The notes below the pieces were generated by a model. That model worked only from the letters and a program-made list of their open reading frames with translations. It did not search any database and was not told the origin of the DNA. The position numbers and the translations under genes are program-made. Shown piece after piece: positions 1-64,000 of a stretch of DNA of 64,000 bases; position 1 is the stretch's first letter, and each line of letters opens with the position of its first letter. Origin of the DNA: Halobacteriovorax marinus. Its GTDB lineage: Bacteria; Bdellovibrionota; Bacteriovoracia; Bacteriovoracales; Bacteriovoracaceae. The DNA lies in NCBI GenBank assembly GCA_002163155.1, contig MAAO01000006.1, positions 620,001 through 684,000 of the forward strand. Reading direction: 5' to 3'.

Positions 1-924
1 CATAAGATAACGACTCTTGTCGAAGATTTTAAGAGCACAAAAGTTCACGACGCTGAACTTGGTGAATTCATTTCATTTTCTAAATTGAAAAGAACCTTTT
101 GGTTATTTAGAAATTTTAAAACTTTTGATCTCGTCTATCTACATCTTCCCAATCTCTTCCTACTCATTCCCATTAATATCTTAAGACTCTTTTTTAAAAG
201 ACCAAGAGTCGTTGTAATTTATCATAGTGATATTTATAAACACGGATTCATTGGTAAATTCTATCAAGCACTCACTACTTATTTAATGAAGAGTGTGGAC
301 CATATTATTTGCTCATCACAAGAGCTCATAGAGAGCAGTTTTACTCTTCGCTTTTTTAAGCACAAGACTAGTGTTGTCGCCTTTACATGTTTTGAAAGTG
401 TAAAAGTCAAAAGAGAAGCTTCTGGGTATATTCTCCTCTTAGCTAGAGAATCTCATTATAAGGGTATTGATTTTGCTCTTAAAAGCTTAAAGAAGTCTGC
501 TATGAAAATAAAAGTATTGGGATCAGAGAGAAGAAATGAGGAGAACTTTGAATTTCTCGGCAAGGTGAGTGACAGTGAGAAATGGCAGCTCATTCAAGAG
601 TGCGAGTTTGTTCTCATGAGTTCAACTTCAAGAGCGGAGAGTTATGGACTATCCATTGTTGAAGCTTTTTCTCAGGGGAAAACTGTCGTGGCCCCTTCGC
701 TTGGTACGGGAATGAATTTTCTACTAGGAGAGAATGAAAGAGGAGTTCTCTTTGAACCTGAGTGCGAAGATTCTCTTCTCTCTGCAATTAAAAAGCTGAG
801 TACTGATGTCTCCTATAGAGGGAAGTTACAGCAAAATGCCTTTGCTTTCTACAATAGTGAGTTAAGTAGGGAGAAATTTGAAAAATGTCTGACCAATATC
901 CTTGGGAAAATTCTGCCTCTTTAG
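1..924 (+). CDS. Glycosyltransferase family 4 (5' end outside window)
   Basis: The frame is open from the first base of the window, so the true start lies upstream and the N-terminus is missing. What is visible is a GT-B type glycosyltransferase: an N-terminal acceptor-side region, a strand-helix segment with ILLLARESHYKGID, and near the C-terminus the block SSTSRAESYGLSIVEAFSQG. That block carries the E-x7-E arrangement of family 4 retaining enzymes. It probably adds a sugar from a nucleotide-sugar donor to a lipid-linked glycan on the cytoplasmic face of the inner membrane. The three genes that follow are polysaccharide chain-length and polymerisation genes, which supports a role in capsule or O-antigen synthesis. 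The sugar specificity cannot be read from the sequence. Confidence 0.85.
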   Translation, partial: HKITTLVEDFKSTKVHDAELGEFISFSKLKRTFWLFRNFKTFDLVYLHLPNLFLLIPINILRLFFKRPRVVVIYHSDIYKHGFIGKFYQALTTYLMKSVDHIICSSQELIESSFTLRFFKHKTSVVAFTCFESVKVKREASGYILLLARESHYKGIDFALKSLKKSAMKIKVLGSERRNEENFEFLGKVSDSEKWQLIQECEFVLMSSTSRAESYGLSIVEAFSQGKTVVAPSLGTGMNFLLGENERGVLFEPECEDSLLSAIKKLSTDVSYRGKLQQNAFAFYNSELSREKFEKCLTNILGKILPL

Positions 925-1018
925 AGATATTATTTAGTTTGTCTGAAGAATCTTAAAGAAACCTTAAAGAAATGTCGAAAATTACTGTGAGTATAAATTT
1001 TTAGCTTAAAGTAAAATT

Positions 1019-1744
1019 ATGACAGCAAAGAAATTAGAAATTAAAAACACAGAAAGTCAGGGAATCTCTACAGGTGAGGGTTCTTTCTATGGTTCTGTTT
1101 TAAAATTCAATTTACAAGAGAAGAAAGAAGTTGATCAAACGAGACTTCCTCTTAGTTGTTATTTTAAAGTCAAGAATCACATTGAACTCTTAAGTTTAGG
1201 AAGAAATTTTCATAACTCATTTAAAGAAGGCAATAGAGTATTCGCTCTAACAGGCTTTGCTACAAGTGTTGATGTTGAACAAACAATACTAGGTCTTGGA
1301 GCTTATTTTAATTTTGATCACGGTATAACTTGTGACCTCATTACTCCAGAATTTAGAAATTCCGAATTCACTAAACTCGTTAAAGAAGATGTTGAAGAAA
1401 AAGTTAAGAAGTGGGACAACTGTTCACTTGATTATCACAAGACTTATTCATTAACTCAATATTCTATAACTGGCCTTGAAAATATCTTTAAGAGTGTTGA
1501 TTTAATTAGTTTTGAAAATATTCTCTGTGATCTTTTCTCAAAGGATAACCAAGCATACTTTGTGGCGCTTCCTGATTTAAAGACAATAGAGGATAACCTT
1601 GAGTTCTACTATCCAATTTTGCAACACATAGATTCAGTAGCTATATCAACTGAACTTAAGAAAACAAAAGAAAAAGTATTAAAAAAACATATGAATTACT
1701 TTGAAAAAAGTAACATCAAAATAGAAGGGATTATTTTAAAATGA
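1019..1744 (+). CDS. Degenerate BY-kinase/CpsD-like polysaccharide co-polymerase partner without a P-loop
   Basis: This 241-residue soluble protein lies directly before a Wzz/Wzc-like gene and overlaps it by four bases (ATGA), so the two are translationally coupled. Its layout resembles the cytoplasmic CpsD/Wzc kinase fold: an N-terminal helix like the region before the P-loop, then strand-loop-helix NRVFALTGFATSVDVEQTI (residues 72-90) where Walker A should be, and a C-terminal KKHMNYFEKSNIKIEGIILK end that matches the typical kinase-domain finish. The GxxxxGK[ST] loop is absent and I see no C-terminal tyrosine cluster, so ATP-dependent autophosphorylation is unlikely. The BY-kinase relationship is inferred from position and shape; it may be a regulatory pseudokinase. 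No strong ribosome-binding site precedes it. Confidence 0.5.
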   Translation: MTAKKLEIKNTESQGISTGEGSFYGSVLKFNLQEKKEVDQTRLPLSCYFKVKNHIELLSLGRNFHNSFKEGNRVFALTGFATSVDVEQTILGLGAYFNFDHGITCDLITPEFRNSEFTKLVKEDVEEKVKKWDNCSLDYHKTYSLTQYSITGLENIFKSVDLISFENILCDLFSKDNQAYFVALPDLKTIEDNLEFYYPILQHIDSVAISTELKKTKEKVLKKHMNYFEKSNIKIEGIILK

Positions 1745-3267
1745 TCTTAAAAGAGAAAATCGAACGATTAATTGATGAGAGTACTTTATTAAACATTCCT
1801 TTAATGTTTAAGCTCTTATTTCGTTACAAGTTTGTTGTAATGGCCACAATCGTTTTCTGTCTTTCCGTTTGTTCTTATCTCTATACAAGACAAGTTGAAA
1901 TCTATTGGAGTTCAATTCGTTTTTCAAATATGCAAGAAAAGTCTAGCTCTCCTATGGATGCCATTAGTGTAGCTCTTGGAACTGATGCCAAAGATGGTGG
2001 TTTTAATAACTCTTTGGCAGAAGAGGTTAGAGCTCTTAGATTATCAATGGATTTTACAAGAAATCTCGTTAATAAACTAATGGAGAAAGAATATTTTGAT
2101 AAAATGGATTTCAATCCAACCAATAAGAAATCTGACAAGTTTATAGTATCTGAATTAAAAAATACATGTGAAGGTAAAGAAGATTGTTTTATTGAAGCCA
2201 TGGTTCGTTTAGTTCCAGGATTCTATTCAATAGAAGATCCTGAAAGAACGGGGCTGAACTTTGTTTTAGAAGTAGGAACTGCTGATAAGAGAACGACAGA
2301 GATCCTGCTTGATGTTGTGGCCAAGGCCATTAGTGCTAGTAGACTAGATACCATTAGAATGGGTTATATAGAACAAACGAAGTCTGCTGAAAAACTTGTG
2401 GCTAAAGAGAGAGTTTCTCTAAAAGAGAAGAACTACCTAGGACTTGTGAAAAAGAAAGAACTCTTAAAAGATGAAGTGACAAACTTACAATATGAAATTC
2501 AAATACATAATAAGTTATTAATGGAAAATCAATCTCAACTAACTATCGCGGAAGCGAAAGTGCAAAAAGCGAATAGTATTATTAAACTTGGAGTTGATAA
2601 CAAAGGTTTAAACACAGATAAGAAGAGAAATTTTCTAAGAGAGAAGATTGATAACTTAAGTAAGGATATCAATGCGCTAGAACTTATAAGAATTAGCCAT
2701 TCTACTAGAGAAATTGATATTTTAAACTCTCTTAAGAAAGAACTTAGAAAATCAGAACGCAAACTTAAAAAGCTCGGTAATACTAGATCTGTAGCTTCAT
2801 TGAATGAGTTTGTTCAGAAATCTAAAATTAAAGTAGAAGAAAATGAGTTTAACTATAGAGTTTTTAAAGGTTATGCACTAAAGGCCTCAAAGAAAGCAGT
2901 GCTTTTAAAAGAGAAAAGTACTGGTCTTGTTGACTCTCTTCTCTCTACTAAAACAAAATTAGAGCATATGAGGCCTTCAGTAAATTTCTTAAAGGCACTT
3001 GAGGCGAAAGTTATTCAACTTAAACTCTTAGAAATTACTTCTACAAGTGATTTGAAATTTGATAACTTTGCTACTTTTCCTGTGAAGACTAAGAAAATTA
3101 CGAGATTAATGTTATTTGTCTATACAGTATTCTTTATAGTCTTTTCACTCCTAGGTGTTCTGTGCACTAGGTTCTTATTTGATGATAATGTTTATGACGA
3201 AGAAGACTTAAAGAGAATCTTTCCCAAAGTAAATGTTCTAGGAACGGCGCCAACATTTGAGGAATAA
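1741..3267 (+). CDS. Wzz/Wzc-like polysaccharide chain-length determinant (PCP family)
   Basis: This 508-residue inner-membrane protein has the polysaccharide co-polymerase layout. A short cytoplasmic N-terminus is followed by a membrane segment at about residues 31-49 (FVVMATIVFCLSVCSYLY), a long charged periplasmic region rich in heptad-like Lys/Glu/Leu at about 200-420, and a second membrane segment at about 454-476 just before the C-terminus. Proteins of this type set chain length in Wzy-dependent polysaccharide synthesis and form oligomers in the periplasm. The start overlaps the preceding gene by four bases and the stop lies one base before the polymerase gene start. The C-terminal tail is short, so the kinase part, if any, is the separate upstream protein. 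Confidence 0.75.
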   Translation: MILKEKIERLIDESTLLNIPLMFKLLFRYKFVVMATIVFCLSVCSYLYTRQVEIYWSSIRFSNMQEKSSSPMDAISVALGTDAKDGGFNNSLAEEVRALRLSMDFTRNLVNKLMEKEYFDKMDFNPTNKKSDKFIVSELKNTCEGKEDCFIEAMVRLVPGFYSIEDPERTGLNFVLEVGTADKRTTEILLDVVAKAISASRLDTIRMGYIEQTKSAEKLVAKERVSLKEKNYLGLVKKKELLKDEVTNLQYEIQIHNKLLMENQSQLTIAEAKVQKANSIIKLGVDNKGLNTDKKRNFLREKIDNLSKDINALELIRISHSTREIDILNSLKKELRKSERKLKKLGNTRSVASLNEFVQKSKIKVEENEFNYRVFKGYALKASKKAVLLKEKSTGLVDSLLSTKTKLEHMRPSVNFLKALEAKVIQLKLLEITSTSDLKFDNFATFPVKTKKITRLMLFVYTVFFIVFSLLGVLCTRFLFDDNVYDEEDLKRIFPKVNVLGTAPTFEE

Positions 3268-3268
3268 A

Positions 3269-4555
3269 ATGCTCAGTAAGGACGCCAGATCAATTGTCTT
3301 ATTATTTGCTTTTATACTGCTATCCCCAGTTTTAGAACCTGGGGGTTCTCGCATCAACTTCGCTGAATTCTATATCTATCTAAGTTTTATTTTCAATGCC
3401 AAAGATATGGTTAAGAATAAGTACTTTCTTATCATGTCAGCAGCTTCCGTAGGGTTTCTTGGAGTTTGCCTGTTCACTGCTTTATTAGTGGGAAGTGTCA
3501 TCAATGGGCACGATATTTATATGCTTCGCCTGATGGTACAGTTGTCTTTTACCATTGCCATTTTAAATTATAGAATACAAAATATTTTAAAGAATAGTCC
3601 AGGTGAATTTACTTTGGTTTTCTATCGCATGATTCTAGTAGGAGCTATTCCTTCTGTTATCATTCTCTTGCAAAAATTAAATTTTGCTAACTTTAGATCA
3701 ATTAGTACAAGGCTCTATAATCCAAAATTCTTCTTCACTGTAGGGGATGTGTTCAGCTCATTTAGATATACCTCTATCTTTAAAGACTTCTACACAGCTG
3801 GAATTTATTTTATGTTGTTTAGTTTTGTCTGTTTCTATTTTATCAATAAAGTAGAGTGTTCTAAGAAGATGCGTTTGCATGTTTTAATCATTCTTATCTT
3901 TTCCTACGGTATGCAGACGATGGTAGCGAGAACGTCTCTCTTATTTATTCCTGTGATCATTTGTATGATGTTCTTTTTAGCGAAAGGTAAGAAGTTGGCA
4001 GCAAAATTTAAAGGAATCCTATTCTTTATTTTTATTTTGGGGCCAGTTGCTTTCTTTGGAGTGAATATGCTGCTTGAAAGTGGGATGATTAATAAGACTT
4101 GGATCATGGCAGTGTTTAGTATGTTTGAAAATGATGGGAGTGCGGAGAGTTCATCTTCTTTTACAACGTTACTAGAGTGGAACCAAGGATTCTTCAATAA
4201 ACTAGAAAGAGACCCTACGCTACTTATTAAGCCCATGCATGATTTTAAACTCAATGTTCTGACCTCTAAAGACTATTCAGATAGTTTCTATGTACAGGAA
4301 ATTTACCGTTATGGAATCTATGGTCTAATCCTCTACTTAGGTTACTCGCTGGCCTTCATTAGGGCCTTTCTAGAGGATTGTAGAGAAATGGTTGTGTTGA
4401 TCCTGCTCTTTTTAGTTTTAAACTATAAGGGGGGGAATGTGTACTTCATGCCAAAAGTTATTTATCTCTTTGCCATGATTTTAGTCTTAGTTCCCGCCTA
4501 TGAGTCAATTTTCGTTGCAAAAAATAATTCAAAAACAGTTCCTGAAATAGTCTAG
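3269..4555 (+). CDS. O-antigen/exopolysaccharide polymerase-like membrane protein (Wzy/WaaL type)
   Basis: This protein of about 428 residues has many hydrophobic segments spread along its length and one larger hydrophilic loop at about residues 280-340. That is the usual shape of Wzy polymerases and O-antigen ligases, which have little sequence conservation. The ATG at 3269 is preferred over the upstream TTG at 3257 because GAGGA precedes it and it starts one base after the chain-length gene stop. Together with the upstream genes it completes a Wzy-pathway set of glycosyltransferase, co-polymerase and polymerase. Polymerase versus ligase cannot be settled from sequence alone, but the neighbours favour a polymerase. 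It ends two bases from the convergent transporter gene. Confidence 0.65.
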   Translation: MLSKDARSIVLLFAFILLSPVLEPGGSRINFAEFYIYLSFIFNAKDMVKNKYFLIMSAASVGFLGVCLFTALLVGSVINGHDIYMLRLMVQLSFTIAILNYRIQNILKNSPGEFTLVFYRMILVGAIPSVIILLQKLNFANFRSISTRLYNPKFFFTVGDVFSSFRYTSIFKDFYTAGIYFMLFSFVCFYFINKVECSKKMRLHVLIILIFSYGMQTMVARTSLLFIPVIICMMFFLAKGKKLAAKFKGILFFIFILGPVAFFGVNMLLESGMINKTWIMAVFSMFENDGSAESSSSFTTLLEWNQGFFNKLERDPTLLIKPMHDFKLNVLTSKDYSDSFYVQEIYRYGIYGLILYLGYSLAFIRAFLEDCREMVVLILLFLVLNYKGGNVYFMPKVIYLFAMILVLVPAYESIFVAKNNSKTVPEIV

Positions 4556-4557
4556 AA

Positions 4558-5691
4558 CTAGACCTTCTTCATTTTCAAAAATATCATCAGTGCACTAAGA
4601 GAACACAGCGAGAGAAACGGAGATATTAGCAGAGCTATATTTGCTCCATAACTTTCATTAATCATTCCAAAGAAGAAATGGACAAATCCTAAAACCACTC
4701 CAATCCAAGTCATGACAGAAGTGAGCATGTAATCACTTTTTAAATCAAAGACCTGTACTAAATAATCTAGCGCTGTTGGAAAGGCGTAGGACATGAAAAG
4801 TCCCATGAGCGAGAGAAAGAAAGGATGAACTTGATGACCCAAAGTAAAACTGATCAAGGTTGTAATAAATGAAACCAATAAGAGGATTTCACTTTTTATA
4901 TTAAAGTGTTTGAGTGAAAATATGATTCTTCCCATTGTGAGAAATAGAAAGAAGAGGCTTAGGTAATAACCGGAAGTAACTTCATCAAGTTTCAAATGGG
5001 TATTTAGGTAATAGGGAAGCCTAGAGGAGATAACTAATTCACTTCCCACGTAACAACCAAAGAGAACTCCAAAGAGAATTCTTACCTTTAAAGGAACGCC
5101 TTTTTCTAGAGCTTTCCCTTGTTCCTCTTTCTCCAATAGATTATCTGTCTTACTGGTCATGAGAAGTACGAGTACTGGCAGTGTTGAAACAGCGAGGAAG
5201 TAAATCTTCCAATCCCCTCCAATCTTTAAAATTCCTGCTAATACAAAAGGTGCGAGTAGTGATGAGAAACCATAGATTGCGTGCAGACCAGAGAACACTT
5301 TTCTTCTAAGCTCACTCGTTGATCCCTTCATAATTAAAATATTCATTGTGAGAGAACATATGGCAATACCCAGACCCAGAAGAGCTGAGCTCACTAGTAA
5401 GAGAGGATAACTTAGAAAACGACCTGTGAAATACAAGCATATTCCACTCGCTGCTAGGAAGAGTAGTGAAAGTCTTGTTCCCTTGACTGGTCCAATTCTT
5501 GGAAGCCACTTTGGGGCAGTAAGACAAACGATTAAACTAATAAAACTGGCAATGGTGAAAATATAAGAACCTTTTGCTGGTCCTATTTCCAAGTCGCTTA
5601 GAATTGAGTAGTAAGTTGGAGCGCGCCCGTTATCGATTAGAGATAGGGCAAATAAGCTTAAGTAAGCTAAGAGAATTAAATTCCATTTCAT
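4558..5691 (-). CDS. MFS transporter
   Basis: This 377-residue protein has twelve or so hydrophobic segments and a hydrophilic break in the middle (TSKTDNLLEKEEQGK), typical of a major facilitator superfamily carrier. The start at 5691 (MKWNLILLAYLSLF) is chosen because it begins directly with the first membrane segment and has AGAAG about nine bases upstream. The longer frame would overlap the upstream gene. An acidic and polar stretch in the first segment (SLIDNGRAPTYYS) is common in MFS sugar or drug carriers, but the substrate cannot be predicted. It follows the small secreted protein gene at 5703-6044 on the same strand with an 11-base gap, so the two are probably co-transcribed. Confidence 0.8.
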   Translation of the reverse strand: MKWNLILLAYLSLFALSLIDNGRAPTYYSILSDLEIGPAKGSYIFTIASFISLIVCLTAPKWLPRIGPVKGTRLSLLFLAASGICLYFTGRFLSYPLLLVSSALLGLGIAICSLTMNILIMKGSTSELRRKVFSGLHAIYGFSSLLAPFVLAGILKIGGDWKIYFLAVSTLPVLVLLMTSKTDNLLEKEEQGKALEKGVPLKVRILFGVLFGCYVGSELVISSRLPYYLNTHLKLDEVTSGYYLSLFFLFLTMGRIIFSLKHFNIKSEILLLVSFITTLISFTLGHQVHPFFLSLMGLFMSYAFPTALDYLVQVFDLKSDYMLTSVMTWIGVVLGFVHFFFGMINESYGANIALLISPFLSLCSLSALMIFLKMKKV

Positions 5692-5702
5692 ATTTATTAC
5701 TT

Positions 5703-6044
5703 CTAATATATTTTTTGGCAAGCTGGAAGACATTGTTTTATATGTCTAACTCTCTTTCCAAGTTTGATTCCAATGGCATCGGCCCTAAGGTCATCCATTT
5801 CAGCATTGCCATCTCCAATGAGATCAGCAATTTCTTTTCCTATACCCACTGCCCAACTCTCAATATAGCCACACTTCTTTCTTAAGATACAAGAGTAAGC
5901 GCAATGTTTAACCTTATCGTATTCAGAATCTGGCACAAGTGAGCTATACTTCTTTATAACAAAGTAAGAACAAATGAACTTGTCTGCCGCCACAACGTTA
6001 AATGACGATAGGGTAATGAGAAGAGCTAAGATAATCTTTTTCAT
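5703..6044 (-). CDS. Small secreted Cys-containing protein of unknown function
   Basis: This 113-residue protein starts with a clear signal peptide (MKKIILALLITLSSFNVVAA). The mature part of about 93 residues holds six cysteines (ICSYF, KHCAYSCILRKKCG, KQCLPAC), which suggests disulphide bonds in the periplasm or outside the cell. The central part has the pattern HCxYSC, G, A, GKE, D, D, AD, G, recalling His/Asp-containing domains seen in some toxin and phospholipase-like proteins, but I cannot assign a family. It lies upstream of an MFS transporter gene on the same strand. It is divergent from the NlpC/P60-like gene at 6149, so the 104 bases between them should hold both promoters. Confidence 0.7.
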   Translation of the reverse strand: MKKIILALLITLSSFNVVAADKFICSYFVIKKYSSLVPDSEYDKVKHCAYSCILRKKCGYIESWAVGIGKEIADLIGDGNAEMDDLRADAIGIKLGKRVRHIKQCLPACQKIY

Positions 6045-6095
6045 GAGCTAATCTAATAAATATAGATCTTAAAGAAAAGAGAATAAGTGCTCGCC

Positions 6096-6126
6096 TTGCA
6101 GGGTGAGAAATAATTACACATATAAT
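6096..6126 (+). promoter_or_regulatory. Possible sigma70 promoter for the NlpC/P60-ABC exporter operon
   Basis: A perfect TATAAT lies at 6121-6126, 22 bases before the ATG at 6149. A candidate -35 box TTGCAG lies at 6096-6101. The spacer of 19 bases is longer than the ideal 17, so the -10 box is better supported than the -35. An AGG at 6137-6139 could serve as a weak ribosome-binding site. Confidence 0.4.
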
Positions 6127-6148
6127 ATTAGCTAGTTAGGTCAATAAA

Positions 6149-6730
6149 ATGAAGTTAACTCAGAAAATACACAATCAAGCTCAAAAGCTACTTATGGGCC
6201 TTTCACACACAGGTTTTTTCCGTGGCGGAGAGTTTAGTGAACTCTCTGGAAAGTACTTCTGTGACTGCTCAAGTTATATTAATTCACTCATAAAACTGAT
6301 TGATCCTTTGCTATACACAGAGCTATTGAATGAACGTGAACGTCTCAGGGCCTGCGATTATTTCGATCTGGCAAAGAACAAGAATTCTAGTATCGCTTAT
6401 CATCAGAGCATTGATAAAGTCGTTGTGGGAGAGATTCTCGTTTGGAAGAAGACCAATATTCCTAAATCCGGAGATAGCGGGCACATGGCGATTGTGCTGA
6501 GTGTTCCTGAAGAAATTGCTGAAGGTAGATACAAGTTACTAGTGAGTGATTGCTCTAAAATTTTACACGACATGGACTCTAGGGTAGATGGTGGAGTGGG
6601 GAGTGGCGTACTTACATTACTAGTTGATGCTAAGAAGTGCATAACTGGTTATATTTGGTCTAGCGAGAGAGCTAAGAATAAGGTGACAGATGTTCTTTGT
6701 ATCAGTTTTTCTGATAGTAAGTTAAAATAA
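6149..6730 (+). CDS. NlpC/P60-like cysteine peptidase or amidase
   Basis: This 193-residue protein has no signal peptide. FCDCSSYINSLI (C40) matches the catalytic Cys motif at the start of the core helix of NlpC/P60 and CHAP domains, and SGDSGHMAIVLS (H112) matches the strand carrying the catalytic His. Family members hydrolyse peptide or amide bonds, often in peptidoglycan, but cytoplasmic ones act on other substrates. It sits three bases upstream of an ABC ATPase gene, so the three genes 6149-8189 form an operon. Because the neighbourhood looks like a modified-peptide locus, it may process or inactivate the peptide product; that is inference. The third catalytic residue was not identified with certainty. 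Confidence 0.65.
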   Translation: MKLTQKIHNQAQKLLMGLSHTGFFRGGEFSELSGKYFCDCSSYINSLIKLIDPLLYTELLNERERLRACDYFDLAKNKNSSIAYHQSIDKVVVGEILVWKKTNIPKSGDSGHMAIVLSVPEEIAEGRYKLLVSDCSKILHDMDSRVDGGVGSGVLTLLVDAKKCITGYIWSSERAKNKVTDVLCISFSDSKLK

Positions 6731-6733
6731 TGC

Positions 6734-7381
6734 ATGCCTATCTTAAAGTGCCATAGTCTTTCCAAATCTTTTTCAGAGAAAAACTTATTTTCAAATATAA
6801 GTTTTGAGATTCGTCCCGGTGAGCGTTTATCTATTATGGGTGAGAACGGAGTGGGGAAGACAACTCTTTTAAAAGTATTGGCTTCGCAACTTTTAAGTGA
6901 CTCTGGATCGCTTCATTTGAATGGCCTCGACTATTCCAATTTAAAATTTCATGAAATAAAGAAAAGTATCGCCTGGGTGAATTCAGAAGATCATGGGCTT
7001 TATCCAAAACTCACAGGTCTTGATAATATTCAATACTTCGCTAAACTCCTAAAAATTTCAAATAGTGAATTAAACGAAAAAATGAAACCGTGGCAAGATA
7101 TTGGACTTTTTAATAAGGCGCTTAATGAAAAATTCTCTCTCTGCTCCATTGGTATGAAGAAGATTCTTTTGATTTTCTGCTTAACCATGCATGTTCCACA
7201 AATTGTCATTATGGACGAACCTTTTAAGAGTTTTGATCAGGAAAATAAGTTAAAAATTATCAAATTAATGAGTGATCTATTTCAAGAGGGTGTGATTATT
7301 TATAGCACCCATGATGAATCACTCAATGCACACTTTGATGCTAAAGTTCTAAAGTTAGTGGGAGAGGCCCATGTTAGCTAG
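6734..7381 (+). CDS. ABC transporter ATPase, degenerate signature (CcmA-like)
   Basis: This 215-residue nucleotide-binding subunit has Walker A GENGVGKTT (about residues 36-44), Walker B IVIMDEPF and the switch His in IYSTHDES. Two conserved elements are unusual. The Q-loop glutamine is replaced (AWVNSEDHGLYPKLT), and the signature reads CSIGMKK instead of LSGGQ. It still looks able to bind ATP. The ATG at 6734 is the only start giving the correct frame, three bases after the preceding stop. It overlaps the permease gene by 11 bases. It probably powers export of a small product by the partner permease, most plausibly the modified peptide made by the neighbouring genes. Confidence 0.88.
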   Translation: MPILKCHSLSKSFSEKNLFSNISFEIRPGERLSIMGENGVGKTTLLKVLASQLLSDSGSLHLNGLDYSNLKFHEIKKSIAWVNSEDHGLYPKLTGLDNIQYFAKLLKISNSELNEKMKPWQDIGLFNKALNEKFSLCSIGMKKILLIFCLTMHVPQIVIMDEPFKSFDQENKLKIIKLMSDLFQEGVIIYSTHDESLNAHFDAKVLKLVGEAHVS

Positions 7382-8189
7382 TCTGATCTTTAGAATCTTA
7401 AAATTAAGTTTTAAAAATCAATATGATCACAAACTCTCGCACTTAGTGGAAGTTATTAGTGTTTTCATAAGTTTATTTATATACTTCTATGTCTCTAAGG
7501 CCTTCGGAGCTCCGGTTGAAGGAGAGCTTTTAAAGTACAAAGTGGATTACTTTTCTTACGTGGTTTTTGGAGAGATTTTTATTTCATTGCCACTGTTTTT
7601 CTTAGTGGGACCTTTCTTTAAATTAAAGTCTCTTGCCTTAGATGGATCCTTAGAAACTTATCTCTCTTTGCCGATTTCTCTTAATCGCTTTATTCTTGTT
7701 CTGTCTTTTTGGAATTTTGCGCAAAGTTTGAAAAGAGTAGGTCTTACTTTTCTCATTGCAGTTCTCTTTTTTGGAATGCAATTTGAAATGCTCACTCTTT
7801 TAAAACTCTTGATCATAGTTATTGTGAGTACTCCCATTTTCTTGGGGATTGGTCTCTCGCTTTGTTACTTTCTCTTTGTTTATGGACGTGGGGGAAGTCT
7901 CATTGGTTATGTGAATACCTTTGTCGCCATTTCTTCTGGAAGTTTCTTTCCTCTGGCGGTTATGCCTTCGTGGTTTTCAGAGTTTTGCTTAAATGTTTCA
8001 CCATTTACACTATTCCTAGAATCTGCTCGTTCACTGTACGCGCATACTCTTAGTCATGAATTGTTTCTCATAGTCATTGTGAAATTGTTATTGTGGGGAA
8101 TGTTTTTACCAATTGGAAGACTTTGTATTTCACTTGGAATTAATTTCTATAGAAAATCGGGTAGACCTCTAATTATTAGTCACTACTAG
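7371..8189 (+). CDS. ABC-2 type permease
   Basis: This 272-residue protein has six hydrophobic segments in the ABC-2 pattern: an N-terminal helix near residues 25-45, pairs in the middle, the GSFFPLAVMPSWF re-entrant-like motif near 195-210, and a last helix near 240-255. ABC-2 permeases export drugs, peptides or polysaccharides. It overlaps the ATPase gene by 11 bases and is therefore translated with it. Its 3' end overlaps the convergent radical SAM gene by 14 bases. The pair has no substrate-binding protein, which fits an exporter. Confidence 0.82.
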   Translation: MLASLIFRILKLSFKNQYDHKLSHLVEVISVFISLFIYFYVSKAFGAPVEGELLKYKVDYFSYVVFGEIFISLPLFFLVGPFFKLKSLALDGSLETYLSLPISLNRFILVLSFWNFAQSLKRVGLTFLIAVLFFGMQFEMLTLLKLLIIVIVSTPIFLGIGLSLCYFLFVYGRGGSLIGYVNTFVAISSGSFFPLAVMPSWFSEFCLNVSPFTLFLESARSLYAHTLSHELFLIVIVKLLLWGMFLPIGRLCISLGINFYRKSGRPLIISHY

Positions 8190-9234
8190 CGAGAGAAAAT
8201 TTCTTTCTACTCTTTGCCTGTTCATAAATAGATTGATCGCAGCCAGTATAATCTCCCGTATTGATATAGATACTACCACTACTTCTAGAACAGTATTCAA
8301 TCACGTCACACTCCATGCAAGACATAAAATCTTTCTCTTCTAGCTTTCTAATTTTTTTAAACTCTGAAGAATTTTCCCATATATCTTTAAGAGATTGCTT
8401 TCGTAAATCTCCTGAATTGATGGGGGCGCCAATGCAGGGATAAACTATTCCGGTGGAGCTAATACCACAAATGGATCTGGCACATGAGCACTGTAGAGCT
8501 CTATCTGAATTATCAGTATTAAACAGATGAGAGTGAGGACCTTTTAAGAGCGTCTCAAATTGTTCTATGGTGAGCTCATTTTCTCTAGAGCCTGTTGAGT
8601 CGTCATAACGTTTGGTCACTTCATAAGAGGCTTGATAGGGAATTTCCAAGTTTTCTGCTAATTGAATCATAGAATCCAATTGATCTATATTTTCACGGTG
8701 AAGAATAATACTCATGTGAGTATCAAGGCCGATCTCTTTGGCGCGCTCTAAACCTTCAATAGATTTCTTAAACAGTTTAGAACCCGTGAACTCTTGATAA
8801 GTCTTTTCATTGTCTCCGTATAAACTTAAGTCTAGTCCATCTAGTCCTGCGTGGTAGAGTTTCTCCACCATATTGGTTGTAAGTAGAGAGCCATTAGTTT
8901 TTAGACGTACATGGAGGTGTTCTGATTTTGCAAACTCTACGAACTTTAAAAGAGCTGGATGAGTTAGCGCTTCGCCACCTGAGAGATTTAAATAGAGACA
9001 TCCAAGATCTGAGAGTTGTTTAATCGTTTGCAATATTTCAGCATCACTGAGGGCATTCTCTTTGATCTCTTTGGGCATTTCCTTAGAGCGATCAAAGTTA
9101 TAACAGTGATCACATCTGAAATTACAATTTTGGGTAATTTCAATTGTCGTATTCAAAGGAATATAATCTTCAAAGGCCAATTTATAGGACTCTGTGATGA
9201 GGCTTGTTTGTGGTTTTAAATCTTTTTTACTCAT
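8176..9234 (-). CDS. Radical SAM/SPASM peptide-modifying enzyme
   Basis: This 352-residue enzyme has the radical SAM cluster motif CNFRCDHC at residues 37-44 (Cys37, Cys41, Cys44), followed by LNLSGGEALTHP, which matches the GGE SAM-binding motif. The C-terminal third holds a SPASM-type set of cysteines (CSCARSIC, PCIGAP, CMECDVIEYC, GCD) that would bind auxiliary iron-sulphur clusters. SPASM enzymes such as PqqE, AlbA and QhpD modify ribosomally made peptides by C-C, C-S or epimerisation chemistry. The gene overlaps a PqqD-like gene by eight bases, the classic partner that presents the peptide leader. The likely substrate is the 61-residue peptide encoded at 11989-12174; the bond it makes cannot be read from sequence. 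Confidence 0.88.
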   Translation of the reverse strand: MSKKDLKPQTSLITESYKLAFEDYIPLNTTIEITQNCNFRCDHCYNFDRSKEMPKEIKENALSDAEILQTIKQLSDLGCLYLNLSGGEALTHPALLKFVEFAKSEHLHVRLKTNGSLLTTNMVEKLYHAGLDGLDLSLYGDNEKTYQEFTGSKLFKKSIEGLERAKEIGLDTHMSIILHRENIDQLDSMIQLAENLEIPYQASYEVTKRYDDSTGSRENELTIEQFETLLKGPHSHLFNTDNSDRALQCSCARSICGISSTGIVYPCIGAPINSGDLRKQSLKDIWENSSEFKKIRKLEEKDFMSCMECDVIEYCSRSSGSIYINTGDYTGCDQSIYEQAKSRKKFSLASSD

Positions 9235-9487
9235 GGAGTAGCGACAACTTTCTTAAGGTTTGAATAAATTCACTCACATCTTGTGAGGCCTGAAGTTCAT
9301 CAACTTCATATTCATTCATTAGTATTTTACAAAGATCAACCTCAGAATTTTTCTCAAGATGATTCCATAGAAGAGAGCCCACCTCATTGAGTTTATGCAC
9401 ACACTTTCCTACACGTGAATCGATGATGAGAGTTTTCTCTCCCATTGTTTTCCATGCTAGAAATTTTGCTTTGGTGAACTTTTCCAT
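9227..9487 (-). CDS. PqqD-like peptide chaperone (RiPP recognition element) for the radical SAM enzyme
   Basis: This protein of about 86 residues has the PqqD fold pattern: an N-terminal beta-hairpin (KTLIIDSRVGKCVHKLNEVGSLLW) followed by a helix pair and a short C-terminal helix (VSEFIQTLRKLSLL). These domains bind the leader of a precursor peptide and hand it to the modifying enzyme. The ATG at 9487 is preferred over the TTG at 9535 because the extra 16 residues are not PqqD-like and would run into the divergent gene at 9535. It overlaps the radical SAM gene by eight bases. A second PqqD-like protein lies at 10797-11078, so two leader-binding proteins serve this locus. Confidence 0.8.
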   Translation of the reverse strand: MEKFTKAKFLAWKTMGEKTLIIDSRVGKCVHKLNEVGSLLWNHLEKNSEVDLCKILMNEYEVDELQASQDVSEFIQTLRKLSLLHE

Positions 9488-9534
9488 TTCTAAATTATGA
9501 AATACTTTAACTAATGTGACAAGTCGGTGATACA

Positions 9535-10431
9535 ATGAACGCCATGGATAAGGGCTTAGAAATACTCAAATATAAATATTCCTATGAACAAGTTATTGAG
9601 AATCACCTAGGTGGAGTGCTCTATAACTTCTATAAAGAGGAAGAGTATAAGCCCATTTGGAAGAGACAATGGTTTCACAATGACATCTTAAAAAGTGAAT
9701 TAGAGTCTCTAGGTCCGCTCTTTAAAGCGCAATCCATTCGTCCCATCGTCGTGAAGGGCGTCGCTCTTCTCTATGATCTCTATGAGGACATGGGCTCAAG
9801 AAACATGTCCGATTGCGACATTCTGGTATCGCCAAAAGAATTTACACAGACGAGAGAGCTTCTTATTTTGCAAGGTTACAAAGTCATGAAAACCAGCAAG
9901 TGGTTTGCCAATGATTTTAAGTGTGAACTTTCAAAAGTGATTAATGGTAGAGAAGTTAATTTTGAAGTGCATTCAAAACTTCTCTTTCATCACGATTATG
10001 AGACTTGGAATATTACTGCGCTAACAGAAGACTTCGACACACTAGAGGAGAAAGATCATATTATCTATATGTGTGCTCATCTTGCTTCTTCTCATAGTTT
10101 TTTAAAGTTATTTTGGCTCTTTGATATTTACTTTCTAAGTCAGAAAATGGAATTCGACTATGATCAATTAACATTAAGAGCAAAAGAGCTTAGAGTTTTA
10201 AACTCACTTAAGATGTGCTTCTTCTGTATAGATAAATTCTTTATGCCTAAGCGCTCCCTTTCTTTTACATCTCTCACTTATGAATATCTCTTTAAAGTAG
10301 ATTTTCTGTGGCAAGTGAAACAAAGTGGTCTTAGGTATTTTCTAGTGAAACATCTTAGTAAGGACAGCTGGATTTTGGCCTTTAAATACGATTTCTTTTG
10401 GCTTATAAATAAATTATCTCAGAAAATTTAG
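9535..10431 (+). CDS. Nucleotidyltransferase-fold protein (NTP_transf_5 type) of a RiPP-like locus
   Basis: This 298-residue protein matches the uncharacterised nucleotidyltransferase family seen beside PqqD-like and HPr-kinase-like genes. It has IVVKGVALLYDLY (Lys74, Gly75), then RNMSDCDILV with Arg89, Asp93 and Asp95 as the likely metal-binding DxD, and downstream NFEVHSKLLFH as a possible third acidic strand. Such enzymes may add nucleotides or sugars to a peptide or protein, but no activity is established for this group. It is the only + strand gene between two halves of the peptide locus. It is divergent from the PqqD-like gene at 9487 and its 3' end overlaps the S26-like gene by 29 bases. 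An alternative ATG lies nine bases downstream. Confidence 0.75.
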   Translation: MNAMDKGLEILKYKYSYEQVIENHLGGVLYNFYKEEEYKPIWKRQWFHNDILKSELESLGPLFKAQSIRPIVVKGVALLYDLYEDMGSRNMSDCDILVSPKEFTQTRELLILQGYKVMKTSKWFANDFKCELSKVINGREVNFEVHSKLLFHHDYETWNITALTEDFDTLEEKDHIIYMCAHLASSHSFLKLFWLFDIYFLSQKMEFDYDQLTLRAKELRVLNSLKMCFFCIDKFFMPKRSLSFTSLTYEYLFKVDFLWQVKQSGLRYFLVKHLSKDSWILAFKYDFFWLINKLSQKI

Positions 10432-10804
10432 CAAGGGCGATCATAATCCATAGTGAGAGACGGCTAATTACTCTGTTCCTCAGTCTCAGTTTTGAAAGAA
10501 ATAAAAAAAGAGCACTTATAACTTTAGAGTTCACTTCAATTCTTACCCCATCTCTCTTGATGTATTTTAGAATACCCAGTACTTCACTTTCATTAAAATA
10601 TTCTAGGCAAGTTGAAAAATCTCCTTTAGATAGAGATTTGTCTAAGTCGACTACTCGGTGGGCTAAGTACTCACCACATTGGTCTTTAAAGAGAATGATG
10701 TTTGAGCGCTTTAGTGTAAAAGAGGTGCTTAGAAACAGTTCGTCCCCTGAACGAATAAGTGGGGACATGCTATCTCCGTGAATGGTGAGCGAGAATTCAT
10801 CCAT
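10403..10804 (-). CDS. S24/S26 signal-peptidase-like protease
   Basis: This 133-residue protein opens with the S26 signature: IHGDSMSPLIRSGDEL holds the nucleophile Ser12, and YLAHRVV (His49, Arg50) followed by LSKGDFS (Lys60) matches the HRVV and KGD boxes. In many archaeal-type and SipW-like enzymes the HR box histidine replaces the general-base lysine, so activity is plausible. There is no N-terminal membrane anchor, unlike LepB. Instead a hydrophobic stretch lies near the C-terminus (LSLWIMIALAKF). Proteins of this type accompany PqqD and HPr-kinase-like genes in several peptide loci and may remove the leader peptide; that role is inferred here. It overlaps the upstream PqqD-like gene by eight bases. 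Confidence 0.75.
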   Translation of the reverse strand: MDEFSLTIHGDSMSPLIRSGDELFLSTSFTLKRSNIILFKDQCGEYLAHRVVDLDKSLSKGDFSTCLEYFNESEVLGILKYIKRDGVRIEVNSKVISALFLFLSKLRLRNRVISRLSLWIMIALAKFSEIIYL

Positions 10805-11078
10805 TAGTGATAGTGATTAAGTCTTTAGTGAGGAGATCATTAATGAAGAGGGATAAATCTCTCTTAAGGGAATCAAGGTCTATTTCAAATTCATTCATAA
10901 GCTCTGCTAAGAGCTCTTGGTAGGGTTTTTCTACGTGGAGTTGTTGCCATATAGAGAAGGCGACAACATTGAGCTCGTGGGCCTTGGCATTTTTTGAATC
11001 GAGAAGAATATAGTCTTCATGGATTTGTTGAAAGGGGAGTTCTCTTGAAATTTTAAATGAATTACTTTCAGTCCACAT
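10797..11078 (-). CDS. PqqD-like protein (HPr-kinase-associated type)
   Basis: This 93-residue protein shows the PqqD pattern: a beta-strand hairpin DYILLDSKNAKAHELNVVAF, then SIWQQL and helices with ELLAELMNEFEIDLDSLKRD and a final VHP-like helix. It overlaps the HPr-kinase-like gene by 11 bases upstream and the S26-like gene by eight bases downstream, so the three products are made together. Its placement beside the kinase rather than the radical SAM gene suggests that it brings the peptide leader to the kinase or protease, while the other PqqD-like protein serves the radical SAM enzyme. This division of labour is inference. Confidence 0.82.
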   Translation of the reverse strand: MWTESNSFKISRELPFQQIHEDYILLDSKNAKAHELNVVAFSIWQQLHVEKPYQELLAELMNEFEIDLDSLKRDLSLFINDLLTKDLITITNG

Positions 11079-11988
11079 AATTCCAAATCTCCTTTTCTTT
11101 TTTAAATTGCATTGAATAGATGGGTAAGCTCTCAGAAATATCTAGCGCCATTTGCATAATTTTATCTGTTTCATGACTAGGCAGTGAGTGCCAAAAGATA
11201 TTTGAAACAGAGGCCATCGCCTTCATATATGCCTTAGTGGTTGAGAGTTTACTTCTCTTAAATTCACTATCTTGAATGAGCCAGTTAAGAGATTTTACGG
11301 GGATTTTCTTAGCATAATCTACTTTCTCAAAGAATAGGCCACCAATGGCGCCCGCTTGTACAAAGTACTTTCCGTCTTCTTTTATGATGAGATTCATATC
11401 ATCACTTAAGTGATCTCTACCATCGCGAAGAGTTACCACAGTACTCTTTCCTGCACCGGAGTGGCCTAGAAATATATTCGCTTGTCCATCGTGATCAATA
11501 ACACAAGATGAGTGAAGTACTAGAATATCTCTTTTAAGAAGTCTGCGTGGAAGAAACCATCTTAGAAAATTATTAAATCCATCATCCATAGAGTTTCTAC
11601 AAATAAGTATAGTTTCTAAATCATTTATTTGAATTGCTGCAAAATCTCTTTGGATCGCCACAGTGTTAGCATCATTTGTAAAACAATCTTGCGACTCTTC
11701 ATCTTCCCACTCTAAGTGAGTGAAGCCGTAGTCTATGGGATTAACCAGGTGAATCGCATGTTTAGGATCAACCTCTGTTCTTAGCCAATCAGAGGGAAGA
11801 ATTCTTGTGAAGTCACTTAAGAGAGCGCCGTCCTGTGAATAGAAAACTAATTCTTCGCCGTGATAGAGGCAAGGAATTGCTATAGAGTCTTGCGCTTTAA
11901 TTGCAGGCAAGTCTTTCTCTACGTGATCTAGGAGATCTTTCTTTTTTTGATAGAGACTTAAATTTTTAAAGAGATCTTCTGGGATCAT
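11068..11988 (-). CDS. HPr kinase-related protein, probable peptide kinase
   Basis: This 306-residue protein has an N-terminal region unlike HPr kinase and a C-terminal HprK-like catalytic part. The P-loop GHSGAGKST lies at residues 175-183. Upstream, VLHSSCVI matches the strand holding the HprK catalytic His, and LSDDMNLI (Asp196, Asp197) matches the paired acidic residues. Relatives in lasso peptide clusters phosphorylate the C-terminal serine of the precursor, and the precursor encoded directly upstream here ends in serine. The start ATG follows the precursor stop with no gap (TAA then ATG), so translation is coupled. It is too diverged to be the HPr kinase of sugar control, and no HPr gene is nearby. 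Confidence 0.8.
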   Translation of the reverse strand: MIPEDLFKNLSLYQKKKDLLDHVEKDLPAIKAQDSIAIPCLYHGEELVFYSQDGALLSDFTRILPSDWLRTEVDPKHAIHLVNPIDYGFTHLEWEDEESQDCFTNDANTVAIQRDFAAIQINDLETILICRNSMDDGFNNFLRWFLPRRLLKRDILVLHSSCVIDHDGQANIFLGHSGAGKSTVVTLRDGRDHLSDDMNLIIKEDGKYFVQAGAIGGLFFEKVDYAKKIPVKSLNWLIQDSEFKRSKLSTTKAYMKAMASVSNIFWHSLPSHETDKIMQMALDISESLPIYSMQFKKEKEIWNYVD

Positions 11989-12174
11989 TTACGAATTTAA
12001 TTTTGAAGCGTTACAGAAGTTTGGAGCGGCGGTTGCACTCTTTCTTCCTCCAGAAGTTGTTCCATTACAGGCAGCACCAAAGACATTGAGATCTTCCGTA
12101 AGAATTTCTGGTTTTACATACTTCTTCTTAGTACTTTCAGCTTTTGTTTTAGAATCTTCTCTTTCTTTAGTCAT
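11989..12174 (-). CDS. Candidate RiPP precursor peptide
   Basis: This encodes 61 residues with no signal peptide. The first half is highly charged (MTKEREDSKTKAESTKKK) and runs into YVKPEI at residues 19-24, similar to the YxxPxL leader motif bound by PqqD-like domains in lasso systems. The second half has a different composition: Ala, Gly, Ser, Asn and two cysteines, with blocks FGAACNG (Cys36), SGGRKS and NFCNASKLNS (Cys54), ending in Ser61. A good ribosome-binding site, GAGGTAG, lies upstream. The gene lies 18 bases after the stop of the giant surface protein and abuts the kinase gene. Likely core: about residues 32-61, with Cys36 and Cys54 as modification sites. The role is inferred from context and shape. 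Confidence 0.75.
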   Translation of the reverse strand: MTKEREDSKTKAESTKKKYVKPEILTEDLNVFGAACNGTTSGGRKSATAAPNFCNASKLNS

Positions 12175-12192
12175 TTTCTACCTCTAAATAGA

Positions 12193-15100
12193 TTATAGCT
12201 TCAAACGTATCTTTCTACCAAGTGTAAAAGCAAAAATTAAACTCAAATAGAATAACCATTCCATGAGTCCAAAGTACCAAGGAATTTGAGTGCGACCGTC
12301 TGCGGCAGATGCAGAACAACCACCACCTCCACCTGATGCTGGAGCGGGAGTACTAAGCGCTCTAGGCGGTGGAGCAAAAATACTAGATGGCAATCTTAAG
12401 GTAGGATCACCAATCAATGAGAAACTAGAGACGATATCTCTTTCATATTCATGAGTTCCCAAAGAGAGTTTAGATTGAATAAAAATATCACCAATTCTGT
12501 TATTTTTAAAAACGCTACTCGTTTCACTTGAATACTGCTCAAAGAAATTCTGAGCTAACTTTAACTGTGCACTAGGCGTAGTGAAAGTCGTAGAGCCCAT
12601 ATAGATAATAGATCCACCTGTTTCATTGAGTACCAACTCTTCTCCAATAGATGAGTAGGCCTTTTCTGGATAGAAGTATTGGGCACCTTCACAACTCCAC
12701 ATAATGGAGATGGGATGTAATGGGTTTGTGAGAGCTTTTGCATTAGTAGAGGTGAAAGAGCTATTTTTTCCCCAAGATATGGCAGAACCGTGTCCCATCA
12801 TAGAAATAAAGAGGGGAGTATTATTAAAGAGAGAAATTATTTCATCTCGAATATTTTGGTCAGTGGCCAGCGGTGTGGCATCCGTCATTGTGGTTTGTAA
12901 GTTCTGATTACTAGCTTTTGCTTTTAGAGCAATTTCTTTTGATTTCTCAAGGAACTTGTCAAAATCTCCATCGTCTTTACCGGCAAGAAAGCTAATCGTT
13001 TCAAGTAAATTTGGAGTCGTGTCACCATTTTCAAAATCAATAACTTTTTGTATATAGGCACGCACTAGATCAGGATCATTAGTTGGTAATCTCCCAATAG
13101 CAATTTTCGGGATATGACTAGAGTCACTTGAGACGAAGTAGTTATCATTTCCAAAATCTTGGAAGCGTCCAGTAGAGAGCGGCATGGGTAGTGTTTCCAC
13201 TTCATGGGATGAGCGCTCCAAGTTGGTGTAGACATCAATATTGTGATCCAGTGGATCGGTTGTTCCATCACCTAGGATGAAGACGTATTCAGGTTTTACA
13301 TCCCAGTTTGAAATAGCATAGTTGATAAAGTCTTTTATCGCCTTAGAGCTCTTAGAGCCGTAAGAGAATTCTAGATAAATCTGCTCAAGAGATACACTGA
13401 GAACTTCCATTCCCTGTGATCTTCTATATTCTGCCAACTCTTCTGCAGCGTAGAGAAGGTTCTCATGACCAATGATGAGAAGTTTTCCTCTATTGTCACT
13501 TTCTCTTAAAGGAGACTCGTAGTCACTAATAAGAGATAGGGAGTAAGGAATAAGAAAGGCATCGTCAGTAGTGGCGAAGAGTTCTTTTTCATCATTTGTA
13601 TTTAGCATGTCGTCGACACCAAAAGTTGCGGTGTAAATAGTGTTGCCAGCATTTGAAGTAATCACAGCATTACTAATCTTTACGATCTCAGAATCAGAGG
13701 TGTCATAGATATTAATATTCCCATTCGTAAAATCTGTCATAGAGTATTGAACGAGAGATTCATTTAAGTGCACATTCAACTTATTAGAACTGGCGCTTAA
13801 GTCTGCCACGTAGATAACTTCTACCTTATCAATGTAGGCAATATCTAAATCCGAATTAGGTACATTAGTGCCTAGAAGTTTTAAAGAGACACCATTTATT
13901 CCTCGTAGGAATCTATCGGCCGGAATTTCAAAGCTGAGCACCTGTTGCTCATTACTCCAGAAAGTCGCTTCGTCTTCTAGATTAGAATTTATATAGAGTT
14001 CCATATGGTGTTCTATTTGATTACCATAGTACTGACCAAGGTTTCCTTTGAGAGTGAAATTCACAATGACATTTTCATTAGAGCTCAAATCGAGTTCTGG
14101 TAAATTTGGCGAGACAGTAAAAGTGTCCCAACCGGCTAAACTGAAAATCTGGGTCCAGAAGAAGTGATCTCCTGAGTGGCCAAGACTAATTCCATCTAAG
14201 TACTTCTTATTTTCCTCGTAAACTCTCTTAATAAGAGTCACTTGTTCCGAGGCCTCTTCAAAATCACCTGGAGTTCCATCAAAATCAAGAATTCTAAGGG
14301 GAGAGTTTCCTTCATCTAGGGGATTTCCAATTGTTAAAATTAGAGAAGTGGTCTTACTCTCAATTGAATCCTTCGCTCTGGCAAAGAATTTTAATGAGTC
14401 CCCACTATTAAACTGACCATCGATACTCGTAATTTCAAGGGGAACTTCGTTCTCACCTGCGTAGAGTCTAAGTTCACTTAGATTCACTTCATCAAAAGGA
14501 AAGTCTGTATAAGTATTAAGTAGATCTGTGAAGAGGAGTTCATGCATTCCTGTCTCTTCAATATCAATCTTTAGAGAATTCATACTTAAATAAGATGTTG
14601 CACTGGTGCCATCATTAATAGGAAGAGGATTAATTCCGCCGCCCACAAGATTTATATCAACAATGATTTCATCACTAGCAGTAATATCCTGCGTGACTGG
14701 ATTGAAATTGAGTGGAGTAAGTTTCACTCGAATATACTTTCTCTTACCAATAGTGATGAGGTCAGAGTCAAGAGTGAGATGTGAATTTGGAAAGTTAGCA
14801 GAAGTAGCATAAGTAGTGGCATTAATAGAGTAGCTAGTACTCATGGAATTATCTGCTTCAATAGTGAAAGTAGGTGCCGGTGCGATGAGTTTTCCTGCTG
14901 TCACAGAAGTTGTAAGAGTTAGGTTATCAACATTCGCAGCTGTTGTGTATTCATGTACTTCAATGAGAAGTTCTCTCTCTGGTAGTTCTGGTAGGGTAGG
15001 TGTTACTGATTTAGAATAACCAGTTATCGCTACTGTTTCATAAGCTCCATTCCAGAGACTTGTTGTATAAACAGCGGTACTAGGATTAATTTTTAACTTT

Positions 15101-18100
15101 AAAGTCGAACTTGTTTGCAATAGAATTTTCACTCCATGCCCAAGATCTTTATAAGATGGGTTAGTGATCGTTCCTGGATTTGGATTAAAGATATCGTCAT
15201 CCGGATTAGTTCCTACGTTATCTGAAGCGCCTGCTGCGGGAGGGTTACCTAGACCACTTCTCGCCGTGGCATACACAGGTCCATGAAGAGTTCTCTTTCC
15301 ACCCACTTCTAAATCTTCTAAGAAGTAGTAGTAGAATTCATTATTAGTGACGCCATTATCTATGAAGCGATAATCTCCTCTGGCCTGTCCGGCATTGTTG
15401 AGATTTCTAATCAGTTCAGTATTAACTTGTTTAAATTCACCACCGTCTGGTGAGTTTGATCTATAGAGATTAAACCCTATGTGATTCACTTCTAAGATCG
15501 TCGTCCAGCTTATATCGATCGCTTGATCGTAAGGTGTGGCCTTAAAATTTTCTAAACTCACAGCTGATTGTGAGTTGGAGAGTGAGACGTTACAGCTTGA
15601 TGTGTTGACTTTAGTACTCACATCAAAGGTGGTTTGACTCTCATACCAATCTCCCGTCCAACCACTAAAATCAATGGACTGACCAGAACAACCACTGGAA
15701 TAAATCAGGGTGTAACCAGCAGAACTTGCAGGAGTATTTCCAGTTGCTGGATCAAAGGAGTTAAAATTTCCCCAAGTCCAAGCAATATTTGAAGCGGAGC
15801 TAGGAATAGATCCTGAAGTATTAATTTGAATCGCTCTCACACTTGAGTGACTGGCGGAGAGGTTAGTAAGTTGTCCACCTTCAAGTTTGGTAATAATGGT
15901 AGAGCCGCCAATATTTAATCCACTAGTGTTTAACTTATTGAAGTAGAACCCTGAGAAACTAATTCGACCACCAGTGGTAGTGATTCCAAAAGTTCCAGAT
16001 CCTCCAACTGGTTGAATCAGTCCTTTATTACTAGAGGATTGAGGGAAAGTGTCGTTCACTCCATTAATGACAAAGAGACCGCTGCCTGAGACTTGTAGTG
16101 ATTGACCACTACCGATTTCAATAGTTCCCCCGCCATCAAGTTGATAGGTCCCTGAAGACATATTAATTCCGTTAGGAAGAACGAGCTTCTTTCCGTTTAA
16201 TACTTTAAAGAGAAAGTTTGAGCTCAGTACTGAGACGGTATTAATTTGCAGTGAGCTATCAGTCACTGAAATGGTTCCACCACCAGACTTATTAATTCTA
16301 AGTGTATTGATAGTGGAGGTAGAAGTTATATTGTGATTTAAACTCGATCCACCATCAGCAAGATCTAAATTTCCTGTCTGATTGAGTGTTCCAGTATTCG
16401 TGAAGTTTCCGTAAGTTTCAAGAGTTGCCCCGCCACTAATGGTGAGCACTCCATTTGTAATGTCTACATTCTTACAAGTAGCAGTTCCACTACCGACAGT
16501 TGGATCATTTGTTACATTTGGAATCTGACAAGTCTTAGTTAAACTTGGAACTCCCGCGGTCCAGTTAGAAGCTGTAAACCAATCTGTATTCGTTGTTCCC
16601 GTCCATATAGTAGTTGAAGGGGCATAGATAGTTGAAGGTGTTCCAGAGGTCACGGGAGTTGGTGTCGTGGCCGAAAAGGCGTAACCTTGTGAGTTCACCA
16701 TATCATTAGCGGCAGCGATACTCACTCCCAGTGTATTATTTCCTGTGGCACTAGAGGTGATATTATAATCAACATAAATACATCTCTTAGGTGGTGTGAC
16801 CGCATCTGCTTCAACGGTGAATTGTCCCCCTGCAAAAGAGAAAGTTCTAGTTGCCGGATTTCCTGAAAAAGTTCCACTACCAATAAGCGATCCACCAGTT
16901 CCATTACAATCACTATCATAGTAAATTGAAGCGCTGGTGATATCTGCTGAAGTTCCTGTTCCTGTTAGAGTAATTTTTAAACTCGTCACGTCCGTATCAG
17001 AAAATGCTCCCGCAGAAGATTGTTTAAATCCATAACGAACCATAGAGTAGGTTCCACCTACTGTTACTGTTCCAGGAGAGCTGGTTTCTTGTGTGAGTAG
17101 AATTGTATTTGTTTCTCCCGACCAGGAAATGAGATAACTAGTAGCATTGTCTAGAGTAGATCCTGAGAGATCTCCCGAGTGATTTGTAATGCTTAAAGTC
17201 CCTGCGCCTGTGGCATTAGTGTTGATATTTGTTACACTCGCTGCCGCTGATCCATTGCTATCAAAAGTCATATCACTAAGAGCGTTGGTTGGAATTTGTC
17301 TATGTAGATTTAACAGAGTTGTTCCACCGTTCACAGGATAAGTGAATGATCCATCTTGTAAGTGATTGGTGGCGTTTATAGTGGCGCCTGCATTAATGGT
17401 TACACCACTAGTGGCCAAGTGATCAAAGGTATAATATCTCGCATTAATAGTACCATTTACGACAACTGCCATGGCAAAAGCCGAATTAGAAGTTGTCACC
17501 ATCGCCTTATTAGAAGAATTTCCTACAATATTTAGTGTTCCACCTGTATTAACAGTTAGGGTGCGACCATTTCCAAGGGCGAGTGTCCCTCCGGATTGAA
17601 TGACAAGAGAACAACCAGATTGAACAGTCACATCTCCTAATATTGTCAGAGTCACCCCATTGGGGATTGCTAGTTGTCCGTCACTACAAGTTAAGTTTCC
17701 AGAGAAAGTAGCATTACTTAGAACTGCAACAGTATTGGACGCGGAGGATCCTGAATTATTAATGATTAAGTTTCCAGGAAAAGTTGTAGAAGAGGTGAAT
17801 GATTGATTTGTCACTCCCTTCATGGTGATTGATCCAAGTGTGGCATTAGTGAAATTAAAAGAAGATTGAATATTTAAAGTGTTGGAAACCTCAAAATGAA
17901 AAGTTGAATTATTCCAATTCATGGTCCCGTTCGTTTGCAAAGTAGCATTGGCACAAGCGATGGGACTGGTGTTCACTCTCGTGGTATTTGACCCCACTCC
18001 GACCTGACAATCTCTTGATGAGCTAGGTAGGGTAGCGCCACTCCAGTTATTAAGATTACTCCACTGATCATCAACAGAACCTTCCCACTTAGAATAATTT

Positions 18101-19704
18101 GAGTTTCTAATGGTCGACATTTTTGATTCAACGGGAGGAGAACTTGTTACTGAGAAAGAGTAGGCGCCAGAATTAGTCACATCACTAGTGGCCATAACTC
18201 CAAACTTAACAGTTTTTGCATCAGAAGGGTTAGCGGTAGTTTTTGCACGTATAATGAGACAACCCTGATCACTAGGTCCATTACTTTGAATCTGTCCTGT
18301 AGGAATATTAACAATCGCCTTAGCGGGAGATCCACTAAAAGATAAATCTCCAATTAAAGTGTCATTTGATGAATTGTAATTACAATTCGCATTGGAATCT
18401 ATATAGGCACGTACATATTCAAGATCTGAAATAGAAGCAGAACCTGTCATGGTAATCGCCACCTGAGTGATATCTGTTATGGTGTCATTTTGAGTGAGAG
18501 AGAAAGCAAATTCCGCAAAGGTAAACTCTTCACTTGGATCAATAAAGAGTTGTGGCTCTCCAGTCTCTGCATCATCTACAAGAGAGAGTTCCGTGGAAGC
18601 GGAAACATTCCAATTTATTTTAGAGCTCGGATCAACTTCAAAACTTGTTCCTGAAACATCTCCTGAATAATTATCTAATAAAGTGGATGCGCCACTATAA
18701 GAAGTCGCATTGAAATTATTTGGATTCAATTGAGCATCATCGTTAAAGAAACCAATGGTGTCCATGGTACTTGGAAGAGAGGATCCATTCGCAAGAGAAA
18801 TAGCAAAACCGTTGGCGCGAATTCCTCTAAATTCTCCATTATCAAGTTGAGTCACAGTTCCTGTGGAGCCGATACTCATTCCAGAGGCATTTGTTCTTTG
18901 TACAGTGAAGTAGTTAGCGGTGAGAATTCCATTCATGATAAAAATAAAAGTTCTATTGGAGGCTTCGGATACAAGTTTCGCTGGATTTCCTGAAGCTCCA
19001 AGAAGTTGTAACACTCCTCCTGAGCTTACTGTAAGAGTTTCATCTCTTCTGATTCTAAGCTCTCCTCCGGCCTCAACTTTTAAAACTCCAGAGATGGTGA
19101 GTCCACCCTTAGCAAAAATTGAACCACCATTTTTTATAATAACAGTATGACCTGCGGGGATGAGTTGATTAACTCCTGTATTATTTAAAGTAATATCACC
19201 TTCAACGTAGGTGATCCCGGTACTCGTTATCCTGAGATCAGAACGAATACGAAAATTATTCTTTAAAGTTACCGAAGTGTCATTTGAGAGATCTAGATCA
19301 CGAATATCATCAACCGCTTCAAAAGTTTGAGCAGAAGTTCCGGCCATTTCAATTCGAAATTTATTACTTGTGAGATTTAAAGTATTGGTGAAGGGGGCCC
19401 TAAAGTAATCACCAGTAACAGTGAGCTTATCATTTGTTGTTCCCTCAAAAATTCCTGATTGAACATCCATACAACCCACCGTGATGTCAGTACTCACGCG
19501 AGCGCTTGATCCAGTAGAAATTATAACTACGTCTTCAGAGGTTGTGTTTGGAACATTTGATCCACTCCAGTTAGAAGCGGTATTCCAGACATTAGTTGAT
19601 CCGGCCCAAGTTCTCACCGTTCCACCACACGCAGCTAAGCCCGATTGCATGGAAAGCAAAATAGTTAGCACTATTAGAAATAGGGGGACTTTTAATTTAT
19701 TCAA
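12193..19704 (-). CDS. Giant surface protein with gingipain-type (C25) peptidase domain and Cys-containing C-terminal anchor
   Basis: This 2503-residue exported protein starts with a signal peptide (about residues 1-24). Residues 25 to about 1370 are Thr/Ser/Asn/Gly-rich and beta-helix-like, with three modules each opening with a WxG...W...NW motif near 30, 538 and 1033. A fibronectin-like segment lies near 1383-1480. Residues about 2071-2430 form a peptidase C25 domain: GHG with His2305 and WSCEGAQ with Cys2338. The 33-residue spacing equals that of the catalytic pair in gingipain R. The C-terminus has GGGGGC (Cys2463), a hydrophobic segment and a basic tail, like Cys-type C-terminal sorting signals. 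The start is TTG with AGAAGGA five bases upstream. It heads the operon containing the peptide gene. Target proteins are unknown. Confidence 0.85.
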   Translation of the reverse strand: MNKLKVPLFLIVLTILLSMQSGLAACGGTVRTWAGSTNVWNTASNWSGSNVPNTTSEDVVIISTGSSARVSTDITVGCMDVQSGIFEGTTNDKLTVTGDYFRAPFTNTLNLTSNKFRIEMAGTSAQTFEAVDDIRDLDLSNDTSVTLKNNFRIRSDLRITSTGITYVEGDITLNNTGVNQLIPAGHTVIIKNGGSIFAKGGLTISGVLKVEAGGELRIRRDETLTVSSGGVLQLLGASGNPAKLVSEASNRTFIFIMNGILTANYFTVQRTNASGMSIGSTGTVTQLDNGEFRGIRANGFAISLANGSSLPSTMDTIGFFNDDAQLNPNNFNATSYSGASTLLDNYSGDVSGTSFEVDPSSKINWNVSASTELSLVDDAETGEPQLFIDPSEEFTFAEFAFSLTQNDTITDITQVAITMTGSASISDLEYVRAYIDSNANCNYNSSNDTLIGDLSFSGSPAKAIVNIPTGQIQSNGPSDQGCLIIRAKTTANPSDAKTVKFGVMATSDVTNSGAYSFSVTSSPPVESKMSTIRNSNYSKWEGSVDDQWSNLNNWSGATLPSSSRDCQVGVGSNTTRVNTSPIACANATLQTNGTMNWNNSTFHFEVSNTLNIQSSFNFTNATLGSITMKGVTNQSFTSSTTFPGNLIINNSGSSASNTVAVLSNATFSGNLTCSDGQLAIPNGVTLTILGDVTVQSGCSLVIQSGGTLALGNGRTLTVNTGGTLNIVGNSSNKAMVTTSNSAFAMAVVVNGTINARYYTFDHLATSGVTINAGATINATNHLQDGSFTYPVNGGTTLLNLHRQIPTNALSDMTFDSNGSAAASVTNINTNATGAGTLSITNHSGDLSGSTLDNATSYLISWSGETNTILLTQETSSPGTVTVGGTYSMVRYGFKQSSAGAFSDTDVTSLKITLTGTGTSADITSASIYYDSDCNGTGGSLIGSGTFSGNPATRTFSFAGGQFTVEADAVTPPKRCIYVDYNITSSATGNNTLGVSIAAANDMVNSQGYAFSATTPTPVTSGTPSTIYAPSTTIWTGTTNTDWFTASNWTAGVPSLTKTCQIPNVTNDPTVGSGTATCKNVDITNGVLTISGGATLETYGNFTNTGTLNQTGNLDLADGGSSLNHNITSTSTINTLRINKSGGGTISVTDSSLQINTVSVLSSNFLFKVLNGKKLVLPNGINMSSGTYQLDGGGTIEIGSGQSLQVSGSGLFVINGVNDTFPQSSSNKGLIQPVGGSGTFGITTTGGRISFSGFYFNKLNTSGLNIGGSTIITKLEGGQLTNLSASHSSVRAIQINTSGSIPSSASNIAWTWGNFNSFDPATGNTPASSAGYTLIYSSGCSGQSIDFSGWTGDWYESQTTFDVSTKVNTSSCNVSLSNSQSAVSLENFKATPYDQAIDISWTTILEVNHIGFNLYRSNSPDGGEFKQVNTELIRNLNNAGQARGDYRFIDNGVTNNEFYYYFLEDLEVGGKRTLHGPVYATARSGLGNPPAAGASDNVGTNPDDDIFNPNPGTITNPSYKDLGHGVKILLQTSSTLKLKINPSTAVYTTSLWNGAYETVAITGYSKSVTPTLPELPERELLIEVHEYTTAANVDNLTLTTSVTAGKLIAPAPTFTIEADNSMSTSYSINATTYATSANFPNSHLTLDSDLITIGKRKYIRVKLTPLNFNPVTQDITASDEIIVDINLVGGGINPLPINDGTSATSYLSMNSLKIDIEETGMHELLFTDLLNTYTDFPFDEVNLSELRLYAGENEVPLEITSIDGQFNSGDSLKFFARAKDSIESKTTSLILTIGNPLDEGNSPLRILDFDGTPGDFEEASEQVTLIKRVYEENKKYLDGISLGHSGDHFFWTQIFSLAGWDTFTVSPNLPELDLSSNENVIVNFTLKGNLGQYYGNQIEHHMELYINSNLEDEATFWSNEQQVLSFEIPADRFLRGINGVSLKLLGTNVPNSDLDIAYIDKVEVIYVADLSASSNKLNVHLNESLVQYSMTDFTNGNINIYDTSDSEIVKISNAVITSNAGNTIYTATFGVDDMLNTNDEKELFATTDDAFLIPYSLSLISDYESPLRESDNRGKLLIIGHENLLYAAEELAEYRRSQGMEVLSVSLEQIYLEFSYGSKSSKAIKDFINYAISNWDVKPEYVFILGDGTTDPLDHNIDVYTNLERSSHEVETLPMPLSTGRFQDFGNDNYFVSSDSSHIPKIAIGRLPTNDPDLVRAYIQKVIDFENGDTTPNLLETISFLAGKDDGDFDKFLEKSKEIALKAKASNQNLQTTMTDATPLATDQNIRDEIISLFNNTPLFISMMGHGSAISWGKNSSFTSTNAKALTNPLHPISIMWSCEGAQYFYPEKAYSSIGEELVLNETGGSIIYMGSTTFTTPSAQLKLAQNFFEQYSSETSSVFKNNRIGDIFIQSKLSLGTHEYERDIVSSFSLIGDPTLRLPSSIFAPPPRALSTPAPASGGGGGCSASAADGRTQIPWYFGLMEWLFYLSLIFAFTLGRKIRLKL

Positions 19705-19720
19705 ATAATTCCTTCTCTTA
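19703..19720 (-). promoter_or_regulatory. Ribosome-binding site deciding a TTG start
   Basis: On the minus strand the sequence AGAAGGA precedes TTG at 19704 with five bases between. No in-frame ATG sits at the start of the signal peptide, so the TTG start of the giant surface protein rests on this site and on the signal peptide that follows at once. Confidence 0.6.
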
Positions 19721-20060
19721 CACTATTAAACTTATCGACTTTTCTTTAGCTTCTATTGAGTTTACTATGGTTTTTTTATTGAGATAGGCATATTTGCCCA
19801 TTATGCTGGTGTAAGTCATTGTAAATAAACTAAAGTTAAGATGGAGTAGGGGATATACTTGGAATTAATATCTTCAAAAATTTAACTGTTTAAAGAAAAG
19901 CCGTATTGAATTCGTGGCACTCTAACTGGTTGAAAACACATGGGGGGATTGCTTTGCAATTCGAGCTCTCGTCATTACAATACTTTATATTGGTAAACTT
20001 AATTTGTTTCTTGAAAATAAATTGAGGATATAGATCTGCGTAAGAAACCGATAAAAAATC
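19709..20060. other. Non-coding divergent region between the peptide operon and a response regulator gene
   Basis: These 352 bases hold no convincing gene. They must carry the promoter of the long minus-strand operon that starts with the giant surface protein and that of the response regulator gene. A short inverted repeat ATTGC-TTT-GCAAT lies near 19948-19960 and several AT-rich stretches could serve as -10 boxes, but I cannot fix a promoter. No good ribosome-binding site precedes the ATG at 20061. Confidence 0.4.
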
Positions 20061-20498
20061 ATGAAACATAGGATACTGATAGTTGATGATTCAGAAGAAA
20101 TTCATGAGCTCTACAAGAAGACTGTTGAAAAAATGAATTCGAAAGAAGTGGGTATGAGCTTTGTCTTGGATCACTGTTTTCAGGGGGAAGTGGCCGTTCT
20201 AAAAGTTCGCGAAGCCCACAAAGAAAAATGTCCTTACTCACTTGTGATTATGGATATTCGCATGCCTCCGGGGATGGACGGAATTGAAACGATTAAACAT
20301 ATTCGAAAAGAATTTCCTGAAACTGAATTCATTGTGTGTACGGCGTTTAGACAATACAACTGGGAAGACCTACTTGATATTTTTGGACCTACCGATCGCA
20401 TTCTCTATATGAATAAACCCTATAACAATACCACCATGAAACAGATGACTTTCTATGTGGCCTCAAAGTATGAACGAGAAGTTAAGGACGCTGCTTAG
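20061..20498 (+). CDS. Stand-alone response regulator (receiver domain)
   Basis: This 145-residue protein is a single CheY-like receiver domain. It has the acidic pair Asp9-Asp10 (LIVDDSEE), the phosphoacceptor Asp65 (VIMDIRMPPGMDG), Thr94 in VCTAF and Lys119 in YMNKP. There is no output domain, so it acts by protein contact or in a phosphorelay. A histidine kinase gene lies 0.7 kb downstream on the other strand and could be its partner. It is divergent from the giant surface-protein operon, but nothing in the sequence ties it to that operon's control. A loop between the first helix and second strand (EKMNSKEVGMSFVLDHCF) is longer than usual. Confidence 0.85.
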   Translation: MKHRILIVDDSEEIHELYKKTVEKMNSKEVGMSFVLDHCFQGEVAVLKVREAHKEKCPYSLVIMDIRMPPGMDGIETIKHIRKEFPETEFIVCTAFRQYNWEDLLDIFGPTDRILYMNKPYNNTTMKQMTFYVASKYEREVKDAA

Positions 20499-20586
20499 AG
20501 TGGATAAATCTTCCTTATTCAACCTTTCTTCTCAACTAGTCACTCTATGATAAAATCTTCTAAACCTATATTTAAGAGAAGATTGT

Positions 20587-21204
20587 ATGACAAGTATTGT
20601 GACTAAAATTTATCAAAGCATTTATCCTATCTGGAAAACTAAATTTGCCACTCCTATAAAGCAAAGAAGAATTAGAAAGATAATCGAACATGCTGGTGAT
20701 ACTTTCAGTAGTCAGTCTCCTATGAAAATTCTCGATCTAGGTTGTAATAATGGAATGGATTTTCTTATTCATTTCGAAGACAAAAAAAATATTGAACTTT
20801 ATGGAATAGATATTGATGATCAAGACTATGAAGGTCGCAATGTGAAATTTATAAAAACTGATGGAACATTAATTCCTTTTGAAGATGACTTCTTTGATTT
20901 AACTGTTTCCATTGGAGTTTTAGAACACGTGCAACCCATAGAAAATCTTTGCACAGTTTTATCTGAAATCAATAGAGTCTCAAAGAAATTTGTTCTCATA
21001 GTTCCAAGTATTGGAACTATCCTAGAGCCACATGCCGTAAGTTTATTTTGGCCAATCAGATCTGCAAAGAAGAAAGTTGAGCATAGCTTTCTAAACTACT
21101 TTAGTGATGAAGCTTGGATGCAATTTAATGGTTTGAAAAATGCGAAATCTAGTCGTTTTTGGTATATTCCTGGCTTGATTAAGAACTTTATTATTTGGAA
21201 GTGA
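20587..21204 (+). CDS. Class I SAM-dependent methyltransferase
   Basis: This 205-residue protein has the methyltransferase_11-type motif I ILDLGCNNGMDF, motif II ELYGIDIDD with the acidic residue that binds the SAM ribose, a later TDGTLIPFEDDFFDLTVSIGVLEHV segment and a closing strand KKFVLIVPS. The start has AAGAGAAG upstream. Substrate unknown; such short methyltransferases often act on lipid, quinone or small molecules. The 3' end lies three bases from the convergent histidine kinase gene. It may be in an operon with the response regulator 88 bases upstream, although that gap could hold a separate promoter. Confidence 0.78.
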   Translation: MTSIVTKIYQSIYPIWKTKFATPIKQRRIRKIIEHAGDTFSSQSPMKILDLGCNNGMDFLIHFEDKKNIELYGIDIDDQDYEGRNVKFIKTDGTLIPFEDDFFDLTVSIGVLEHVQPIENLCTVLSEINRVSKKFVLIVPSIGTILEPHAVSLFWPIRSAKKKVEHSFLNYFSDEAWMQFNGLKNAKSSRFWYIPGLIKNFIIWK

Positions 21205-21207
21205 TTC

Positions 21208-23076
21208 TTAATTTTTAAAAGAAATTTCAACCAAGGTACCATCCGGATTACCTAACTCACAATTTTTAAAAGATTGAATATTAAAGAGGCCTTTAAGAAA
21301 GAGAGTGTATGAACGAATGAGAAAGAGTCCAAAACCAGTTCCTCCCTCTCCATTTGTTCCTACAGTAGAGGAGATATCTTCTTGTTTTTGAATCTTTCCA
21401 AGCTCTGGCTTTGATATTCCTTGTCCATAGTCTCTAAAACTTGTGACAATATGCCCGTCGATCTGCTTAATTGAAATATCAATATTTGATTTAGAATGAG
21501 AAAATTTAATAGCATTAGAAATGATATTTCCAAAGATATGATTAGTTATAATGGCGTGATTACCTTGTACAAAGAGTTCTTCAAATTCATACTTAATTTT
21601 GAAGTTGATTTCTTTATCAAAGGCCCTGTCTTCATAGAATTCTAATGTATCTCTAATGGATTTAATTAAACATATACTAGAAATTTTAACTCCAGATTTT
21701 GTTTTGTTTAAGGCCTGTTCAGCTTTTACGTTATCGAGAATATCTTTTATATGTAAGGAAGCTTTATCAATTTTCTCTATAGACTTATTTTTTAATTCAG
21801 AGTCTTCAGTTCTTTTGAACTTTCTCAGGTAGCCTCTAATTATAAATAATGAATTCGCAATGTCATGAGAAAGAACACGAACAAGTTTCATATATTTTTC
21901 TCTCTCTTGCGCTTTCTCTTTATCAATGATCCCTTCATTTCTTATAACTTTTAATTTTAAGGCCAATGCGGTAGATAAAATTAAAATTTCAAAAATGTTA
22001 CCTATAATGATAAAATTCGTCGTAAAGAAATTGATAGGAATAAAATTAAAAAGTACACCATACCAGATGAATGTGGCCCCAAACATAATTATCCAAGAAG
22101 ACATGTAAATCTTTGGGAAGATTTCATTAGAAATGAAAACCATTCTAGTTGAAAATATTATAATACTTATGACTGAGACTAAGATATTAAAATCGATTAA
22201 GTGTCCTAATAAGGGCGAGTATAATTTATAGATTGGAGTAAGGCAGGTCAACATAGCGAATAAACTTATAGATACAGTCATTCTCATCATATATTTAGCG
22301 CGTGGAATGTATTTCTCTAAATTTAGAAATGAATAACAGAATAACATCATTGTCATAATAGATCCGGAAGAGAAAAGACCAAGGAATCTATTTGCACTTG
22401 AAGAAAAAAGAACACCTTCTACATATCCTGAGATCGTGAGCATAGTCATTCCGACCATGAAGACAAATCCACTATAAAATAGGAAATCATTCTTTCTATA
22501 AATAAGAAAAATACAAAGTGAGTAGATGAAAATGATGGAAACGATACCGAAGTAAAAAGAATAGAAGGATTGGTACTTACTTTCTTTAACTCTTAATAAG
22601 CTATCCTGAGTTAAAAGAACTTTACTTGTAAGACGATGTATTGAATTTCTTTTAATAAGGTAAATGTTTCTCTCATTAGGATTTATGTTAATTGATAACT
22701 TTGGAAATATTCCTGTTTTTTTCTTCGCCCCTTTTAGATTGTAAACTTCAAGAAGCTTTGTTTCCAATGGTGTAATTCTATAAAATTCCAATTCACCCAT
22801 GAGGCCAGAAGTGAAATATATTATTCTCTTTAACTCGTGATTGGTTTGATTATCAATTGTAAATTTAAACCAAAGAGAATTGGTTACATAATCATGATCG
22901 AGTTCTTTAGATTCTAATTTCTTATATGAGTTAGGAAACTCACCATCTGTTCTGGATTCATATATAAATTCACCTAGGTCAATTTCCTTCTGATAGTTAC
23001 TTTCAGTAATGATTAAGTCCTGACCCTGAACAAGGAAAGAACAAGCCAACAGAAGTAGAAAGATGATTTTATTCAT
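21208..23076 (-). CDS. Sensor histidine kinase with 7TMR-DISM sensory region
   Basis: This 622-residue inner-membrane kinase begins with a signal peptide (MNKIIFLLLLACSFLVQG). A periplasmic 7TMR-DISM extracellular domain (about 25-165, with NSLWFKFTIDNQTNHEL) and seven membrane segments (about 170-375) follow. The kinase part starts near 385: H-box VLSHDIANSLF with His404, N-box HIFGNIISNAIKFSH, D-box DYGQGIS and the G-box GGTGFGLFLIRSY. It should sense an external ligand, perhaps a carbohydrate, and phosphorylate a separate response regulator because it has no receiver domain. The single-domain regulator at 20061 is a candidate. The H-box reads HDIAN rather than HELRT, as in some HisKA-like kinases. 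Confidence 0.87.
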   Translation of the reverse strand: MNKIIFLLLLACSFLVQGQDLIITESNYQKEIDLGEFIYESRTDGEFPNSYKKLESKELDHDYVTNSLWFKFTIDNQTNHELKRIIYFTSGLMGELEFYRITPLETKLLEVYNLKGAKKKTGIFPKLSININPNERNIYLIKRNSIHRLTSKVLLTQDSLLRVKESKYQSFYSFYFGIVSIIFIYSLCIFLIYRKNDFLFYSGFVFMVGMTMLTISGYVEGVLFSSSANRFLGLFSSGSIMTMMLFCYSFLNLEKYIPRAKYMMRMTVSISLFAMLTCLTPIYKLYSPLLGHLIDFNILVSVISIIIFSTRMVFISNEIFPKIYMSSWIIMFGATFIWYGVLFNFIPINFFTTNFIIIGNIFEILILSTALALKLKVIRNEGIIDKEKAQEREKYMKLVRVLSHDIANSLFIIRGYLRKFKRTEDSELKNKSIEKIDKASLHIKDILDNVKAEQALNKTKSGVKISSICLIKSIRDTLEFYEDRAFDKEINFKIKYEFEELFVQGNHAIITNHIFGNIISNAIKFSHSKSNIDISIKQIDGHIVTSFRDYGQGISKPELGKIQKQEDISSTVGTNGEGGTGFGLFLIRSYTLFLKGLFNIQSFKNCELGNPDGTLVEISFKN

Positions 23077-23369
23077 TAAAAACCTTTGAATTTGAGAATA
23101 TCCACGTACTTCATATCAATAACAGGCACTTAAGTCAGCTGTAAACTGAATTTACTGTAATTTATTCATCTGGAAGTTACTACGTGAATTGTTAAGTGGC
23201 ACATAAAAACTACTATTCTGTTCGCACGAGCAGAACGTCATTTCGTCACGTTGTACATCTTTTGAGCACTCTATGTAACTCTTTCAATAGGACACTGTCT
23301 GGTCTTTATCTCTGGCAAAATATGAGTGAATTATAAACTTTATAATTATTTTAAATACGAGGAATTGGT

Positions 23370-24497
23370 ATGAAGGTGTTTTTTATCCTGGCCTTAAGTT
23401 TTATATTTTCAAACTCAGTCTTTGCAGAGACGAAAGTCTCAATTGTTGAAGATGCTCAATACTCTGAGAACTTGTCTTTAGCAATTAAGTCATTGACTAG
23501 AGTTCCTCTCAAAGTACCTACTAGTTATGGTAAAAAAGACTTTAAATTTTCTAAACGCAAACAATTATCTTTGTCTCCTGATAAGGTGAATGGGTTAATT
23601 AAGAAACATGATTTTTTGTCCAAAAAGAGTACTATGAAACTTGGTGCTGGCAGCAGTGGCGGTGGTCAAGGTATTGTCGATACATCTGGTAAACTTCACT
23701 TTGTTGATATTCTAAGCCCAGTTGAGATTAATAATCTAAAAATTCAATCTGCTAAAGATGTAGATATCATTTCAGATGTTAAATGTACTAATGAAATGTA
23801 CACGCCTTCTGAAAGGTCACAATTTAAATATGAAATGGATGAGGCAAGAAAGTTGCTAGTAGCTGCTGGAAAAATTTTGATTCCTGAAAATCCTAAATAC
23901 TTTCCAGAGGGAGATGTTCTTCATATGGTACCTCTTACTCATTACTTTATCACCAGTACTTTTAGAGTTACTGCATTTAAATTATCTCAAATCTATGATG
24001 CCACTCAAGTTGCTGCAGATACTCAAATTCAACTTGCGATTTACAATTATGGAATTACATATTTTCAAAAACAAGCATTACTTAGTTTGAAAAATAAGGC
24101 CCGAGCAGTTTTTATTAAAGAGGCATTACGTAATACTAATTTTCATGAAGAACTGGGCCTTGACAATAGTGCCTTAGAAAAGGCAACTTATTTTATCTTT
24201 CACGGAGAGATTGAAAATTTCAATAACTCAGAATTTGCTAAGAAGTTTAGATCTGAAAAAGTTATGTATTTTACAGGCATAACTGATTCTGAATTTTCCT
24301 TCTTTGGCGTTAAAAGCATGATGATAGGTTTAAAGTTAACAAGGTATCCTGAAATGTTTGATTATGTGACTAAGGCAACTTCTAAATTTGCTCCAGGCTA
24401 TCCTACAACGATAGATAGAGTTGCACCTGCAGATATGCTTTGGTCAACAACGACAGGTGAGCTCATTGAGCAAAGAGATTGCCAAGCTGTTGACTAG
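23370..24497 (+). CDS. Secreted protein of unknown function
   Basis: This 375-residue protein starts with a signal peptide (MKVFFILALSFIFSNSVFA). A Gly/Ser hinge at about residues 89-103 (LGAGSSGGGQGIVD) separates a basic N-terminal part from a helical C-terminal region of about 240 residues. I do not recognise the family. A GAGGAA ribosome-binding site precedes the ATG. It ends six bases from the convergent TIGR02147-type gene. The 293 bases upstream hold no gene; a near-palindrome TTCTGTTCG...CGAGCAGAA is near 23216-23235. The Gly-Gly-Gly-Gln hinge following KLGAG is also common in other secreted proteins of this bacterial group as far as I recall, but that is not evidence of function. Confidence 0.75.
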   Translation: MKVFFILALSFIFSNSVFAETKVSIVEDAQYSENLSLAIKSLTRVPLKVPTSYGKKDFKFSKRKQLSLSPDKVNGLIKKHDFLSKKSTMKLGAGSSGGGQGIVDTSGKLHFVDILSPVEINNLKIQSAKDVDIISDVKCTNEMYTPSERSQFKYEMDEARKLLVAAGKILIPENPKYFPEGDVLHMVPLTHYFITSTFRVTAFKLSQIYDATQVAADTQIQLAIYNYGITYFQKQALLSLKNKARAVFIKEALRNTNFHEELGLDNSALEKATYFIFHGEIENFNNSEFAKKFRSEKVMYFTGITDSEFSFFGVKSMMIGLKLTRYPEMFDYVTKATSKFAPGYPTTIDRVAPADMLWSTTTGELIEQRDCQAVD

Positions 24498-24503
24498 AAA
24501 ACA

Positions 24504-25307
24504 CTACACTTCGAAAAAATCTAAACACATTGAATAAATCTCTTCTTCTGGTGAAGCTATTAACACTGGTTCTACAGTCTCAATTGAATTCAAGAGAATA
24601 CTTTTAACTTTAAGCGCATCTTCTTTTGATAGTGTCATTACGCAGGAGTAGTGAAGATTACTCTCTATAGAGTCCTTTTCTAGGGACTTCAGGGCCTCAA
24701 TTCTCCAGTTTGTATGATGTTTTGATATAATAGGAGAGTCTTTACTAAGATGAATGCGAGAAGGGCCTATTAGATAGGCTCCCTTCTTATTTATAATTAA
24801 ATTCTTCTTTTCTAAAAAAGATAATACTTTATTTAGCGATTGATTATCTATCTTCAACCTTTCTTTGATCTTTGCCTTAGTTTGAAATCCCTTTATTGAA
24901 ACAAGAACATGTATAGCGGAGTAGTACCATTGACTGTAGTACTCCATATGATCTTCATTAGATAAAGTAGCGTCTTCGTTAATTCTAGATTTTATTTCAG
25001 ATCGTTCTTTTAGGATCTTATTAATTTGTTGTTTATAGTATTTTTTTAAGTCACTTGAACCAGCTCTTCCGTAGTGAACTAGTAACATGAAGAAGTGATT
25101 CTCTTCTTCATCGTGCTCTAAGAACGAGTTTATCTTTATAGAGTGCTCTAAACTGAAGTGTGTCTCTCCACTTAGGACTTGTGAAATATAGCCTGTCTGA
25201 CATGTTAAATACTTCGCTAGGCGAGACCTTGCTCCTCTTCTCTCTCCTGATGTACCGAGTAGTTTTTTCATATATGACTTATAAGAAAGGTGCTCGAAAA
25301 TATTCAT
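24504..25307 (-). CDS. TIGR02147-family protein (winged-helix regulator)
   Basis: This 267-residue protein opens with IFEHLSYKSYMKKLL and continues with RGARSRLAKYLTCQTGYISQVLSGETHFSLEHSIKI, an XRE-like helix-turn-helix (about residues 25-60). A middle helical region and a winged-helix segment near 130-170 (TKAKIKERLKIDNQSLNKVLSFLEKKNLI) follow. This arrangement is the TIGR02147 family, known mainly from Bdellovibrionota and Fibrobacteres and often placed beside genes for secreted proteins. It probably controls nearby genes: two small secreted protein genes start 175 bases away in the opposite direction. DNA target and signal are unknown. It is the strongest lineage marker in the window. Confidence 0.85.
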   Translation of the reverse strand: MNIFEHLSYKSYMKKLLGTSGERRGARSRLAKYLTCQTGYISQVLSGETHFSLEHSIKINSFLEHDEEENHFFMLLVHYGRAGSSDLKKYYKQQINKILKERSEIKSRINEDATLSNEDHMEYYSQWYYSAIHVLVSIKGFQTKAKIKERLKIDNQSLNKVLSFLEKKNLIINKKGAYLIGPSRIHLSKDSPIISKHHTNWRIEALKSLEKDSIESNLHYSCVMTLSKEDALKVKSILLNSIETVEPVLIASPEEEIYSMCLDFFEV

Positions 25308-25482
25308 AATTATCCTGTATTATTAGTCACTTAACACATAAGTTAAGTAATTACTAAGTAAATATATCATAAATTCATAAGTTTAACCTATTTAAAAATC
25401 TCTGCCGCGTCTATATTGAGCACATCGAAATAACGCATAGCGCGGCAAGCGCAACTAACCATTACTAACTAAGGATTAACTT

Positions 25483-25830
25483 ATGAAAAACTTATCAATT
25501 TTACTTTTAACATTAATTTCTACTCACTCTTTTGCAGCTGGATATGGTGATTGTGGCAAGGTTGTCAGAGTAAACAGTTCATCAAGAGCGCAAAGTTTTA
25601 TTCAGATTGCTATAAAAGAAACTAAGAGTATTCGCTCTATTAAAAGGCCTACTAATAAAAATGATCTTGAAGCACAAGAGAGATACAAAGAAATTGTTAC
25701 TCTGGCACAAGCAGCTATCGTGTCAAGAAAAGCAATACTTTGTGTATCAAAGAGTAGCAATGATGAAACAGGCTTACCTGTAGGTGTTGAGCTTAATACT
25801 TTAGGAATGAAAACTTATTTTGCTTTTTAA
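25483..25830 (+). CDS. Small secreted protein of unknown function
   Basis: This 115-residue protein has a signal peptide (MKNLSILLLTLISTHSFA) and a mature part of about 97 residues with two cysteines (GDCGKVV and AILCVSK), likely one disulphide bond. No family is recognised. It starts 175 bases from the divergent TIGR02147-type regulator gene, and the ATG has AAGGA upstream (AACTAAGGATTAACTTATG). The next gene, also a small secreted protein, begins 62 bases downstream, and a strong terminator follows that gene, so the two probably form an operon under the regulator's control. Confidence 0.7.
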   Translation: MKNLSILLLTLISTHSFAAGYGDCGKVVRVNSSSRAQSFIQIAIKETKSIRSIKRPTNKNDLEAQERYKEIVTLAQAAIVSRKAILCVSKSSNDETGLPVGVELNTLGMKTYFAF

Positions 25831-25892
25831 AAAAAAATTATAAAAAAGAATATAACTATTAGATTTATGAGCAATAGCTCGAAGGGAATGAA

Positions 25893-26168
25893 ATGAAAAA
25901 ACTATTATTAGGATTAACTCTTTTAACATCAGTGTCATGCTTTGCTACAGCTGAGACAAACCCAATCTTTATGATGATGGGAGGATGTGAAGAAATGGTT
26001 TGTTTACATGTTGGAACTGAAAATGAAGGCTGGTATGTTAAGAGTTTTACCGACTTAAGATTGGCAAAGAGTAATTGTGAAGAAGCAGAACTTACTTGTG
26101 TTGAAACTTTAGATACTGGGTACATCAATATAGGAGTATCACTGTATGAGGAAACTAGAAACGATTAA
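25893..26168 (+). CDS. Small secreted Cys-rich protein of unknown function
   Basis: This 91-residue protein has a signal peptide (MKKLLLGLTLLTSVSCFA) followed by an acidic mature part of about 73 residues with four cysteines (GGCEEMVCLHV and SNCEEAELTCVE), two likely disulphides. The serine-cysteine just before the cleavage site (VSCFATAE) could be read as a weak lipobox, but signal peptidase I cleavage after FA looks better. No family is recognised. It is followed after about 40 bases by a strong intrinsic terminator and is preceded by AAGGGAATGAA. Confidence 0.7.
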   Translation: MKKLLLGLTLLTSVSCFATAETNPIFMMMGGCEEMVCLHVGTENEGWYVKSFTDLRLAKSNCEEAELTCVETLDTGYINIGVSLYEETRND

Positions 26169-26208
26169 CAGCTTAGGTTCTCAATATTCATATATATAAA
26201 TATAAATT

Positions 26209-26233
26209 GAGCGTCTCGGGACGCTCTTTTTTT
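26209..26233 (+). terminator. Intrinsic terminator after the small secreted protein genes
   Basis: A perfect seven-base-pair stem GAGCGTC/GACGCTC (26209-26215 and 26220-26226) with a TCGG loop is followed by seven Ts. It ends the transcript of the two small secreted protein genes. Confidence 0.9.
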
Positions 26234-26270
26234 ATGATCCCTAAGTCTGTTTAAAGTTTTCTATTGTAGA

Positions 26271-26330
26271 TTGGTACTTAAAGAATAGAGCCCTTTCTCT
26301 ATTTCTTTGGAATTAATTTCAGAATAAGCT
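26271..26330 (+). repeat. Possible divergent copy of the island intergenic repeat
   Basis: The stretch TTGGTACTT...ATAGAGCCCTTT...AGAATAAGC resembles the copy at 30203-30281 (TTAGCACTT, ATAGAAGCGCTTT, AGAATAAGC) in order and spacing. It lies before the S41-like lipoprotein gene and may mark the left side of the accessory island. The match is partial. Confidence 0.3.
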
Positions 26331-26366
26331 TCAATTATATCGAATTCTCGACAATACTAGGGATTA

Positions 26367-27569
26367 ATGAAAAGATTGATCATGCATTTAAAATTCTTCA
26401 TAGGAGCAGGCTTGCTTAAGTTTTATTTTCTCTTTGTAATTTTTATCATTACTTCTTGCTCTACTACTACTTCATTAACATATAAAAATCTTCAATGGGA
26501 TGGTTCCTCAAGCGCGAGGATAGTTCCATGGCAGAAAATGGACATCAAGGCAGATATCGCATTACTTAAATATGCTTTAGATAAGGCCTATGTAGGTTCT
26601 GATTTTATAAATAATGAAACTTGGAGTACTTTTAGCGAAAAGATTGATCTAGCTAAAAATATGAAATTTGAGGATAACGTTGAATTTTGCAAATATCTTG
26701 GAAGGCAGTTTTTAGAGTTACCTGATGGACACTTTGATATATGGTTTCCTGGGCATTCGTGTTATCTCCCTAATAAAAGCAAACCAAATGTTGGAAGCAA
26801 TTACGGTTATAAGCTAAAAAAAGAAATCTTTGTGTTTAAAGAATTTTCTTCAAAAAAAGCAGCCCTTCTATCTATTAAGAGGTTTCCTCATCATGAAGAT
26901 AAAAAATGGAATGGTTTTACTGAGTCTCTCAGTAATTTAAAGAAAAGTAATAACATCATAATTGATCTTCGAGGAAATGGTGGAGGAGACTCACGAAGAG
27001 GTTTAGAACTTGCTAGATCATTGGTTAACTCAACTATTGAACATAATAGAAAGAAAATTATTAGGAAAAATACCCCAGAGTCTTGGACTATTTTTAGAAA
27101 TGGTGTTCTTCGTAGTAGGATTTGGAAACAATCTCAAAAACTCCCCGTGCAACATTTAGATGATTATATAAAGTCAATTGACGAAGATAGGGAAATCTCA
27201 TTAAGTTCAAGTGAGAAGTTTTTAATTTATGAACATAAAAAACCTTCGCTAACCAAACTCAACTTCAATGGAAATATCTATGTCATCATAGATAGAAAGT
27301 GTGGCTCATCTTGTGAACATACTTTAGAAGCTTTGAAGTTTCATCCAAATACAAAATCAATCGGACAAAATACCTCTGGGGCTATTCACTACGGACAAAT
27401 GGGTGTCATTCGTTTGCCTAGTTCTGGTATTTATTTAAAGCTAGCGACTCAGTACTTTGAACTCTTTGATGATGGTTTTTATGAGAAAACAGGTTATTCT
27501 CCTGATATCTCCGTACCTGCGGGTTCTGATGCTCTTTCATTTCTTCTTGATAATATTATTAAAGAATAA
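26367..27569 (+). CDS. S41 family peptidase-like lipoprotein
   Basis: This 400-residue protein has a long N-terminal hydrophobic segment ending in a lipobox (FIITSC, lipidated Cys31). The C-terminal half is the tail-specific protease/S41 core: IIIDLRGNGGGDS, then NIYVIIDRKCGSSCEHTLEAL, where the serine after CGS is the likely nucleophile, then GQNTSGAIHYGQ. There is an S41-type N-terminal helical domain (LPDGHFDIWFPG) and no obvious PDZ domain. It would act in the periplasm on exposed protein ends. The usual lysine of the Ser-Lys pair was not located with certainty. It stands alone between the terminator at 26233 and the recombinase region. Confidence 0.72.
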   Translation: MKRLIMHLKFFIGAGLLKFYFLFVIFIITSCSTTTSLTYKNLQWDGSSSARIVPWQKMDIKADIALLKYALDKAYVGSDFINNETWSTFSEKIDLAKNMKFEDNVEFCKYLGRQFLELPDGHFDIWFPGHSCYLPNKSKPNVGSNYGYKLKKEIFVFKEFSSKKAALLSIKRFPHHEDKKWNGFTESLSNLKKSNNIIIDLRGNGGGDSRRGLELARSLVNSTIEHNRKKIIRKNTPESWTIFRNGVLRSRIWKQSQKLPVQHLDDYIKSIDEDREISLSSSEKFLIYEHKKPSLTKLNFNGNIYVIIDRKCGSSCEHTLEALKFHPNTKSIGQNTSGAIHYGQMGVIRLPSSGIYLKLATQYFELFDDGFYEKTGYSPDISVPAGSDALSFLLDNIIKE

Positions 27570-27652
27570 TTGTTAGTTAAGCATTCCCAATCGTATGTTT
27601 TACTCTTTTGCGAGTTGCTAATCTTCTGCAAGATATAGGATGGCTTGTTTTA

Positions 27653-27722
27653 TTGAATGGCACTTATTTTATAGATGTTAATTTCTTTTATCTGTTTGTT
27701 CTTTCATAGAGATTTCTTTAAT
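27653..27722 (+). repeat. Island intergenic repeat, copy R1
   Basis: This 70-base stretch aligns without gaps to 32040-32109: both share TTGA-TGGCACTT, ATAGATG, TTTCTTTTATC and ATAGAGATTTCTT at the same spacing. A shorter relative lies at 30203-30281. The two most similar copies enclose the recombinase, all three toxin-antitoxin modules and the START-like gene. Confidence 0.7.
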
Positions 27723-27780
27723 TCAAAAAAATTAAGAAATATAATTCCAAACTCATAGTCTAATATGTCTTTTTTTTTAA

Positions 27781-27836
27781 CATACAATACTCCTTTTTTT
27801 ATATTGTATGAATTAATTCCAGAGGATATCTGGAAT
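27781..27836. repeat. Two short inverted repeats upstream of the recombinase gene
   Basis: CATACAAT (27781-27788) pairs with ATTGTATG (27803-27810) across a T-rich loop. ATTCCAGA (27816-27823) pairs with TCTGGAAT (27829-27836) across five bases. Both lie in the 360-base gene-free stretch before the recombinase and could be recombinase arm-type sites or a repressor operator. Confidence 0.4.
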
Positions 27837-27878
27837 GTCTATTCTAAGCTTAATATTCAGGTACAGATCCTGTGAGAT

Positions 27879-27912
27879 GATAGTTAAGGAACTTTTTTGT
27901 TCCTAAACTATC
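27879..27912. repeat. Inverted repeat IR1 with TTTTTT centre, candidate recombination core or leader hairpin
   Basis: Arms of 14 bases (27879-27892 and 27899-27912, GATAGTTAAGGAAC and GTTCCTAAACTATC) match at 13 positions and flank a six-base TTTTTT spacer. Two 11-14 base arms around a 6-8 base spacer is the architecture of tyrosine recombinase core sites. It lies just upstream of the recombinase ribosome-binding site, so it could also be a regulatory hairpin. Confidence 0.55.
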
Positions 27913-27929
27913 GATCTAGGAGGGATCAT

Positions 27930-28928
27930 ATGACCACAGAAATTAAGGCTTTTGCCACCACCAATGAGGTTAGCCTTTGCATTGAGCATGAGTCTGTTGA
28001 AGATTTACTTTACGAGTTTTTAAGGGAGAGAACTCCTCTTACAGAAAAAGCATACAGACGTGATTTAAAGAGCTTTTTCTCATTTACTGCAGATAGGTTT
28101 AGTTTACCTCGATTCTTAAATAAAAAGATGAGGTTTGAAGAAGTTAAAAGAGTACATATAGTTAAATATAAAAAATATCTTGAAACTACGAACTCTTTAA
28201 GAGGTAGACCCTTTGCTCCTAATACTATTAATAGGAAAATCTCTTCTGTATCAAGCTTCTTTCAATTTCTAGTTCAGAGAGAAATCATCAACAGGAATCC
28301 TGCTGAACTTTGTGTAAGACCCAAGAGAATGGTAGTAGAAGAAACTCAAGCATTTACAGATAGAGAAATGAAAAATCTTTTTGAGTTAGTGATTGACGAA
28401 GCTCCAGTTCTCCATCAAGCAGTAATCTTAATATTATTTACAACTGGAATGAGACAAGCCGAACTTCGAAATATTAAACTATGTAACTTCAAATCAATTG
28501 AGGGGATTAATTTTTTAACTTATGTTGGAAAAGGACAAAAGGTAAATGAGATACCCATTCATCCAACTGCTGCATATTATATAAATGAGTATTTGAACTG
28601 GATGCGTAGTATTGGACGGAACGTCGAGCAATATGACTACCTCCTTCAGCCAACAAGGAATTCTCATAATGGTGGTGTAAATAAGAAGCTAAGCCATACT
28701 GCTATTTCATATATTGTAAAAAAATGGTCGAGAAGGATTAATAAACATAAAAGAATAACTCCACATAGTGCGAGAGCAACTTTTATTAGTTCATTAATAG
28801 GTAATGGTGAAGACATTTACTATGTATCACAGTTAGTAAATCATGCAGATGTGAGAACGACACAAAGATACGATAAACGTAAAAGAAATTTTAGAAATAA
28901 CCCAATATTTAGTCTTAATTTTTTCTAA
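27930..28928 (+). CDS. Tyrosine recombinase/integrase
   Basis: This 332-residue protein has an N-terminal SAM-like core-binding domain (about 20-125) and a catalytic domain with the full family set: Arg175 (GMRQAELR), Lys in YVGKGQKVNEIPI, His279-xx-Arg282 (PHSARATF), His305 (LVNHADV) and nucleophile Tyr314 (TTQRYDK). The ATG at 27930 is chosen because AGGAGGG lies six bases upstream; the longer frame adds 11 unconvincing residues. It would cut and join DNA at sites with inverted arms. Two inverted repeats with identical TTTTTT centres flank the gene, and toxin-antitoxin modules follow, so it may shuffle cassettes as an integron integrase does. No IntI-specific insertion is obvious. Confidence 0.9.
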   Translation: MTTEIKAFATTNEVSLCIEHESVEDLLYEFLRERTPLTEKAYRRDLKSFFSFTADRFSLPRFLNKKMRFEEVKRVHIVKYKKYLETTNSLRGRPFAPNTINRKISSVSSFFQFLVQREIINRNPAELCVRPKRMVVEETQAFTDREMKNLFELVIDEAPVLHQAVILILFTTGMRQAELRNIKLCNFKSIEGINFLTYVGKGQKVNEIPIHPTAAYYINEYLNWMRSIGRNVEQYDYLLQPTRNSHNGGVNKKLSHTAISYIVKKWSRRINKHKRITPHSARATFISSLIGNGEDIYYVSQLVNHADVRTTQRYDKRKRNFRNNPIFSLNFF

Positions 28929-28955
28929 CAATTTCAGATACTAAGCTGGCTTATT

Positions 28956-28985
28956 GACACGGTACCCTTTTTTGGGTGCTGTGTC
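28956..28985. repeat. Inverted repeat IR2 with TTTTTT centre
   Basis: Arms GACACGGTACCC (28956-28967) and GGGTGCTGTGTC (28974-28985) pair fully if two G-T wobbles are allowed and flank TTTTTT, the same six-base centre as IR1 on the other side of the recombinase gene. It ends three bases before the GTG of the broken toxin gene, so it may be a cassette junction. Confidence 0.55.
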
Positions 28986-28988
28986 CTT

Positions 28989-29270
28989 GTGGATATATAT
29001 GATGTAATAATTTCTAAAGACGCTTCAAAAGACTTGAGAAAAGTTCCAAGACCTATTCTTGATAAACTACAGTCTTGGATTGAAGCTATCGAACTCGAAG
29101 GACTTAGAGAAGTTCGGAAATTGTCAGGTTTCCACGATGAACCCTTAAAAGGTAAGAGAAAAGGGCAACGTTCTATTCGATTAAATTGAGCCTATAGGGC
29201 CATTTATACAACCGGAAAAGATAAGATCGAATTTGTACTTGTAGAAGAGGTAAATAAGCATGAATACTAA
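28989..29270 (+). pseudogene. RelE/HigB-like toxin interrupted by in-frame TGA
   Basis: The frame starts at GTG 28989 and encodes YDVIISKDASKDLRKVP, then HDEPLKGKRKGQRSIRLN, typical of HigB/RelE mRNA interferases. A TGA at 29187-29189 stops it after 66 residues. Beyond it the same frame continues with AYRAIYTTGKDKIEFVLVEE and NKHEY, the expected family ending, to TAA at 29268-29270. Family members often have Arg where the TGA is, so a CGA-to-TGA change is likely. The antitoxin start overlaps this end by 11 bases, as in intact modules. The toxin is probably inactive, unless the stop is read through or is a sequencing error. Confidence 0.75.
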
Positions 29271-29574
29271 AAAGAAAAGCAAAGCTATTAAAGAGCTTGA
29301 ATCAATCCGCAAAGGACCATTGGCATTCAAAGATCTTCTTCACTCTGTAAGGATAACAGAAGCATTTAGTCAGGTAGAACTTGCAAAAAAAGTGGGTACA
29401 ACTAAATCAAAAATCTGTGACTTCGAAAAAGGAAGAAGGAACCCATCTTTGGAGCTCGGTTCTAAGCTTGCTAAGGTCTTAGGTCATTCTGAAGCTCTTT
29501 TTGTTTCCAAACTAATAGAAGAACAAATCAAAGATGCAAACTTGAAGTTAAAAATCAAAGTTGAAGCAGCCTAA
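29260..29574 (+). CDS. HigA-like antitoxin (XRE helix-turn-helix)
   Basis: This 104-residue protein has an XRE DNA-binding domain at about residues 30-85 (RITEAFSQVELAKKVGTTKSKICDFEKG split across two helices, then NPSLELGSKLAKVLG). It overlaps the broken toxin gene by 11 bases, the normal order for HigBA modules (toxin first). It would bind the toxin and repress the module promoter. Its frame is intact although the toxin gene is broken, so it may now act only as a repressor or as a decoy antitoxin for related toxins. A ribosome-binding site GAAGAGG lies within the toxin end. Confidence 0.85.
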   Translation: MNTKKKSKAIKELESIRKGPLAFKDLLHSVRITEAFSQVELAKKVGTTKSKICDFEKGRRNPSLELGSKLAKVLGHSEALFVSKLIEEQIKDANLKLKIKVEAA

Positions 29575-29590
29575 GTAGTCTCGATATATT

Positions 29591-29640
29591 AGCACTTCTA
29601 GCTTAGAAGTATTTTGCTTTTTAGTAAGTGTTATTTAATA
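29591..29640 (+). repeat. Island intergenic repeat, short copy R4
   Basis: TTAGCACTTCT, TAGAAG and TTTTGCTTTTT occur here in the same order as in the copy at 30203-30281. The motif AGTGTTATTTAATAA near 29626 recurs as AGTGTTATTAAATAG at 30959. It fills most of the gap between the HigA-like gene and the convergent toxin gene. Confidence 0.5.
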
Positions 29641-29643
29641 AAT

Positions 29644-29913
29644 TTATTTTTCGTAGACATCTTTTCTATGACCAATCTTAACAACATGAACTGTTACTGT
29701 ATTTTTTGAAATAGAATAAATAATTCTATAATTTCCTACTCTGAGCTTCATGTAACCTTTTAAGGTTCTTCTTAAAGGAAGACCATATTTTAATGGATCA
29801 ACCATGAGCTTCTCTTCAATGGCCCTTCTGATAATGTATTTTATATCTTTTGAAATTTTCTTTAAATCTTTTTGAACTGACTCTTTGTAAGTTACCTTCC
29901 AACTCACTTCCAA
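29644..29913 (-). CDS. RelE/ParE-type toxin
   Basis: This 89-residue protein matches the RelE/ParE fold: WKVTYKESVQKDLKKI, the central LKGYMKLRVGNYRIIYSI with Arg and Tyr in the strand block, and the end VHVVKIGHRKDVYEK. RelE members cleave mRNA on the ribosome; the final GHRKDVY is typical of the YafQ/RelE group. It lies downstream of its antitoxin gene and overlaps it by ten bases. The frame is intact. It is in the opposite orientation to the other two toxin-antitoxin modules of the island. Confidence 0.85.
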   Translation of the reverse strand: MEVSWKVTYKESVQKDLKKISKDIKYIIRRAIEEKLMVDPLKYGLPLRRTLKGYMKLRVGNYRIIYSISKNTVTVHVVKIGHRKDVYEK

Positions 29914-30122
29914 ATTTCCTTGTGAGAAACTTCTTTTTCACCATCACGCTCTTCAGCTATTTTCACAAAATATAAATCTTCTTGAAGCTCTAAGGCCTCT
30001 TTAGTTAATTCAATTACGATAGATGATAAAGAAGGTGCGCCTCTAAGGTTTTGCAGTTCTTCGAGTTCTTCATATAGTGAATCATCAACAGATAAATTTA
30101 TTCTTTTCTTTGCTGTAGGCAT
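29904..30122 (-). CDS. Ribbon-helix-helix antitoxin
   Basis: This 72-residue protein has an N-terminal ribbon-helix-helix domain (KKRINLSVDDSLYEELEEL, residues 5-23, then PSLSSIVIELTKEAL) and a C-terminal acidic tail that would wrap the toxin. It is the first gene of the module and overlaps the toxin gene by ten bases. An 18-base perfect palindrome lies 20 bases upstream of its start and is its likely operator. Confidence 0.82.
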   Translation of the reverse strand: MPTAKKRINLSVDDSLYEELEELQNLRGAPSLSSIVIELTKEALELQEDLYFVKIAEERDGEKEVSHKEIWK

Positions 30123-30142
30123 AATATAACTCCTTCTTCTTA

Positions 30143-30160
30143 TGTTACACTAGTGTAACA
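30143..30160. promoter_or_regulatory. Palindromic operator of the ribbon-helix-helix toxin-antitoxin module
   Basis: TGTTACACT AGTGTAACA is a perfect 18-base palindrome, 20 bases upstream of the antitoxin ATG on the minus strand. Ribbon-helix-helix antitoxins bind such sites as paired dimers and repress their own promoter. Confidence 0.7.
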
Positions 30161-30202
30161 CTTTCGTCAAGGTATTACGTAATTTCAGTAAGGTATATGA
30201 TA

Positions 30203-30281
30203 GGTTAGCACTTCTTACATAGAAGCGCTTTGCTTCCTTTTTTAAGTTCTTTCATGGAGATTCCTGAAGAATAAGCTAACC
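30203..30281 (+). repeat. Island intergenic repeat, copy R3, with inverted ends
   Basis: The 79-base stretch begins GGTTAGC and ends GCTAACC, a perfect seven-base inverted repeat. Its inside (GCACTT, ATAGAAG, GTTCTTTCAT, GAGATT) matches copies R1 and R2. Size and inverted ends recall integron attC sites, but the standard RYYYAAC/GTTRRRY boxes are not met. Confidence 0.55.
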
Positions 30282-30300
30282 CTTGACCTTTCTTCATGTA

Positions 30301-30349
30301 GTTATCAAAAATGATAACTATTGACCAGTGTTATCATTTTTGATAACAT
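30301..30349 (+). promoter_or_regulatory. Promoter with paired operators for the HigBA-like module
   Basis: Two 18-base sites, 30301-30318 and 30330-30347, are exact reverse complements and each has GTTATCA/TGATAAC ends. A -35 box TTGACC (30321-30326) and a -10 TAACAT (30344-30349) with a 17-base spacer lie between and over them, so a bound antitoxin would block RNA polymerase. A related half-site TCATTTTTGATAAC occurs at 31080-31093. Confidence 0.75.
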
Positions 30350-30356
30350 TGATTGT

Positions 30357-30662
30357 ATGGTTACAGTAGAAATATCCAAACAAATTGAAAAACGAATAAG
30401 TCAGCTTCATAAAGAAGGGAGCCTTTCTTTAAATGATATCGATATGATTAATATCTGGATAAATGCTTACGAGCAGTACGGTTTGGATGGATATTTTGAG
30501 TCAGGATTTGATGAAGCATTTAATGATCACGAACTAAAAGGTGACAGGCAAGGACAAAGGTCTGCATCAATTAATAAACAGGCCCGAATAATATACGAGA
30601 TAAGAAAGACTAAGTTAGTGGTTAAGGTAATTAAAGTAACACCTGATCATGATTATTCTTAA
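30357..30662 (+). CDS. HigB/RelE-type toxin
   Basis: This toxin of about 101 residues has LKGDRQGQRSASINKQARIIYEI followed by KVIKVTPDHDYS, the conserved second half of HigB/RelE mRNA interferases; the first half is helical. The ATG at 30357 is preferred to the TTG at 30321 because the longer form would overlap the operator and promoter. It precedes its XRE antitoxin gene by 11 bases, toxin first. The HxLKGxRxGQRS block is shared with the broken toxin at 28989, so the two modules are related. No strong ribosome-binding site is visible before the start. Confidence 0.85.
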   Translation: MVTVEISKQIEKRISQLHKEGSLSLNDIDMINIWINAYEQYGLDGYFESGFDEAFNDHELKGDRQGQRSASINKQARIIYEIRKTKLVVKVIKVTPDHDYS

Positions 30663-30673
30663 TAGGAGTTAAT

Positions 30674-30958
30674 ATGAGTATTTTAAAATCAAGAAAACTA
30701 TCTACTGGACGAGTTCTTAAATCTTTTAGACTAAAACTTGAACTAACTCAGGCAGATGTTGCGAAGTTAGTTGAGATCTCTGTTCCTAATTTGTCAGCGA
30801 TTGAAAATGATAAGAGAAAAATTGGAGCCGACGTAGCAGCTAGATTCTCAGTGCTATATAAACTACCTATTCAGTTTATTCTTTTTCCTTGTGGAATTGA
30901 TAAGATGAAAGGATATAAGAAACTCAATAAAGCCTCAGAAGATCTTAAGTCTGCATAA
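30674..30958 (+). CDS. XRE-family antitoxin
   Basis: This 94-residue protein has a helix-turn-helix near residues 15-65 (RLKLELTQADVAKLVEISVPNLSAIENDKR split over the recognition helix). TAGGAGTTAATATG gives a good ribosome-binding site. It should neutralise the upstream toxin and bind the paired operators at 30301-30347. The region after the domain (LPIQFILFPCGIDKMKGYK) is a short hydrophobic tail that could contact the toxin. Confidence 0.85.
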   Translation: MSILKSRKLSTGRVLKSFRLKLELTQADVAKLVEISVPNLSAIENDKRKIGADVAARFSVLYKLPIQFILFPCGIDKMKGYKKLNKASEDLKSA

Positions 30959-31307
30959 AGTGTTATTAAATAGTTTGTAAGTTCAGCTCTATTAAATAAC
31001 ACCAATTCTTTACCAACTTTCCTCTGTAAAAGATTTGGCATTCTTTAATAGAGTAACTTTTTGCATAAAACTAATAAGTTCATTTTTGATAACTATAGAG
31101 CTTCTGTTTCTTTAGTTCTTTATGAATATCCTTATTTCTCTTAAAACCTAGGAGTATACACGGATAAAGAGGTTAACTTTTTATGGTGAAACTTCTAAAA
31201 GTCTAAAAATATCCAAAATATTTCAAATATTCAAAGTATCATTTTCATTATTGGGTATAATTAAGAGCATATTTACTTATATGTCACTACACATTCAGGA
31301 GTATTTT
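30959..31307. other. Gene-free stretch with inverted repeat and orphan operator half
   Basis: No gene is seen in these 349 bases. GTGTTATT (30960-30967) pairs with AATAACAC (30995-31002) and may act as a terminator or as part of a cassette end. At 31080-31093 TCATTTTTGATAAC copies one half of the HigBA operator, suggesting repressor cross-talk or a relic of another module. AGGAG at 31296 serves the next gene. Confidence 0.45.
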
Positions 31308-31943
31308 ATGAAATTATTTTTTAGACTCTTTCTCTCACTTACTTTTTTATCTACAGCTCAAGCTGGTCTGGTTTGGGATGAGATAAATCAAGAGGAAGGA
31401 ATCACAGTCTACAGTGCAGAGGTTCCTGATAATCCACTTGTTGCTTTTAAAGGAAAGGTCATCATTGAAGCACCAGCAAAGAAAATTTTATGGGTTTTGG
31501 CCGACAGGAAGCATCGAAGGGATTGGGTTGATCGTTTAGATATAAATGATGAACTTGAAATTATATCTAAAGTCGAAAGAGTTATTTATCAAAGTTTTAA
31601 AATGCCTCTATTCATTAGCAATAGAGATATGGTTTACAGGAGCGTATTATCAAGAAATAAAGAAACTGGCGTATACAAGTTTCATCTGTTCTCTGTCGAG
31701 CATGCTAAGGCCCCTGAGACAATTGGCGTGAGAGCTGAACTCGTAAACTCCAGTTACTTAGTAAAACCTCTCTCTGCTAATAAAACAGAAGTTACCGTAG
31801 AAATCCTCTCGGATCCTAAAGGTCTCTTACCGGCCTGGCTTGTAAACCTTATTCAAAAGTCTTGGCCTCTAAAAACTCTTAGGGGACTTAGAACTCAGGT
31901 GAAGAAGGATTTTGTTAAAGAATATGATGCGAACTTTAAATAA
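31308..31943 (+). CDS. Secreted START-domain-like (SRPBCC) protein
   Basis: This 211-residue protein starts with a signal peptide (MKLFFRLFLSLTFLSTAQA). The mature part has the START/Bet v1-like pattern: WDEINQEEGITVYSAEV, APAKKILWVLADRKHRRDW, ISNRDMVYRSV and a long C-terminal helix (LVNLIQKSWPLKTLRGLRTQ). START domains bind lipids or other hydrophobic ligands in a deep cavity. The start at 31308 is supported by CAGGAG eight bases upstream and by the signal peptide; the longer frame adds 19 residues. It could carry lipid through the periplasm. It lies inside the island between the last toxin-antitoxin module and repeat R2. Confidence 0.8.
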   Translation: MKLFFRLFLSLTFLSTAQAGLVWDEINQEEGITVYSAEVPDNPLVAFKGKVIIEAPAKKILWVLADRKHRRDWVDRLDINDELEIISKVERVIYQSFKMPLFISNRDMVYRSVLSRNKETGVYKFHLFSVEHAKAPETIGVRAELVNSSYLVKPLSANKTEVTVEILSDPKGLLPAWLVNLIQKSWPLKTLRGLRTQVKKDFVKEYDANFK

Positions 31944-32039
31944 ATGTTCTTTTGCATCAAAGAAAGTGGTCGGGTATTTTTGTTTTTCTAAGTCTTTGTC
32001 CTAGAGCTATCATTTGAGACAAAGTTGTGGGGTGGAGTA

Positions 32040-32109
32040 TTGACTGGCACTTGCATAATAGATGCAGTTTTCTTTTATCCATAGATTTATTTATAGAGAT
32101 TTCTTGATA
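32040..32109 (+). repeat. Island intergenic repeat, copy R2
   Basis: It aligns over 70 bases without gaps to copy R1 at 27653-27722. Both copies are followed after about 30-50 bases by a run of eight or more Ts and TAAC. As direct repeats about 4.4 kb apart they could mark the ends of a mobile unit that holds the recombinase and toxin-antitoxin genes. Confidence 0.7.
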
Positions 32110-32317
32110 AATAATATCTGACGAAAGTCTTTTTTTTCGTTAACTTTACTCAACTAGAAGTACGTCAATGAAGCTCTAGAGGTAGTGAAAGCCTATCAAA
32201 AGCAATACCCGCAATGTTTAGGCAGATATAAAATATATATGATGTTGTATTTGCCGGCTTTATCCCGAAATGAATTTAGTTTATCTTGAGAGTACTATTT
32301 TCAACAAGGGAAAAATA

Positions 32318-33052
32318 ATGACAAGTGTAGCTAAAAACGAATTAAAAGATCACTTAATTTGGAAGCATTGGGACCTACCATATTCACGTCACTCAGAAGA
32401 AATTTTAAAAATTATAAATGTAAAAGAAGGTGACAAGGTCTTGGACTGCGCAATTGGTGAAGGACGTTATGCAATCCCTATGGCCGCGCAAGGGGCTGAT
32501 GTTCAAGGAGTTGATAATAGTGACTTTATTATTGAAAGACTTTCTAAAAAAATAAGTGGAAAAGGGTTGAAAATTACAGTTAAAAAGCAAGATCTTCGCG
32601 AAAGACTAGATTTTGACGACAATGTTTTTGATATTTCAGCCACTCTTGGAACTATGGTTCATATAGATAAATTTGAACATGTTTGTGAAGAGTTCTATAG
32701 AATAACAAAGCCTGGTGGGCGAATTATCGTTGAATTCACTAACAAATGGCACATAACTTCTTTATTAGAAAAACTATATCAAGTGATTGATTTGAAATTT
32801 CGTAGTAAGAAGTTTGATAACAGAGTTCCAATTTACTTACGTTCAATGAGTACAGCTAAAAAACCATTCTTAGATAAAGATTGTACAATAAAAACATACG
32901 GTTTCTATCCTATTTTACCTAACGCTTTTCCAATTGTAGGAACTAAATTAGGAATCATACAAAAGATCCCAGGCCTATCATATGGTCTTAAAAAATTATC
33001 ATTCTTGAATAACTTTTGTCAGATTGGAATTTTAGAAATTACAAAGAAATAA
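32318..33052 (+). CDS. Class I SAM-dependent methyltransferase
   Basis: This 244-residue protein has motif I VLDCAIGEGRYAIPMA, motif II ADVQGVDNSDFII, and FDISATLGTMVHIDKFEHVCEEFYRITKPGGRIIVEF, the UbiE/methyltransferase_11 layout. The ATG at 32318 (MTSVAKNELKDH) with AAGGGA upstream is preferred over 32270, which adds 16 residues with no ribosome-binding site. Substrate unknown; the C-terminal part is hydrophobic and basic (PIVGTKLGIIQKIPG) and may hold a lipid-like substrate. It is the last protein gene of the island before the type I toxin-like element. Confidence 0.8.
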   Translation: MTSVAKNELKDHLIWKHWDLPYSRHSEEILKIINVKEGDKVLDCAIGEGRYAIPMAAQGADVQGVDNSDFIIERLSKKISGKGLKITVKKQDLRERLDFDDNVFDISATLGTMVHIDKFEHVCEEFYRITKPGGRIIVEFTNKWHITSLLEKLYQVIDLKFRSKKFDNRVPIYLRSMSTAKKPFLDKDCTIKTYGFYPILPNAFPIVGTKLGIIQKIPGLSYGLKKLSFLNNFCQIGILEITKK

Positions 33053-33060
33053 AAATTTTT

Positions 33061-33130
33061 GGGCCAAGTGTATCTAGCACTTGGTCTCTAATTCAAAAAT
33101 TAGTCTAAAAAATTTGTTCAAATCAATATC
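33061..33130 (+). repeat. Direct repeat A flanking the small hydrophobic peptide gene
   Basis: It starts GGGCCAAGTG and forms hairpin CCAAGTG-7-CACTTGG (33064-33070 and 33078-33084), then runs to a TTGTTCAAATCAA block. The same order recurs at 33352-33420 (repeat B), with identical hairpin stems and a different loop. Confidence 0.7.
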
Positions 33131-33203
33131 AAATCAAATCTGAAATAAATCAAATTTAATTGTCCAATAAATTTATCTCTAAGAAGAAAATTCAAGTAGA
33201 AAA

Positions 33204-33278
33204 ATGAAGTCCTCGGTTATCTCTATAGCCTCAATGAAGAGGCCCTTTACCAAAAGGAGAGGTCATGGAGGACTTCAT
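33204..33278 (+). promoter_or_regulatory. Long-range inverted repeat covering the toxin-like start
   Basis: The 11-base arms 33204-33214 and 33268-33278 pair perfectly; the second begins one base after the ATG. Inside, GCCTC-AATGAA-GAGGC forms another hairpin, and AGGAGAGG sits in the loop side. This folding would limit ribosome access until the RNA is processed, as in several type I toxin mRNAs. Confidence 0.55.
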
Positions 33279-33332
33279 AAGGGTGATTACGATAATCATT
33301 CTTTGTTTGCAGTTGGTAACTGCGATCATTGA
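33204..33332 (+). other. Overlapping 42-codon frame across the toxin-like gene
   Basis: An ATG at 33204 opens a 42-residue frame (MKSSVISIASMKRP...) that runs through the small hydrophobic peptide gene in another frame and stops at 33332. This recalls the mok frame that overlaps and couples to hok. It has only a weak ribosome-binding site, so it may not be translated. Confidence 0.25.
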
Positions 33333-33345
33333 ATTTTTAAAGTAA
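33265..33345 (+). CDS. Candidate type I toxin, 26-residue hydrophobic peptide
   Basis: ATG at 33265, with AGGAGAGG four bases upstream, opens 26 codons: a charged start (MEDFIR), a single membrane-spanning core (VITIIILCLQLVTAIIEF) and a final lysine. Single-span peptides of this size are typical type I toxins such as Ibs, Fst and Ldr. The start region GAGGACTTCAT (33268-33278) pairs exactly with ATGAAGTCCTC (33204-33214), so the mRNA can fold over its own start codon. Directly downstream, on the other strand, boxes TTGATT and TAAAAT (18-base spacer) could drive an antisense RNA. Function is inferred from these features; no family match is claimed. Confidence 0.5.
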   Translation: MEDFIRVITIIILCLQLVTAIIEFLK

Positions 33346-33351
33346 TCTTTA

Positions 33352-33420
33352 GGGCCAAGTGTTACCAGCACTTGGTCCACCTTATGAATTTTAGCATGGA
33401 AAAATTGTTCAAATCAACTT
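33352..33420 (-). promoter_or_regulatory. Direct repeat B with possible antisense promoter
   Basis: This copy of repeat A has hairpin CCAAGTG-7-CACTTGG (33355-33361 and 33369-33375). Read on the minus strand it has -35 TTGATT (33412-33417) and -10 TAAAAT (33388-33393), 18 bases apart. A transcript from here would run antisense through the 26-codon gene and could be its RNA antitoxin. Confidence 0.4.
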
Positions 33421-33477
33421 AATTCAAATTCTAAGGACTCTAAGCAATTAGAATAACGAAAAGTAACCGCGTACCTT

Positions 33478-35472
33478 TTAGAGGAGGTCGTCGTCAACGA
33501 GGTTGGGGATAGTCACACTTAAGAGTGGCTCTATTTCCATCGCTCGTTTAATGGCGAAAGTTGCACCTTTATTTCTTGCCCAACTTCTTCTGTTAATTCC
33601 GTTATTCACATCCCAAAAGAGCATGGACTTAATTCTTCTATCGCAGTCTTCACTACCATCGAGAACCATTCCAAAACCACCGTTTACAACTTCTCCCCAT
33701 CCGACACCACCGCCGTTATGGAGAGAGATCCAAGTGGCCCCTCTGAAAGAATCTCCTACGAAGTTTTGTACCGCCATGTCTGCAGTGAAACGTGAACCGT
33801 CGTAGATATTTGAAGTTTCTCGGTAAGGAGAATCTGTTCCAGAAACATCGTGGTGATCACGACCAAGAACGATAGGAGCTTTAATCACTCCCTTTCTAAT
33901 CGCTTCATTAAACGCTAGAGCGATTTCTATTCTTCCTTCACTGTCGGCGTAGAGAATTCGTGCTTGCGAACCAACAACTAATTTATTTTCTCTAGCACCT
34001 TCAATCCAAGTTATATTGTCTTGCATCTGTTGTTTAATTTCATCAGGAGACTCTTGCATGAGACCTTTTAAAACGTCACAGGCTATTTTGTCTGTCTTAT
34101 CTAGATCAATGGAGAGAGAACTTGTACACACCCATCTAAAAGGTCCAAAGCCATAATCAAAACACATGGGGCCCATGATGTCTTGCACGTAACTTGGGTA
34201 CTTGAAGTCACCATCTTCTTTTAAAATATCAGCACCGGCCCTAGAAGCTTCTAGTAGGAAGGCATTTCCATAATCAAAGAAGTACATACCTTTTGCTGTT
34301 AATTTATTAATGGCAACAACATGTCTCTTTAGCGTTACTTGTACTAGAGTTTTAAACTCTTCTGGTTTTTCTGCCATGAGTGTATTTGATTCTTCTAGAG
34401 TTAAACCTGTTGGGTAGTAACCACCGGCCCAAGGATTATGTAGTGATGTTTGATCACTTCCAAGCTCTACAAAGATCTCTTCTTTTTCTAAGCGCTCCCA
34501 CAGGTCAACAATATTTCCCTGGTAGGCGATAGAGACTACTTCTTTATCTTTTTTGGCCTTCTTTATTCTCGGCATAAGCTCGTCTAGGTTATCGAACTTC
34601 TCATCCACCCAGCCTTGCTCATGTCTTGTTTGCACTGCTTTTTCATTAATCTCTGCAACGAGACCAATGCAACCTGCAATGACTGCGGCCTTTGGTTGCG
34701 CGCCACTCATTCCACCAAGTCCTGCGGTAACGAAGAGTTTTCCCGCCATATCAGTTTCGCCTTTAGAAATTTTTCTGCCAGCGTTTAGCAATGTGATAGT
34801 TGTTCCGTGAACAATTCCTTGAGGACCAATGTACATGAAAGATCCTGCAGTCATTTGTCCGTATTGAGTAACACCTAGGGCGTTGAATTTTTCCCAGTCA
34901 TCAGGTTTTGAATAATTTGGAATCATCATTCCGTTTGTCACTACAACTCTTGGGGCGTCCGAGTGTGAGGGAAAGAGTCCCGCCGGATGACCAGAGTAGA
35001 GTGAAAGTGTTTGCTCGTCTGTCATATTGGCGAGGTATTGCATGGTAAGTAAATACTGCGCCCAGTTTTGAAAAACCGCACCGTTACCACCATAGGTGAT
35101 AAGTTCGTGGGGATGTTGAGCGATGGCATAGTCTAGATTATTTGAAAGCATGAGCATAATCGCTGCAGCTTGTACTGACTTATAAGGGTAGTCTTCAATT
35201 GATCTGGCATGAATTTTATAGTCCGGACGAAAGCGGTACATGTAAATACGTCCGTAAGTTTCTAGCTCTTCTTTAAATTCAACTATGAGCTCAGGATGGA
35301 ATTTCTTATCAAAGTATCTAAGGGCATTTCTTAGGGCGAGTTTCTTCTCTTCTTCGTCTAAGATTTGCTTTCTCTTTGGGGCGTGATTTATTTCAGTCTC
35401 ATAGACTTTCTTTGCAGGTAATTCTGTTGGAATACCGGTTAAAATCGCCTTTTGAAATTCTTCTCTATTCAT
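33478..35472 (-). CDS. hutU: Urocanate hydratase
   Basis: This 664-residue enzyme carries the urocanase core: ITYGGNGAVFQNWAQYLL, SGHPAGLFPSH, GTTITLLNAGRK, FVTAGLGGMSGAQPKAAVIAGC, FDYGFGPFRWVCTSS and DHHDVSGTDSPYRET. It converts urocanate to 4-imidazolone-5-propionate in histidine breakdown, using tightly bound NAD. It is about 100 residues longer than the common 557-residue form, with extra sequence at the N-terminus and near the middle, as in a known longer subfamily. No other hut gene is adjacent, so the pathway is not clustered here. The gene comes first after the accessory island and marks the return to core functions. Confidence 0.95.
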   Translation of the reverse strand: MNREEFQKAILTGIPTELPAKKVYETEINHAPKRKQILDEEEKKLALRNALRYFDKKFHPELIVEFKEELETYGRIYMYRFRPDYKIHARSIEDYPYKSVQAAAIMLMLSNNLDYAIAQHPHELITYGGNGAVFQNWAQYLLTMQYLANMTDEQTLSLYSGHPAGLFPSHSDAPRVVVTNGMMIPNYSKPDDWEKFNALGVTQYGQMTAGSFMYIGPQGIVHGTTITLLNAGRKISKGETDMAGKLFVTAGLGGMSGAQPKAAVIAGCIGLVAEINEKAVQTRHEQGWVDEKFDNLDELMPRIKKAKKDKEVVSIAYQGNIVDLWERLEKEEIFVELGSDQTSLHNPWAGGYYPTGLTLEESNTLMAEKPEEFKTLVQVTLKRHVVAINKLTAKGMYFFDYGNAFLLEASRAGADILKEDGDFKYPSYVQDIMGPMCFDYGFGPFRWVCTSSLSIDLDKTDKIACDVLKGLMQESPDEIKQQMQDNITWIEGARENKLVVGSQARILYADSEGRIEIALAFNEAIRKGVIKAPIVLGRDHHDVSGTDSPYRETSNIYDGSRFTADMAVQNFVGDSFRGATWISLHNGGGVGWGEVVNGGFGMVLDGSEDCDRRIKSMLFWDVNNGINRRSWARNKGATFAIKRAMEIEPLLSVTIPNLVDDDLL

Positions 35473-35573
35473 ATCTATCCTCTAAGTTGTGCCGTATTTT
35501 AGCTGTCAAAACACAACTTTTCCAGTGCAACTTAACACAATATGAATAGAGATATTAGAGGTTTAGCTCTAAA

Positions 35574-36047
35574 TTAGCCCGCTTTCCTATATTCTTTGAA
35601 ATCCGGATCTTGATACGTCGCATAGGGATCAGGATTTTCAGTATACTCAGTGAGATGTTTTAAACATCCTTCCCAGAAGGTTTTATGGTCGTTATAGAAC
35701 TTTTGACTGGGAATATTAGCGTGAGTGAGGGTGAGTTTAGTTGTTCCTCTGGGACCAGGTGAGAAGTCAAAACTTACTAGGGTATCTTCCACTTCTTGAT
35801 CACTCCACACCATATCGATATGGGAGTTCTCTCTTATATCAGTGTATTCTCCAAAGTAGTTAAAACTATTTCCTAAATCCGTGTTGATTTCTAGGTGATA
35901 CTTTCCACCTTTGATGAAGTTGCTCTCAACTTCAGCGGTCCAGTAGTCGTTATTGATAAACCAGTGTTGCATTTTTTCTGGGGACTTGAAGTCACTGAAT
36001 AAGTCCGCAGCCGAAACATTGAATGTTCTCTCAAAGTGCAGCTCCAT
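35574..36047 (-). CDS. SRPBCC/AHSA1-like protein
   Basis: This 157-residue protein has the activator-of-Hsp90/SRPBCC pattern: an N-terminal FERTFNVSAADLFSDFKSPEKMQHWF, a middle GGKYHLEIN followed by GEYTDIREN, and the late HxxFWEGCLKHLTEY helix. Members bind small hydrophobic ligands or act with polyketide and stress systems; the function is not known. The ATG has AGGAGG upstream (TTAGGAGGTTTTTATG on the minus strand). It stands alone, with 100 bases to the hutU start and about 220 gene-free bases on its other side. No catalytic residues are evident. Confidence 0.82.
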   Translation of the reverse strand: MELHFERTFNVSAADLFSDFKSPEKMQHWFINNDYWTAEVESNFIKGGKYHLEINTDLGNSFNYFGEYTDIRENSHIDMVWSDQEVEDTLVSFDFSPGPRGTTKLTLTHANIPSQKFYNDHKTFWEGCLKHLTEYTENPDPYATYQDPDFKEYRKAG

Positions 36048-36265
36048 AAAAACCTCCTAATAAGAACCTACCCCTATTGTAAGTGCTAAAGGTGGGCCAA
36101 GTTTGAATCCTTTAATTATTGGCAGGTTCACTCTGTGATCTTATTTGTAGACGCGCACTACTTCTCTCTAAGTTCTAGTAATTACTCACTTCTTTAATTG
36201 AGCTTAAGAAATCACTAAAATGAATTTATTATAATGAATAAGCAAATTTAAAAAGTGGAACGTAA

Positions 36266-36937
36266 ATGAATGAATTAATTTGTGAGTCTGAAAGCTCTAC
36301 CATTCTAAAAAGTCTTAAGAGTGTTCAAAAAAAGAATGAGCCTTGTCAGGTTTGGCAGACTATTGATGGCAAGCGCGTCTTGTACAATTGTTTGATAGAA
36401 ATTATTGATCAAGAGCTTAATATGATGTGTGTATCTCCACTAGAGGGTGAAGAACTTTTCCGCTTCTCGCGGGATGTTGTGATTTACTGTCGTTTCTCAA
36501 GTCGAGGTCTGCTTTTTAAATCTGATGTATTAAGAAAATCAAACGATCTCGTTTCCTTTTCGCTACCCAAAGAAATTATTTTAGAAGAGAGTAGAGGTAA
36601 GGAGAGAAGTACTTTTGGTTCTTTCTCTTCTTTTCATTGTGATATCTCGTTTTCAGAAACTTCTTTAATGAATAATGGGTATAAGATTTTTGATCTCTCG
36701 CCCAGTGGAATTTGTCTCTTGGTTACCGATGAAGAGAAGGAATATTTTAAGGTGGGAAGTGAACTCTTTATGAGCTCTATTCAAGGAGTCAGGCTTACAA
36801 ATAAAACTAGCTGCAAGGTTTGTCACATAAAGAAATCTTCCGCGATTAAAAATAGTGTGAAACATAAGGTGGGAATAGAGTTTGAACCAAAACTCAACCA
36901 AGATGATTATTTAAAAGTGATGGAAGCAATTATATAA
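36266..36937 (+). CDS. PilZ-domain cyclic-di-GMP receptor
   Basis: This 223-residue protein has an N-terminal beta-rich YcgR-like region (residues 1-100) and a C-terminal PilZ domain. The c-di-GMP motifs are present: RGKER (RxxxR) near residues 111-115 and DLSPSGICL (D/NxSxxG) near 151-159, followed by GIEFEP. It should bind cyclic di-GMP and control motility or envelope functions. It is monocistronic: a hairpin that works best on the other strand overlaps its stop. Predatory bacteria of this lineage carry many PilZ proteins, but this one cannot be tied to a specific output. Confidence 0.82.
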   Translation: MNELICESESSTILKSLKSVQKKNEPCQVWQTIDGKRVLYNCLIEIIDQELNMMCVSPLEGEELFRFSRDVVIYCRFSSRGLLFKSDVLRKSNDLVSFSLPKEIILEESRGKERSTFGSFSSFHCDISFSETSLMNNGYKIFDLSPSGICLLVTDEEKEYFKVGSELFMSSIQGVRLTNKTSCKVCHIKKSSAIKNSVKHKVGIEFEPKLNQDDYLKVMEAII

Positions 36938-36963
36938 AAAAAGTGCCGCATAAAGCGACACTT
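36936..36963 (-). terminator. Intrinsic terminator of the carboxypeptidase gene
   Basis: On the minus strand AAGTGTCGC and GCGGCACTT (36955-36963 and 36941-36949) form a nine-pair stem with one G-U pair and a five-base loop, followed by TTTTT. It lies 26 bases past the carboxypeptidase stop and overlaps the stop codon of the PilZ gene. Confidence 0.82.
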
Positions 36964-36988
36964 AGTTATTTAGAAATTTTAGATTCTA

Positions 36989-38392
36989 TTAGAACTGTAA
37001 GTTCTTTCTCACACCCTCAAGAATAAGAGACTTTGTTGAAATTTGATCTCTTCCTTTTTGCAGAATAAATTCATAAGAACCTTCATTTAAAATAATATGA
37101 TAAGTTCCATCTGGATTTACTTTATAGTTTTGTAGTGTAGTTCCATCTGCTTTCTTTACGGCAATTTGATAATTTTCTGGAGTTGGGAAAGTTTCATCTA
37201 AGATTCCTCTCACTCCTGATCCACCCATTTTATCTAAGAGGTGCATCCAAGCTGGTCTATTTCTCTTAACGGTCTTATCTCTCCACTGAGAGTAGCTAGG
37301 TTGGAAACCTTGTGATCTGCTGTTCACTTCTAGTACATAAGGAATCACTTGGTAAGCGTTGTACATCCAATCAATATCAGATCCATCAACTGAGTAGAGT
37401 AATTCCCATGCAGTTCCTGGCCCGTAATTAACAAGCGATCCGATTTCTTTTCCGATCCCTTCAACGACTTCTTTCGTGTGAGTTCTCTTACCTTTACATC
37501 CCATTGGATAAATTACAATTTCACTGTAAGCGTGGTAACTAATATCAAATACTGGTCTGATATTTTTTACAAGATTCATAAGTGCTTTTGTTTCTGGTTC
37601 TGATCCGGCCTCTGGTCCTCTATAAGTACTTGACCACGTCCAACCGGAAGATCCTTTACATGATGACCAAAGGTAAGGGTAGTTTCTATTGATATCAACT
37701 CCGTGACCGTAGTTTGTGTTCTTTCTCCACATATTGTCACCATTCCAAACCTTCGCATTCCCATCTACATTTAACATAGGAACAACCCAAATCTCATTTG
37801 AGTCTACGTAGTTTTGAATTTTTAAATCACTTGAATACTTCGAAAGAAGAGTTTCAATAATGTCTAAACTGACTTCGGGAGACATGACTTCTCTCGCGTG
37901 GTGCATACTGTTGAACAGCAGCGCTGACTCTTCTGTTTCTCTGACACTTACGTTATCTGAAATTTTAAGAGCGTAAATATTTCTTCCTTCAGAAGATTGT
38001 CCAATCACATGAAGCTTGGCAATTTCTGGATGAGACTTTTCCCAGCTCTTTAGGATTGTTTCAATTTCACTTGGTGATTTATATTCTTCGTCTACTGCTT
38101 TAAAATCTTTCTCTGACTTTTCAGAAACAATATTGAATTTTAAATCTTGTAACTTATTTAATTGTTCTGTTGTGACAAAGATATCTGCCAATTTGTTCTT
38201 TATATCAACACCAGCAACATCAACTTCAAGTTCTTGGAGTTTTAACATTCCCGACTTGTAGTCCGTAAACTTTACAGTTGCGTAGCGACTTCTCTTTGTT
38301 TCCTGAAATTTATGTTGTGAGTTGGCGCTTACCATACTTGAACTTAGAGTCAGTCCTAGTACTATGGCGAGCGATTGCCATGATTTTGTCAT
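36989..38392 (-). CDS. Secreted M14 zinc carboxypeptidase
   Basis: This 467-residue protein has a signal peptide (MTKSWQSLAIVLGLTLSSS...), a propeptide-like region (about 25-115), and an M14 catalytic domain. HHAREVMSPE supplies the zinc HxxE, SYHAYSEIVIYP the third zinc His, and YVLEVNSRSQG the catalytic Glu. NRNYPYLW and DINRNY match the substrate carboxylate-binding Arg block. A C-terminal beta-domain of about 70 residues follows, often seen in CpT-type enzymes. It removes C-terminal residues from peptides outside the cell or in the periplasm. The ATG at 38392 is chosen because AGGAGGAACATT precedes it; the longer frame adds 23 residues before the signal peptide. Confidence 0.92.
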   Translation of the reverse strand: MTKSWQSLAIVLGLTLSSSMVSANSQHKFQETKRSRYATVKFTDYKSGMLKLQELEVDVAGVDIKNKLADIFVTTEQLNKLQDLKFNIVSEKSEKDFKAVDEEYKSPSEIETILKSWEKSHPEIAKLHVIGQSSEGRNIYALKISDNVSVRETEESALLFNSMHHAREVMSPEVSLDIIETLLSKYSSDLKIQNYVDSNEIWVVPMLNVDGNAKVWNGDNMWRKNTNYGHGVDINRNYPYLWSSCKGSSGWTWSSTYRGPEAGSEPETKALMNLVKNIRPVFDISYHAYSEIVIYPMGCKGKRTHTKEVVEGIGKEIGSLVNYGPGTAWELLYSVDGSDIDWMYNAYQVIPYVLEVNSRSQGFQPSYSQWRDKTVKRNRPAWMHLLDKMGGSGVRGILDETFPTPENYQIAVKKADGTTLQNYKVNPDGTYHIILNEGSYEFILQKGRDQISTKSLILEGVRKNLQF

Positions 38393-38550
38393 AATGTTCC
38401 TCCTGAACTTAGAATTAAAACTATTATCAACCCTCTTTGAATTTTGAACAAATGATGTCATTTAATATTAGATCATTGGAGTGTTATACTCAGCTTCTGT
38501 GAGAGTATTTGTTAGTAGCTTTTAAAAGGGAAATCAACTTGAATAGAGGA

Positions 38551-39240
38551 ATGAAAAAACTGATATTTTTAATTCCTATTTTATTATTACTCTCTGCGTC
38601 TACTTTCGCTTATGAATGTGAGTTCAAGGTTGAACATTTAGACAGTGTGCGCATCCAGCAGGGACACTTCAAACAAACGGATACTTGTTATATTAGTGTC
38701 GCTACTAGAAAGACGCTCCATATGGAGTACCGAAGTTATCTCATGACTTCTCGCGGAAAGTTTCTAGTGTTTAACTCCTTTGGTGAAGGGCCTTCAAGTC
38801 AATTCACTGGGGCCCGTGAATTTAACTTCTTTGGTAGAGAGAAGAGAATTAGCTATCAGGTTTTAGAAAATGAAATTGTGGTCAATCTCTCCAATGGGGA
38901 TCAGCTTTTATTTGATAAGGAAAGCGGGGAACCATTAAGTCTTGGTAGGGGAATTGTTGAATTAGATCCCATGCTTTCTCGTACAAATAATGGTGGAATA
39001 GAGCTGCCCAATTACCGTGGATTAGTTTTAGATTCCGGGTTTAAAATGGGCATGTCTCCCAGTTACTACCTCTCGAGAAAGTCTACTTTCAGAGATCAAT
39101 TCAACAATCAATGCACAGTGGTAAACCGTGAGATCTTCCATAAAAAAGGTGACGAGACTTATTGGGTATACGAAAGTGATAGGGATCTTTATAAGTATTT
39201 ACAAAAGAGATGTCCTTCGCTAATTTTAGAAAAAAACTAA
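38551..39240 (+). CDS. Secreted protein of unknown function
   Basis: This 229-residue protein has a signal peptide (MKKLIFLIPILLLLSASTFA) and a mature beta-rich part of about 209 residues with two pairs of cysteines (YECEFKV/TCYISV and NQCTVVN/RCPSL). A catalytic motif is not seen. The ATG at 38551 has GAGGA upstream. The frame extends upstream to a TTG at 38509, but that would put 14 residues before the signal peptide. The parvulin gene starts 14 bases downstream, so the pair is likely co-transcribed; a peptidyl-prolyl isomerase partner does not by itself identify the function. Confidence 0.72.
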   Translation: MKKLIFLIPILLLLSASTFAYECEFKVEHLDSVRIQQGHFKQTDTCYISVATRKTLHMEYRSYLMTSRGKFLVFNSFGEGPSSQFTGAREFNFFGREKRISYQVLENEIVVNLSNGDQLLFDKESGEPLSLGRGIVELDPMLSRTNNGGIELPNYRGLVLDSGFKMGMSPSYYLSRKSTFRDQFNNQCTVVNREIFHKKGDETYWVYESDRDLYKYLQKRCPSLILEKN

Positions 39241-39254
39241 ATAAGGATTATAAA

Positions 39255-39527
39255 ATGGCATCAATATCTGCAAAGCATATTCTGGTAGATCACGAGCACG
39301 AAGCAAGTGACCTTTTAAAGAAGCTAGACGAGGGAAAAACCTTTGAAGAGCTGGCAAAAGACTTCTCTAATTGTTCTTCTAAAGACGCCGGTGGAGATCT
39401 AGGATCTTTTGGAAAAGGCATGATGGTTCCTGCTTTTGAAAAAGCGGCCTTTGCTCTAAAAGTTGGAGAAGTTTCCGCTCCCGTGAAAACACAATTTGGT
39501 TTTCATCTTATTATGAGAACGGCGTAA
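39255..39527 (+). CDS. ppiC: Parvulin-type peptidyl-prolyl cis-trans isomerase
   Basis: This 90-residue protein is a complete single-domain parvulin: ISAKHILVDHEHEASDLLKKL, GKTFEELAKDFSNCSS, GGDLGSFGKGMMVPAFEKAAF and VKTQFGFHLIMR. It speeds cis-trans isomerisation of prolyl bonds. It matches E. coli PpiC in size and lacks signal peptide and SurA-like chaperone domain, so it should be cytoplasmic. The ATG at 39255 with AAGGATT upstream is preferred over 39210, which would overlap the secreted protein gene. The next gene starts four bases after the stop. Confidence 0.9.
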   Translation: MASISAKHILVDHEHEASDLLKKLDEGKTFEELAKDFSNCSSKDAGGDLGSFGKGMMVPAFEKAAFALKVGEVSAPVKTQFGFHLIMRTA

Positions 39528-39531
39528 GTTC

Positions 39532-40017
39532 GTGATTGATTTTTCTAAGTCTCAGGACTTTTTAACTACAATTTCGAACGCTCTAAAAGAGCAGGGCATC
39601 ACTCTTTCTGACTACTTCATTGATCACATCTGTTACAGAGTGGGATCAATGGAGCGCTACGAAGAATTAAAAAAAGAATTGTCCCAAGAACATACCCTCT
39701 TACATGAGGCGATGGTTTCAAATAGACCCATTGCAGCTTATAAATTAAAAGAACCCATTCTCTTTGCAGGCAGTGAAATTCCTCTCTTAGAACTTCCGGC
39801 CCCCAAGCCAGGTTCTAGTTACGAGGAAGGTTTTGAACACGCTGAAGCGGTGATTAAAGAGTCCTTTACTGACTTCGCTGCCAAGTATCCCCATATCGAA
39901 TTTGACTGGAAGGGGAGCAAGAAGGCCCACAATCCAGAACTTCGCATTAAGTTAGGTGAAGTTGCCATCAAATTTCACCACCTAAGCCTAGAAGAAGTCA
40001 TCGCCCAGGAGAAATAA
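39532..40017 (+). CDS. YecM-like VOC-fold protein
   Basis: This 161-residue protein begins with GTG, four bases after the parvulin stop. It matches the YecM type of vicinal oxygen chelate fold: IDHICYRVGSMERYEELKKEL, RPIAAYKLKEPI, LLELPAPKPGS, YEEGFEHAEAVI and VAIKFHHLSLEEV. Metal-site residues His32 (DHIC), Glu76 or so and His near the end may bind a divalent metal as in related enzymes. Function of YecM is unknown. It is probably co-transcribed with ppiC and the upstream secreted protein gene. Confidence 0.82.
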   Translation: MIDFSKSQDFLTTISNALKEQGITLSDYFIDHICYRVGSMERYEELKKELSQEHTLLHEAMVSNRPIAAYKLKEPILFAGSEIPLLELPAPKPGSSYEEGFEHAEAVIKESFTDFAAKYPHIEFDWKGSKKAHNPELRIKLGEVAIKFHHLSLEEVIAQEK

Positions 40018-40079
40018 TCTCTTTATTTCTCCTCCCTCTTTAAGTAAAATATATTGTTAAAACTAATGAGGAAAATATC

Positions 40080-41975
40080 GTGAGCTGGAAAATTCAAAGC
40101 ATGGAAGACTACGCGGTGGCGTATCAAAAATCGAAGAAAAACCCAAATGACTTTTGGGCAGATATCGCTAAAACTTTCACTTGGAAGAGAGAGTGGGATT
40201 CTGTTCTCTCAGGCTCCATTGAAAATACTGATGTGAAATGGTTCGATGGTGCTGAATTAAATATCACTGAAAATTGTCTAGACCGCCACTTAAAAGAAAG
40301 AGGCGATAAAGTAGCGCTACTCTTTGAGGCCAATGATCCAAATGAAGCGGCCCGCACTTATACTTATAAAGAATTACATGAGACCGTTTGTAAGACTGCC
40401 AATATGATTAAGGATTTGGGAATTAAAAAGGGTGATAGAGTTTGTCTCTACATGTCCATGGTTCCTGAACTCCTCATTTCAGTGCTCGCCTGTGCCAGAA
40501 TTGGCGCCGTTCACTCCGTAGTCTTTGGAGGTTTCTCAGCAGAGGCGCTGGCCGGAAGAATTGAAGACTGTGAGTGTAAATTACTCATAACTAATGATGC
40601 TGGATTTAGAGGAGCAAAAACTATTCCTCTTAAAAATATCAGTGATGAAGCTTTGGAAAAACCAGGTTCAAAGTGTATTGAAAAAGTTCTCGTACACAAA
40701 CGCGTGGGTGAGAATGTTTCCATGAAAGAGGGAAGAGATATTTGGTGGCATGATGTTTACGACGCTGCTAGCTCTGATTGTGTTGCAGAAGTCATGCAAG
40801 CAGAAGACCCATTATTTATTCTCTACACTTCAGGCTCTACCGGAAAACCTAAGGGCATTTTGCACTCTACAGCCGGCTATATGGTTTGGGCCGCTTATAC
40901 TTTTGCAAATGTTTTTCAAGTTGAAGAAAACGACACTTACTGGTGTACCGCCGATATTGGTTGGATCACTGGTCATACTTATATAACTTATGGACCACTC
41001 TTAAATGGTGCCACCACGACAATGTTTGAAGGGGTGCCTACTTATCCTGATGCGGGAAGATTTTGGGAGATAGTCGAGAAGCATTCCATCTCTCATCTCT
41101 ATACTGCTCCAACGGCAATTAGAGCACTCATGGCCCATGGAAAAGAAATAGTAGAAAGTAAAAACCTTAAGAGTTTAAAAGTTTTAGGTTCTGTTGGTGA
41201 ACCCATAAATGAAGAAGCTTGGAATTGGTACAACGAAGTTGTGGGTAAGAAGAATTGCCCTATTGTTGATTCTTGGTGGCAAACTGAAACGGGAGGAATT
41301 CTTATTTCTCCTCTGGCCGGAATCACTGAAACCAAACCTTGTTATGCCACGCTGCCATTGCCGGGAGTCTTTCCAGTTTTGATGGACACTGAAGGCAATG
41401 AAGTGCCTTTTGGAAAAGGTGAGGGGAATCTGTGTATTAAAACTCCCTGGCCCGGAATGACGAGAGGAATTTGGGGAGATATGGATAGGTTTAAACAAAC
41501 TTATTTCTCAGCCTACCCAGGATACTATTTTACAGGAGACGGTTGTAAGAGGGATGAGGATTCATTCTATAGAATCACTGGACGAGTTGATGATGTGCTC
41601 AATGTTTCTGGTCACAGAATTGGCACGGCGGAAGTTGAAGATGCTATTGGGCAACACCGAGATGTTATTGAAGCGGCCATCGTAGGTTTCGATCACGATA
41701 TTAAAGGACAGGGAATTTACGCCTATGTGATTACTAATAGATTAGGTGATGAATCTATTAAAGCTGAGATCTTAGCGGCAGTGACAAAACATATTGGAGC
41801 GATTGCTAAGCCTGATAAAATTCAATTAGTGCCAGGACTTCCTAAGACTAGGTCTGGAAAAATCATGCGAAGAATTTTAAGAAAGATAGCGGCCCATGAA
41901 TTCTCAAATTTTGGAGATACTTCGACTCTCTTAGATCCAAGTATTGTAGATAAAATTAAAGAAGGGGTTTTATAA
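40080..41975 (+). CDS. acs: Acetyl-CoA synthetase
   Basis: This 631-residue enzyme carries the full acetyl-CoA synthetase pattern: VFGGFSAEALAGRIEDCECKLLIT, LFILYTSGSTGKPKGILHSTAGY, WCTADIGWITGHTYITYGPL, VDSWWQTETGGI, YYFTGDGCKRDEDSFYRITGRVDDVLNVSGHRIGTAEVE and the C-terminal RSGKIMRRILRKIA, with the lysine that is often acetylated. It makes acetyl-CoA from acetate, ATP and CoA. The start is GTG, preceded by GAGGAAAATATC. It ends six bases inside the convergent gene. Length matches the usual 620-650 residues. Confidence 0.95.
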   Translation: MSWKIQSMEDYAVAYQKSKKNPNDFWADIAKTFTWKREWDSVLSGSIENTDVKWFDGAELNITENCLDRHLKERGDKVALLFEANDPNEAARTYTYKELHETVCKTANMIKDLGIKKGDRVCLYMSMVPELLISVLACARIGAVHSVVFGGFSAEALAGRIEDCECKLLITNDAGFRGAKTIPLKNISDEALEKPGSKCIEKVLVHKRVGENVSMKEGRDIWWHDVYDAASSDCVAEVMQAEDPLFILYTSGSTGKPKGILHSTAGYMVWAAYTFANVFQVEENDTYWCTADIGWITGHTYITYGPLLNGATTTMFEGVPTYPDAGRFWEIVEKHSISHLYTAPTAIRALMAHGKEIVESKNLKSLKVLGSVGEPINEEAWNWYNEVVGKKNCPIVDSWWQTETGGILISPLAGITETKPCYATLPLPGVFPVLMDTEGNEVPFGKGEGNLCIKTPWPGMTRGIWGDMDRFKQTYFSAYPGYYFTGDGCKRDEDSFYRITGRVDDVLNVSGHRIGTAEVEDAIGQHRDVIEAAIVGFDHDIKGQGIYAYVITNRLGDESIKAEILAAVTKHIGAIAKPDKIQLVPGLPKTRSGKIMRRILRKIAAHEFSNFGDTSTLLDPSIVDKIKEGVL

Positions 41976-42821
41976 AATATACTGAGCGAGGCGAATCATA
42001 TGTCTAACGGCAAAGATAGTTTCTTCCTCGCTCTTCTCATACTGACTACCAATGAGTTCTATGGTTCGATCAGGAATCATAAGCGCATTGCAAGGCCTGT
42101 TCACTCCTTCAATAATTTGCTCTCTGGGGTGACCAAAACTTTCTGCTAGATTTCTTAGAAAATCAATTTCTTCTGATCCGTCCTGTGCTCCAAAGTGAAA
42201 GACTCCATCGCCTTTCTTTAGAAGAACTGCTGCCATCATATCGGTCATGTGGTTTGTGGCCAAGCGATTTTGCAACACTCCTGTATCAACAGTCATGCTT
42301 TCACCACTTAACATCTTTTCTAGAAAGAGTTCGGTTCTAGATTTACTATTAGGTGCCCAACCATGGGTGGCGCCAAAACGAAATATTGAAAAATTTTGCG
42401 CAGACTTAATTAATTCTTTTTCACAAGAGGCCTTGTATTGCCCGTACTCTGAAGAGGCATTGGCAAGTTCATCTTCGTAGTGTTCAGTTTCTACATTGGC
42501 GTCTAGCGCATTGAATGAAGAGAAGAAGTTATAGTGAAAACCTAACTTATTTGAAGAATCTATAAGGTACTTATTTAATGTTATTCCATCAGCAAAGGGA
42601 CCTCTAGTCATATTGATAACAATAGTGGGTGAGAAGCTCGTAATCTTTTTTTCGATAATATCAATTTGTGAACTATCAGCTTCAAAAATATCGATGTCGT
42701 GTTCAGGTCTATGGGACACACAACTTCCTAGAAACTGGCAATCATCAAAGTGCTTTCTAAGAGAAGTTATCAAGTAATGTGCGATCCAACCTGAGCTACC
42801 AAGTATTAGTATTTTATTCAT
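41970..42821 (-). CDS. NAD-dependent epimerase/dTDP-4-dehydrorhamnose reductase-like protein
   Basis: This 283-residue protein has the Rossmann start KILILGSSGWIAHYL and the RmlD/SDR-extended body: VINMTRGPF, FHYNFFSSFNALDA, the YxxxK catalytic pair in YGQYKASCE, and IFRFGATHGWAP. It may reduce a nucleotide sugar or modify a related compound. The ATG at 42821 is preferred because the extra nine residues of the longer frame are hydrophobic and precede the glycine motif by too much. It overlaps the acs 3' end by six bases. A short gap of 80 bases separates it from the TlpA-type gene on the same strand. Confidence 0.8.
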   Translation of the reverse strand: MNKILILGSSGWIAHYLITSLRKHFDDCQFLGSCVSHRPEHDIDIFEADSSQIDIIEKKITSFSPTIVINMTRGPFADGITLNKYLIDSSNKLGFHYNFFSSFNALDANVETEHYEDELANASSEYGQYKASCEKELIKSAQNFSIFRFGATHGWAPNSKSRTELFLEKMLSGESMTVDTGVLQNRLATNHMTDMMAAVLLKKGDGVFHFGAQDGSEEIDFLRNLAESFGHPREQIIEGVNRPCNALMIPDRTIELIGSQYEKSEEETIFAVRHMIRLAQYIL

Positions 42822-42903
42822 GCCATAGAGTATAAGCATAAAAGTCAATTAAGGCGAATATCGCTTACCTTGAAAGGTTCTGCCTACAAGGTAAAAAGTG
42901 CCC

Positions 42904-43338
42904 TTAGGGAAGGGCCAAGGGAGGAATATTTTCTGAATAAATAACTTTTCCTGTTTCATCTAAAACGATAGTTACCGGTAAGAGTTCTACGCCCCAGGAT
43001 TTAGATACTTTTCGTGATTTATCCATGAGTACTGTGTAGTTGAATTTATTTCTTTTGAGAAATCTTCTTATCTTCTTCTTTGAATCCCCGGCACTAATCG
43101 CCAAGAAACGATACTCTGAAGCCTTGGGGTCAAGTTTGAGTCTGTTAAGAATAGGTAACTCTTTTATACAACTAGTACACCATGTGGCCCAAAAGTTTAT
43201 AATTGTCTTCTTTCCTTTAAGACTTGCGAGAGTGACCTCTCTATCTTCAGCGAAAACTTTTAAAGAAAACTCTTTGGGAGAGTAGAACTTATTAGAAAGC
43301 ATTAGAGGAATAAGAAAAACTAAGAGATATTTACCCAT
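42904..43338 (-). CDS. TlpA-like thioredoxin of the ApbE cluster
   Basis: This 144-residue protein has an N-terminal hydrophobic segment (YLLVFLIPLMLSNKF) that anchors or exports it and a thioredoxin fold with IINFWATWCTSCIKELPIL. The CxxC is WCTSC. It should act in the periplasm, perhaps to reduce disulphides or the two cysteines of the DUF4266 lipoprotein of the same operon. It overlaps the ApbE-like gene by eight bases and is the last gene of the four-gene set 42904-45520. A second TlpA-like protein is encoded at 49088. Confidence 0.82.
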   Translation of the reverse strand: MGKYLLVFLIPLMLSNKFYSPKEFSLKVFAEDREVTLASLKGKKTIINFWATWCTSCIKELPILNRLKLDPKASEYRFLAISAGDSKKKIRRFLKRNKFNYTVLMDKSRKVSKSWGVELLPVTIVLDETGKVIYSENIPPLALP

Positions 43339-44188
43339 GTACGCCTCTTTGAACGACTTGTTGGAAAGATCTATATGATCTTCTAGATTGATGACATTTA
43401 CCAGATTGATCTACGATAAAACCAAATTGTTTGGATCGATTTAAAGCACGAAGACCTTCTGGGATAGAGAGAGTACTTATGTAAGTTCCCCATATATCAC
43501 ACTCCATTGTAGTGGCCCCAAGAATTGTTACAGAAAGAGGGAGGTTCAAGTGAGTGGATTGAATATGATCTCTCTTCTTATATTGCCCACTAGTGGCCAC
43601 GGCGGAGTTCTTAATTTCAATTTGTCCTATGGTGTTTTTCAGATTAAAGGGATTTGTTATACCCACGCGCCAAGCTCTAGGAGCATTTGGATGAGAATGA
43701 GATTTTAGATCACCTGAACCGTTGATGAGAAAATTAATAAGTCCATGACTCACTAAAAAATTGTGAACTACATCTACAGCGTATCCCTTTCCCATTCCTC
43801 CCAGCGAGATTTTCATTTCACTGTAGGGGAGATAGACTTCAAGATTGTCTTCATCAACTTCAATTAAACTCGCATCTCTAAAACCTTCAAGTCCAAGAAA
43901 GGCAATATTGAAATTACCATCAGTCTCTCGGTAGTACTTCTTTGCTTTTAAAAGTATATCAATGCACTCTCTAGATACTTTTACTTTGTCAGTACCAGCT
44001 TGGTCATTAATTTTATTAAAAGGACTGTCTTTAAAAACGCTGAAGTAATTTTCTATTTCGATAGCTTTTAGAAAAGCTTCTTCTATTAATTCAAGGCTTC
44101 TTTCTTTTGAGAGATGAGTCTGGGGGTAACACTTGATATCCCACATACAATTCATAATTTTCTTTTGAACTTGTATTAACGAAGTCAT
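43331..44188 (-). CDS. apbE: ApbE-family FAD:protein FMN transferase
   Basis: This 285-residue protein has ApbE features: an early FxVFKDSPFNKIN block, DGNFNIAFLGL, ISLGGMGKGYAVDVV, INGSGDLKSHS, and NSAVATSGQYKKRDHI, ending in the ATTMECDIWGTYIS metal-binding block. The enzyme attaches FMN from FAD to a threonine or serine of exported redox proteins. No signal peptide or lipobox is seen, unlike many ApbE, so it may be cytoplasmic or use an unclear signal. It shares one base with the DUF3570 gene stop (TAATG). Candidate substrate partners in this operon are discussed as a finding. Confidence 0.88.
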   Translation of the reverse strand: MTSLIQVQKKIMNCMWDIKCYPQTHLSKERSLELIEEAFLKAIEIENYFSVFKDSPFNKINDQAGTDKVKVSRECIDILLKAKKYYRETDGNFNIAFLGLEGFRDASLIEVDEDNLEVYLPYSEMKISLGGMGKGYAVDVVHNFLVSHGLINFLINGSGDLKSHSHPNAPRAWRVGITNPFNLKNTIGQIEIKNSAVATSGQYKKRDHIQSTHLNLPLSVTILGATTMECDIWGTYISTLSIPEGLRALNRSKQFGFIVDQSGKCHQSRRSYRSFQQVVQRGVHG

Positions 44189-45342
44189 TAGTACACTGCT
44201 CCTAAACCAAATTGTGATGTGAGGTAGGAGAGTTTATTAGATCTATTATAATAGTAAGCTCCAGCAGTGAGATAAACATTATCAATTGGCATGAACATGG
44301 TTTTCATAGGTCCTAGTTCATAACCGTAGTGAACGCCCACTCGGTGGGAGGAGAAATCTTCTAGGTCACTATCACTGGTGTGATGAGTAGGAATTGTTGT
44401 AAGTGTTCTAGCGAAGTATTCAACGGAGCTCTGATCATGGAACCTGTAGGTCAAATCCAAGAAACCATCCTCTTCAAAGATAGAAAGTCTTAGAGAGCTT
44501 TCAATACTATTGGCCTTTAATTTCCAAGTGTCATGGTAGTAGCGATACTTTAATGAAGCCGCTAATTCATCATTAAAAGCGTGTACCCATTGTCCGTAGT
44601 AGGCGAAACGCTTTCTAGTCTTTGGTAAACTTTCTGCAACTCTAACACCATTAATGAGGGTGGAGTTTCTAATGCTCTCAAGAGTTCCTTCTTGAAAAAT
44701 CACTGTAGCACCAGCGGAGACGATATCGTTTCTTGTCAGGAGCTGAGAAGCATTTGTGTCAAAAGAGTAAACTCTCTTGTCTTTAAAATCTGTCGTGAGC
44801 TCACTAACATAATCGAACTTTTTTACAGAATCTATGAAGGCCTGCCCGCTCATGGTGAGGGTGAAGTTATCTTCTGCAAATGATCCTGTCCAAGTTAAGC
44901 CCGCATTAAAGCTCTTATAATCGTACTCAGAACTAAAAGCTATTCTTGGTGTGTAAATAGAATTACCCACCTGTTTTGAGTAAGCTAGGCTGGCGGAAGT
45001 TCTAGTTTGACTTCCAATCCCTTCGCCAGATTGTCCTGTATTTCCATCGAGAACTGTATCAGACTCTGCGGTCCAAATATCAATTGCTGCATTGAGAGTG
45101 AGGTTTGTAGTTTCATCAATCTGATGACTTAGAAAAAGCATAGGTTCAAACACCAAAGCGTCTTCATTACCGAGACCGTCAAAAACTTGTGCTCCATTTT
45201 TGGAAGTTTGCGAGTAGAGATTAAAGAGAAGTTTTGCCGTCCAAGTTTTTGGTGCGAGCATTTCTGCCATGGTATTGGATAAGAGAATGAAAGTTGTTCC
45301 TAGGATAAAGAAAATTTTCTTAGTTACAACCACAACCACCAC
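44188..45342 (-). CDS. DUF3570-like outer-membrane protein
   Basis: This protein of about 380 residues has a signal peptide after the first few residues (FFILGTTFILLSNTMA) and a mature part made of alternating hydrophobic strands (NTLTLNAAIDIW, ASLAYSKQVGNSIYTPRIAFSSEYDY, SAGATVIFQ, HRVGVHYGYEL), consistent with an outer-membrane beta-barrel. It matches the DUF3570 type found with DUF4266 and ApbE genes. The start is one of several GTG codons at 45342-45333; AGGTGG favours the later one, so the N-terminus is uncertain. It overlaps the DUF4266 gene by up to 23 bases. Confidence 0.8.
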   Translation of the reverse strand: MVVVVVTKKIFFILGTTFILLSNTMAEMLAPKTWTAKLLFNLYSQTSKNGAQVFDGLGNEDALVFEPMLFLSHQIDETTNLTLNAAIDIWTAESDTVLDGNTGQSGEGIGSQTRTSASLAYSKQVGNSIYTPRIAFSSEYDYKSFNAGLTWTGSFAEDNFTLTMSGQAFIDSVKKFDYVSELTTDFKDKRVYSFDTNASQLLTRNDIVSAGATVIFQEGTLESIRNSTLINGVRVAESLPKTRKRFAYYGQWVHAFNDELAASLKYRYYHDTWKLKANSIESSLRLSIFEEDGFLDLTYRFHDQSSVEYFARTLTTIPTHHTSDSDLEDFSSHRVGVHYGYELGPMKTMFMPIDNVYLTAGAYYYNRSNKLSYLTSQFGLGAVY

Positions 45343-45520
45343 CTACAGAAGAACTTCCTCCTGCTGCACCTTCTCTATAACTATTAATTTCTTCAAGAAA
45401 AGCTTGTTCTTCCGGTTTGGGATCAAGCTGCATTATTTTAGATGACAATCTTCCTCGGTCAATCTGTTTCACATTGGCGCAGGAGGAGAAGATCAATAAT
45501 AGAAAAATCCATTTTAGCAT
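45320..45520 (-). CDS. DUF4266-like lipoprotein with GGGCGCN end
   Basis: This 66-residue lipoprotein has a lipobox IFSSC (Cys14) after a short hydrophobic stretch. The mature part is short and acidic, with REGAAGGSSSVGG and the ending GGGCGCN, characteristic of DUF4266. The two C-terminal cysteines could bind metal, form a disulphide or be modified. The ATG at 45520 is chosen over 45577, which would put 19 charged residues before the lipobox. The first gene of the DUF4266-DUF3570-ApbE-TlpA set, it is divergent from the metallopeptidase gene at 45585. Confidence 0.8.
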   Translation of the reverse strand: MLKWIFLLLIFSSCANVKQIDRGRLSSKIMQLDPKPEEQAFLEEINSYREGAAGGSSSVGGGCGCN

Positions 45521-45584
45521 TAGAGACTCTTTTGTTTTTACGGAAAACTTGTTGAACCGTTTCAAATAATTATACAATTTCTCT

Positions 45585-46238
45585 ATGAAAATTCTATTAC
45601 TATTTCTTCTTTCAATTCAAGTTAATGCATCATTCAATAAGTCCTCTAGTCTCACTACTAATCAGCCAGTGATCCCTAAGCGAGAATTTTTTAAAATACT
45701 CACTCATTTAGAAAATGAATTTCAGTACTTAGCAAAAGAGCAGGGTGAAGTATTAAATATCTTAGGTGGTTGGTCGGATAGATCTGCTGATATGGCCTTC
45801 GCCAGAAGATGGGACACAGCTCAAGTACTCATCTTTAGAGGCATGGCCCACAGAAGAGAACTTGATAGGGATGCTTTGATATTAATTATCTGCCATGAAA
45901 TTGGTCACCTCTATGGAGGGACTCCTTATTCTAACCTTGCCAATAAATTATCCTTAGAAGGACAGGCCGACTACTTTGCAACGCAGACTTGTCTGCCTCA
46001 CGCTCTGTTGAGTTATAAAAATGAAAATCTTGAAAAGAGAATTGATCAGGCCATGTTAAATGTTGGAAAATTTCTCGCTAATAATAGAAGGATAAATCAT
46101 CCAAGTTTTGACACTCCAGACACTACGCAAGTAGAGCAGATGTTAAGAACTCACCCTGAACCTCAGTGTCGTTTGGATACTTATGTTGCAGGATTATATT
46201 CTCTTGGAAGACCAGCTTGTTGGTTTAGGGAAAATTAA
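45585..46238 (+). CDS. Secreted HExxH zinc metallopeptidase-like protein
   Basis: This 217-residue protein has a short signal peptide (MKILLLFLLSIQVNA) and the motif LIICHEIGHLYGG (His, Glu, His for zinc) followed 18 residues later by SLEGQADYFATQTC, whose Glu would be the third zinc ligand, as in gluzincins such as M48. Six cysteines may form disulphides (for instance EGQADYFATQTCLP, EPQCRLDTY, GRPACWF). It probably acts in the periplasm or outside the cell. A strong hairpin follows the stop. The substrate is unknown; similar small HExxH proteins are common in predatory bacteria. Confidence 0.78.
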   Translation: MKILLLFLLSIQVNASFNKSSSLTTNQPVIPKREFFKILTHLENEFQYLAKEQGEVLNILGGWSDRSADMAFARRWDTAQVLIFRGMAHRRELDRDALILIICHEIGHLYGGTPYSNLANKLSLEGQADYFATQTCLPHALLSYKNENLEKRIDQAMLNVGKFLANNRRINHPSFDTPDTTQVEQMLRTHPEPQCRLDTYVAGLYSLGRPACWFREN

Positions 46239-46240
46239 AT

Positions 46241-46264
46241 AGTGAGCTCAGATTCGAGCTCACT
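46241..46264. terminator. Bidirectional terminator hairpin
   Basis: AGTGAGCTC and GAGCTCACT (46241-46249 and 46256-46264) pair perfectly over nine bases with a six-base loop. Both sides are AT-rich (TTAAATATTTT to the right), so it can end the metallopeptidase gene on the plus strand and the secreted protein gene on the minus strand. Confidence 0.75.
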
Positions 46265-46272
46265 TAAATATT

Positions 46273-47172
46273 TTAAAGTAACTTCTTTGTACTTTCTAAT
46301 CTTGTTTTAATTCCTTTTAAATAATCACTTATATACTGACCAGAAGCAGTTGTGTAACTATAAGAATCCATGATCTCCGCTTGAATATCATTTCTAATAC
46401 TTTCAATTGCTCTTCTAGCATCAGGGCCTGAAATATTTGAAGAAGTGTAAATAAGTTCATTACTCACTTCTGTAATCACTGTAATGTAGCTGCTGATTCC
46501 GTACTTAGTACTTGAAATTAAATTTGGAATATAACTATCTGCTACGGCAATTGCAGCATCAATTTCTTTTTCTGCTTTTGTACTTGAAGCTGTAGAGTTA
46601 GTTGAACCCGCAACTTCATCACTTCCACTCATTTTAAAAGTAAGCGTTTGATGACACTCAACCATTCCATCATATTCTTTAATACAATCAAAATCACTTA
46701 AAGCTAATTCTACTGAAAAAGCTTCGTTATCACTGGCCACACCAAATTGACCAAAAATACCTCCACCGAATTGTTCTAATTGCTTATTGTATAAACTCTG
46801 GTAAATATCTTTATCAATAACTAGGTCTTTAATCTTTCCAGTAAATGACTTCTTAATTTTAGCAGTCACTACTTCATCAATACCATCCGCCTCGTCAATT
46901 AAGCGCACAGAATGTTTATCAACTATGATAATTTTCATATCTGTATTTCGATCATATTGAGCAGGTTGGGATTCATTAATAGTCACTGTTTTTCCATCTT
47001 GTTTGACAACTCCAGTGACTTCCAATTCCATGCTTGCGTGAATTTTCTTAAGTGTATTTGATGAGACTTTTTCAAATAGAACTTTTTGAAAAGCTTTAAC
47101 TTCAATATCAACAGTTACGGCAAATGAATTTGCACAGGCGAGTAGCGCCAATGCTGCGACGGTTTTCTTCAT
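46273..47172 (-). CDS. Secreted protein of unknown function
   Basis: This 299-residue protein has a signal peptide (MKKTVAALALLACANSFA). The mature part is Thr/Ser/Glu-rich with alternating beta strands (MELEVTGVVKQDGKTVTINES, DMKIIIVDKHSVRLIDEADG) and a low-complexity SGSDEVAGSTNSTASSTKAEKE patch in the middle, followed by helices. Two cysteines (FDCIKEY and VECHQTL) could form one disulphide. No family is recognised. It stands alone: it starts 144 bases from the FMN reductase gene end and ends at the bidirectional terminator. Confidence 0.72.
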   Translation of the reverse strand: MKKTVAALALLACANSFAVTVDIEVKAFQKVLFEKVSSNTLKKIHASMELEVTGVVKQDGKTVTINESQPAQYDRNTDMKIIIVDKHSVRLIDEADGIDEVVTAKIKKSFTGKIKDLVIDKDIYQSLYNKQLEQFGGGIFGQFGVASDNEAFSVELALSDFDCIKEYDGMVECHQTLTFKMSGSDEVAGSTNSTASSTKAEKEIDAAIAVADSYIPNLISSTKYGISSYITVITEVSNELIYTSSNISGPDARRAIESIRNDIQAEIMDSYSYTTASGQYISDYLKGIKTRLESTKKLL

Positions 47173-47265
47173 GGTAATCTCCTATAAATATTTTTTACAG
47201 ATTAACACTTCAAGAAATTTTAGTTGTGAGCTTTGAAATAATTTCTAGGGGCGAACAATACTTAG

Positions 47266-47294
47266 ACACTGATTTAAGCTAGTTAAATCAGTGT
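47266..47294. terminator. Strong hairpin between two minus-strand genes
   Basis: ACACTGATTTAA and TTAAATCAGTGT (47266-47277 and 47283-47294) pair perfectly over 12 bases around a five-base loop. It lies 22 bases beyond the FMN reductase gene stop. There is no long T-run, so it may be a weak terminator or a 3' stabilising hairpin. Confidence 0.5.
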
Positions 47295-47315
47295 GTTATA
47301 AGTATGTTCTAAGAT

Positions 47316-47828
47316 TTAAAGAGAAGCCATTTTTACGAGCATAGAGAGAACACTCTTTGCCGAATCTGCATTCAATTCCTTAGAGTAATTAGTGAGCAGT
47401 TTTCTTCCAATGATATTACAACCGATGAAAGAGAATTGTGCCTCCATAGCGCTTAAAACATATTGTCCACCGCCACCACTGTGAGTTCCAAGAGCAATAG
47501 GTTTAGCATTAAAGGCATCTCGCCAATTTTCATTTCCAGAGCGACTTATCCAAGCGATGGCATTATTAAGTGCCGGTGGCACGGAACCATTATACTCGGG
47601 AGCTAAGAAGATAAAACCTTGGTTAGCAATGAATTTATCTGAAATCGTAACGGCATCTTTTGGTGTTCCATTTTTTTCTTCTTTTGAAGAATAGAGAGGT
47701 AGATCAAAATCAGAGAGTTTGATCACTTCAAAGTTGGCTTCAAATTCCTTAGAGATTTCTAATATAGATTCAGCTAGCTTAAAGTTATTTCCGTCACTTG
47801 CAGCAACAATTAATATATTTGGTTTCAT
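47316..47828 (-). CDS. NAD(P)H-dependent FMN reductase family protein
   Basis: This 170-residue flavodoxin-like protein has ILIVAASDGNNFKLAESIL, the family phosphate-binding start, FIFLAPEYNGSVPPALNNAIAWISR, the hallmark of NADPH-dependent FMN reductases such as ArsH and ChrR, and IALGTHSGGGGQYVLSAM. It reduces flavins or quinones, probably with NADPH, and may limit oxidative stress. The ATG at 47828 has GGAGG seven bases upstream, so it is preferred over the ATG four codons earlier at 47840. It is a single-gene unit as far as spacing shows. Confidence 0.88.
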   Translation of the reverse strand: MKPNILIVAASDGNNFKLAESILEISKEFEANFEVIKLSDFDLPLYSSKEEKNGTPKDAVTISDKFIANQGFIFLAPEYNGSVPPALNNAIAWISRSGNENWRDAFNAKPIALGTHSGGGGQYVLSAMEAQFSFIGCNIIGRKLLTNYSKELNADSAKSVLSMLVKMASL

Positions 47829-47925
47829 ATTTTCCTCCAATTTGGATTTTACTTAAGTATCTTCTTTTAATATCGTTTTAATTAACAAAAAACAATTTAT
47901 AAATGACGCATTTGTTAGACAAGAG

Positions 47926-48561
47926 TTACTCTGCCACAAGATTTAGAAATGTTGCGGGAATAGCGCAGTCAAAATTAAAGTCTTCGCCTTCTATAGATAT
48001 TTTTAAGTTAGAGGCATGTAGCGCCATTCGCTTAAAGTCATAGCTACTAGCAATTTTATCATTATACTTCTTCTCTCCATAGCGAGAGTCTCCAATAACG
48101 GCATGTTTATTTAGAACTGCGTGTCTTCTTATTTGATGCGTTCGTCCGGTTTCAATTCTTAATTCTAAAAGAGAAAAGTAGTTATTCTTTTTCAAGCAAC
48201 TCCAATGGGTGATGGCTTTTTTCAAAAGAGACTTAATTCCTGCAGGGTTCTTTCTTCCTTGCGCTTTTTCTGAAAGGGAATTTCTCCATTGACCTTGCTC
48301 TTCATTCATCTGTGCTCTGCAGACTGCTGTATAAGTTTTCTGAGCATCCTGCAGTGCCGTTTGCAAAGTAGAAGTGAAAGAGTTCTTCTTAGATAGGAGG
48401 AGCAGACCACTAGTCTCTTTATCAATGCGATGGGCAGCCGAAATATCAATTCCACTCTTTTTGAAGTGATCAATGACACTGCCTTCTTCATTATGAACAC
48501 TCACACCAGGAGGCTTATTAATGATCATCCAATTTTCTCTTTCTTCTATGATTTCAAACAT
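47926..48561 (-). CDS. RluA-family pseudouridine synthase
   Basis: This 211-residue enzyme has the RluA catalytic block AAHRIDKETSGLLLL, where the Asp is the nucleophile, plus ILMIINKPPGVSVHNE-like opening NWMIINKPPGVSVHNEEG and LRIETGRTHQIRRH. It isomerises uridine to pseudouridine in rRNA or tRNA. It lacks the N-terminal S4 domain of RluC and RluD and is about the size of RluA and TruC, so a tRNA or 23S rRNA position is likely, but the exact site cannot be told. It is divergent from the cupin gene at 48622. Confidence 0.88.
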   Translation of the reverse strand: MFEIIEERENWMIINKPPGVSVHNEEGSVIDHFKKSGIDISAAHRIDKETSGLLLLSKKNSFTSTLQTALQDAQKTYTAVCRAQMNEEQGQWRNSLSEKAQGRKNPAGIKSLLKKAITHWSCLKKNNYFSLLELRIETGRTHQIRRHAVLNKHAVIGDSRYGEKKYNDKIASSYDFKRMALHASNLKISIEGEDFNFDCAIPATFLNLVAE

Positions 48562-48621
48562 AGTTTAATATGGCATGAATTTAAGGTTGATACAACTGAC
48601 ATGCTCGGGCTAAGATGAGTT

Positions 48622-49095
48622 ATGAGTAAGAAAATTATTGAAAAATTTAAAATGCTCTCTCACCCTGAGGGAGGATACTACGCTGAGACTTATAGAAGCG
48701 TTGATGTGACAACAACTGAGTTTGGAGAACGTTCTCTTTGCACGGGAATCTACTTTCTCTTAGAGGCCTTAGACGTTTCACATTTACATAGAATTAAGTC
48801 TGATGAAATGTGGCACTTCTATGATGGAGATCCTCTAGTCATTGTTGAAATTGATGAAGCGGGAAAACTTATTTCGACAATTCTTGGCAGGAACTTAGAG
48901 AATGGGGAAGTTCCACAATATGTGGTTAAGGCCAATCGTTGGTTTGGATCTTATCCCGCCAAAAATTCTAAATTTTCCTTTGTTGGATGCACCGTCTCTT
49001 TTGGATTTGATTTCGCAGACTTCGAAATGGCCAAGCGGGATGAGCTTATCGCAGAATTTCCAGCTCATAGAGAAATTATAACTAAACTCACTTAG
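48622..49095 (+). CDS. DUF985-like cupin
   Basis: This 157-residue protein fits the DUF985 cupin: LSHPEGGYYAETYRS, SLCTGIYFLLEALDVSHLHRIKSDEMWHFYDGDPL, and the C-terminal FGSYPAKNSKFSFVGCTVSFGFDF. The two cupin motifs carry the metal-binding His and Glu in HLHRIKSDEMWHF. Function is not established; the family resembles sugar-binding and epimerase cupins. It ends eight bases inside the convergent thioredoxin-like gene. Confidence 0.85.
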   Translation: MSKKIIEKFKMLSHPEGGYYAETYRSVDVTTTEFGERSLCTGIYFLLEALDVSHLHRIKSDEMWHFYDGDPLVIVEIDEAGKLISTILGRNLENGEVPQYVVKANRWFGSYPAKNSKFSFVGCTVSFGFDFADFEMAKRDELIAEFPAHREIITKLT

Positions 49096-49639
49096 CTCTT
49101 CTCTTGTAAAAATTAATAAGCTCAGTGGCCTGCTTAAACTTAATATGAAAGTTGGTATAAATAATTTTTCCTTTTGGAGAAATGATCACAACCCAGGGAG
49201 TTCCCCTTGTGTGATACTTCTTCATAAGGAGTGAACCTCGAGTGTTGCCTGACCCTCCATCGTCGTGGGCCATGGGAATTTCTAAATCAAACTGTCTTCT
49301 AATTTTTCTAAGTTTACTTTCATTATTAATACTAAAACCTTCAAAGACTGTTTGTACTGCAAGGAGCTTGACCTTATTATCTAATTTATATTGTTCTGAA
49401 AGTTTCTTAATCATAGGCAGTCCTTCAGTTAAACAACCGGGACACCAAGATTGAAAGAAGTGGAGGTAAATAACTTTTCCTTTAAAATCTTTTAGGTAAA
49501 TGGGAGACATGATTTGATGAGAGCTGTCATACCATTTGAAGGTCTCAAACTCAGGCGCAACTTTACCCAGCATCTGTTGTGCGTGGCCCAAATTCATGAG
49601 CAAAAATAATATTACTATTAACATTTTCTTGACTTTCAC
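49088..49639 (-). CDS. TlpA-like redoxin
   Basis: This 183-residue periplasmic thioredoxin-fold protein has a signal peptide or anchor (MLIVILFLLMNLGHA) and IYLHFFQSWCPGCLTEGLPMI with the redox pair WCPGC. A cis-Pro-like TRGTPWVVII is present. It belongs to the AhpC-TSA/redoxin group that passes electrons to periplasmic proteins. The GTG at 49639 is supported by AGAGGATC about six bases upstream; an ATG five codons later is possible. Its 3' end overlaps the cupin gene by eight bases. Confidence 0.85.
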   Translation of the reverse strand: MKVKKMLIVILFLLMNLGHAQQMLGKVAPEFETFKWYDSSHQIMSPIYLKDFKGKVIYLHFFQSWCPGCLTEGLPMIKKLSEQYKLDNKVKLLAVQTVFEGFSINNESKLRKIRRQFDLEIPMAHDDGGSGNTRGSLLMKKYHTRGTPWVVIISPKGKIIYTNFHIKFKQATELINFYKRRAK

Positions 49640-49689
49640 TGTGATCCTCTAGAATCTATTATAGCATCAAAAAAATCCAACTTAAGAGA

Positions 49690-50124
49690 ATGAATTCATT
49701 GAAAAATGTCCCTACTCAAAAAATTTATTTATCAGATACTTTTAAGAGGCTTAAGCGCTCTAGTGTTTGCTCTAAGTTTGTTTTAAAAGATCATGAATGG
49801 GATTACTTGGCGAATCGTGGGCTTGATGCAATTCTACTAGAGGGGAGAACTCTTCTCATAAAGAGATTTTCGCAAGTTGATAAGTCTCACTCTTGTAAGA
49901 ATGAACCTCTCCGTCATCATCCAATTTTTGTCGCTCTCCACGGTACTGGAGCTTGTTGTCGCAGGAGCCTTTCTAAGTGGCACGGTATTCCAAAAGATAT
50001 TGAACTCAAAGAAAAAGATATTTTCTTTATTCTGCTTATTTTAAAGGAATGGTTTATCCGTCAAGAGCGTCCATTGCATTTTCTAGAAACAGAAAAAGAA
50101 CAACTCTCTCTATTTTGCAGTTAA
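49690..50124 (+). CDS. DUF4186-like protein
   Basis: This 144-residue protein matches DUF4186: RSSVCSKFVLKDHEWDYLANRGLDAI, LRHHPIFVALHGTGACCRRSLSKWHGIPK, and EKDIFFILLILKEWFIRQ. The HPxFVAxHxTGxCCRxCLxKWHGIP block with conserved His and Cys suggests a metal site, but no activity is known. It is followed 57 bases later by the cation efflux gene on the same strand and may share its transcript. It is divergent from the TlpA-like gene with 50 bases between. Confidence 0.85.
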   Translation: MNSLKNVPTQKIYLSDTFKRLKRSSVCSKFVLKDHEWDYLANRGLDAILLEGRTLLIKRFSQVDKSHSCKNEPLRHHPIFVALHGTGACCRRSLSKWHGIPKDIELKEKDIFFILLILKEWFIRQERPLHFLETEKEQLSLFCS

Positions 50125-50180
50125 CAGGCAAAAGTAGCTTTTCTTTAGATTTTTTGTAGAGACTGATTTACACTTATCCC

Positions 50181-51080
50181 ATGTCAAATTGTAACTCACA
50201 TGGCCACGGCCATCATCATCACCACCCCAGTGGTAGTAAAAATATACTAATAGCTTTCTTCCTTAACTTTGGATTTGCTATAATCGAATTTATTGGCGGT
50301 TACTACACAAATAGTATGGCCATCTATTCAGATGCTCTCCACGACTTAGGAGATAGTACAGCTCTTCTCATGTCTTACTTCTTTGAAAAGTTTTCAAAGA
50401 AAAATCCGGATAAGAAATATACCTACGGTTATAGAAGATTCTCTTTATTGAGCGCCTTAATCAATGCGGTTATTCTACTCTTGGGTTCTGTCTTTGTTAT
50501 TAAAGAGTCTATAGAGCGACTCTCTAATCCCGAGCCAGTAATGGTTGAGGGTATGTTTGCTCTTGCGATCCTAGGGGTCGCAGTAAACGGTTTTGCAGCT
50601 TACCGCATGTCTAAGGAAGACGGGATTAACCAGAGAATGGTCATGTTACATTTGATGGAAGATATTCTTGGTTGGGTTGCTGTGTTAATTGTCAGTGTTA
50701 TTCTCTATTTTAAGCCATGGTTTATTCTCGACTCAATTCTCTCTATTCTTGTTTCTCTCATGGTTTTAAAGGGTGTTTATCACGGATTGAAGAGAGTTGT
50801 GACGATTCTCATGCAGGCATTTCCTACGGGACTTAGTATGGAGAAAGTGAAGACTGAGCTCTTAAAGGTCAAAGACGTGTTGGATGTTCACTATATTCAA
50901 GGATGGTCTATGGATGAGGAGTCACACTCTTTAACTTTTCATGTTTGCGTCCCAGATGCCATGACGGTTAAGGAATTAGACGCCACAAAGATCACTATTA
51001 AGGCGCTATTATTTGATATGAATATAACGGACTCGGTCATTGAATTTGAAGGGCAGAGTCACAATTGCGAGCAGAACTAA
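50181..51080 (+). CDS. Cation diffusion facilitator family metal exporter
   Basis: This 299-residue membrane protein has six transmembrane segments, an N-terminal His-rich stretch (HGHGHHHHH, residues 7-15) and the metal-binding motif YSDALHDLGDS in the second segment, matching the CDF HxxxD set with Asp and His residues. A second site follows in the fifth segment (LMEDILGW). The C-terminal cytoplasmic domain (about 210-290) has the ferredoxin-like fold. CDF proteins export Zn, Cd or Co in exchange for protons; the His-rich start points to zinc. It matches CzcD in size. Confidence 0.93.
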   Translation: MSNCNSHGHGHHHHHPSGSKNILIAFFLNFGFAIIEFIGGYYTNSMAIYSDALHDLGDSTALLMSYFFEKFSKKNPDKKYTYGYRRFSLLSALINAVILLLGSVFVIKESIERLSNPEPVMVEGMFALAILGVAVNGFAAYRMSKEDGINQRMVMLHLMEDILGWVAVLIVSVILYFKPWFILDSILSILVSLMVLKGVYHGLKRVVTILMQAFPTGLSMEKVKTELLKVKDVLDVHYIQGWSMDEESHSLTFHVCVPDAMTVKELDATKITIKALLFDMNITDSVIEFEGQSHNCEQN

Positions 51081-51224
51081 ATCAGCTTTAGTTACAGTTG
51101 GCGCGTATTTCGAATAATCAGATAGTTAGAAGGATAATAAAGTCAATTGAAGACTTGAAAAAACGTACAAAAACGATTAATTTCATTAGGTTGATATTGT
51201 AAACATTTAACAGGGGTTCAAGTC

Positions 51225-51329
51225 GTGGCCAGTGGTTCTCGTCATAGAAGAAAACACAATAAGGGTAGACGTAAAAGAGGTTCTAAATACAGAAAGAACT
51301 TACGTCTTCGTAAAAAAGAAAGAAGCTAA
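51225..51329 (+). CDS. Very basic 34-residue peptide, possible ribosomal or RNA-binding protein
   Basis: GTG at 51225 opens 34 codons rich in Arg and Lys (21 of 34 residues): SGSRHRRKHNKGRRKRGSKY, then RKNLRLRKKERS. AGGGG lies nine bases upstream. It ends 28 bases before a strong intrinsic terminator, so this looks like a transcribed gene. Very small basic proteins of this kind include the ribosomal proteins bTHX and bS22-like/AURKAIP1-like peptides; the SG-rich start and clusters of Arg suit ribosome or RNA contact, but I cannot name a family. It is too short for most gene callers and was read by eye. Confidence 0.6.
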   Translation: MASGSRHRRKHNKGRRKRGSKYRKNLRLRKKERS

Positions 51330-51356
51330 AAGCTTAGGCTTTCAGATCATAAAGGG

Positions 51357-51387
51357 CCCTTCAATCTTGAAGGGTTTTTTATTTTTT
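51357..51387 (+). terminator. Intrinsic terminator of the basic peptide gene
   Basis: CCCTTC and GAAGGG (51357-51362 and 51369-51374) form a six-pair stem with an AATCTT loop (extendable by AA/TT), followed by TTTTTTATTTTTT. A typical strong terminator. Confidence 0.85.
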
Positions 51388-51537
51388 GCCCACAATTAAT
51401 TGCCAATCAAATATCTCTTTCACTTAATCTAACAGCCTAATATTACAGTCACCAAGTCTCATAGCTATTTAAATTTATGGAGTTTTCCATACTTGAGTTA
51501 AATTATAGAAATACTATTTAGCTCCGATAAGGAATAT

Positions 51538-54375
51538 ATGAATTTTAAGTACCTCTTTCATTTCATTCTTTTAAGTCTCCTTGTCATGCCGCAAGCGTTT
51601 TCACTTCCAAACTTTTCCGGAAAAGATGAGGATCGCGATATTCAATTTAATATTTTTAAATTGGGTGGAGGACTAATTGATAGTTCAGTGATGAGATTTT
51701 CTAAATGTGCTGGTGGAAATACTTCGGGGACACTCTCAGACTTAGTCGATAATACTACTCAATTAGACTGTAATAATCACACTCAGATTAAACCTTTTTG
51801 TCGTTGTGTAAATTTAGTTGCTGGCGGGAAGGTAGATAGAAAGGGAATTAAAAAGAAGCTAGAAAAGCAATACTTTGATTACTTAAAAAATCATGAACAA
51901 GTAAAAAAGGACTTTTTAGAAGAGAAGCTTTTTGAAGAGTATGTTCAGCTCACAAGTTTAATGGAAGATAAGAGTAGTTGTGCCCCAGAATTGGCAGAAA
52001 AATTTGATGAAATGCGCGAGATTTATTCTCAACAACAGGCAGGTTCTCCTAAAGTTCCGAATCATTTCGTAAACGGGACTTCTTTGGCCAACCAAGTTGG
52101 GTGGTTTGATGTAGACGGAATGGGTCCAGTTGCTCATAGTCCGGACATGAAAATTTACAAAAAAGCTGAAAGCAATAGTGGAATAGACAATTTTGAAGAG
52201 GTCTCTCTATTTTTAAAATCTATTATAAGTAAGTATCCAACTATGGATCAGATGGACTTAGATACGGTTGATTATATTATCAAAGAAGAATTTTCTCTTC
52301 ATGGTGGTGATCTCATATGCACTGACTCATATCATACAGCGATTTACAGGCATACGATAATAGGAGCAATCATTGAAAAAGGTGCAGTGGAGGAGTTTTC
52401 TGATGCACGTAATAGTAACCTTTTAGGAAGTATTGCATATCCCTCAGAAGTAAGATCAATTGGGGAGCATATAAAAAATGAATTACAGAATAATATTAAC
52501 TTAGACTGTAGTGAGTTAAATAAGAAGTTTCTACGTTTTCAAGACTCTAAAGCGTCATCTAATGAAGCCTCTTCTAAGTCATTTGATGATTACGTTCATT
52601 CTACTGTAATGATTGATGCTTATAAAGGGGATGGCATTTATAGTTTTAATAATTTTGTAAAAGAATTCATTGTATCTAACGATCTCATTGATTTTGCAAA
52701 CCAAAGGTTTGAAGCCGATATCTATTTCTGTCATAAGAATAATCTAGATGATCTATCAGAAAGAATCATTGCCGATAAAATTAAGAACGAAGAAAAATTT
52801 GCAAAACTACAAGAGTTATTAAAACGGGATACTGAACTAACGAACGATATTTTTGATATGGAATCAGAGCTTGATAGAGTTGAAGTTAGAATAAGAGGCG
52901 AAGAAGAGAGTAGAGAGCAACTTCAAGAAGAAATTCTAAGTTTAAGGGCTGAAAATAAAGACATCAAAGATAAAGTTGATTCAGGAACTTTGACTCATGA
53001 GCAGTTGAGTTCTGCAAATAAGAGATTTGGAGAAAATAAAGGAAAAATTAGAGAAAATATTCGTCAAATCCGAATTGATACTTCTTCGATCACAAGAAAT
53101 AAGAATAATGCTAAAACATTAAGAACAGATCTAGGTGGTCTTGTTGCAGGAAGGGTTGCAGTAGGAAAGTCTATGACAGATATTTTAGATGGAGATAGTA
53201 ATGCTACCAATCTAATGGTTCAAAAATCTAGGCAAGCAATTTTTGGAAAGCCAAAAATAGTCACTTATGATTTAAATACGAAACGTTATACAGCAAATAG
53301 TAACTTTGCGAAAGAGCATAAGAAGTTTAATGAGAACCCGTTTGCGGCCTTAGACGATATTAAAGGATATAAGGCAGCAGAAGAGAAACTAGCTAAAACT
53401 GGAAAGAATACCTTATCTAATTTCTTTAAAGCAGCTCCTAAAGTTTCTACACCAAAATTTAAAATAAGTTCCAATCCATTTAATATTAATAAAGTGAGTA
53501 AGGTATCAAAAAAAATACAAGATACGCCAAGTGATAAATTATCTTCTCAAGAGAAAAATATTCAGAAAAAACTAAGTGCCCTTGATGCTTATGAAAAGAG
53601 AATAGATGCAAAAGTTCAGAACTTTCAAAAGGTAAATTCTACAGTAAAGAGTAGCCCTAAAATTTCTAAACAAGATGAAAGTATCACTTCTTTAAAAGAA
53701 GAGATTAAAAATGTAAAAAGAGATAGAGAGGAATTTTCTAGAAAAATTAAAGCGATACAGAACAAGAGCACTAATAAGACTTCAACCACAGTTGTTGAAA
53801 AGTCTCCTAAGGACGAAGATTCATCTCGTGATGCATTAGGAATAATTAAGTCTGGTGACTTTAGGAAACCAAGTGCGAAAGGGACAAGTGTAGCAAATAA
53901 GGTTGCGGATAATGTGCTTGCAGATTTTAAGTCACTTGCTCCTGTTGTGGCCGGTAATCAAGATATTGGAAAATCTACTACTCTTATCAGTGGAAATAAC
54001 ACGACAAGGCTAGAAGGACTGGCTAGTCCCTCTAAAGAGAACTTTTCTCTAGATGATTCCAATGTATTTAATGACACCGTTCTTAGTGAAAATGATTTTA
54101 GTGAACTTTCTGGATCTCTTGATCCACAACTCTTAGATAAATACTCTATTAAAGAAGGTGAGTATATCTCTGTGGATAATTCATCTGGTCGTATCATCTA
54201 TAATCCAATCTTCAAAAATGGAAAAGTTGTTAGGTTTGAAAAAGTGAAAGTCCTTTCAAAAGAAGAAGTCTTGATTGCTCATAAGAAAGAAAAAGAGAAG
54301 ATTCAAAGAATGAAGTACGATATTGTTAAACATGCAGATCTCGTCAATCTGTTCTCCGGTATATTGAGAAGGTAA
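51538..54375 (+). CDS. Large secreted coiled-coil protein of unknown function
   Basis: This 945-residue protein has a signal peptide (MNFKYLFHFILLSLLVMP...). The region of about 50-110 has several cysteines (SKCAGG, LDCNN, FCRCVN) that may form disulphides. Residues about 390-480 and 640-690 are Lys/Glu/Arg-rich with heptad-like leucines, predicting coiled coils (LDRVEVRIRGEEESREQLQEE). The rest is low in recognisable motifs. It is monocistronic. Exported helical proteins of this size are frequent in predatory Bdellovibrionota and may act on the envelope or the prey, but that is guesswork. No enzyme motif was found. Confidence 0.7.
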   Translation: MNFKYLFHFILLSLLVMPQAFSLPNFSGKDEDRDIQFNIFKLGGGLIDSSVMRFSKCAGGNTSGTLSDLVDNTTQLDCNNHTQIKPFCRCVNLVAGGKVDRKGIKKKLEKQYFDYLKNHEQVKKDFLEEKLFEEYVQLTSLMEDKSSCAPELAEKFDEMREIYSQQQAGSPKVPNHFVNGTSLANQVGWFDVDGMGPVAHSPDMKIYKKAESNSGIDNFEEVSLFLKSIISKYPTMDQMDLDTVDYIIKEEFSLHGGDLICTDSYHTAIYRHTIIGAIIEKGAVEEFSDARNSNLLGSIAYPSEVRSIGEHIKNELQNNINLDCSELNKKFLRFQDSKASSNEASSKSFDDYVHSTVMIDAYKGDGIYSFNNFVKEFIVSNDLIDFANQRFEADIYFCHKNNLDDLSERIIADKIKNEEKFAKLQELLKRDTELTNDIFDMESELDRVEVRIRGEEESREQLQEEILSLRAENKDIKDKVDSGTLTHEQLSSANKRFGENKGKIRENIRQIRIDTSSITRNKNNAKTLRTDLGGLVAGRVAVGKSMTDILDGDSNATNLMVQKSRQAIFGKPKIVTYDLNTKRYTANSNFAKEHKKFNENPFAALDDIKGYKAAEEKLAKTGKNTLSNFFKAAPKVSTPKFKISSNPFNINKVSKVSKKIQDTPSDKLSSQEKNIQKKLSALDAYEKRIDAKVQNFQKVNSTVKSSPKISKQDESITSLKEEIKNVKRDREEFSRKIKAIQNKSTNKTSTTVVEKSPKDEDSSRDALGIIKSGDFRKPSAKGTSVANKVADNVLADFKSLAPVVAGNQDIGKSTTLISGNNTTRLEGLASPSKENFSLDDSNVFNDTVLSENDFSELSGSLDPQLLDKYSIKEGEYISVDNSSGRIIYNPIFKNGKVVRFEKVKVLSKEEVLIAHKKEKEKIQRMKYDIVKHADLVNLFSGILRR

Positions 54376-54443
54376 AGAAACCTATCATTCCACTTTATTA
54401 CTTTCTATAAAAAAAATTAAAACAATCCAATTTAAACTATCTT

Positions 54444-54472
54444 ATCCTGCATCAAATACATTTTTGCAGGAT
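54444..54472 (+). terminator. Hairpin after the coiled-coil protein gene
   Basis: ATCCTGCA and TGCAGGAT (54444-54451 and 54465-54472) pair over eight bases with a T-rich loop. It lies about 70 bases beyond the stop of the 945-residue protein gene. There is no T-run after it, so it is only a possible transcript end. Confidence 0.4.
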
Positions 54473-54597
54473 TCCAAGATGAACAAATTCAAGCCTATCT
54501 TAAAAATTAATTTCTTCTCACATATTTTAAAAATATATCGATAAGAAAGAAATAATTTTTCTTAAAATTAATAGAAGTCTAAATAGGGAGAACTACG

Positions 54598-55674
54598 ATG
54601 TTAAAAATTCTTACGACCACCGCTTTTACTATGGGCCTAATGTTCAATGCCAATGCATTAAATATTGGTCAATCTTGTGCCTTAAAGGGGCCAGCAAGTG
54701 CACTAGGAAAAGAAATGCAAAGGGGAGCAGCCGCTTACTTTAAAGGTACTAGTATTAAACTTGAAACTATGGATGATAAGTATGAGCCAAAGTTATGTGT
54801 AAAGAACACGAAGGCATTTTTAGCTAAGAATGTTGATGCACTATTTGGATATGTAGGAACTCCAACTTCAAAAGCTTGTGCTCCTTTGGCCATGGCCGCG
54901 AAGAAGATCTACTTTGGTCCTTTTACTGGAGCAGGATTTCTAGCTGATGCTAAGAAGAATCCTTATAGCTTCAGTGTAAGAGCTAGTTATGATGCTGAAA
55001 CTGAAATGATGGTGGATGCTCTTGTTAAAAAAGGAATTAAGAAAATTGCCATCTTTATTCAAGATGATGGTTTTGGTGCTGTTGGGAAATCAGGAGTGCT
55101 TAAAGCTTTGAAGAAACACGGACTCTCTCTGGCGGGAGAAGGTCGTTATAAGAGAAACACTATTGCTGTTAAAGGTGGTGCAGATAAAATTATCGCTTCT
55201 GGAGCTGGTGGAGTTATCACCGTTGGTGCCTATAAGCCGTGTGGAACGGCCATTAAATATTTGAGAAAGAAAGGATTCAATGGTCCCATTATTAATATCT
55301 CTTTTGTAGGGAGTAAGGCACTAGCTAAAATAGTTAAAGGCAAAGCTGACAATGTCTTTGTTTCACAAGTAGTTCCTAATCCATGGGATGCTTCAATTCC
55401 AATTGTTAAAGAATACCAAAGTAAAATTGGCGGTAATTACGGATTCATTAGTTTGGAAGGATATATTACGGCAAAAATATTTGAAATTGGTGTAAAGAAA
55501 GCTGGAGCTAAAGCTACCAGTTCAGACGCGCTTAAAACTGCTTTTGAGACTATAAATACAGATTTAGGTGGAATTAAAGCGACTTTTGGGCCAAATGATC
55601 ACCGTGCTCTAGATAAAACTTACTTAACGAGGATCAATACTGATGGTTCTTTTACTTATGTAAATGGTCTTTAG
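54598..55674 (+). CDS. LivK-type periplasmic binding protein (Peripla_BP_6)
   Basis: This 358-residue protein has a signal peptide (MLKILTTTAFTMGLMFNANA) and the two-lobed periplasmic binding fold: GQSCALKGPASALGKEMQRGAAAYF, DALFGYVGTPTSKACAPLAMAAKKIYFGPFTGAGF, IFIQDDGFGAVGKSGVLKALKKHG and GVITVGAYKPCGTAIKYLRKKGF. LivK/AmiC-type members bind amino acids or amides. The family normally works with an ABC permease, but none is nearby. The next gene, 46 bases downstream, is a chemoreceptor. A plausible reading is that the protein passes ligand to the receptor, as the E. coli maltose-binding protein does with Tar. Confidence 0.88.
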   Translation: MLKILTTTAFTMGLMFNANALNIGQSCALKGPASALGKEMQRGAAAYFKGTSIKLETMDDKYEPKLCVKNTKAFLAKNVDALFGYVGTPTSKACAPLAMAAKKIYFGPFTGAGFLADAKKNPYSFSVRASYDAETEMMVDALVKKGIKKIAIFIQDDGFGAVGKSGVLKALKKHGLSLAGEGRYKRNTIAVKGGADKIIASGAGGVITVGAYKPCGTAIKYLRKKGFNGPIINISFVGSKALAKIVKGKADNVFVSQVVPNPWDASIPIVKEYQSKIGGNYGFISLEGYITAKIFEIGVKKAGAKATSSDALKTAFETINTDLGGIKATFGPNDHRALDKTYLTRINTDGSFTYVNGL

Positions 55675-55720
55675 TACCGATAATTAGTTAAGAAGATGTA
55701 AAAATTGAGGTAAGGGCACA

Positions 55721-57358
55721 ATGAATTTATTTAAAAAGTTATCGTTGAAAAGTAAAATTTTAACTTTGTTCTTTGTGATCATTACCTCTTTTATCCTATT
55801 AAATGTAGCGAGTATTATTAAAATTCGTACAATAGCCTCGCTGCTTAATACAGAGTCTGATGTTGATAAGATTCAAAAGCTTTCTTTAACTCTAAGTAAG
55901 GTTCAAGAAAATCTGCAATTCCTAGTTCTAAACTCTAGTTCTGGTGATGGCATGGAATCTGATAAATCTAAGAAAACTGTTCTAGAAGTAGAGAAGAGCT
56001 GGACAGAATTAGACAAAATTGAATTCATTAAGACGAACTCATCGATCCAAGAGAAGTATAATGCATACAAGAGTGATTACTTAAGTACACTTACATTACT
56101 TAAAGAAGACAGCTCTCTTGAAGCGGCAGAACAAATCTTAACTAAACTTCCTGTTTCTTATTCAAATTTTCAAATTAAATTAAATGACGACCTAGAAAAA
56201 GAATTTAAATCAATTGAAAACGCAAATGTAAATACCAATGAGTCTATTAATCAATTTAATACGTTCTTAATCATAACTTCAGCTGTCCTATTTGTTGTCT
56301 TTGGTGCTCTTGTTCTCTTCTTTTTAAAATTGATAGTTAAACCATTGGAGCATATTCAAAAGACACTCAATCACGTCTCAGGAAATGTTCAAACTAATTC
56401 GGATAAGTTAGAGGATAATTCTTCGCTCTTAGAGCAAGGCTCCGTTAAATTATCTTCGAACCTAGATGCGACTTCTTCTACTTTAAATGAATTGTTAATG
56501 ATGCTTAAAAAGAATATTGAAGAAATTAACGTTGCTACCAAGAACTCTGAAGAGTTAGAGGTCTCAGCTCGTAATGGTATTTCAGCTGTTCAAAATATGT
56601 CAGAATCAGTGAATGAAATAGATCATAATAATCAGAAAATGATGAGTGTAACCGGCGAAGTCGGATCGAGCTTAGAAGAGATTATTACTGTTATTGCAGA
56701 AATTGGTCTTAAGACTAATGTTATAAATAGTATCGTATTCCAAACGAAACTACTTTCTTTTAATGCTTCCGTTGAAGCTGCTCGCGCAGGAGAGTATGGA
56801 AAAGGATTCTCTGTAGTTGCTGAGGAGGTCGGAAAACTGGCCCTTGAGAGTGGGAATGCAGCTGCTGAAATTGCAGCTCTGCTAGATCAAAGTACTGTTA
56901 AGGTGAAACAGATAGTTGAAGATTCAAATTTAAAGATGAGTGCTGTGACTAGTGAAAGTGAAAAGAAGGTAAAAGAAGGTTTGGAGAGAACAAAGGAATG
57001 TGGAGTTGTTCTCGATGAAATTATTCATAAGGTTACACACATGCGAGATGTCGTTCATAGAATTCATGACGCTTCTAATGAGCAAAGCCAAGGGATTAGT
57101 ACTGTAAATAATAGTATGGACGAACTTGAAGGTGTAATTAGAAGCACTAATGAGATATCGACCTCTACGTTGGATCTCTCAAATGAGCTTGGTGGGGAAT
57201 CTAATAGACTTCGAGAAACATTTGAAAACCTAAAAGGTCTTCTCTCGGGTGTAGAGAGTTCTTATTCTGTTGAAACGGTACAAGATCTTGAACTCTCTGA
57301 TGAGTTTAATGAACATGAATATGAGGATGTTGAAGAAATAAAGGATGAGGCATCTTAG
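55721..57358 (+). CDS. Methyl-accepting chemotaxis protein
   Basis: This 545-residue receptor has a membrane segment at about 13-32, a periplasmic helical sensor (about 35-180), a second membrane segment at about 187-207 ([20 protein letters not shown]), a HAMP-like linker and a long methyl-accepting signalling domain. The hairpin tip reads [34 protein letters not shown], the conserved CheA/CheW contact. It ends in an acidic tail with no NWETF-like CheR pentapeptide. The sensor has no named domain. AAGGGCACA lies before the ATG. It is likely co-transcribed with the binding protein gene 46 bases upstream. Confidence 0.92.
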
Positions 57359-57361
57359 AAT

Positions 57362-57388
57362 AAAAAAAGGGCACTTCCAATGTGCCCT
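57362..57388 (-). terminator. Intrinsic terminator of the charged repeat protein gene
   Basis: On the minus strand AGGGCAC and GTGCCCT (57382-57388 and 57368-57374) pair across a seven-base loop and are followed by TTTTTT (57367-57362). It lies 29 bases past the stop of the charged repeat protein gene. On the plus strand the stem could also end the chemoreceptor gene but lacks a T-run. Confidence 0.82.
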
Positions 57389-57416
57389 CTGGGTTATCTT
57401 GAATTTCTAATATAAA

Positions 57417-57812
57417 TTAATCATTACTACTTGTTCTACGAGAATTTCTCTTCGTTTGGCGATATTCTTTTCTATCTTCTCTTTTTTCCTGTCTATATTC
57501 TTTTCTATCTTCTCTTTTATCTTGTCTGTACTCTTTCTTCTCTGCTTGTCTTGCCAACTTATATTCTTCTCGGCTTAAGTCTCCAGAGCGTAACTCTTTA
57601 CGATCATCTTTCTTTTCTTGTTTAAATTCACTTCTGGCTTCTCTTTTATCTTCTCTATATTCTTTCTTATTCTCTCTACGCTCTTGTCTCATATCCTTTC
57701 TTTGCTCTCTCTTCTCTTGGCGCATTTCATCGCGTCTACCTTGCCTTTCATTGGCGAGAGATAGGGGAGAAAATAAGGATGCTAAGAGAGTAAAGGTGAT
57801 TAACTTCTTCAT
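57417..57812 (-). CDS. Secreted Arg/Lys/Glu/Asp repeat protein
   Basis: This 131-residue protein has a signal peptide (MKKLITFTLLASLFSPLSLA) and then is almost wholly charged. Related eight- to ten-residue units recur: KEYREDKREAR, KEYRQDKREDR, KEYRQEKREDR, KEYRQTKRNSR, with a DLSREEYKLARQ break in the middle. Such a sequence should form long charged single helices. It may act as a metal-, RNA- or surface-binding peptide, or as a stress-induced envelope protein like Spy/CpxP; no family is named. It is a single gene with its own terminator. Codon use does not look unusual. Confidence 0.75.
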   Translation of the reverse strand: MKKLITFTLLASLFSPLSLANERQGRRDEMRQEKREQRKDMRQERRENKKEYREDKREARSEFKQEKKDDRKELRSGDLSREEYKLARQAEKKEYRQDKREDRKEYRQEKREDRKEYRQTKRNSRRTSSND

Positions 57813-57948
57813 AAATTCTCCACATTAGTTTTTTGACTTTTACTAGCCTTACTATAGCAACGATTGAGTTTGAATAAGGTGTCATAATTTAAAAAGATGT
57901 AAGTCTTCGAAATTTAGGGATTTCTTAAAATAATTTAAGAGGTAAGAA

Positions 57949-57977
57949 AAGATGGGCCAAGTGATTGTGCCCATCTT
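57949..57977 (-). terminator. Intrinsic terminator of the lipid-pathway operon
   Basis: AAGATGGGC and GCCCATCTT pair over nine bases (57949-57957 and 57969-57977) with an 11-base loop, followed on the minus strand by TTCTTACC. It lies 51 bases beyond the stop of the PEP-synthase-like gene and closes the three-gene operon 58028-63986. Confidence 0.75.
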
Positions 57978-58027
57978 CTGTGGTGATTAGTTTATTGTTG
58001 TTTGTGATTTTAAACGTTTATATAAGC

Positions 58028-60703
58028 TTAATCATCTAAGAATTCTATTAAGCCAGTTTCTCCATTCATACGAATCTTATCACCGGTTTTTATTTTCTCA
58101 GTAAGGCCCTTAATGCTCACAATGGTAGGGATTCCCATCTCTCTTGCCACAATTGCTGAGTGAGAGAGTAAACCTCCACGTTCCACCAGTAGTGCCTTAG
58201 CTGAAGGGAAGAGTGGCACCCAACCTGGGTCTGTTCTCATGGTGACTAAGATTTCTCCATTTAGTGAGAGATCATCATCAGGAGACATAATGAGTTTAGC
58301 CACTCCTTCTATAACTCCTGCACAACAAGGAATACCTTTTAGGCAACCTTCTGGTACATCGGTGAGATCAATCTCTTCTTCCGGTGGCATGTGATTATTT
58401 TGCCAGTACACAGGACCTCTAGTATGAAATCTTGGTGCTGGATCTATTTCTTCGAACCTTTCATATTCACTTCTTCTTAGGGCCACTAGCGCTTTAAAGT
58501 CGAGCACAGTACAAAAGCCTTCGAGGGAACCTATGAGTTCTGGAAGTGTTAAATAGAAGATGTCTTCATCTTTATTTATAATTCCACGGTTGGCGTAATC
58601 AGCACCTATGGCGTAGAACATTCTTCTTACTATTCCGTAAACTCTAGTTCTACAAAATCTTGTATTCTCTCTATTTCTTACCGCTTTTCTAGCATGCTTT
58701 AGAGACCACATGAAAATGATTCTCTTTATACCACTTACAGAAGAGTGGGCCTTCTTTTCAGCTTCTTCTCTAACTTCTTTCTCTCTCTTTTCTAAAGACT
58801 CAATTGAAGGGATTTCATTATTTAAATGGTTCTTTAAAAATGTAAAGAGGGAGTGTGGATTGTGAGTTAAATCTCTTTGTTCTAGTTTCATCTCACTCAT
58901 ACAACGAAAACCAAATTTGTCTATGTAGGCTTCGATATCATCGAAAAAGCTTGTAAATCTTGATTGTCTAAGTTTCTCATGACATTCAGAACTAGGTGTT
59001 TCTATAATTAATTTTCTAAGTTCTGGTTCCTTGTCTATTTTTCTTGCCATGCGAATGACTTCTCTTGTGGGCTCAGCTGATTCTAAATTTCCATCGCCGC
59101 AGAGTAGATCATTTTGAAATCCTTCTCCATGTTGAGGCATCCACTTGCCAACTAATTTCTTTAAAACACCAAAGTGAACCATACAAAGGTAATCATTTAT
59201 AATAGGAGCTTTCCAATTTGCGAGAAACCTTTTCTCAAGTTCATAGTAAGTTTCAAGGATCTCATTGGGAGTTTTCTTAGAAAAATCTATATGTCTAAAT
59301 TTCTCATATTCCACATAGAAGTAGCTCATGAAATCATCAACTAATTTCTGTGCCGTTATATGAAAGTAGAAGAATTTAAGACCAGTTACAAAACGTCTCA
59401 CTTTTGAGATAAATTTCTCTTCAAAGGCAGGAGGTTTTATTCTATCAGCGATTTCATCTGCTAGAGCATCACTAGTTCCCATCATTGTTTCCATGAAGGA
59501 GCGATTGTATTTGAATCCGGGAAGAATGCTGGTGAGTTTGTACCAATTTAAAATATTATAGAAAACTCTTCCATAGAAATTACCTAACATATTTCTTAGA
59601 AAATAATCCATTTCTTTAATTTGCTTTGGAGGAACCATGAGGATTTCACAAAATTGAACATAGACGTGATGATACACATGCCTAGCAAAATCAAAAGTGA
59701 GGGGAGCCGTAAGACCACCGTAACTTTCTACAATATTTGAATTGTCCCAAATATAAAGTGTACCTTCCCCGTTAAGTACGGGAGTTGTCACCGGCCTTGC
59801 CTGGAGAATATAGAGCACACCATCTTTAATGGCCCATTCTATATCTTGTGGAAAGTGATAGGATCTTTCAATATCACTGGTGACCTTTATAACATTTCTT
59901 AATTCTTCATCACTCAGACTTGACTCTGTCTTTTGTTCTTCGCTGAGAGGAACAACTTTACAGCTTTGATTCTCAGCATCTTGAACCATTTTACTTTCTT
60001 TCTCGGCCACTTCTTTTTCAGTAATCTCTAATGTTCTTTTCACTACAGTGTAAGTATCTGCTTCAAGTAGTCCTGAAACAAGACCTTCGCCCACACCATA
60101 TACTGAATTCACCATGGAGATATCAGCTGATCCCTTAATAGGATCACAAGTGAAAGTTACTCCAGAGATATCGGGATCAATCATCTCTTGAAAAATGACC
60201 GCTACATCGATGACTTTAATATCTAATTTATTTTGTATTCTATAACTAATTCCTCGCTCACTATAAGCACTGGCCCAACACTCTTTAAGTGATTTAATCG
60301 CTTTTTCCTCTGTCTCAATGTAGAGATAACTGGAGAGCTGTCCCGCGAAGGAATGTTCTGAGCTATCTTCACCAATGGCCGAGGACCTAACGGCCATTAA
60401 CTTCGCATCAAGATCCTTATAGGCCTTCTTTGCAAAATCTAAAGTTTCTTCAGACATCTTTCCCTTAAGAATGAGCTCTGAGATCACAAGGTGAATTTCT
60501 GCGGGAGTTTTATTCTCATCAACAACTTCGTCAATTTGTTGTTGAATCTGATTTTCTTCAACAAATTTTCTGAAAATTGTACTTGAGAGAATTTGAAACT
60601 TCGGCACATTGAAACCTGCGCGGCTTAGGTGATAGAGATTAATTCCCTTTCCTCCAGCGAATCTATTGGCATAAAAGAGTGTCGTGTTCTTTGTAATAAT
60701 CAT
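58028..60703 (-). CDS. PEP-synthase/pyruvate dikinase-like enzyme
   Basis: This 891-residue protein has an N-terminal ATP-grasp part (GGKGINLYHLSRAGFNVPKF, MAVRSSAIGEDSSEHSFAGQLSSYL, FQEMIDPDISGVTFTCDP, IEWAIKDGVLYILQARPV) and a C-terminal PEP-utiliser mobile domain (ERGGLLSHSAIVAREMGIPTIV with the catalytic His). The middle (about 330-740) is unlike PpsA and resembles rifampin phosphotransferase-type enzymes, which move a phosphate from ATP to a small molecule. So it may phosphorylate a lipid or other metabolite instead of pyruvate. It overlaps the UbiA-type gene by four bases and is the last gene of the operon. Confidence 0.85.
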   Translation of the reverse strand: MIITKNTTLFYANRFAGGKGINLYHLSRAGFNVPKFQILSSTIFRKFVEENQIQQQIDEVVDENKTPAEIHLVISELILKGKMSEETLDFAKKAYKDLDAKLMAVRSSAIGEDSSEHSFAGQLSSYLYIETEEKAIKSLKECWASAYSERGISYRIQNKLDIKVIDVAVIFQEMIDPDISGVTFTCDPIKGSADISMVNSVYGVGEGLVSGLLEADTYTVVKRTLEITEKEVAEKESKMVQDAENQSCKVVPLSEEQKTESSLSDEELRNVIKVTSDIERSYHFPQDIEWAIKDGVLYILQARPVTTPVLNGEGTLYIWDNSNIVESYGGLTAPLTFDFARHVYHHVYVQFCEILMVPPKQIKEMDYFLRNMLGNFYGRVFYNILNWYKLTSILPGFKYNRSFMETMMGTSDALADEIADRIKPPAFEEKFISKVRRFVTGLKFFYFHITAQKLVDDFMSYFYVEYEKFRHIDFSKKTPNEILETYYELEKRFLANWKAPIINDYLCMVHFGVLKKLVGKWMPQHGEGFQNDLLCGDGNLESAEPTREVIRMARKIDKEPELRKLIIETPSSECHEKLRQSRFTSFFDDIEAYIDKFGFRCMSEMKLEQRDLTHNPHSLFTFLKNHLNNEIPSIESLEKREKEVREEAEKKAHSSVSGIKRIIFMWSLKHARKAVRNRENTRFCRTRVYGIVRRMFYAIGADYANRGIINKDEDIFYLTLPELIGSLEGFCTVLDFKALVALRRSEYERFEEIDPAPRFHTRGPVYWQNNHMPPEEEIDLTDVPEGCLKGIPCCAGVIEGVAKLIMSPDDDLSLNGEILVTMRTDPGWVPLFPSAKALLVERGGLLSHSAIVAREMGIPTIVSIKGLTEKIKTGDKIRMNGETGLIEFLDD

Positions 60704-61590
60704 AATAAGAGACCTAAGTTTATTTCTATAATGAATAAAATATAAAAGAGTATGATGTAACCTGAAGAAAAACCTCGATAGATTTTTCCTAGTTTTTCTT
60801 TATTTTTGATTGAGAAGACAATTCCAATCATTGCTAAAATAACTGAAAGTATGAGCTGTGCGTAGGAGAGTCCATTTTGAATCTTAAATAACATATATAA
60901 AGAAAGTAGCGACATGGAAATGACTAGTGCTACGGCACCGTAGCGTGTGAAAATCTTTGAATAGGACTCAACGGCATTTCTCTCTTCTGCAGTAGTAAAA
61001 GTTTTTCTTCCGAATTCAAAGATATTAAAGACAAACCAACTGCAAAGAACAAATTGATAATAAGAGTTTTCCATAAGCCAAGGGAGTTTTCCCGTCATCG
61101 CCGAAAAAATGGATAAACCCATAGGAACTGTAACCACAGTGTGCACAACTGCGTAAGTTGTGAGGTGTGGTCTTATTAATTTTGGAATAAAGAATTCCTT
61201 ATACATAAGTAGTGAGTAGAGTATGGCAAATACAAGTGAGAAAATAGCATTGACTCCCAAAGTTGAGAATAGAATCAACTCTAGAGCGATGCAAGCAAAG
61301 ATCCCTTTTTTCATGTCAGTGAGATTTAATAACCCTCGTGGTAGAGGCCTCGTGGGATTAATTTCACAATCTAAATCGTAGTCCTTTATCTCATCATAGA
61401 GTCTCATCTTAAAAAAGAATAAGAAGATCGCCATGAATACTAAAGCTGACTTTAAAACATCTATTTGCCCCGTAATGGAATGAACCAGTACCAGGTGACC
61501 GCCCACAAATAGTACAATCATCAACGTATGATCTAGCAGAGGAAATCTCTCCATGGTGAAGGTTATCCACTTAGAAAACTTACTACTCAT
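60700..61590 (-). CDS. UbiA-family prenyltransferase-like membrane protein
   Basis: This 296-residue protein has eight or so membrane segments and RLYDEIKDYDLDCEINPTRPLPRG, which holds the aspartate-rich motif used by UbiA enzymes to bind Mg and a prenyl diphosphate. A second Asp-rich loop is not clear, so the donor and acceptor are uncertain. UbiA enzymes join a polyprenyl chain to aromatic or other acceptors such as quinones, haem or lipids. The gene shares one base with the upstream fusion gene and overlaps the downstream gene by four bases, so all three are translationally coupled. Confidence 0.8.
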   Translation of the reverse strand: MSSKFSKWITFTMERFPLLDHTLMIVLFVGGHLVLVHSITGQIDVLKSALVFMAIFLFFFKMRLYDEIKDYDLDCEINPTRPLPRGLLNLTDMKKGIFACIALELILFSTLGVNAIFSLVFAILYSLLMYKEFFIPKLIRPHLTTYAVVHTVVTVPMGLSIFSAMTGKLPWLMENSYYQFVLCSWFVFNIFEFGRKTFTTAEERNAVESYSKIFTRYGAVALVISMSLLSLYMLFKIQNGLSYAQLILSVILAMIGIVFSIKNKEKLGKIYRGFSSGYIILFYILFIIEINLGLLL

Positions 61591-63986
61591 TAAATTAACC
61601 CTTTATTCTTTAAGTCTTCCCTTAAAGCTGCGTACTCAACTTTTGAGTGATGTCTCGCATCCATAGGAATGTTGTCATGAATGATTATGGCATCAACTAC
61701 GATGCCATTCTTCTTGGTTATTCTTGAAATTTCAGAAATCATTTCTTCTTTAGTGAGTTTGTTGTCATCAGTTGGGGCCACGACACAAACTGTTTTTTCT
61801 CCCAGCTCACTATCAGGGGCACCAAGGTATGCACAGTACTTGGTGAAAGGTAGCTTCTTCATGACAATTTCTGCTCTCACAGGAAAGCAATAGGTCCCTT
61901 TTCTATCAATGGCATTGTGAACTCGTCCCACCAACCAAACGTTACCATCTTTATCTATTCTTCCAAGATCTCCCGTTCTATGCCAAACAATTTCATTGTG
62001 ATCTAAAATCTTGGCCCTAGAAAAAGCTTCCTCATTATTATAGTAGTCGCGACAAACATGTTCTCCCGATACTATTAGCTCACCAACTTCACCATCAGCT
62101 AGTGTGATTTCTGAAAACTCTTGATCGTTAGATATAGAAATAGTCCCTTTGGAAATTTTTATAAATTTATAACCCAGACCTTCATCGAGGTGTCCTACGT
62201 TCACTCCTTCATCAACCATTTCAGCATCATCTTCAGTCACTGACTTTAGAGCGATCATCTCTTTTGCTGAGATATGAGCGATTGGTTCAACTTCAGTTGA
62301 TCCGTAGAGAACGAGAATTTCCGCATTAGGGGCGACTTTTGTAAAATCCACAACATTATCGCGTGACACTGGAGCTCCTCCGGTCACAACTCTTTTAAGT
62401 TCTGGCATAGTAATATTGTTCTCTAAACAGTACTTAGAAAGTGAATTAAAAATTGAGGGCGAAAGGGTAGTGCAAGTCACATTACAGGCCTTAAATTGTC
62501 CTAGTAGTGTCACAGGTACTGTTTCAGTTGGAGCTCCCACATCAAATGAAGGAATCACTGTTGCAACACCTTCAGCTAAATTATTTAATGAGAATATAGG
62601 AAAAACCGGTAGGTCTACATCAGACTCTTCGTAGGGAAGACCTCTATGGAGAGCATAATGTTGAGCGGCGAGAAAGCGATGAGTTCTATCGGCTCCTTTC
62701 GGTGTTCCTGAACTTCCTGTTGTAAAAGTAATTAGCGCTGTATCTTCTTTTTCCATGGGACAAATATCAACTTCTCCCTCAGATTGCATAAGTTCTTCAA
62801 TAGTGGCGTCAAATTTTCCAGTATGTTCACCTGCGACGATCTTCAGAGGCATATTATCAAAAACTTCAGCCCCGCTACATAAGTCAAAGGCCTGTTGAAA
62901 ACTAATCATACATTTTGGAGAGGCCACTTCTGCTGAGACTCCTAATTGATCACGACGTGCCCATGAATCTAGGAACGTTGGTATGGCGCCAATTTTTTGT
63001 AGAGCAAACATAGAAGCGTAGAGATAGAGAGACATGGGAACAAAGAGGATGACTCTGTCGCCTTTTTCAATTCCTAAATCAGTAAAGCCTTTAGCGATCT
63101 TATTAGAGAAGTGATAGAGCTCGGCCACTGAGACTGATTTATGCTCTAGTGGATCATTAGTATTGAAAGACCACTTGGTGATCGTTTCTCTATCAACCCA
63201 TTTTAAAATAGGTCTATTAGGAAAATTCTTAAGATGTTCCTCTATAAAAGAATAAACATTATTCCCCGGGTGGGCACCTTCAAAGTAACCTAACTTCTTA
63301 CTCATTACTTTCTCCGAACTTAAAAAATCACTAATTCTGCCTTCAATCTCTTTTGAACTTGTCCAAGGAAGTGCGTGACCACAACCTTTTATCACTTCTA
63401 ATTTTGTCTTTTCTATACTTCGAATGAGAGGTTCTATTTGTACATCTTTCAAAGAAGTCGCATCACTCTCTCCGTAGAGAATGAGTACGGGAACAGCTAC
63501 ATTTAAGACTTTTATATCTGCTTCAGTTACGAAATCTTTTTCTGTAGTGGCCTTTCTTAAAATATCTGGACGCGCAAGGTATTCTCTTTGCTTAAGGTAA
63601 CTAATCCCCGGCGAGAGGGGACTTGAGCTCTCTTTCATAAATTTATCAATCGCCTTTTCTCCCACACGCTTTAAAAGGGCTTTACCTAGAAAAGGAGTGC
63701 GAAGAAGAGCATTCTTTGCAGTTGAGACATTGGCATGAAGTATATAGGGTGAGATGAAAATAATCTTACTCACTCTACTTTTATTTTCACTATAGAATTT
63801 TAGTAGTTCTCTACAACCCCAAGAGTAGCCAAGTAAAACTAACTCATCTTCAGCAGAGTCGTTAGTCTTTCTAACATATCTATTTGTGTGAAAGAACTTA
63901 GCCTCTAGGTGTTCTTGTAAATACTCAGCTAGTTCTTTAAAATCATCTGGTCCACCAGGGGATCCGTGAAAGGTCATAATTTTCAT
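61590..63986 (-). CDS. Alpha/beta hydrolase-AMP-dependent ligase fusion (OleBC-like)
   Basis: This 798-residue protein joins two enzymes. Residues 1 to about 225 are an alpha/beta hydrolase with MTFHGSPGGPDDF, the nucleophile elbow LLGYSWGCREL (Ser in GYSWG), VPVLILYGESDA with the acid Asp and KGCGHALPW with the His. Residues about 240-798 are an AMP-forming acyl ligase with LITFTTGSSGTPKG, LVLYGSTEVEPIAH, WHRTGDLGRIDKDGNVWLVGR. The block DLPVFPIFSLNNLAEG resembles OleC, which makes beta-lactones; a hydrolase fused to OleC occurs in olefin pathways (OleBC). No OleA or OleD is visible, and the genes continue upstream of the window. The product could be a lipid or a related acyl compound. Confidence 0.82.
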   Translation of the reverse strand: MKIMTFHGSPGGPDDFKELAEYLQEHLEAKFFHTNRYVRKTNDSAEDELVLLGYSWGCRELLKFYSENKSRVSKIIFISPYILHANVSTAKNALLRTPFLGKALLKRVGEKAIDKFMKESSSPLSPGISYLKQREYLARPDILRKATTEKDFVTEADIKVLNVAVPVLILYGESDATSLKDVQIEPLIRSIEKTKLEVIKGCGHALPWTSSKEIEGRISDFLSSEKVMSKKLGYFEGAHPGNNVYSFIEEHLKNFPNRPILKWVDRETITKWSFNTNDPLEHKSVSVAELYHFSNKIAKGFTDLGIEKGDRVILFVPMSLYLYASMFALQKIGAIPTFLDSWARRDQLGVSAEVASPKCMISFQQAFDLCSGAEVFDNMPLKIVAGEHTGKFDATIEELMQSEGEVDICPMEKEDTALITFTTGSSGTPKGADRTHRFLAAQHYALHRGLPYEESDVDLPVFPIFSLNNLAEGVATVIPSFDVGAPTETVPVTLLGQFKACNVTCTTLSPSIFNSLSKYCLENNITMPELKRVVTGGAPVSRDNVVDFTKVAPNAEILVLYGSTEVEPIAHISAKEMIALKSVTEDDAEMVDEGVNVGHLDEGLGYKFIKISKGTISISNDQEFSEITLADGEVGELIVSGEHVCRDYYNNEEAFSRAKILDHNEIVWHRTGDLGRIDKDGNVWLVGRVHNAIDRKGTYCFPVRAEIVMKKLPFTKYCAYLGAPDSELGEKTVCVVAPTDDNKLTKEEMISEISRITKKNGIVVDAIIIHDNIPMDARHHSKVEYAALREDLKNKGLI

Positions 63987-64000
63987 AGTATCATTCCGTT

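Follow-up and report, generated by a model that had tools for sequence, protein, structure and literature searches.

The open reading frame at positions 11989–12174 (minus strand) of the window, i.e., the whole stretch of 64,000 nucleotides analysed here, is a genuine gene of 61 codons and belongs to a RiPP cassette whose composition is new, whose product is unusual in being fixed, and which has a putative protein partner. The reading favoured here, to which we assign a probability of roughly two in three, is that the pathway makes a RiPP of conserved sequence for use at the cell envelope, where the modified peptide works together with a giant peptidase of the C25 type. A near-invariant peptide paired with a giant surface protease suggests a fixed job at the cell surface and not that of an antibiotic. 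RiPPs known so far mostly serve as weapons or signals of variable sequence, or end up as cofactors after trimming; a long, near-fixed and apparently doubly modified peptide that tracks an envelope peptidase would place RiPP chemistry among the structural or regulatory parts of the cell surface. It would also link phosphorylated-peptide enzymes of the LppK/LppS/LppN type to radical SAM chemistry, and it offers a concrete, genetically testable candidate partner.

The precursor, MTKEREDSKTKAESTKKKYVKPEILTEDLNVFGAACNGTTSGGRKSATAAPNFCNASKLNS, comprises a leader of approximately residues 1–34 and a conserved core of approximately residues 35–61, as judged from its homologues and their alignment. Across 22 aligned rows the charged leader varies in sequence until it reaches the pattern YxKPx[IV]xSExLxx[FY], which holds the putative RRE-binding motif YVKPEI (residues 19–24; 12103–12120, minus strand); the core, preceded by [GA], follows the pattern A-x-C-N-G-x3-G-G-R-K-x5-P-x2-C-x4-L-x-S-COOH. 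Invariant in all rows are Tyr19, Pro22, Cys36, Gly38, Gly42, Lys45, and Cys54. The first core Cys, Cys36 (12067–12069, minus strand), is part of a CNG motif, and between it and the second, Cys54 (12013–12015, minus strand), lies the dibasic GGRK motif (residues 42–45; 12040–12051, minus strand). The C-terminal residue, Ser61 in the window (11992–11994, minus strand), is Ser in 20 of the 22 rows and Thr in the other two; it is the predicted phosphorylation site, for which there is a precedent (PMC9266682). Most homologues from other families keep the first Cys, GGRK, the second Cys and the terminal Ser, and two sequences of the class (L077, L078) carry a Gly run ahead of the first Cys. Between the window and its nearest relative, L057, the core differs by 14 synonymous and seven nonsynonymous codon changes, with a dN of 0.27 and a saturated dS, which indicates purifying selection. 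As judged from the alignment, the core is fixed over a large distance, unlike the cores of variable antibiotic RiPPs or LPPs. A separate kinase clade (L078, L112, L114, L123) has shorter or Gly-rich precursors, e.g., ...GKVCNGMSTTGGRKASAPCTVLLS, and represents a second subtype of the cassette.

With the window precursor as the query, homologues were found in 22 of 129 genomes of the class (E < 1e-3), and a profile built from 22 homologues matched 35 of the 369 phylum genomes, which belong to several families in addition to that of the window; this count includes the weakest and doubtful match, G303. Kinase homologues occur in 23 of the 129 class genomes, nearly the same ones, and there the precursor homologues (E down to 5e-23) adjoin them. 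Such conserved co-location, with 35 of 369 genomes involved, is far more than chance would give. The plasmid and viral collections searched gave no homologue.

The locus has the make-up of a RiPP locus, that is, a short precursor with leader and core beside an RRE and modifying enzymes. The gene of the exported C25 peptidase (2,503 aa; 12193–19704, minus strand) lies 18 bp upstream of the precursor gene on the same strand. Directly downstream, with no gap, begins the gene of an HprK/PEPCK-fold kinase (11068–11988, minus strand), overlapped by 11 bp by that of the first PqqD-like RRE, on the kinase/peptidase side (10797–11078, minus strand; PF05402, 41.6 bits, 1.6e-10); the latter is overlapped by 8 bp by the gene of an archaeal/SipW-type signal peptidase homologue (S24/S26-like; 10403–10804, minus strand), the predicted leader peptidase. 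Then come an NTP_transf_5 protein (9535–10431, plus strand; 109 bits, 3.8e-31), predicted to decorate the phosphorylated Ser, and a second PqqD-like RRE (9227–9535, minus strand; 52 bits, 8.3e-14), the listed TTG start of which is perhaps too early; its gene is coupled, with an 8-bp overlap, to that of a radical SAM/SPASM maturase with the CxxxCxxC motif and SPASM cysteines (8176–9234, minus strand). The membrane subunit of an ABC-2 type exporter (7371–8189, plus strand) and an ABC exporter ATPase (6734–7381, plus strand) complete the set. Every neighbour named in the original prediction, i.e., kinase, two PqqD-like proteins, S26-like protease, nucleotidyltransferase, radical SAM/SPASM protein and exporter, is present; what it overlooked is the adjoining, conserved 7.5-kb C25 gene. 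A gene for a 193-aa protein with weak CHAP similarity (6149–6730) precedes the exporter genes by 3 bp, and in a sister species (L057, 49% identical) it stays beside them. Positions 1–4555 carry likely exopolysaccharide genes, with a group 1 glycosyltransferase at 1–924 and proteins that, by reading, are Wzz/Wzc-like and polymerase-like and have no Pfam match; similar genes flank the cassette in several relatives.

The gene set recurs with the precursor. For the 27 precursor loci that extend 3 kb or more to each side, a profile scan of the neighbouring 10 kb detected the kinase, PqqD and radical SAM genes at 26 loci each, the S26 and NTP transferase genes at 23 each, C25 at 17 and the exporter at 13. 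The single exception for the first three, L064, has them just past 10 kb because a C25 gene of 3,284 codons intervenes. For four of the 27 precursors the scan showed no S26 or NTP transferase gene in the vicinity; in some of these cases the genes are located elsewhere. The claim that the 61-codon gene encodes a RiPP precursor, its leader being of the YxxPx[IL] type, is supported, homologues being present in 35 of 369 phylum genomes and standing beside kinase, PqqD and radical SAM genes at 26 of 27 loci; the refuting condition set in the original prediction, a lack of such homologues beside these genes, clearly does not apply. In G032 (L171) the full set is contiguous, in the order radical SAM-PqqD-kinase-precursor, then C25-S26, then NTP transferase-ABC, and in G031 (L069/L140) it is split, with the S26, NTP transferase and ABC genes adjoining C25 on another contig (L140). 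Gene fusions join the kinase to S26 in L065 and the radical SAM protein to S26 in L062, tying the peptidase to both modification steps. At four loci (L062, L064, L067, L077) there is just one PqqD gene and the radical SAM protein is more divergent; despite this, the precursor core is the same in the first three.

The precursor and the C25 peptidase also go together on the scale of whole genomes. Among the 369 phylum genomes the long C25 type, defined by E < 1e-50, is present in 31, the precursor in 35, and both in 27 (p ~1e-29). When only genomes with a completeness of 90% or more and a contamination of 5% or less are counted, both are present in 22, C25 only in two, the precursor only in three, and neither in 208 (p ~1e-25); both p-values ignore phylogeny. 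The two genes are on different contigs in approximately ten genomes, so the co-occurrence is not just linkage, and with a patchy distribution across several families, shared inheritance alone is unlikely to explain it in full. One of the three genomes with a precursor and no detected C25 protein, G034, contains an N-terminal fragment of C25 type where a contig breaks off. Each of the two C25-only genomes has a divergent HprK-like kinase and PqqD with NTP transferase and ABC genes, and neither gave a radical SAM or precursor match. In one of them, G256, Asn-synthase-like proteins are encoded at the locus as well, and it has the appearance of a lasso cluster. It is worth mentioning that in this genome (L170, 5815–6918) a leader resembling those of lasso precursors (YAQPKLTKFGSVKEFT) shares its reading frame with a PRMT-like methyltransferase, an apparent precursor-methyltransferase fusion situated beside the Asn-synthase-like proteins, PqqD and the HprK-like kinase.

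The probable course of the pathway can be outlined, in part from characterised homologues. The RREs would bind the YxKPxI leader. The kinase model (pLDDT 92) best matches ATP-dependent PEP carboxykinases and HPr kinase/phosphatase in the PDB, which share a kinase fold, and its conserved residues H159, K181, D196, and D197 fit the His-Lys-Asp-Asp quartet required by lasso kinases (PMC9266682). Kinases acting on a C-terminal Ser are known from the paeninodin and pseudomycoidin systems (PMC9266682), and by analogy the kinase encoded here would phosphorylate Ser61. The LPP analogy speaks against this site, as LppK phosphorylates the core Ser3 and not the last residue, and does not accept Thr there (PMC13381572), whereas two of the precursors end in Thr. 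The S26 protein has a Ser in GxSM, a KGD box and, in its second box, His in place of Lys; it is of the archaeal/SipW type, like LppS, shown to cut the LPP leader with the help of the RRE (PMC13381572); the activities of LppK, LppS and the RRE have all been demonstrated in that related system (PMC13381572). By the same analogy the S26 protein would cut off the leader, probably near the [GA]A before the first Cys. The NTP_transf_5 protein may put a sugar or a nucleotide on the Ser phosphate; hexose addition by PsmN is the precedent (PMC9266682), and LppN showed no activity in its test (PMC13381572). The radical SAM enzyme scores below the cut-off for every named NCBIfam maturase; it resembles PqqE and the mycofactocin maturase by NCBIfam, and PqqE in the PDB search. 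It might modify the CNG...GGRK...C core, and the enzyme family and the invariant Cys residues hint at a thioether from one or both Cys as the most likely of the possible crosslinks. The ABC exporter would carry the product outside, where it is expected to act with the anchored C25 peptidase as a ligand, inhibitor, substrate or covalent partner. The viperin model gave 60.8 bits against a cut-off of 180, and PADLOC matches were at the general radical SAM level only; an anti-phage viperin or defence role was thus rejected.

The closest described relatives are the LPPs, published in May 2026 with the lpp cluster of Paenibacillus alginolyticus and reported from Bacillota, with variable cores and a phosphorylated Ser3 (PMC13381572). 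Their core set comprises a precursor, an HprK-like kinase, an RRE, an archaeal-type signal peptidase, an NTP transferase and an exporter, and their leader motif was described as [Y/W]xxPx[L/V/I/A/F/Y] (PMC13381572). The cassette shares with them the YxxPx leader, the HprK-like kinase, the discrete RRE, the archaeal-type signal peptidase as the leader peptidase and the NTP transferase, all found together, as well as an exporter and a polysaccharide neighbourhood. It differs from them in its own family motif, YxKPx[IV]xSExLxx[FY] instead of the LPP motif YxxPxVLxHQxIxFETxxS, in its conserved core, and in its exporter, which is encoded by two genes, one for an ABC ATPase and one for an ABC-2 type membrane subunit, in place of an MsbA-like exporter (PMC13381572). 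Neither radical SAM proteins nor C25 are mentioned in the main text of the LPP paper (PMC13381572). One could nevertheless regard the cassette as a Gram-negative branch of the LPP/paeninodin type, making a phosphorylated secondary metabolite tied to exopolysaccharide, with a radical SAM step added and the C25 link indirect, via an envelope lifestyle. The common enzyme core and leader motif and the exopolysaccharide genes close by, here and in relatives, fit such a view, but LPP cores are variable and their cassette shows many gains and losses (PMC13381572), while the core here hardly changes and C25 accompanies the precursor even where the two are on separate contigs; we regard this alternative as unlikely.

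Similarities to other classes are partial. Paeninodin and pseudomycoidin systems likewise have a C-terminal Ser, an HprK-like kinase with the His-Lys-Asp-Asp quartet, a PqqD-like B1 protein and a nucleotidyltransferase-like gene (PMC9266682); unlike them, the present cluster has a radical SAM protein and a conserved core with two Cys, and it has no lasso cyclase or B2 peptidase. The absence of the lasso cyclase and the transglutaminase-like protease, already pointed out from the window, holds: the lasso leader peptidase PF13471 was found nowhere in the genome, and the only Asn_synthase gene (PF00733) is on another contig. A lasso peptide was accordingly rejected, the cluster lacking both the Asn-synthase-like cyclase and the transglutaminase-like peptidase, and since the LPP motif, variable core and exporter type are not found here either, the cassette is assigned neither to the LPPs nor to the lasso peptides. 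SynChlorMet (NCBIfam ScmC–ScmF) also groups an HprK-like kinase (ScmC), a PqqD-like protein (ScmD) and radical SAM proteins (ScmE/F) in one cassette, but the window kinase reaches 23.5 bits against a ScmC cut-off of 125, and no C25, S26 or NTP transferase match came up under the SynChlorMet name. SynChlorMet, HPr-rel-A and GeoRSP (NCBIfam) were rejected, all scores being below the curated cut-offs. Sactipeptides and ranthipeptides share the radical SAM/SPASM enzyme, the RRE and Cys in a short core; they differ from the cassette in its kinase, NTP transferase, signal peptidase, C25 partner and non-variable product, and the crosslink is here a prediction. The suggestion of an undescribed peptide class thus needs to be narrowed: the core enzymes are those of the LPP set (PMC13381572), and kinase, PqqD and radical SAM proteins are grouped in SynChlorMet as well. 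What does appear undescribed is the radical SAM combination, a fixed core with two Cys and a terminal Ser, and the proposed partnership with a giant C25 protein; no paper on the combination of kinase, radical SAM and C25 was found in the open-access literature searched.

The C25 protein has a pro-domain at residues 1552–1685 and a catalytic domain at 2076–2438 (Pfam), with the dyad His2305/Cys2338 invariant in 26 homologues. By sequence and fold (model pLDDT 84) its nearest solved relative is PorU, followed by RgpB and Kgp, and the gingipain pro-domain and catalytic domain match it too. Besides the pro-domain, catalytic fold and dyad shared with PorU and the gingipains there are clear differences: the C25 proteins are approximately 2,500–3,500 aa long with large N-terminal regions, have a GGC-helix-basic anchor, and are predicted partners of a RiPP cassette. 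The anchor of the window protein (12196–12375, minus strand) consists of GGGGGC with Cys2463, a hydrophobic helix and a basic end. The complete copies inspected finish in the same way, their Cys lying in a Gly-rich segment ahead of the helix and the basic residues; Cys-type sorting tails, MYXO-CTERM among them, are built to this plan (PMC11980579). A search of its own genome with the tail profile, a short one of possibly low sensitivity, matched the C25 protein only. A second, far shorter C25-type protein (open frame of 537 aa; C12, 80532–81533) is encoded in the same genome and does not have the cassette tail.

PorU attaches proteins to A-LPS by a sortase-like reaction (PMC4560394), and the C25 protein could by analogy be a transpeptidase with the peptide as its donor or substrate, the pathway building a covalent surface anchor. 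The best matches, the tail found on no other protein of the genome by the profile, and the glycosyltransferase and other likely polysaccharide genes nearby are in line with this. PorU is, however, distinguished from the gingipains by an Arg 32 residues after the catalytic Cys (PMC4560394), which is present at the aligned position in none of the 26 homologues, which makes transpeptidation no more likely than hydrolysis; as the gingipain domains match as well, we consider a transpeptidase of this kind improbable. That the peptide instead ends up, after trimming, as a prosthetic group or small redox cofactor, like PQQ or mycofactocin, its fixed core reflecting a few retained residues, is the least probable of the alternatives: the pairing of PqqD with a radical SAM/SPASM protein resembling PqqE and the mycofactocin maturase, and the fixed product, would suit it, but conservation spans approximately 27 residues up to the very C-terminus, none of the clustered neighbours suggests itself as a conserved dehydrogenase-like partner, and a kinase and an NTP transferase are not known to have a role in those two pathways.

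The preferred reading, a conserved envelope product working with the C25 peptidase, may be put in a more specific form, offered tentatively and with less than even confidence: a fixed RiPP, phosphorylated or perhaps phospho-glycosylated on its C-terminal Ser and crosslinked by the radical SAM enzyme, would be the dedicated ligand, inhibitor or covalent partner of the giant C25 protein, in Acidobacteria as well. The dibasic GGRK between the two Cys would suit recognition by an Arg/Lys-preferring C25 enzyme, and it makes a role as inhibitor or substrate conceivable.

A contig search with the single window kinase sequence found nothing; one with the kinase alignment gave at least 21 loci, mostly distant, through which the spread outside the phylum was sampled. 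On the Acidobacteria contig L142, S26-kinase-PqqD-radical SAM genes face a C25 gene, and an open reading frame directly downstream of the latter (...PWQRPRI...TVC...TACPRGPISS) is precursor-like with a C-terminal Ser; by its sequence features this is a comparable C25-precursor pair in another phylum. Loci of Elusimicrobiales, Aminicenantes and deltaproteobacteria contain the kinase, a radical SAM gene and short open reading frames with Cys, several of which end in Ser; these are candidate precursors only. In two Elusimicrobiales loci (L143, 10716; L149, 10655) the gene order is kinase-PqqD-short ORF-S26-radical SAM, and the short ORF, ending in ...AALACGKCxxGPISQLACKxLKKxS, is a candidate for a further peptide family with a terminal Ser. 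The Chloroflexota contig L148 has an HprK-like kinase, C25-type matches, S26 and PqqD together, along with a short YxxP ORF that has no Cys. In the genome of the window, on contig C6 (L080, 7474–9142), a third PqqD gene adjoins that of a radical SAM protein of 460 aa; the two may belong to a second RiPP-like system of this bacterium.
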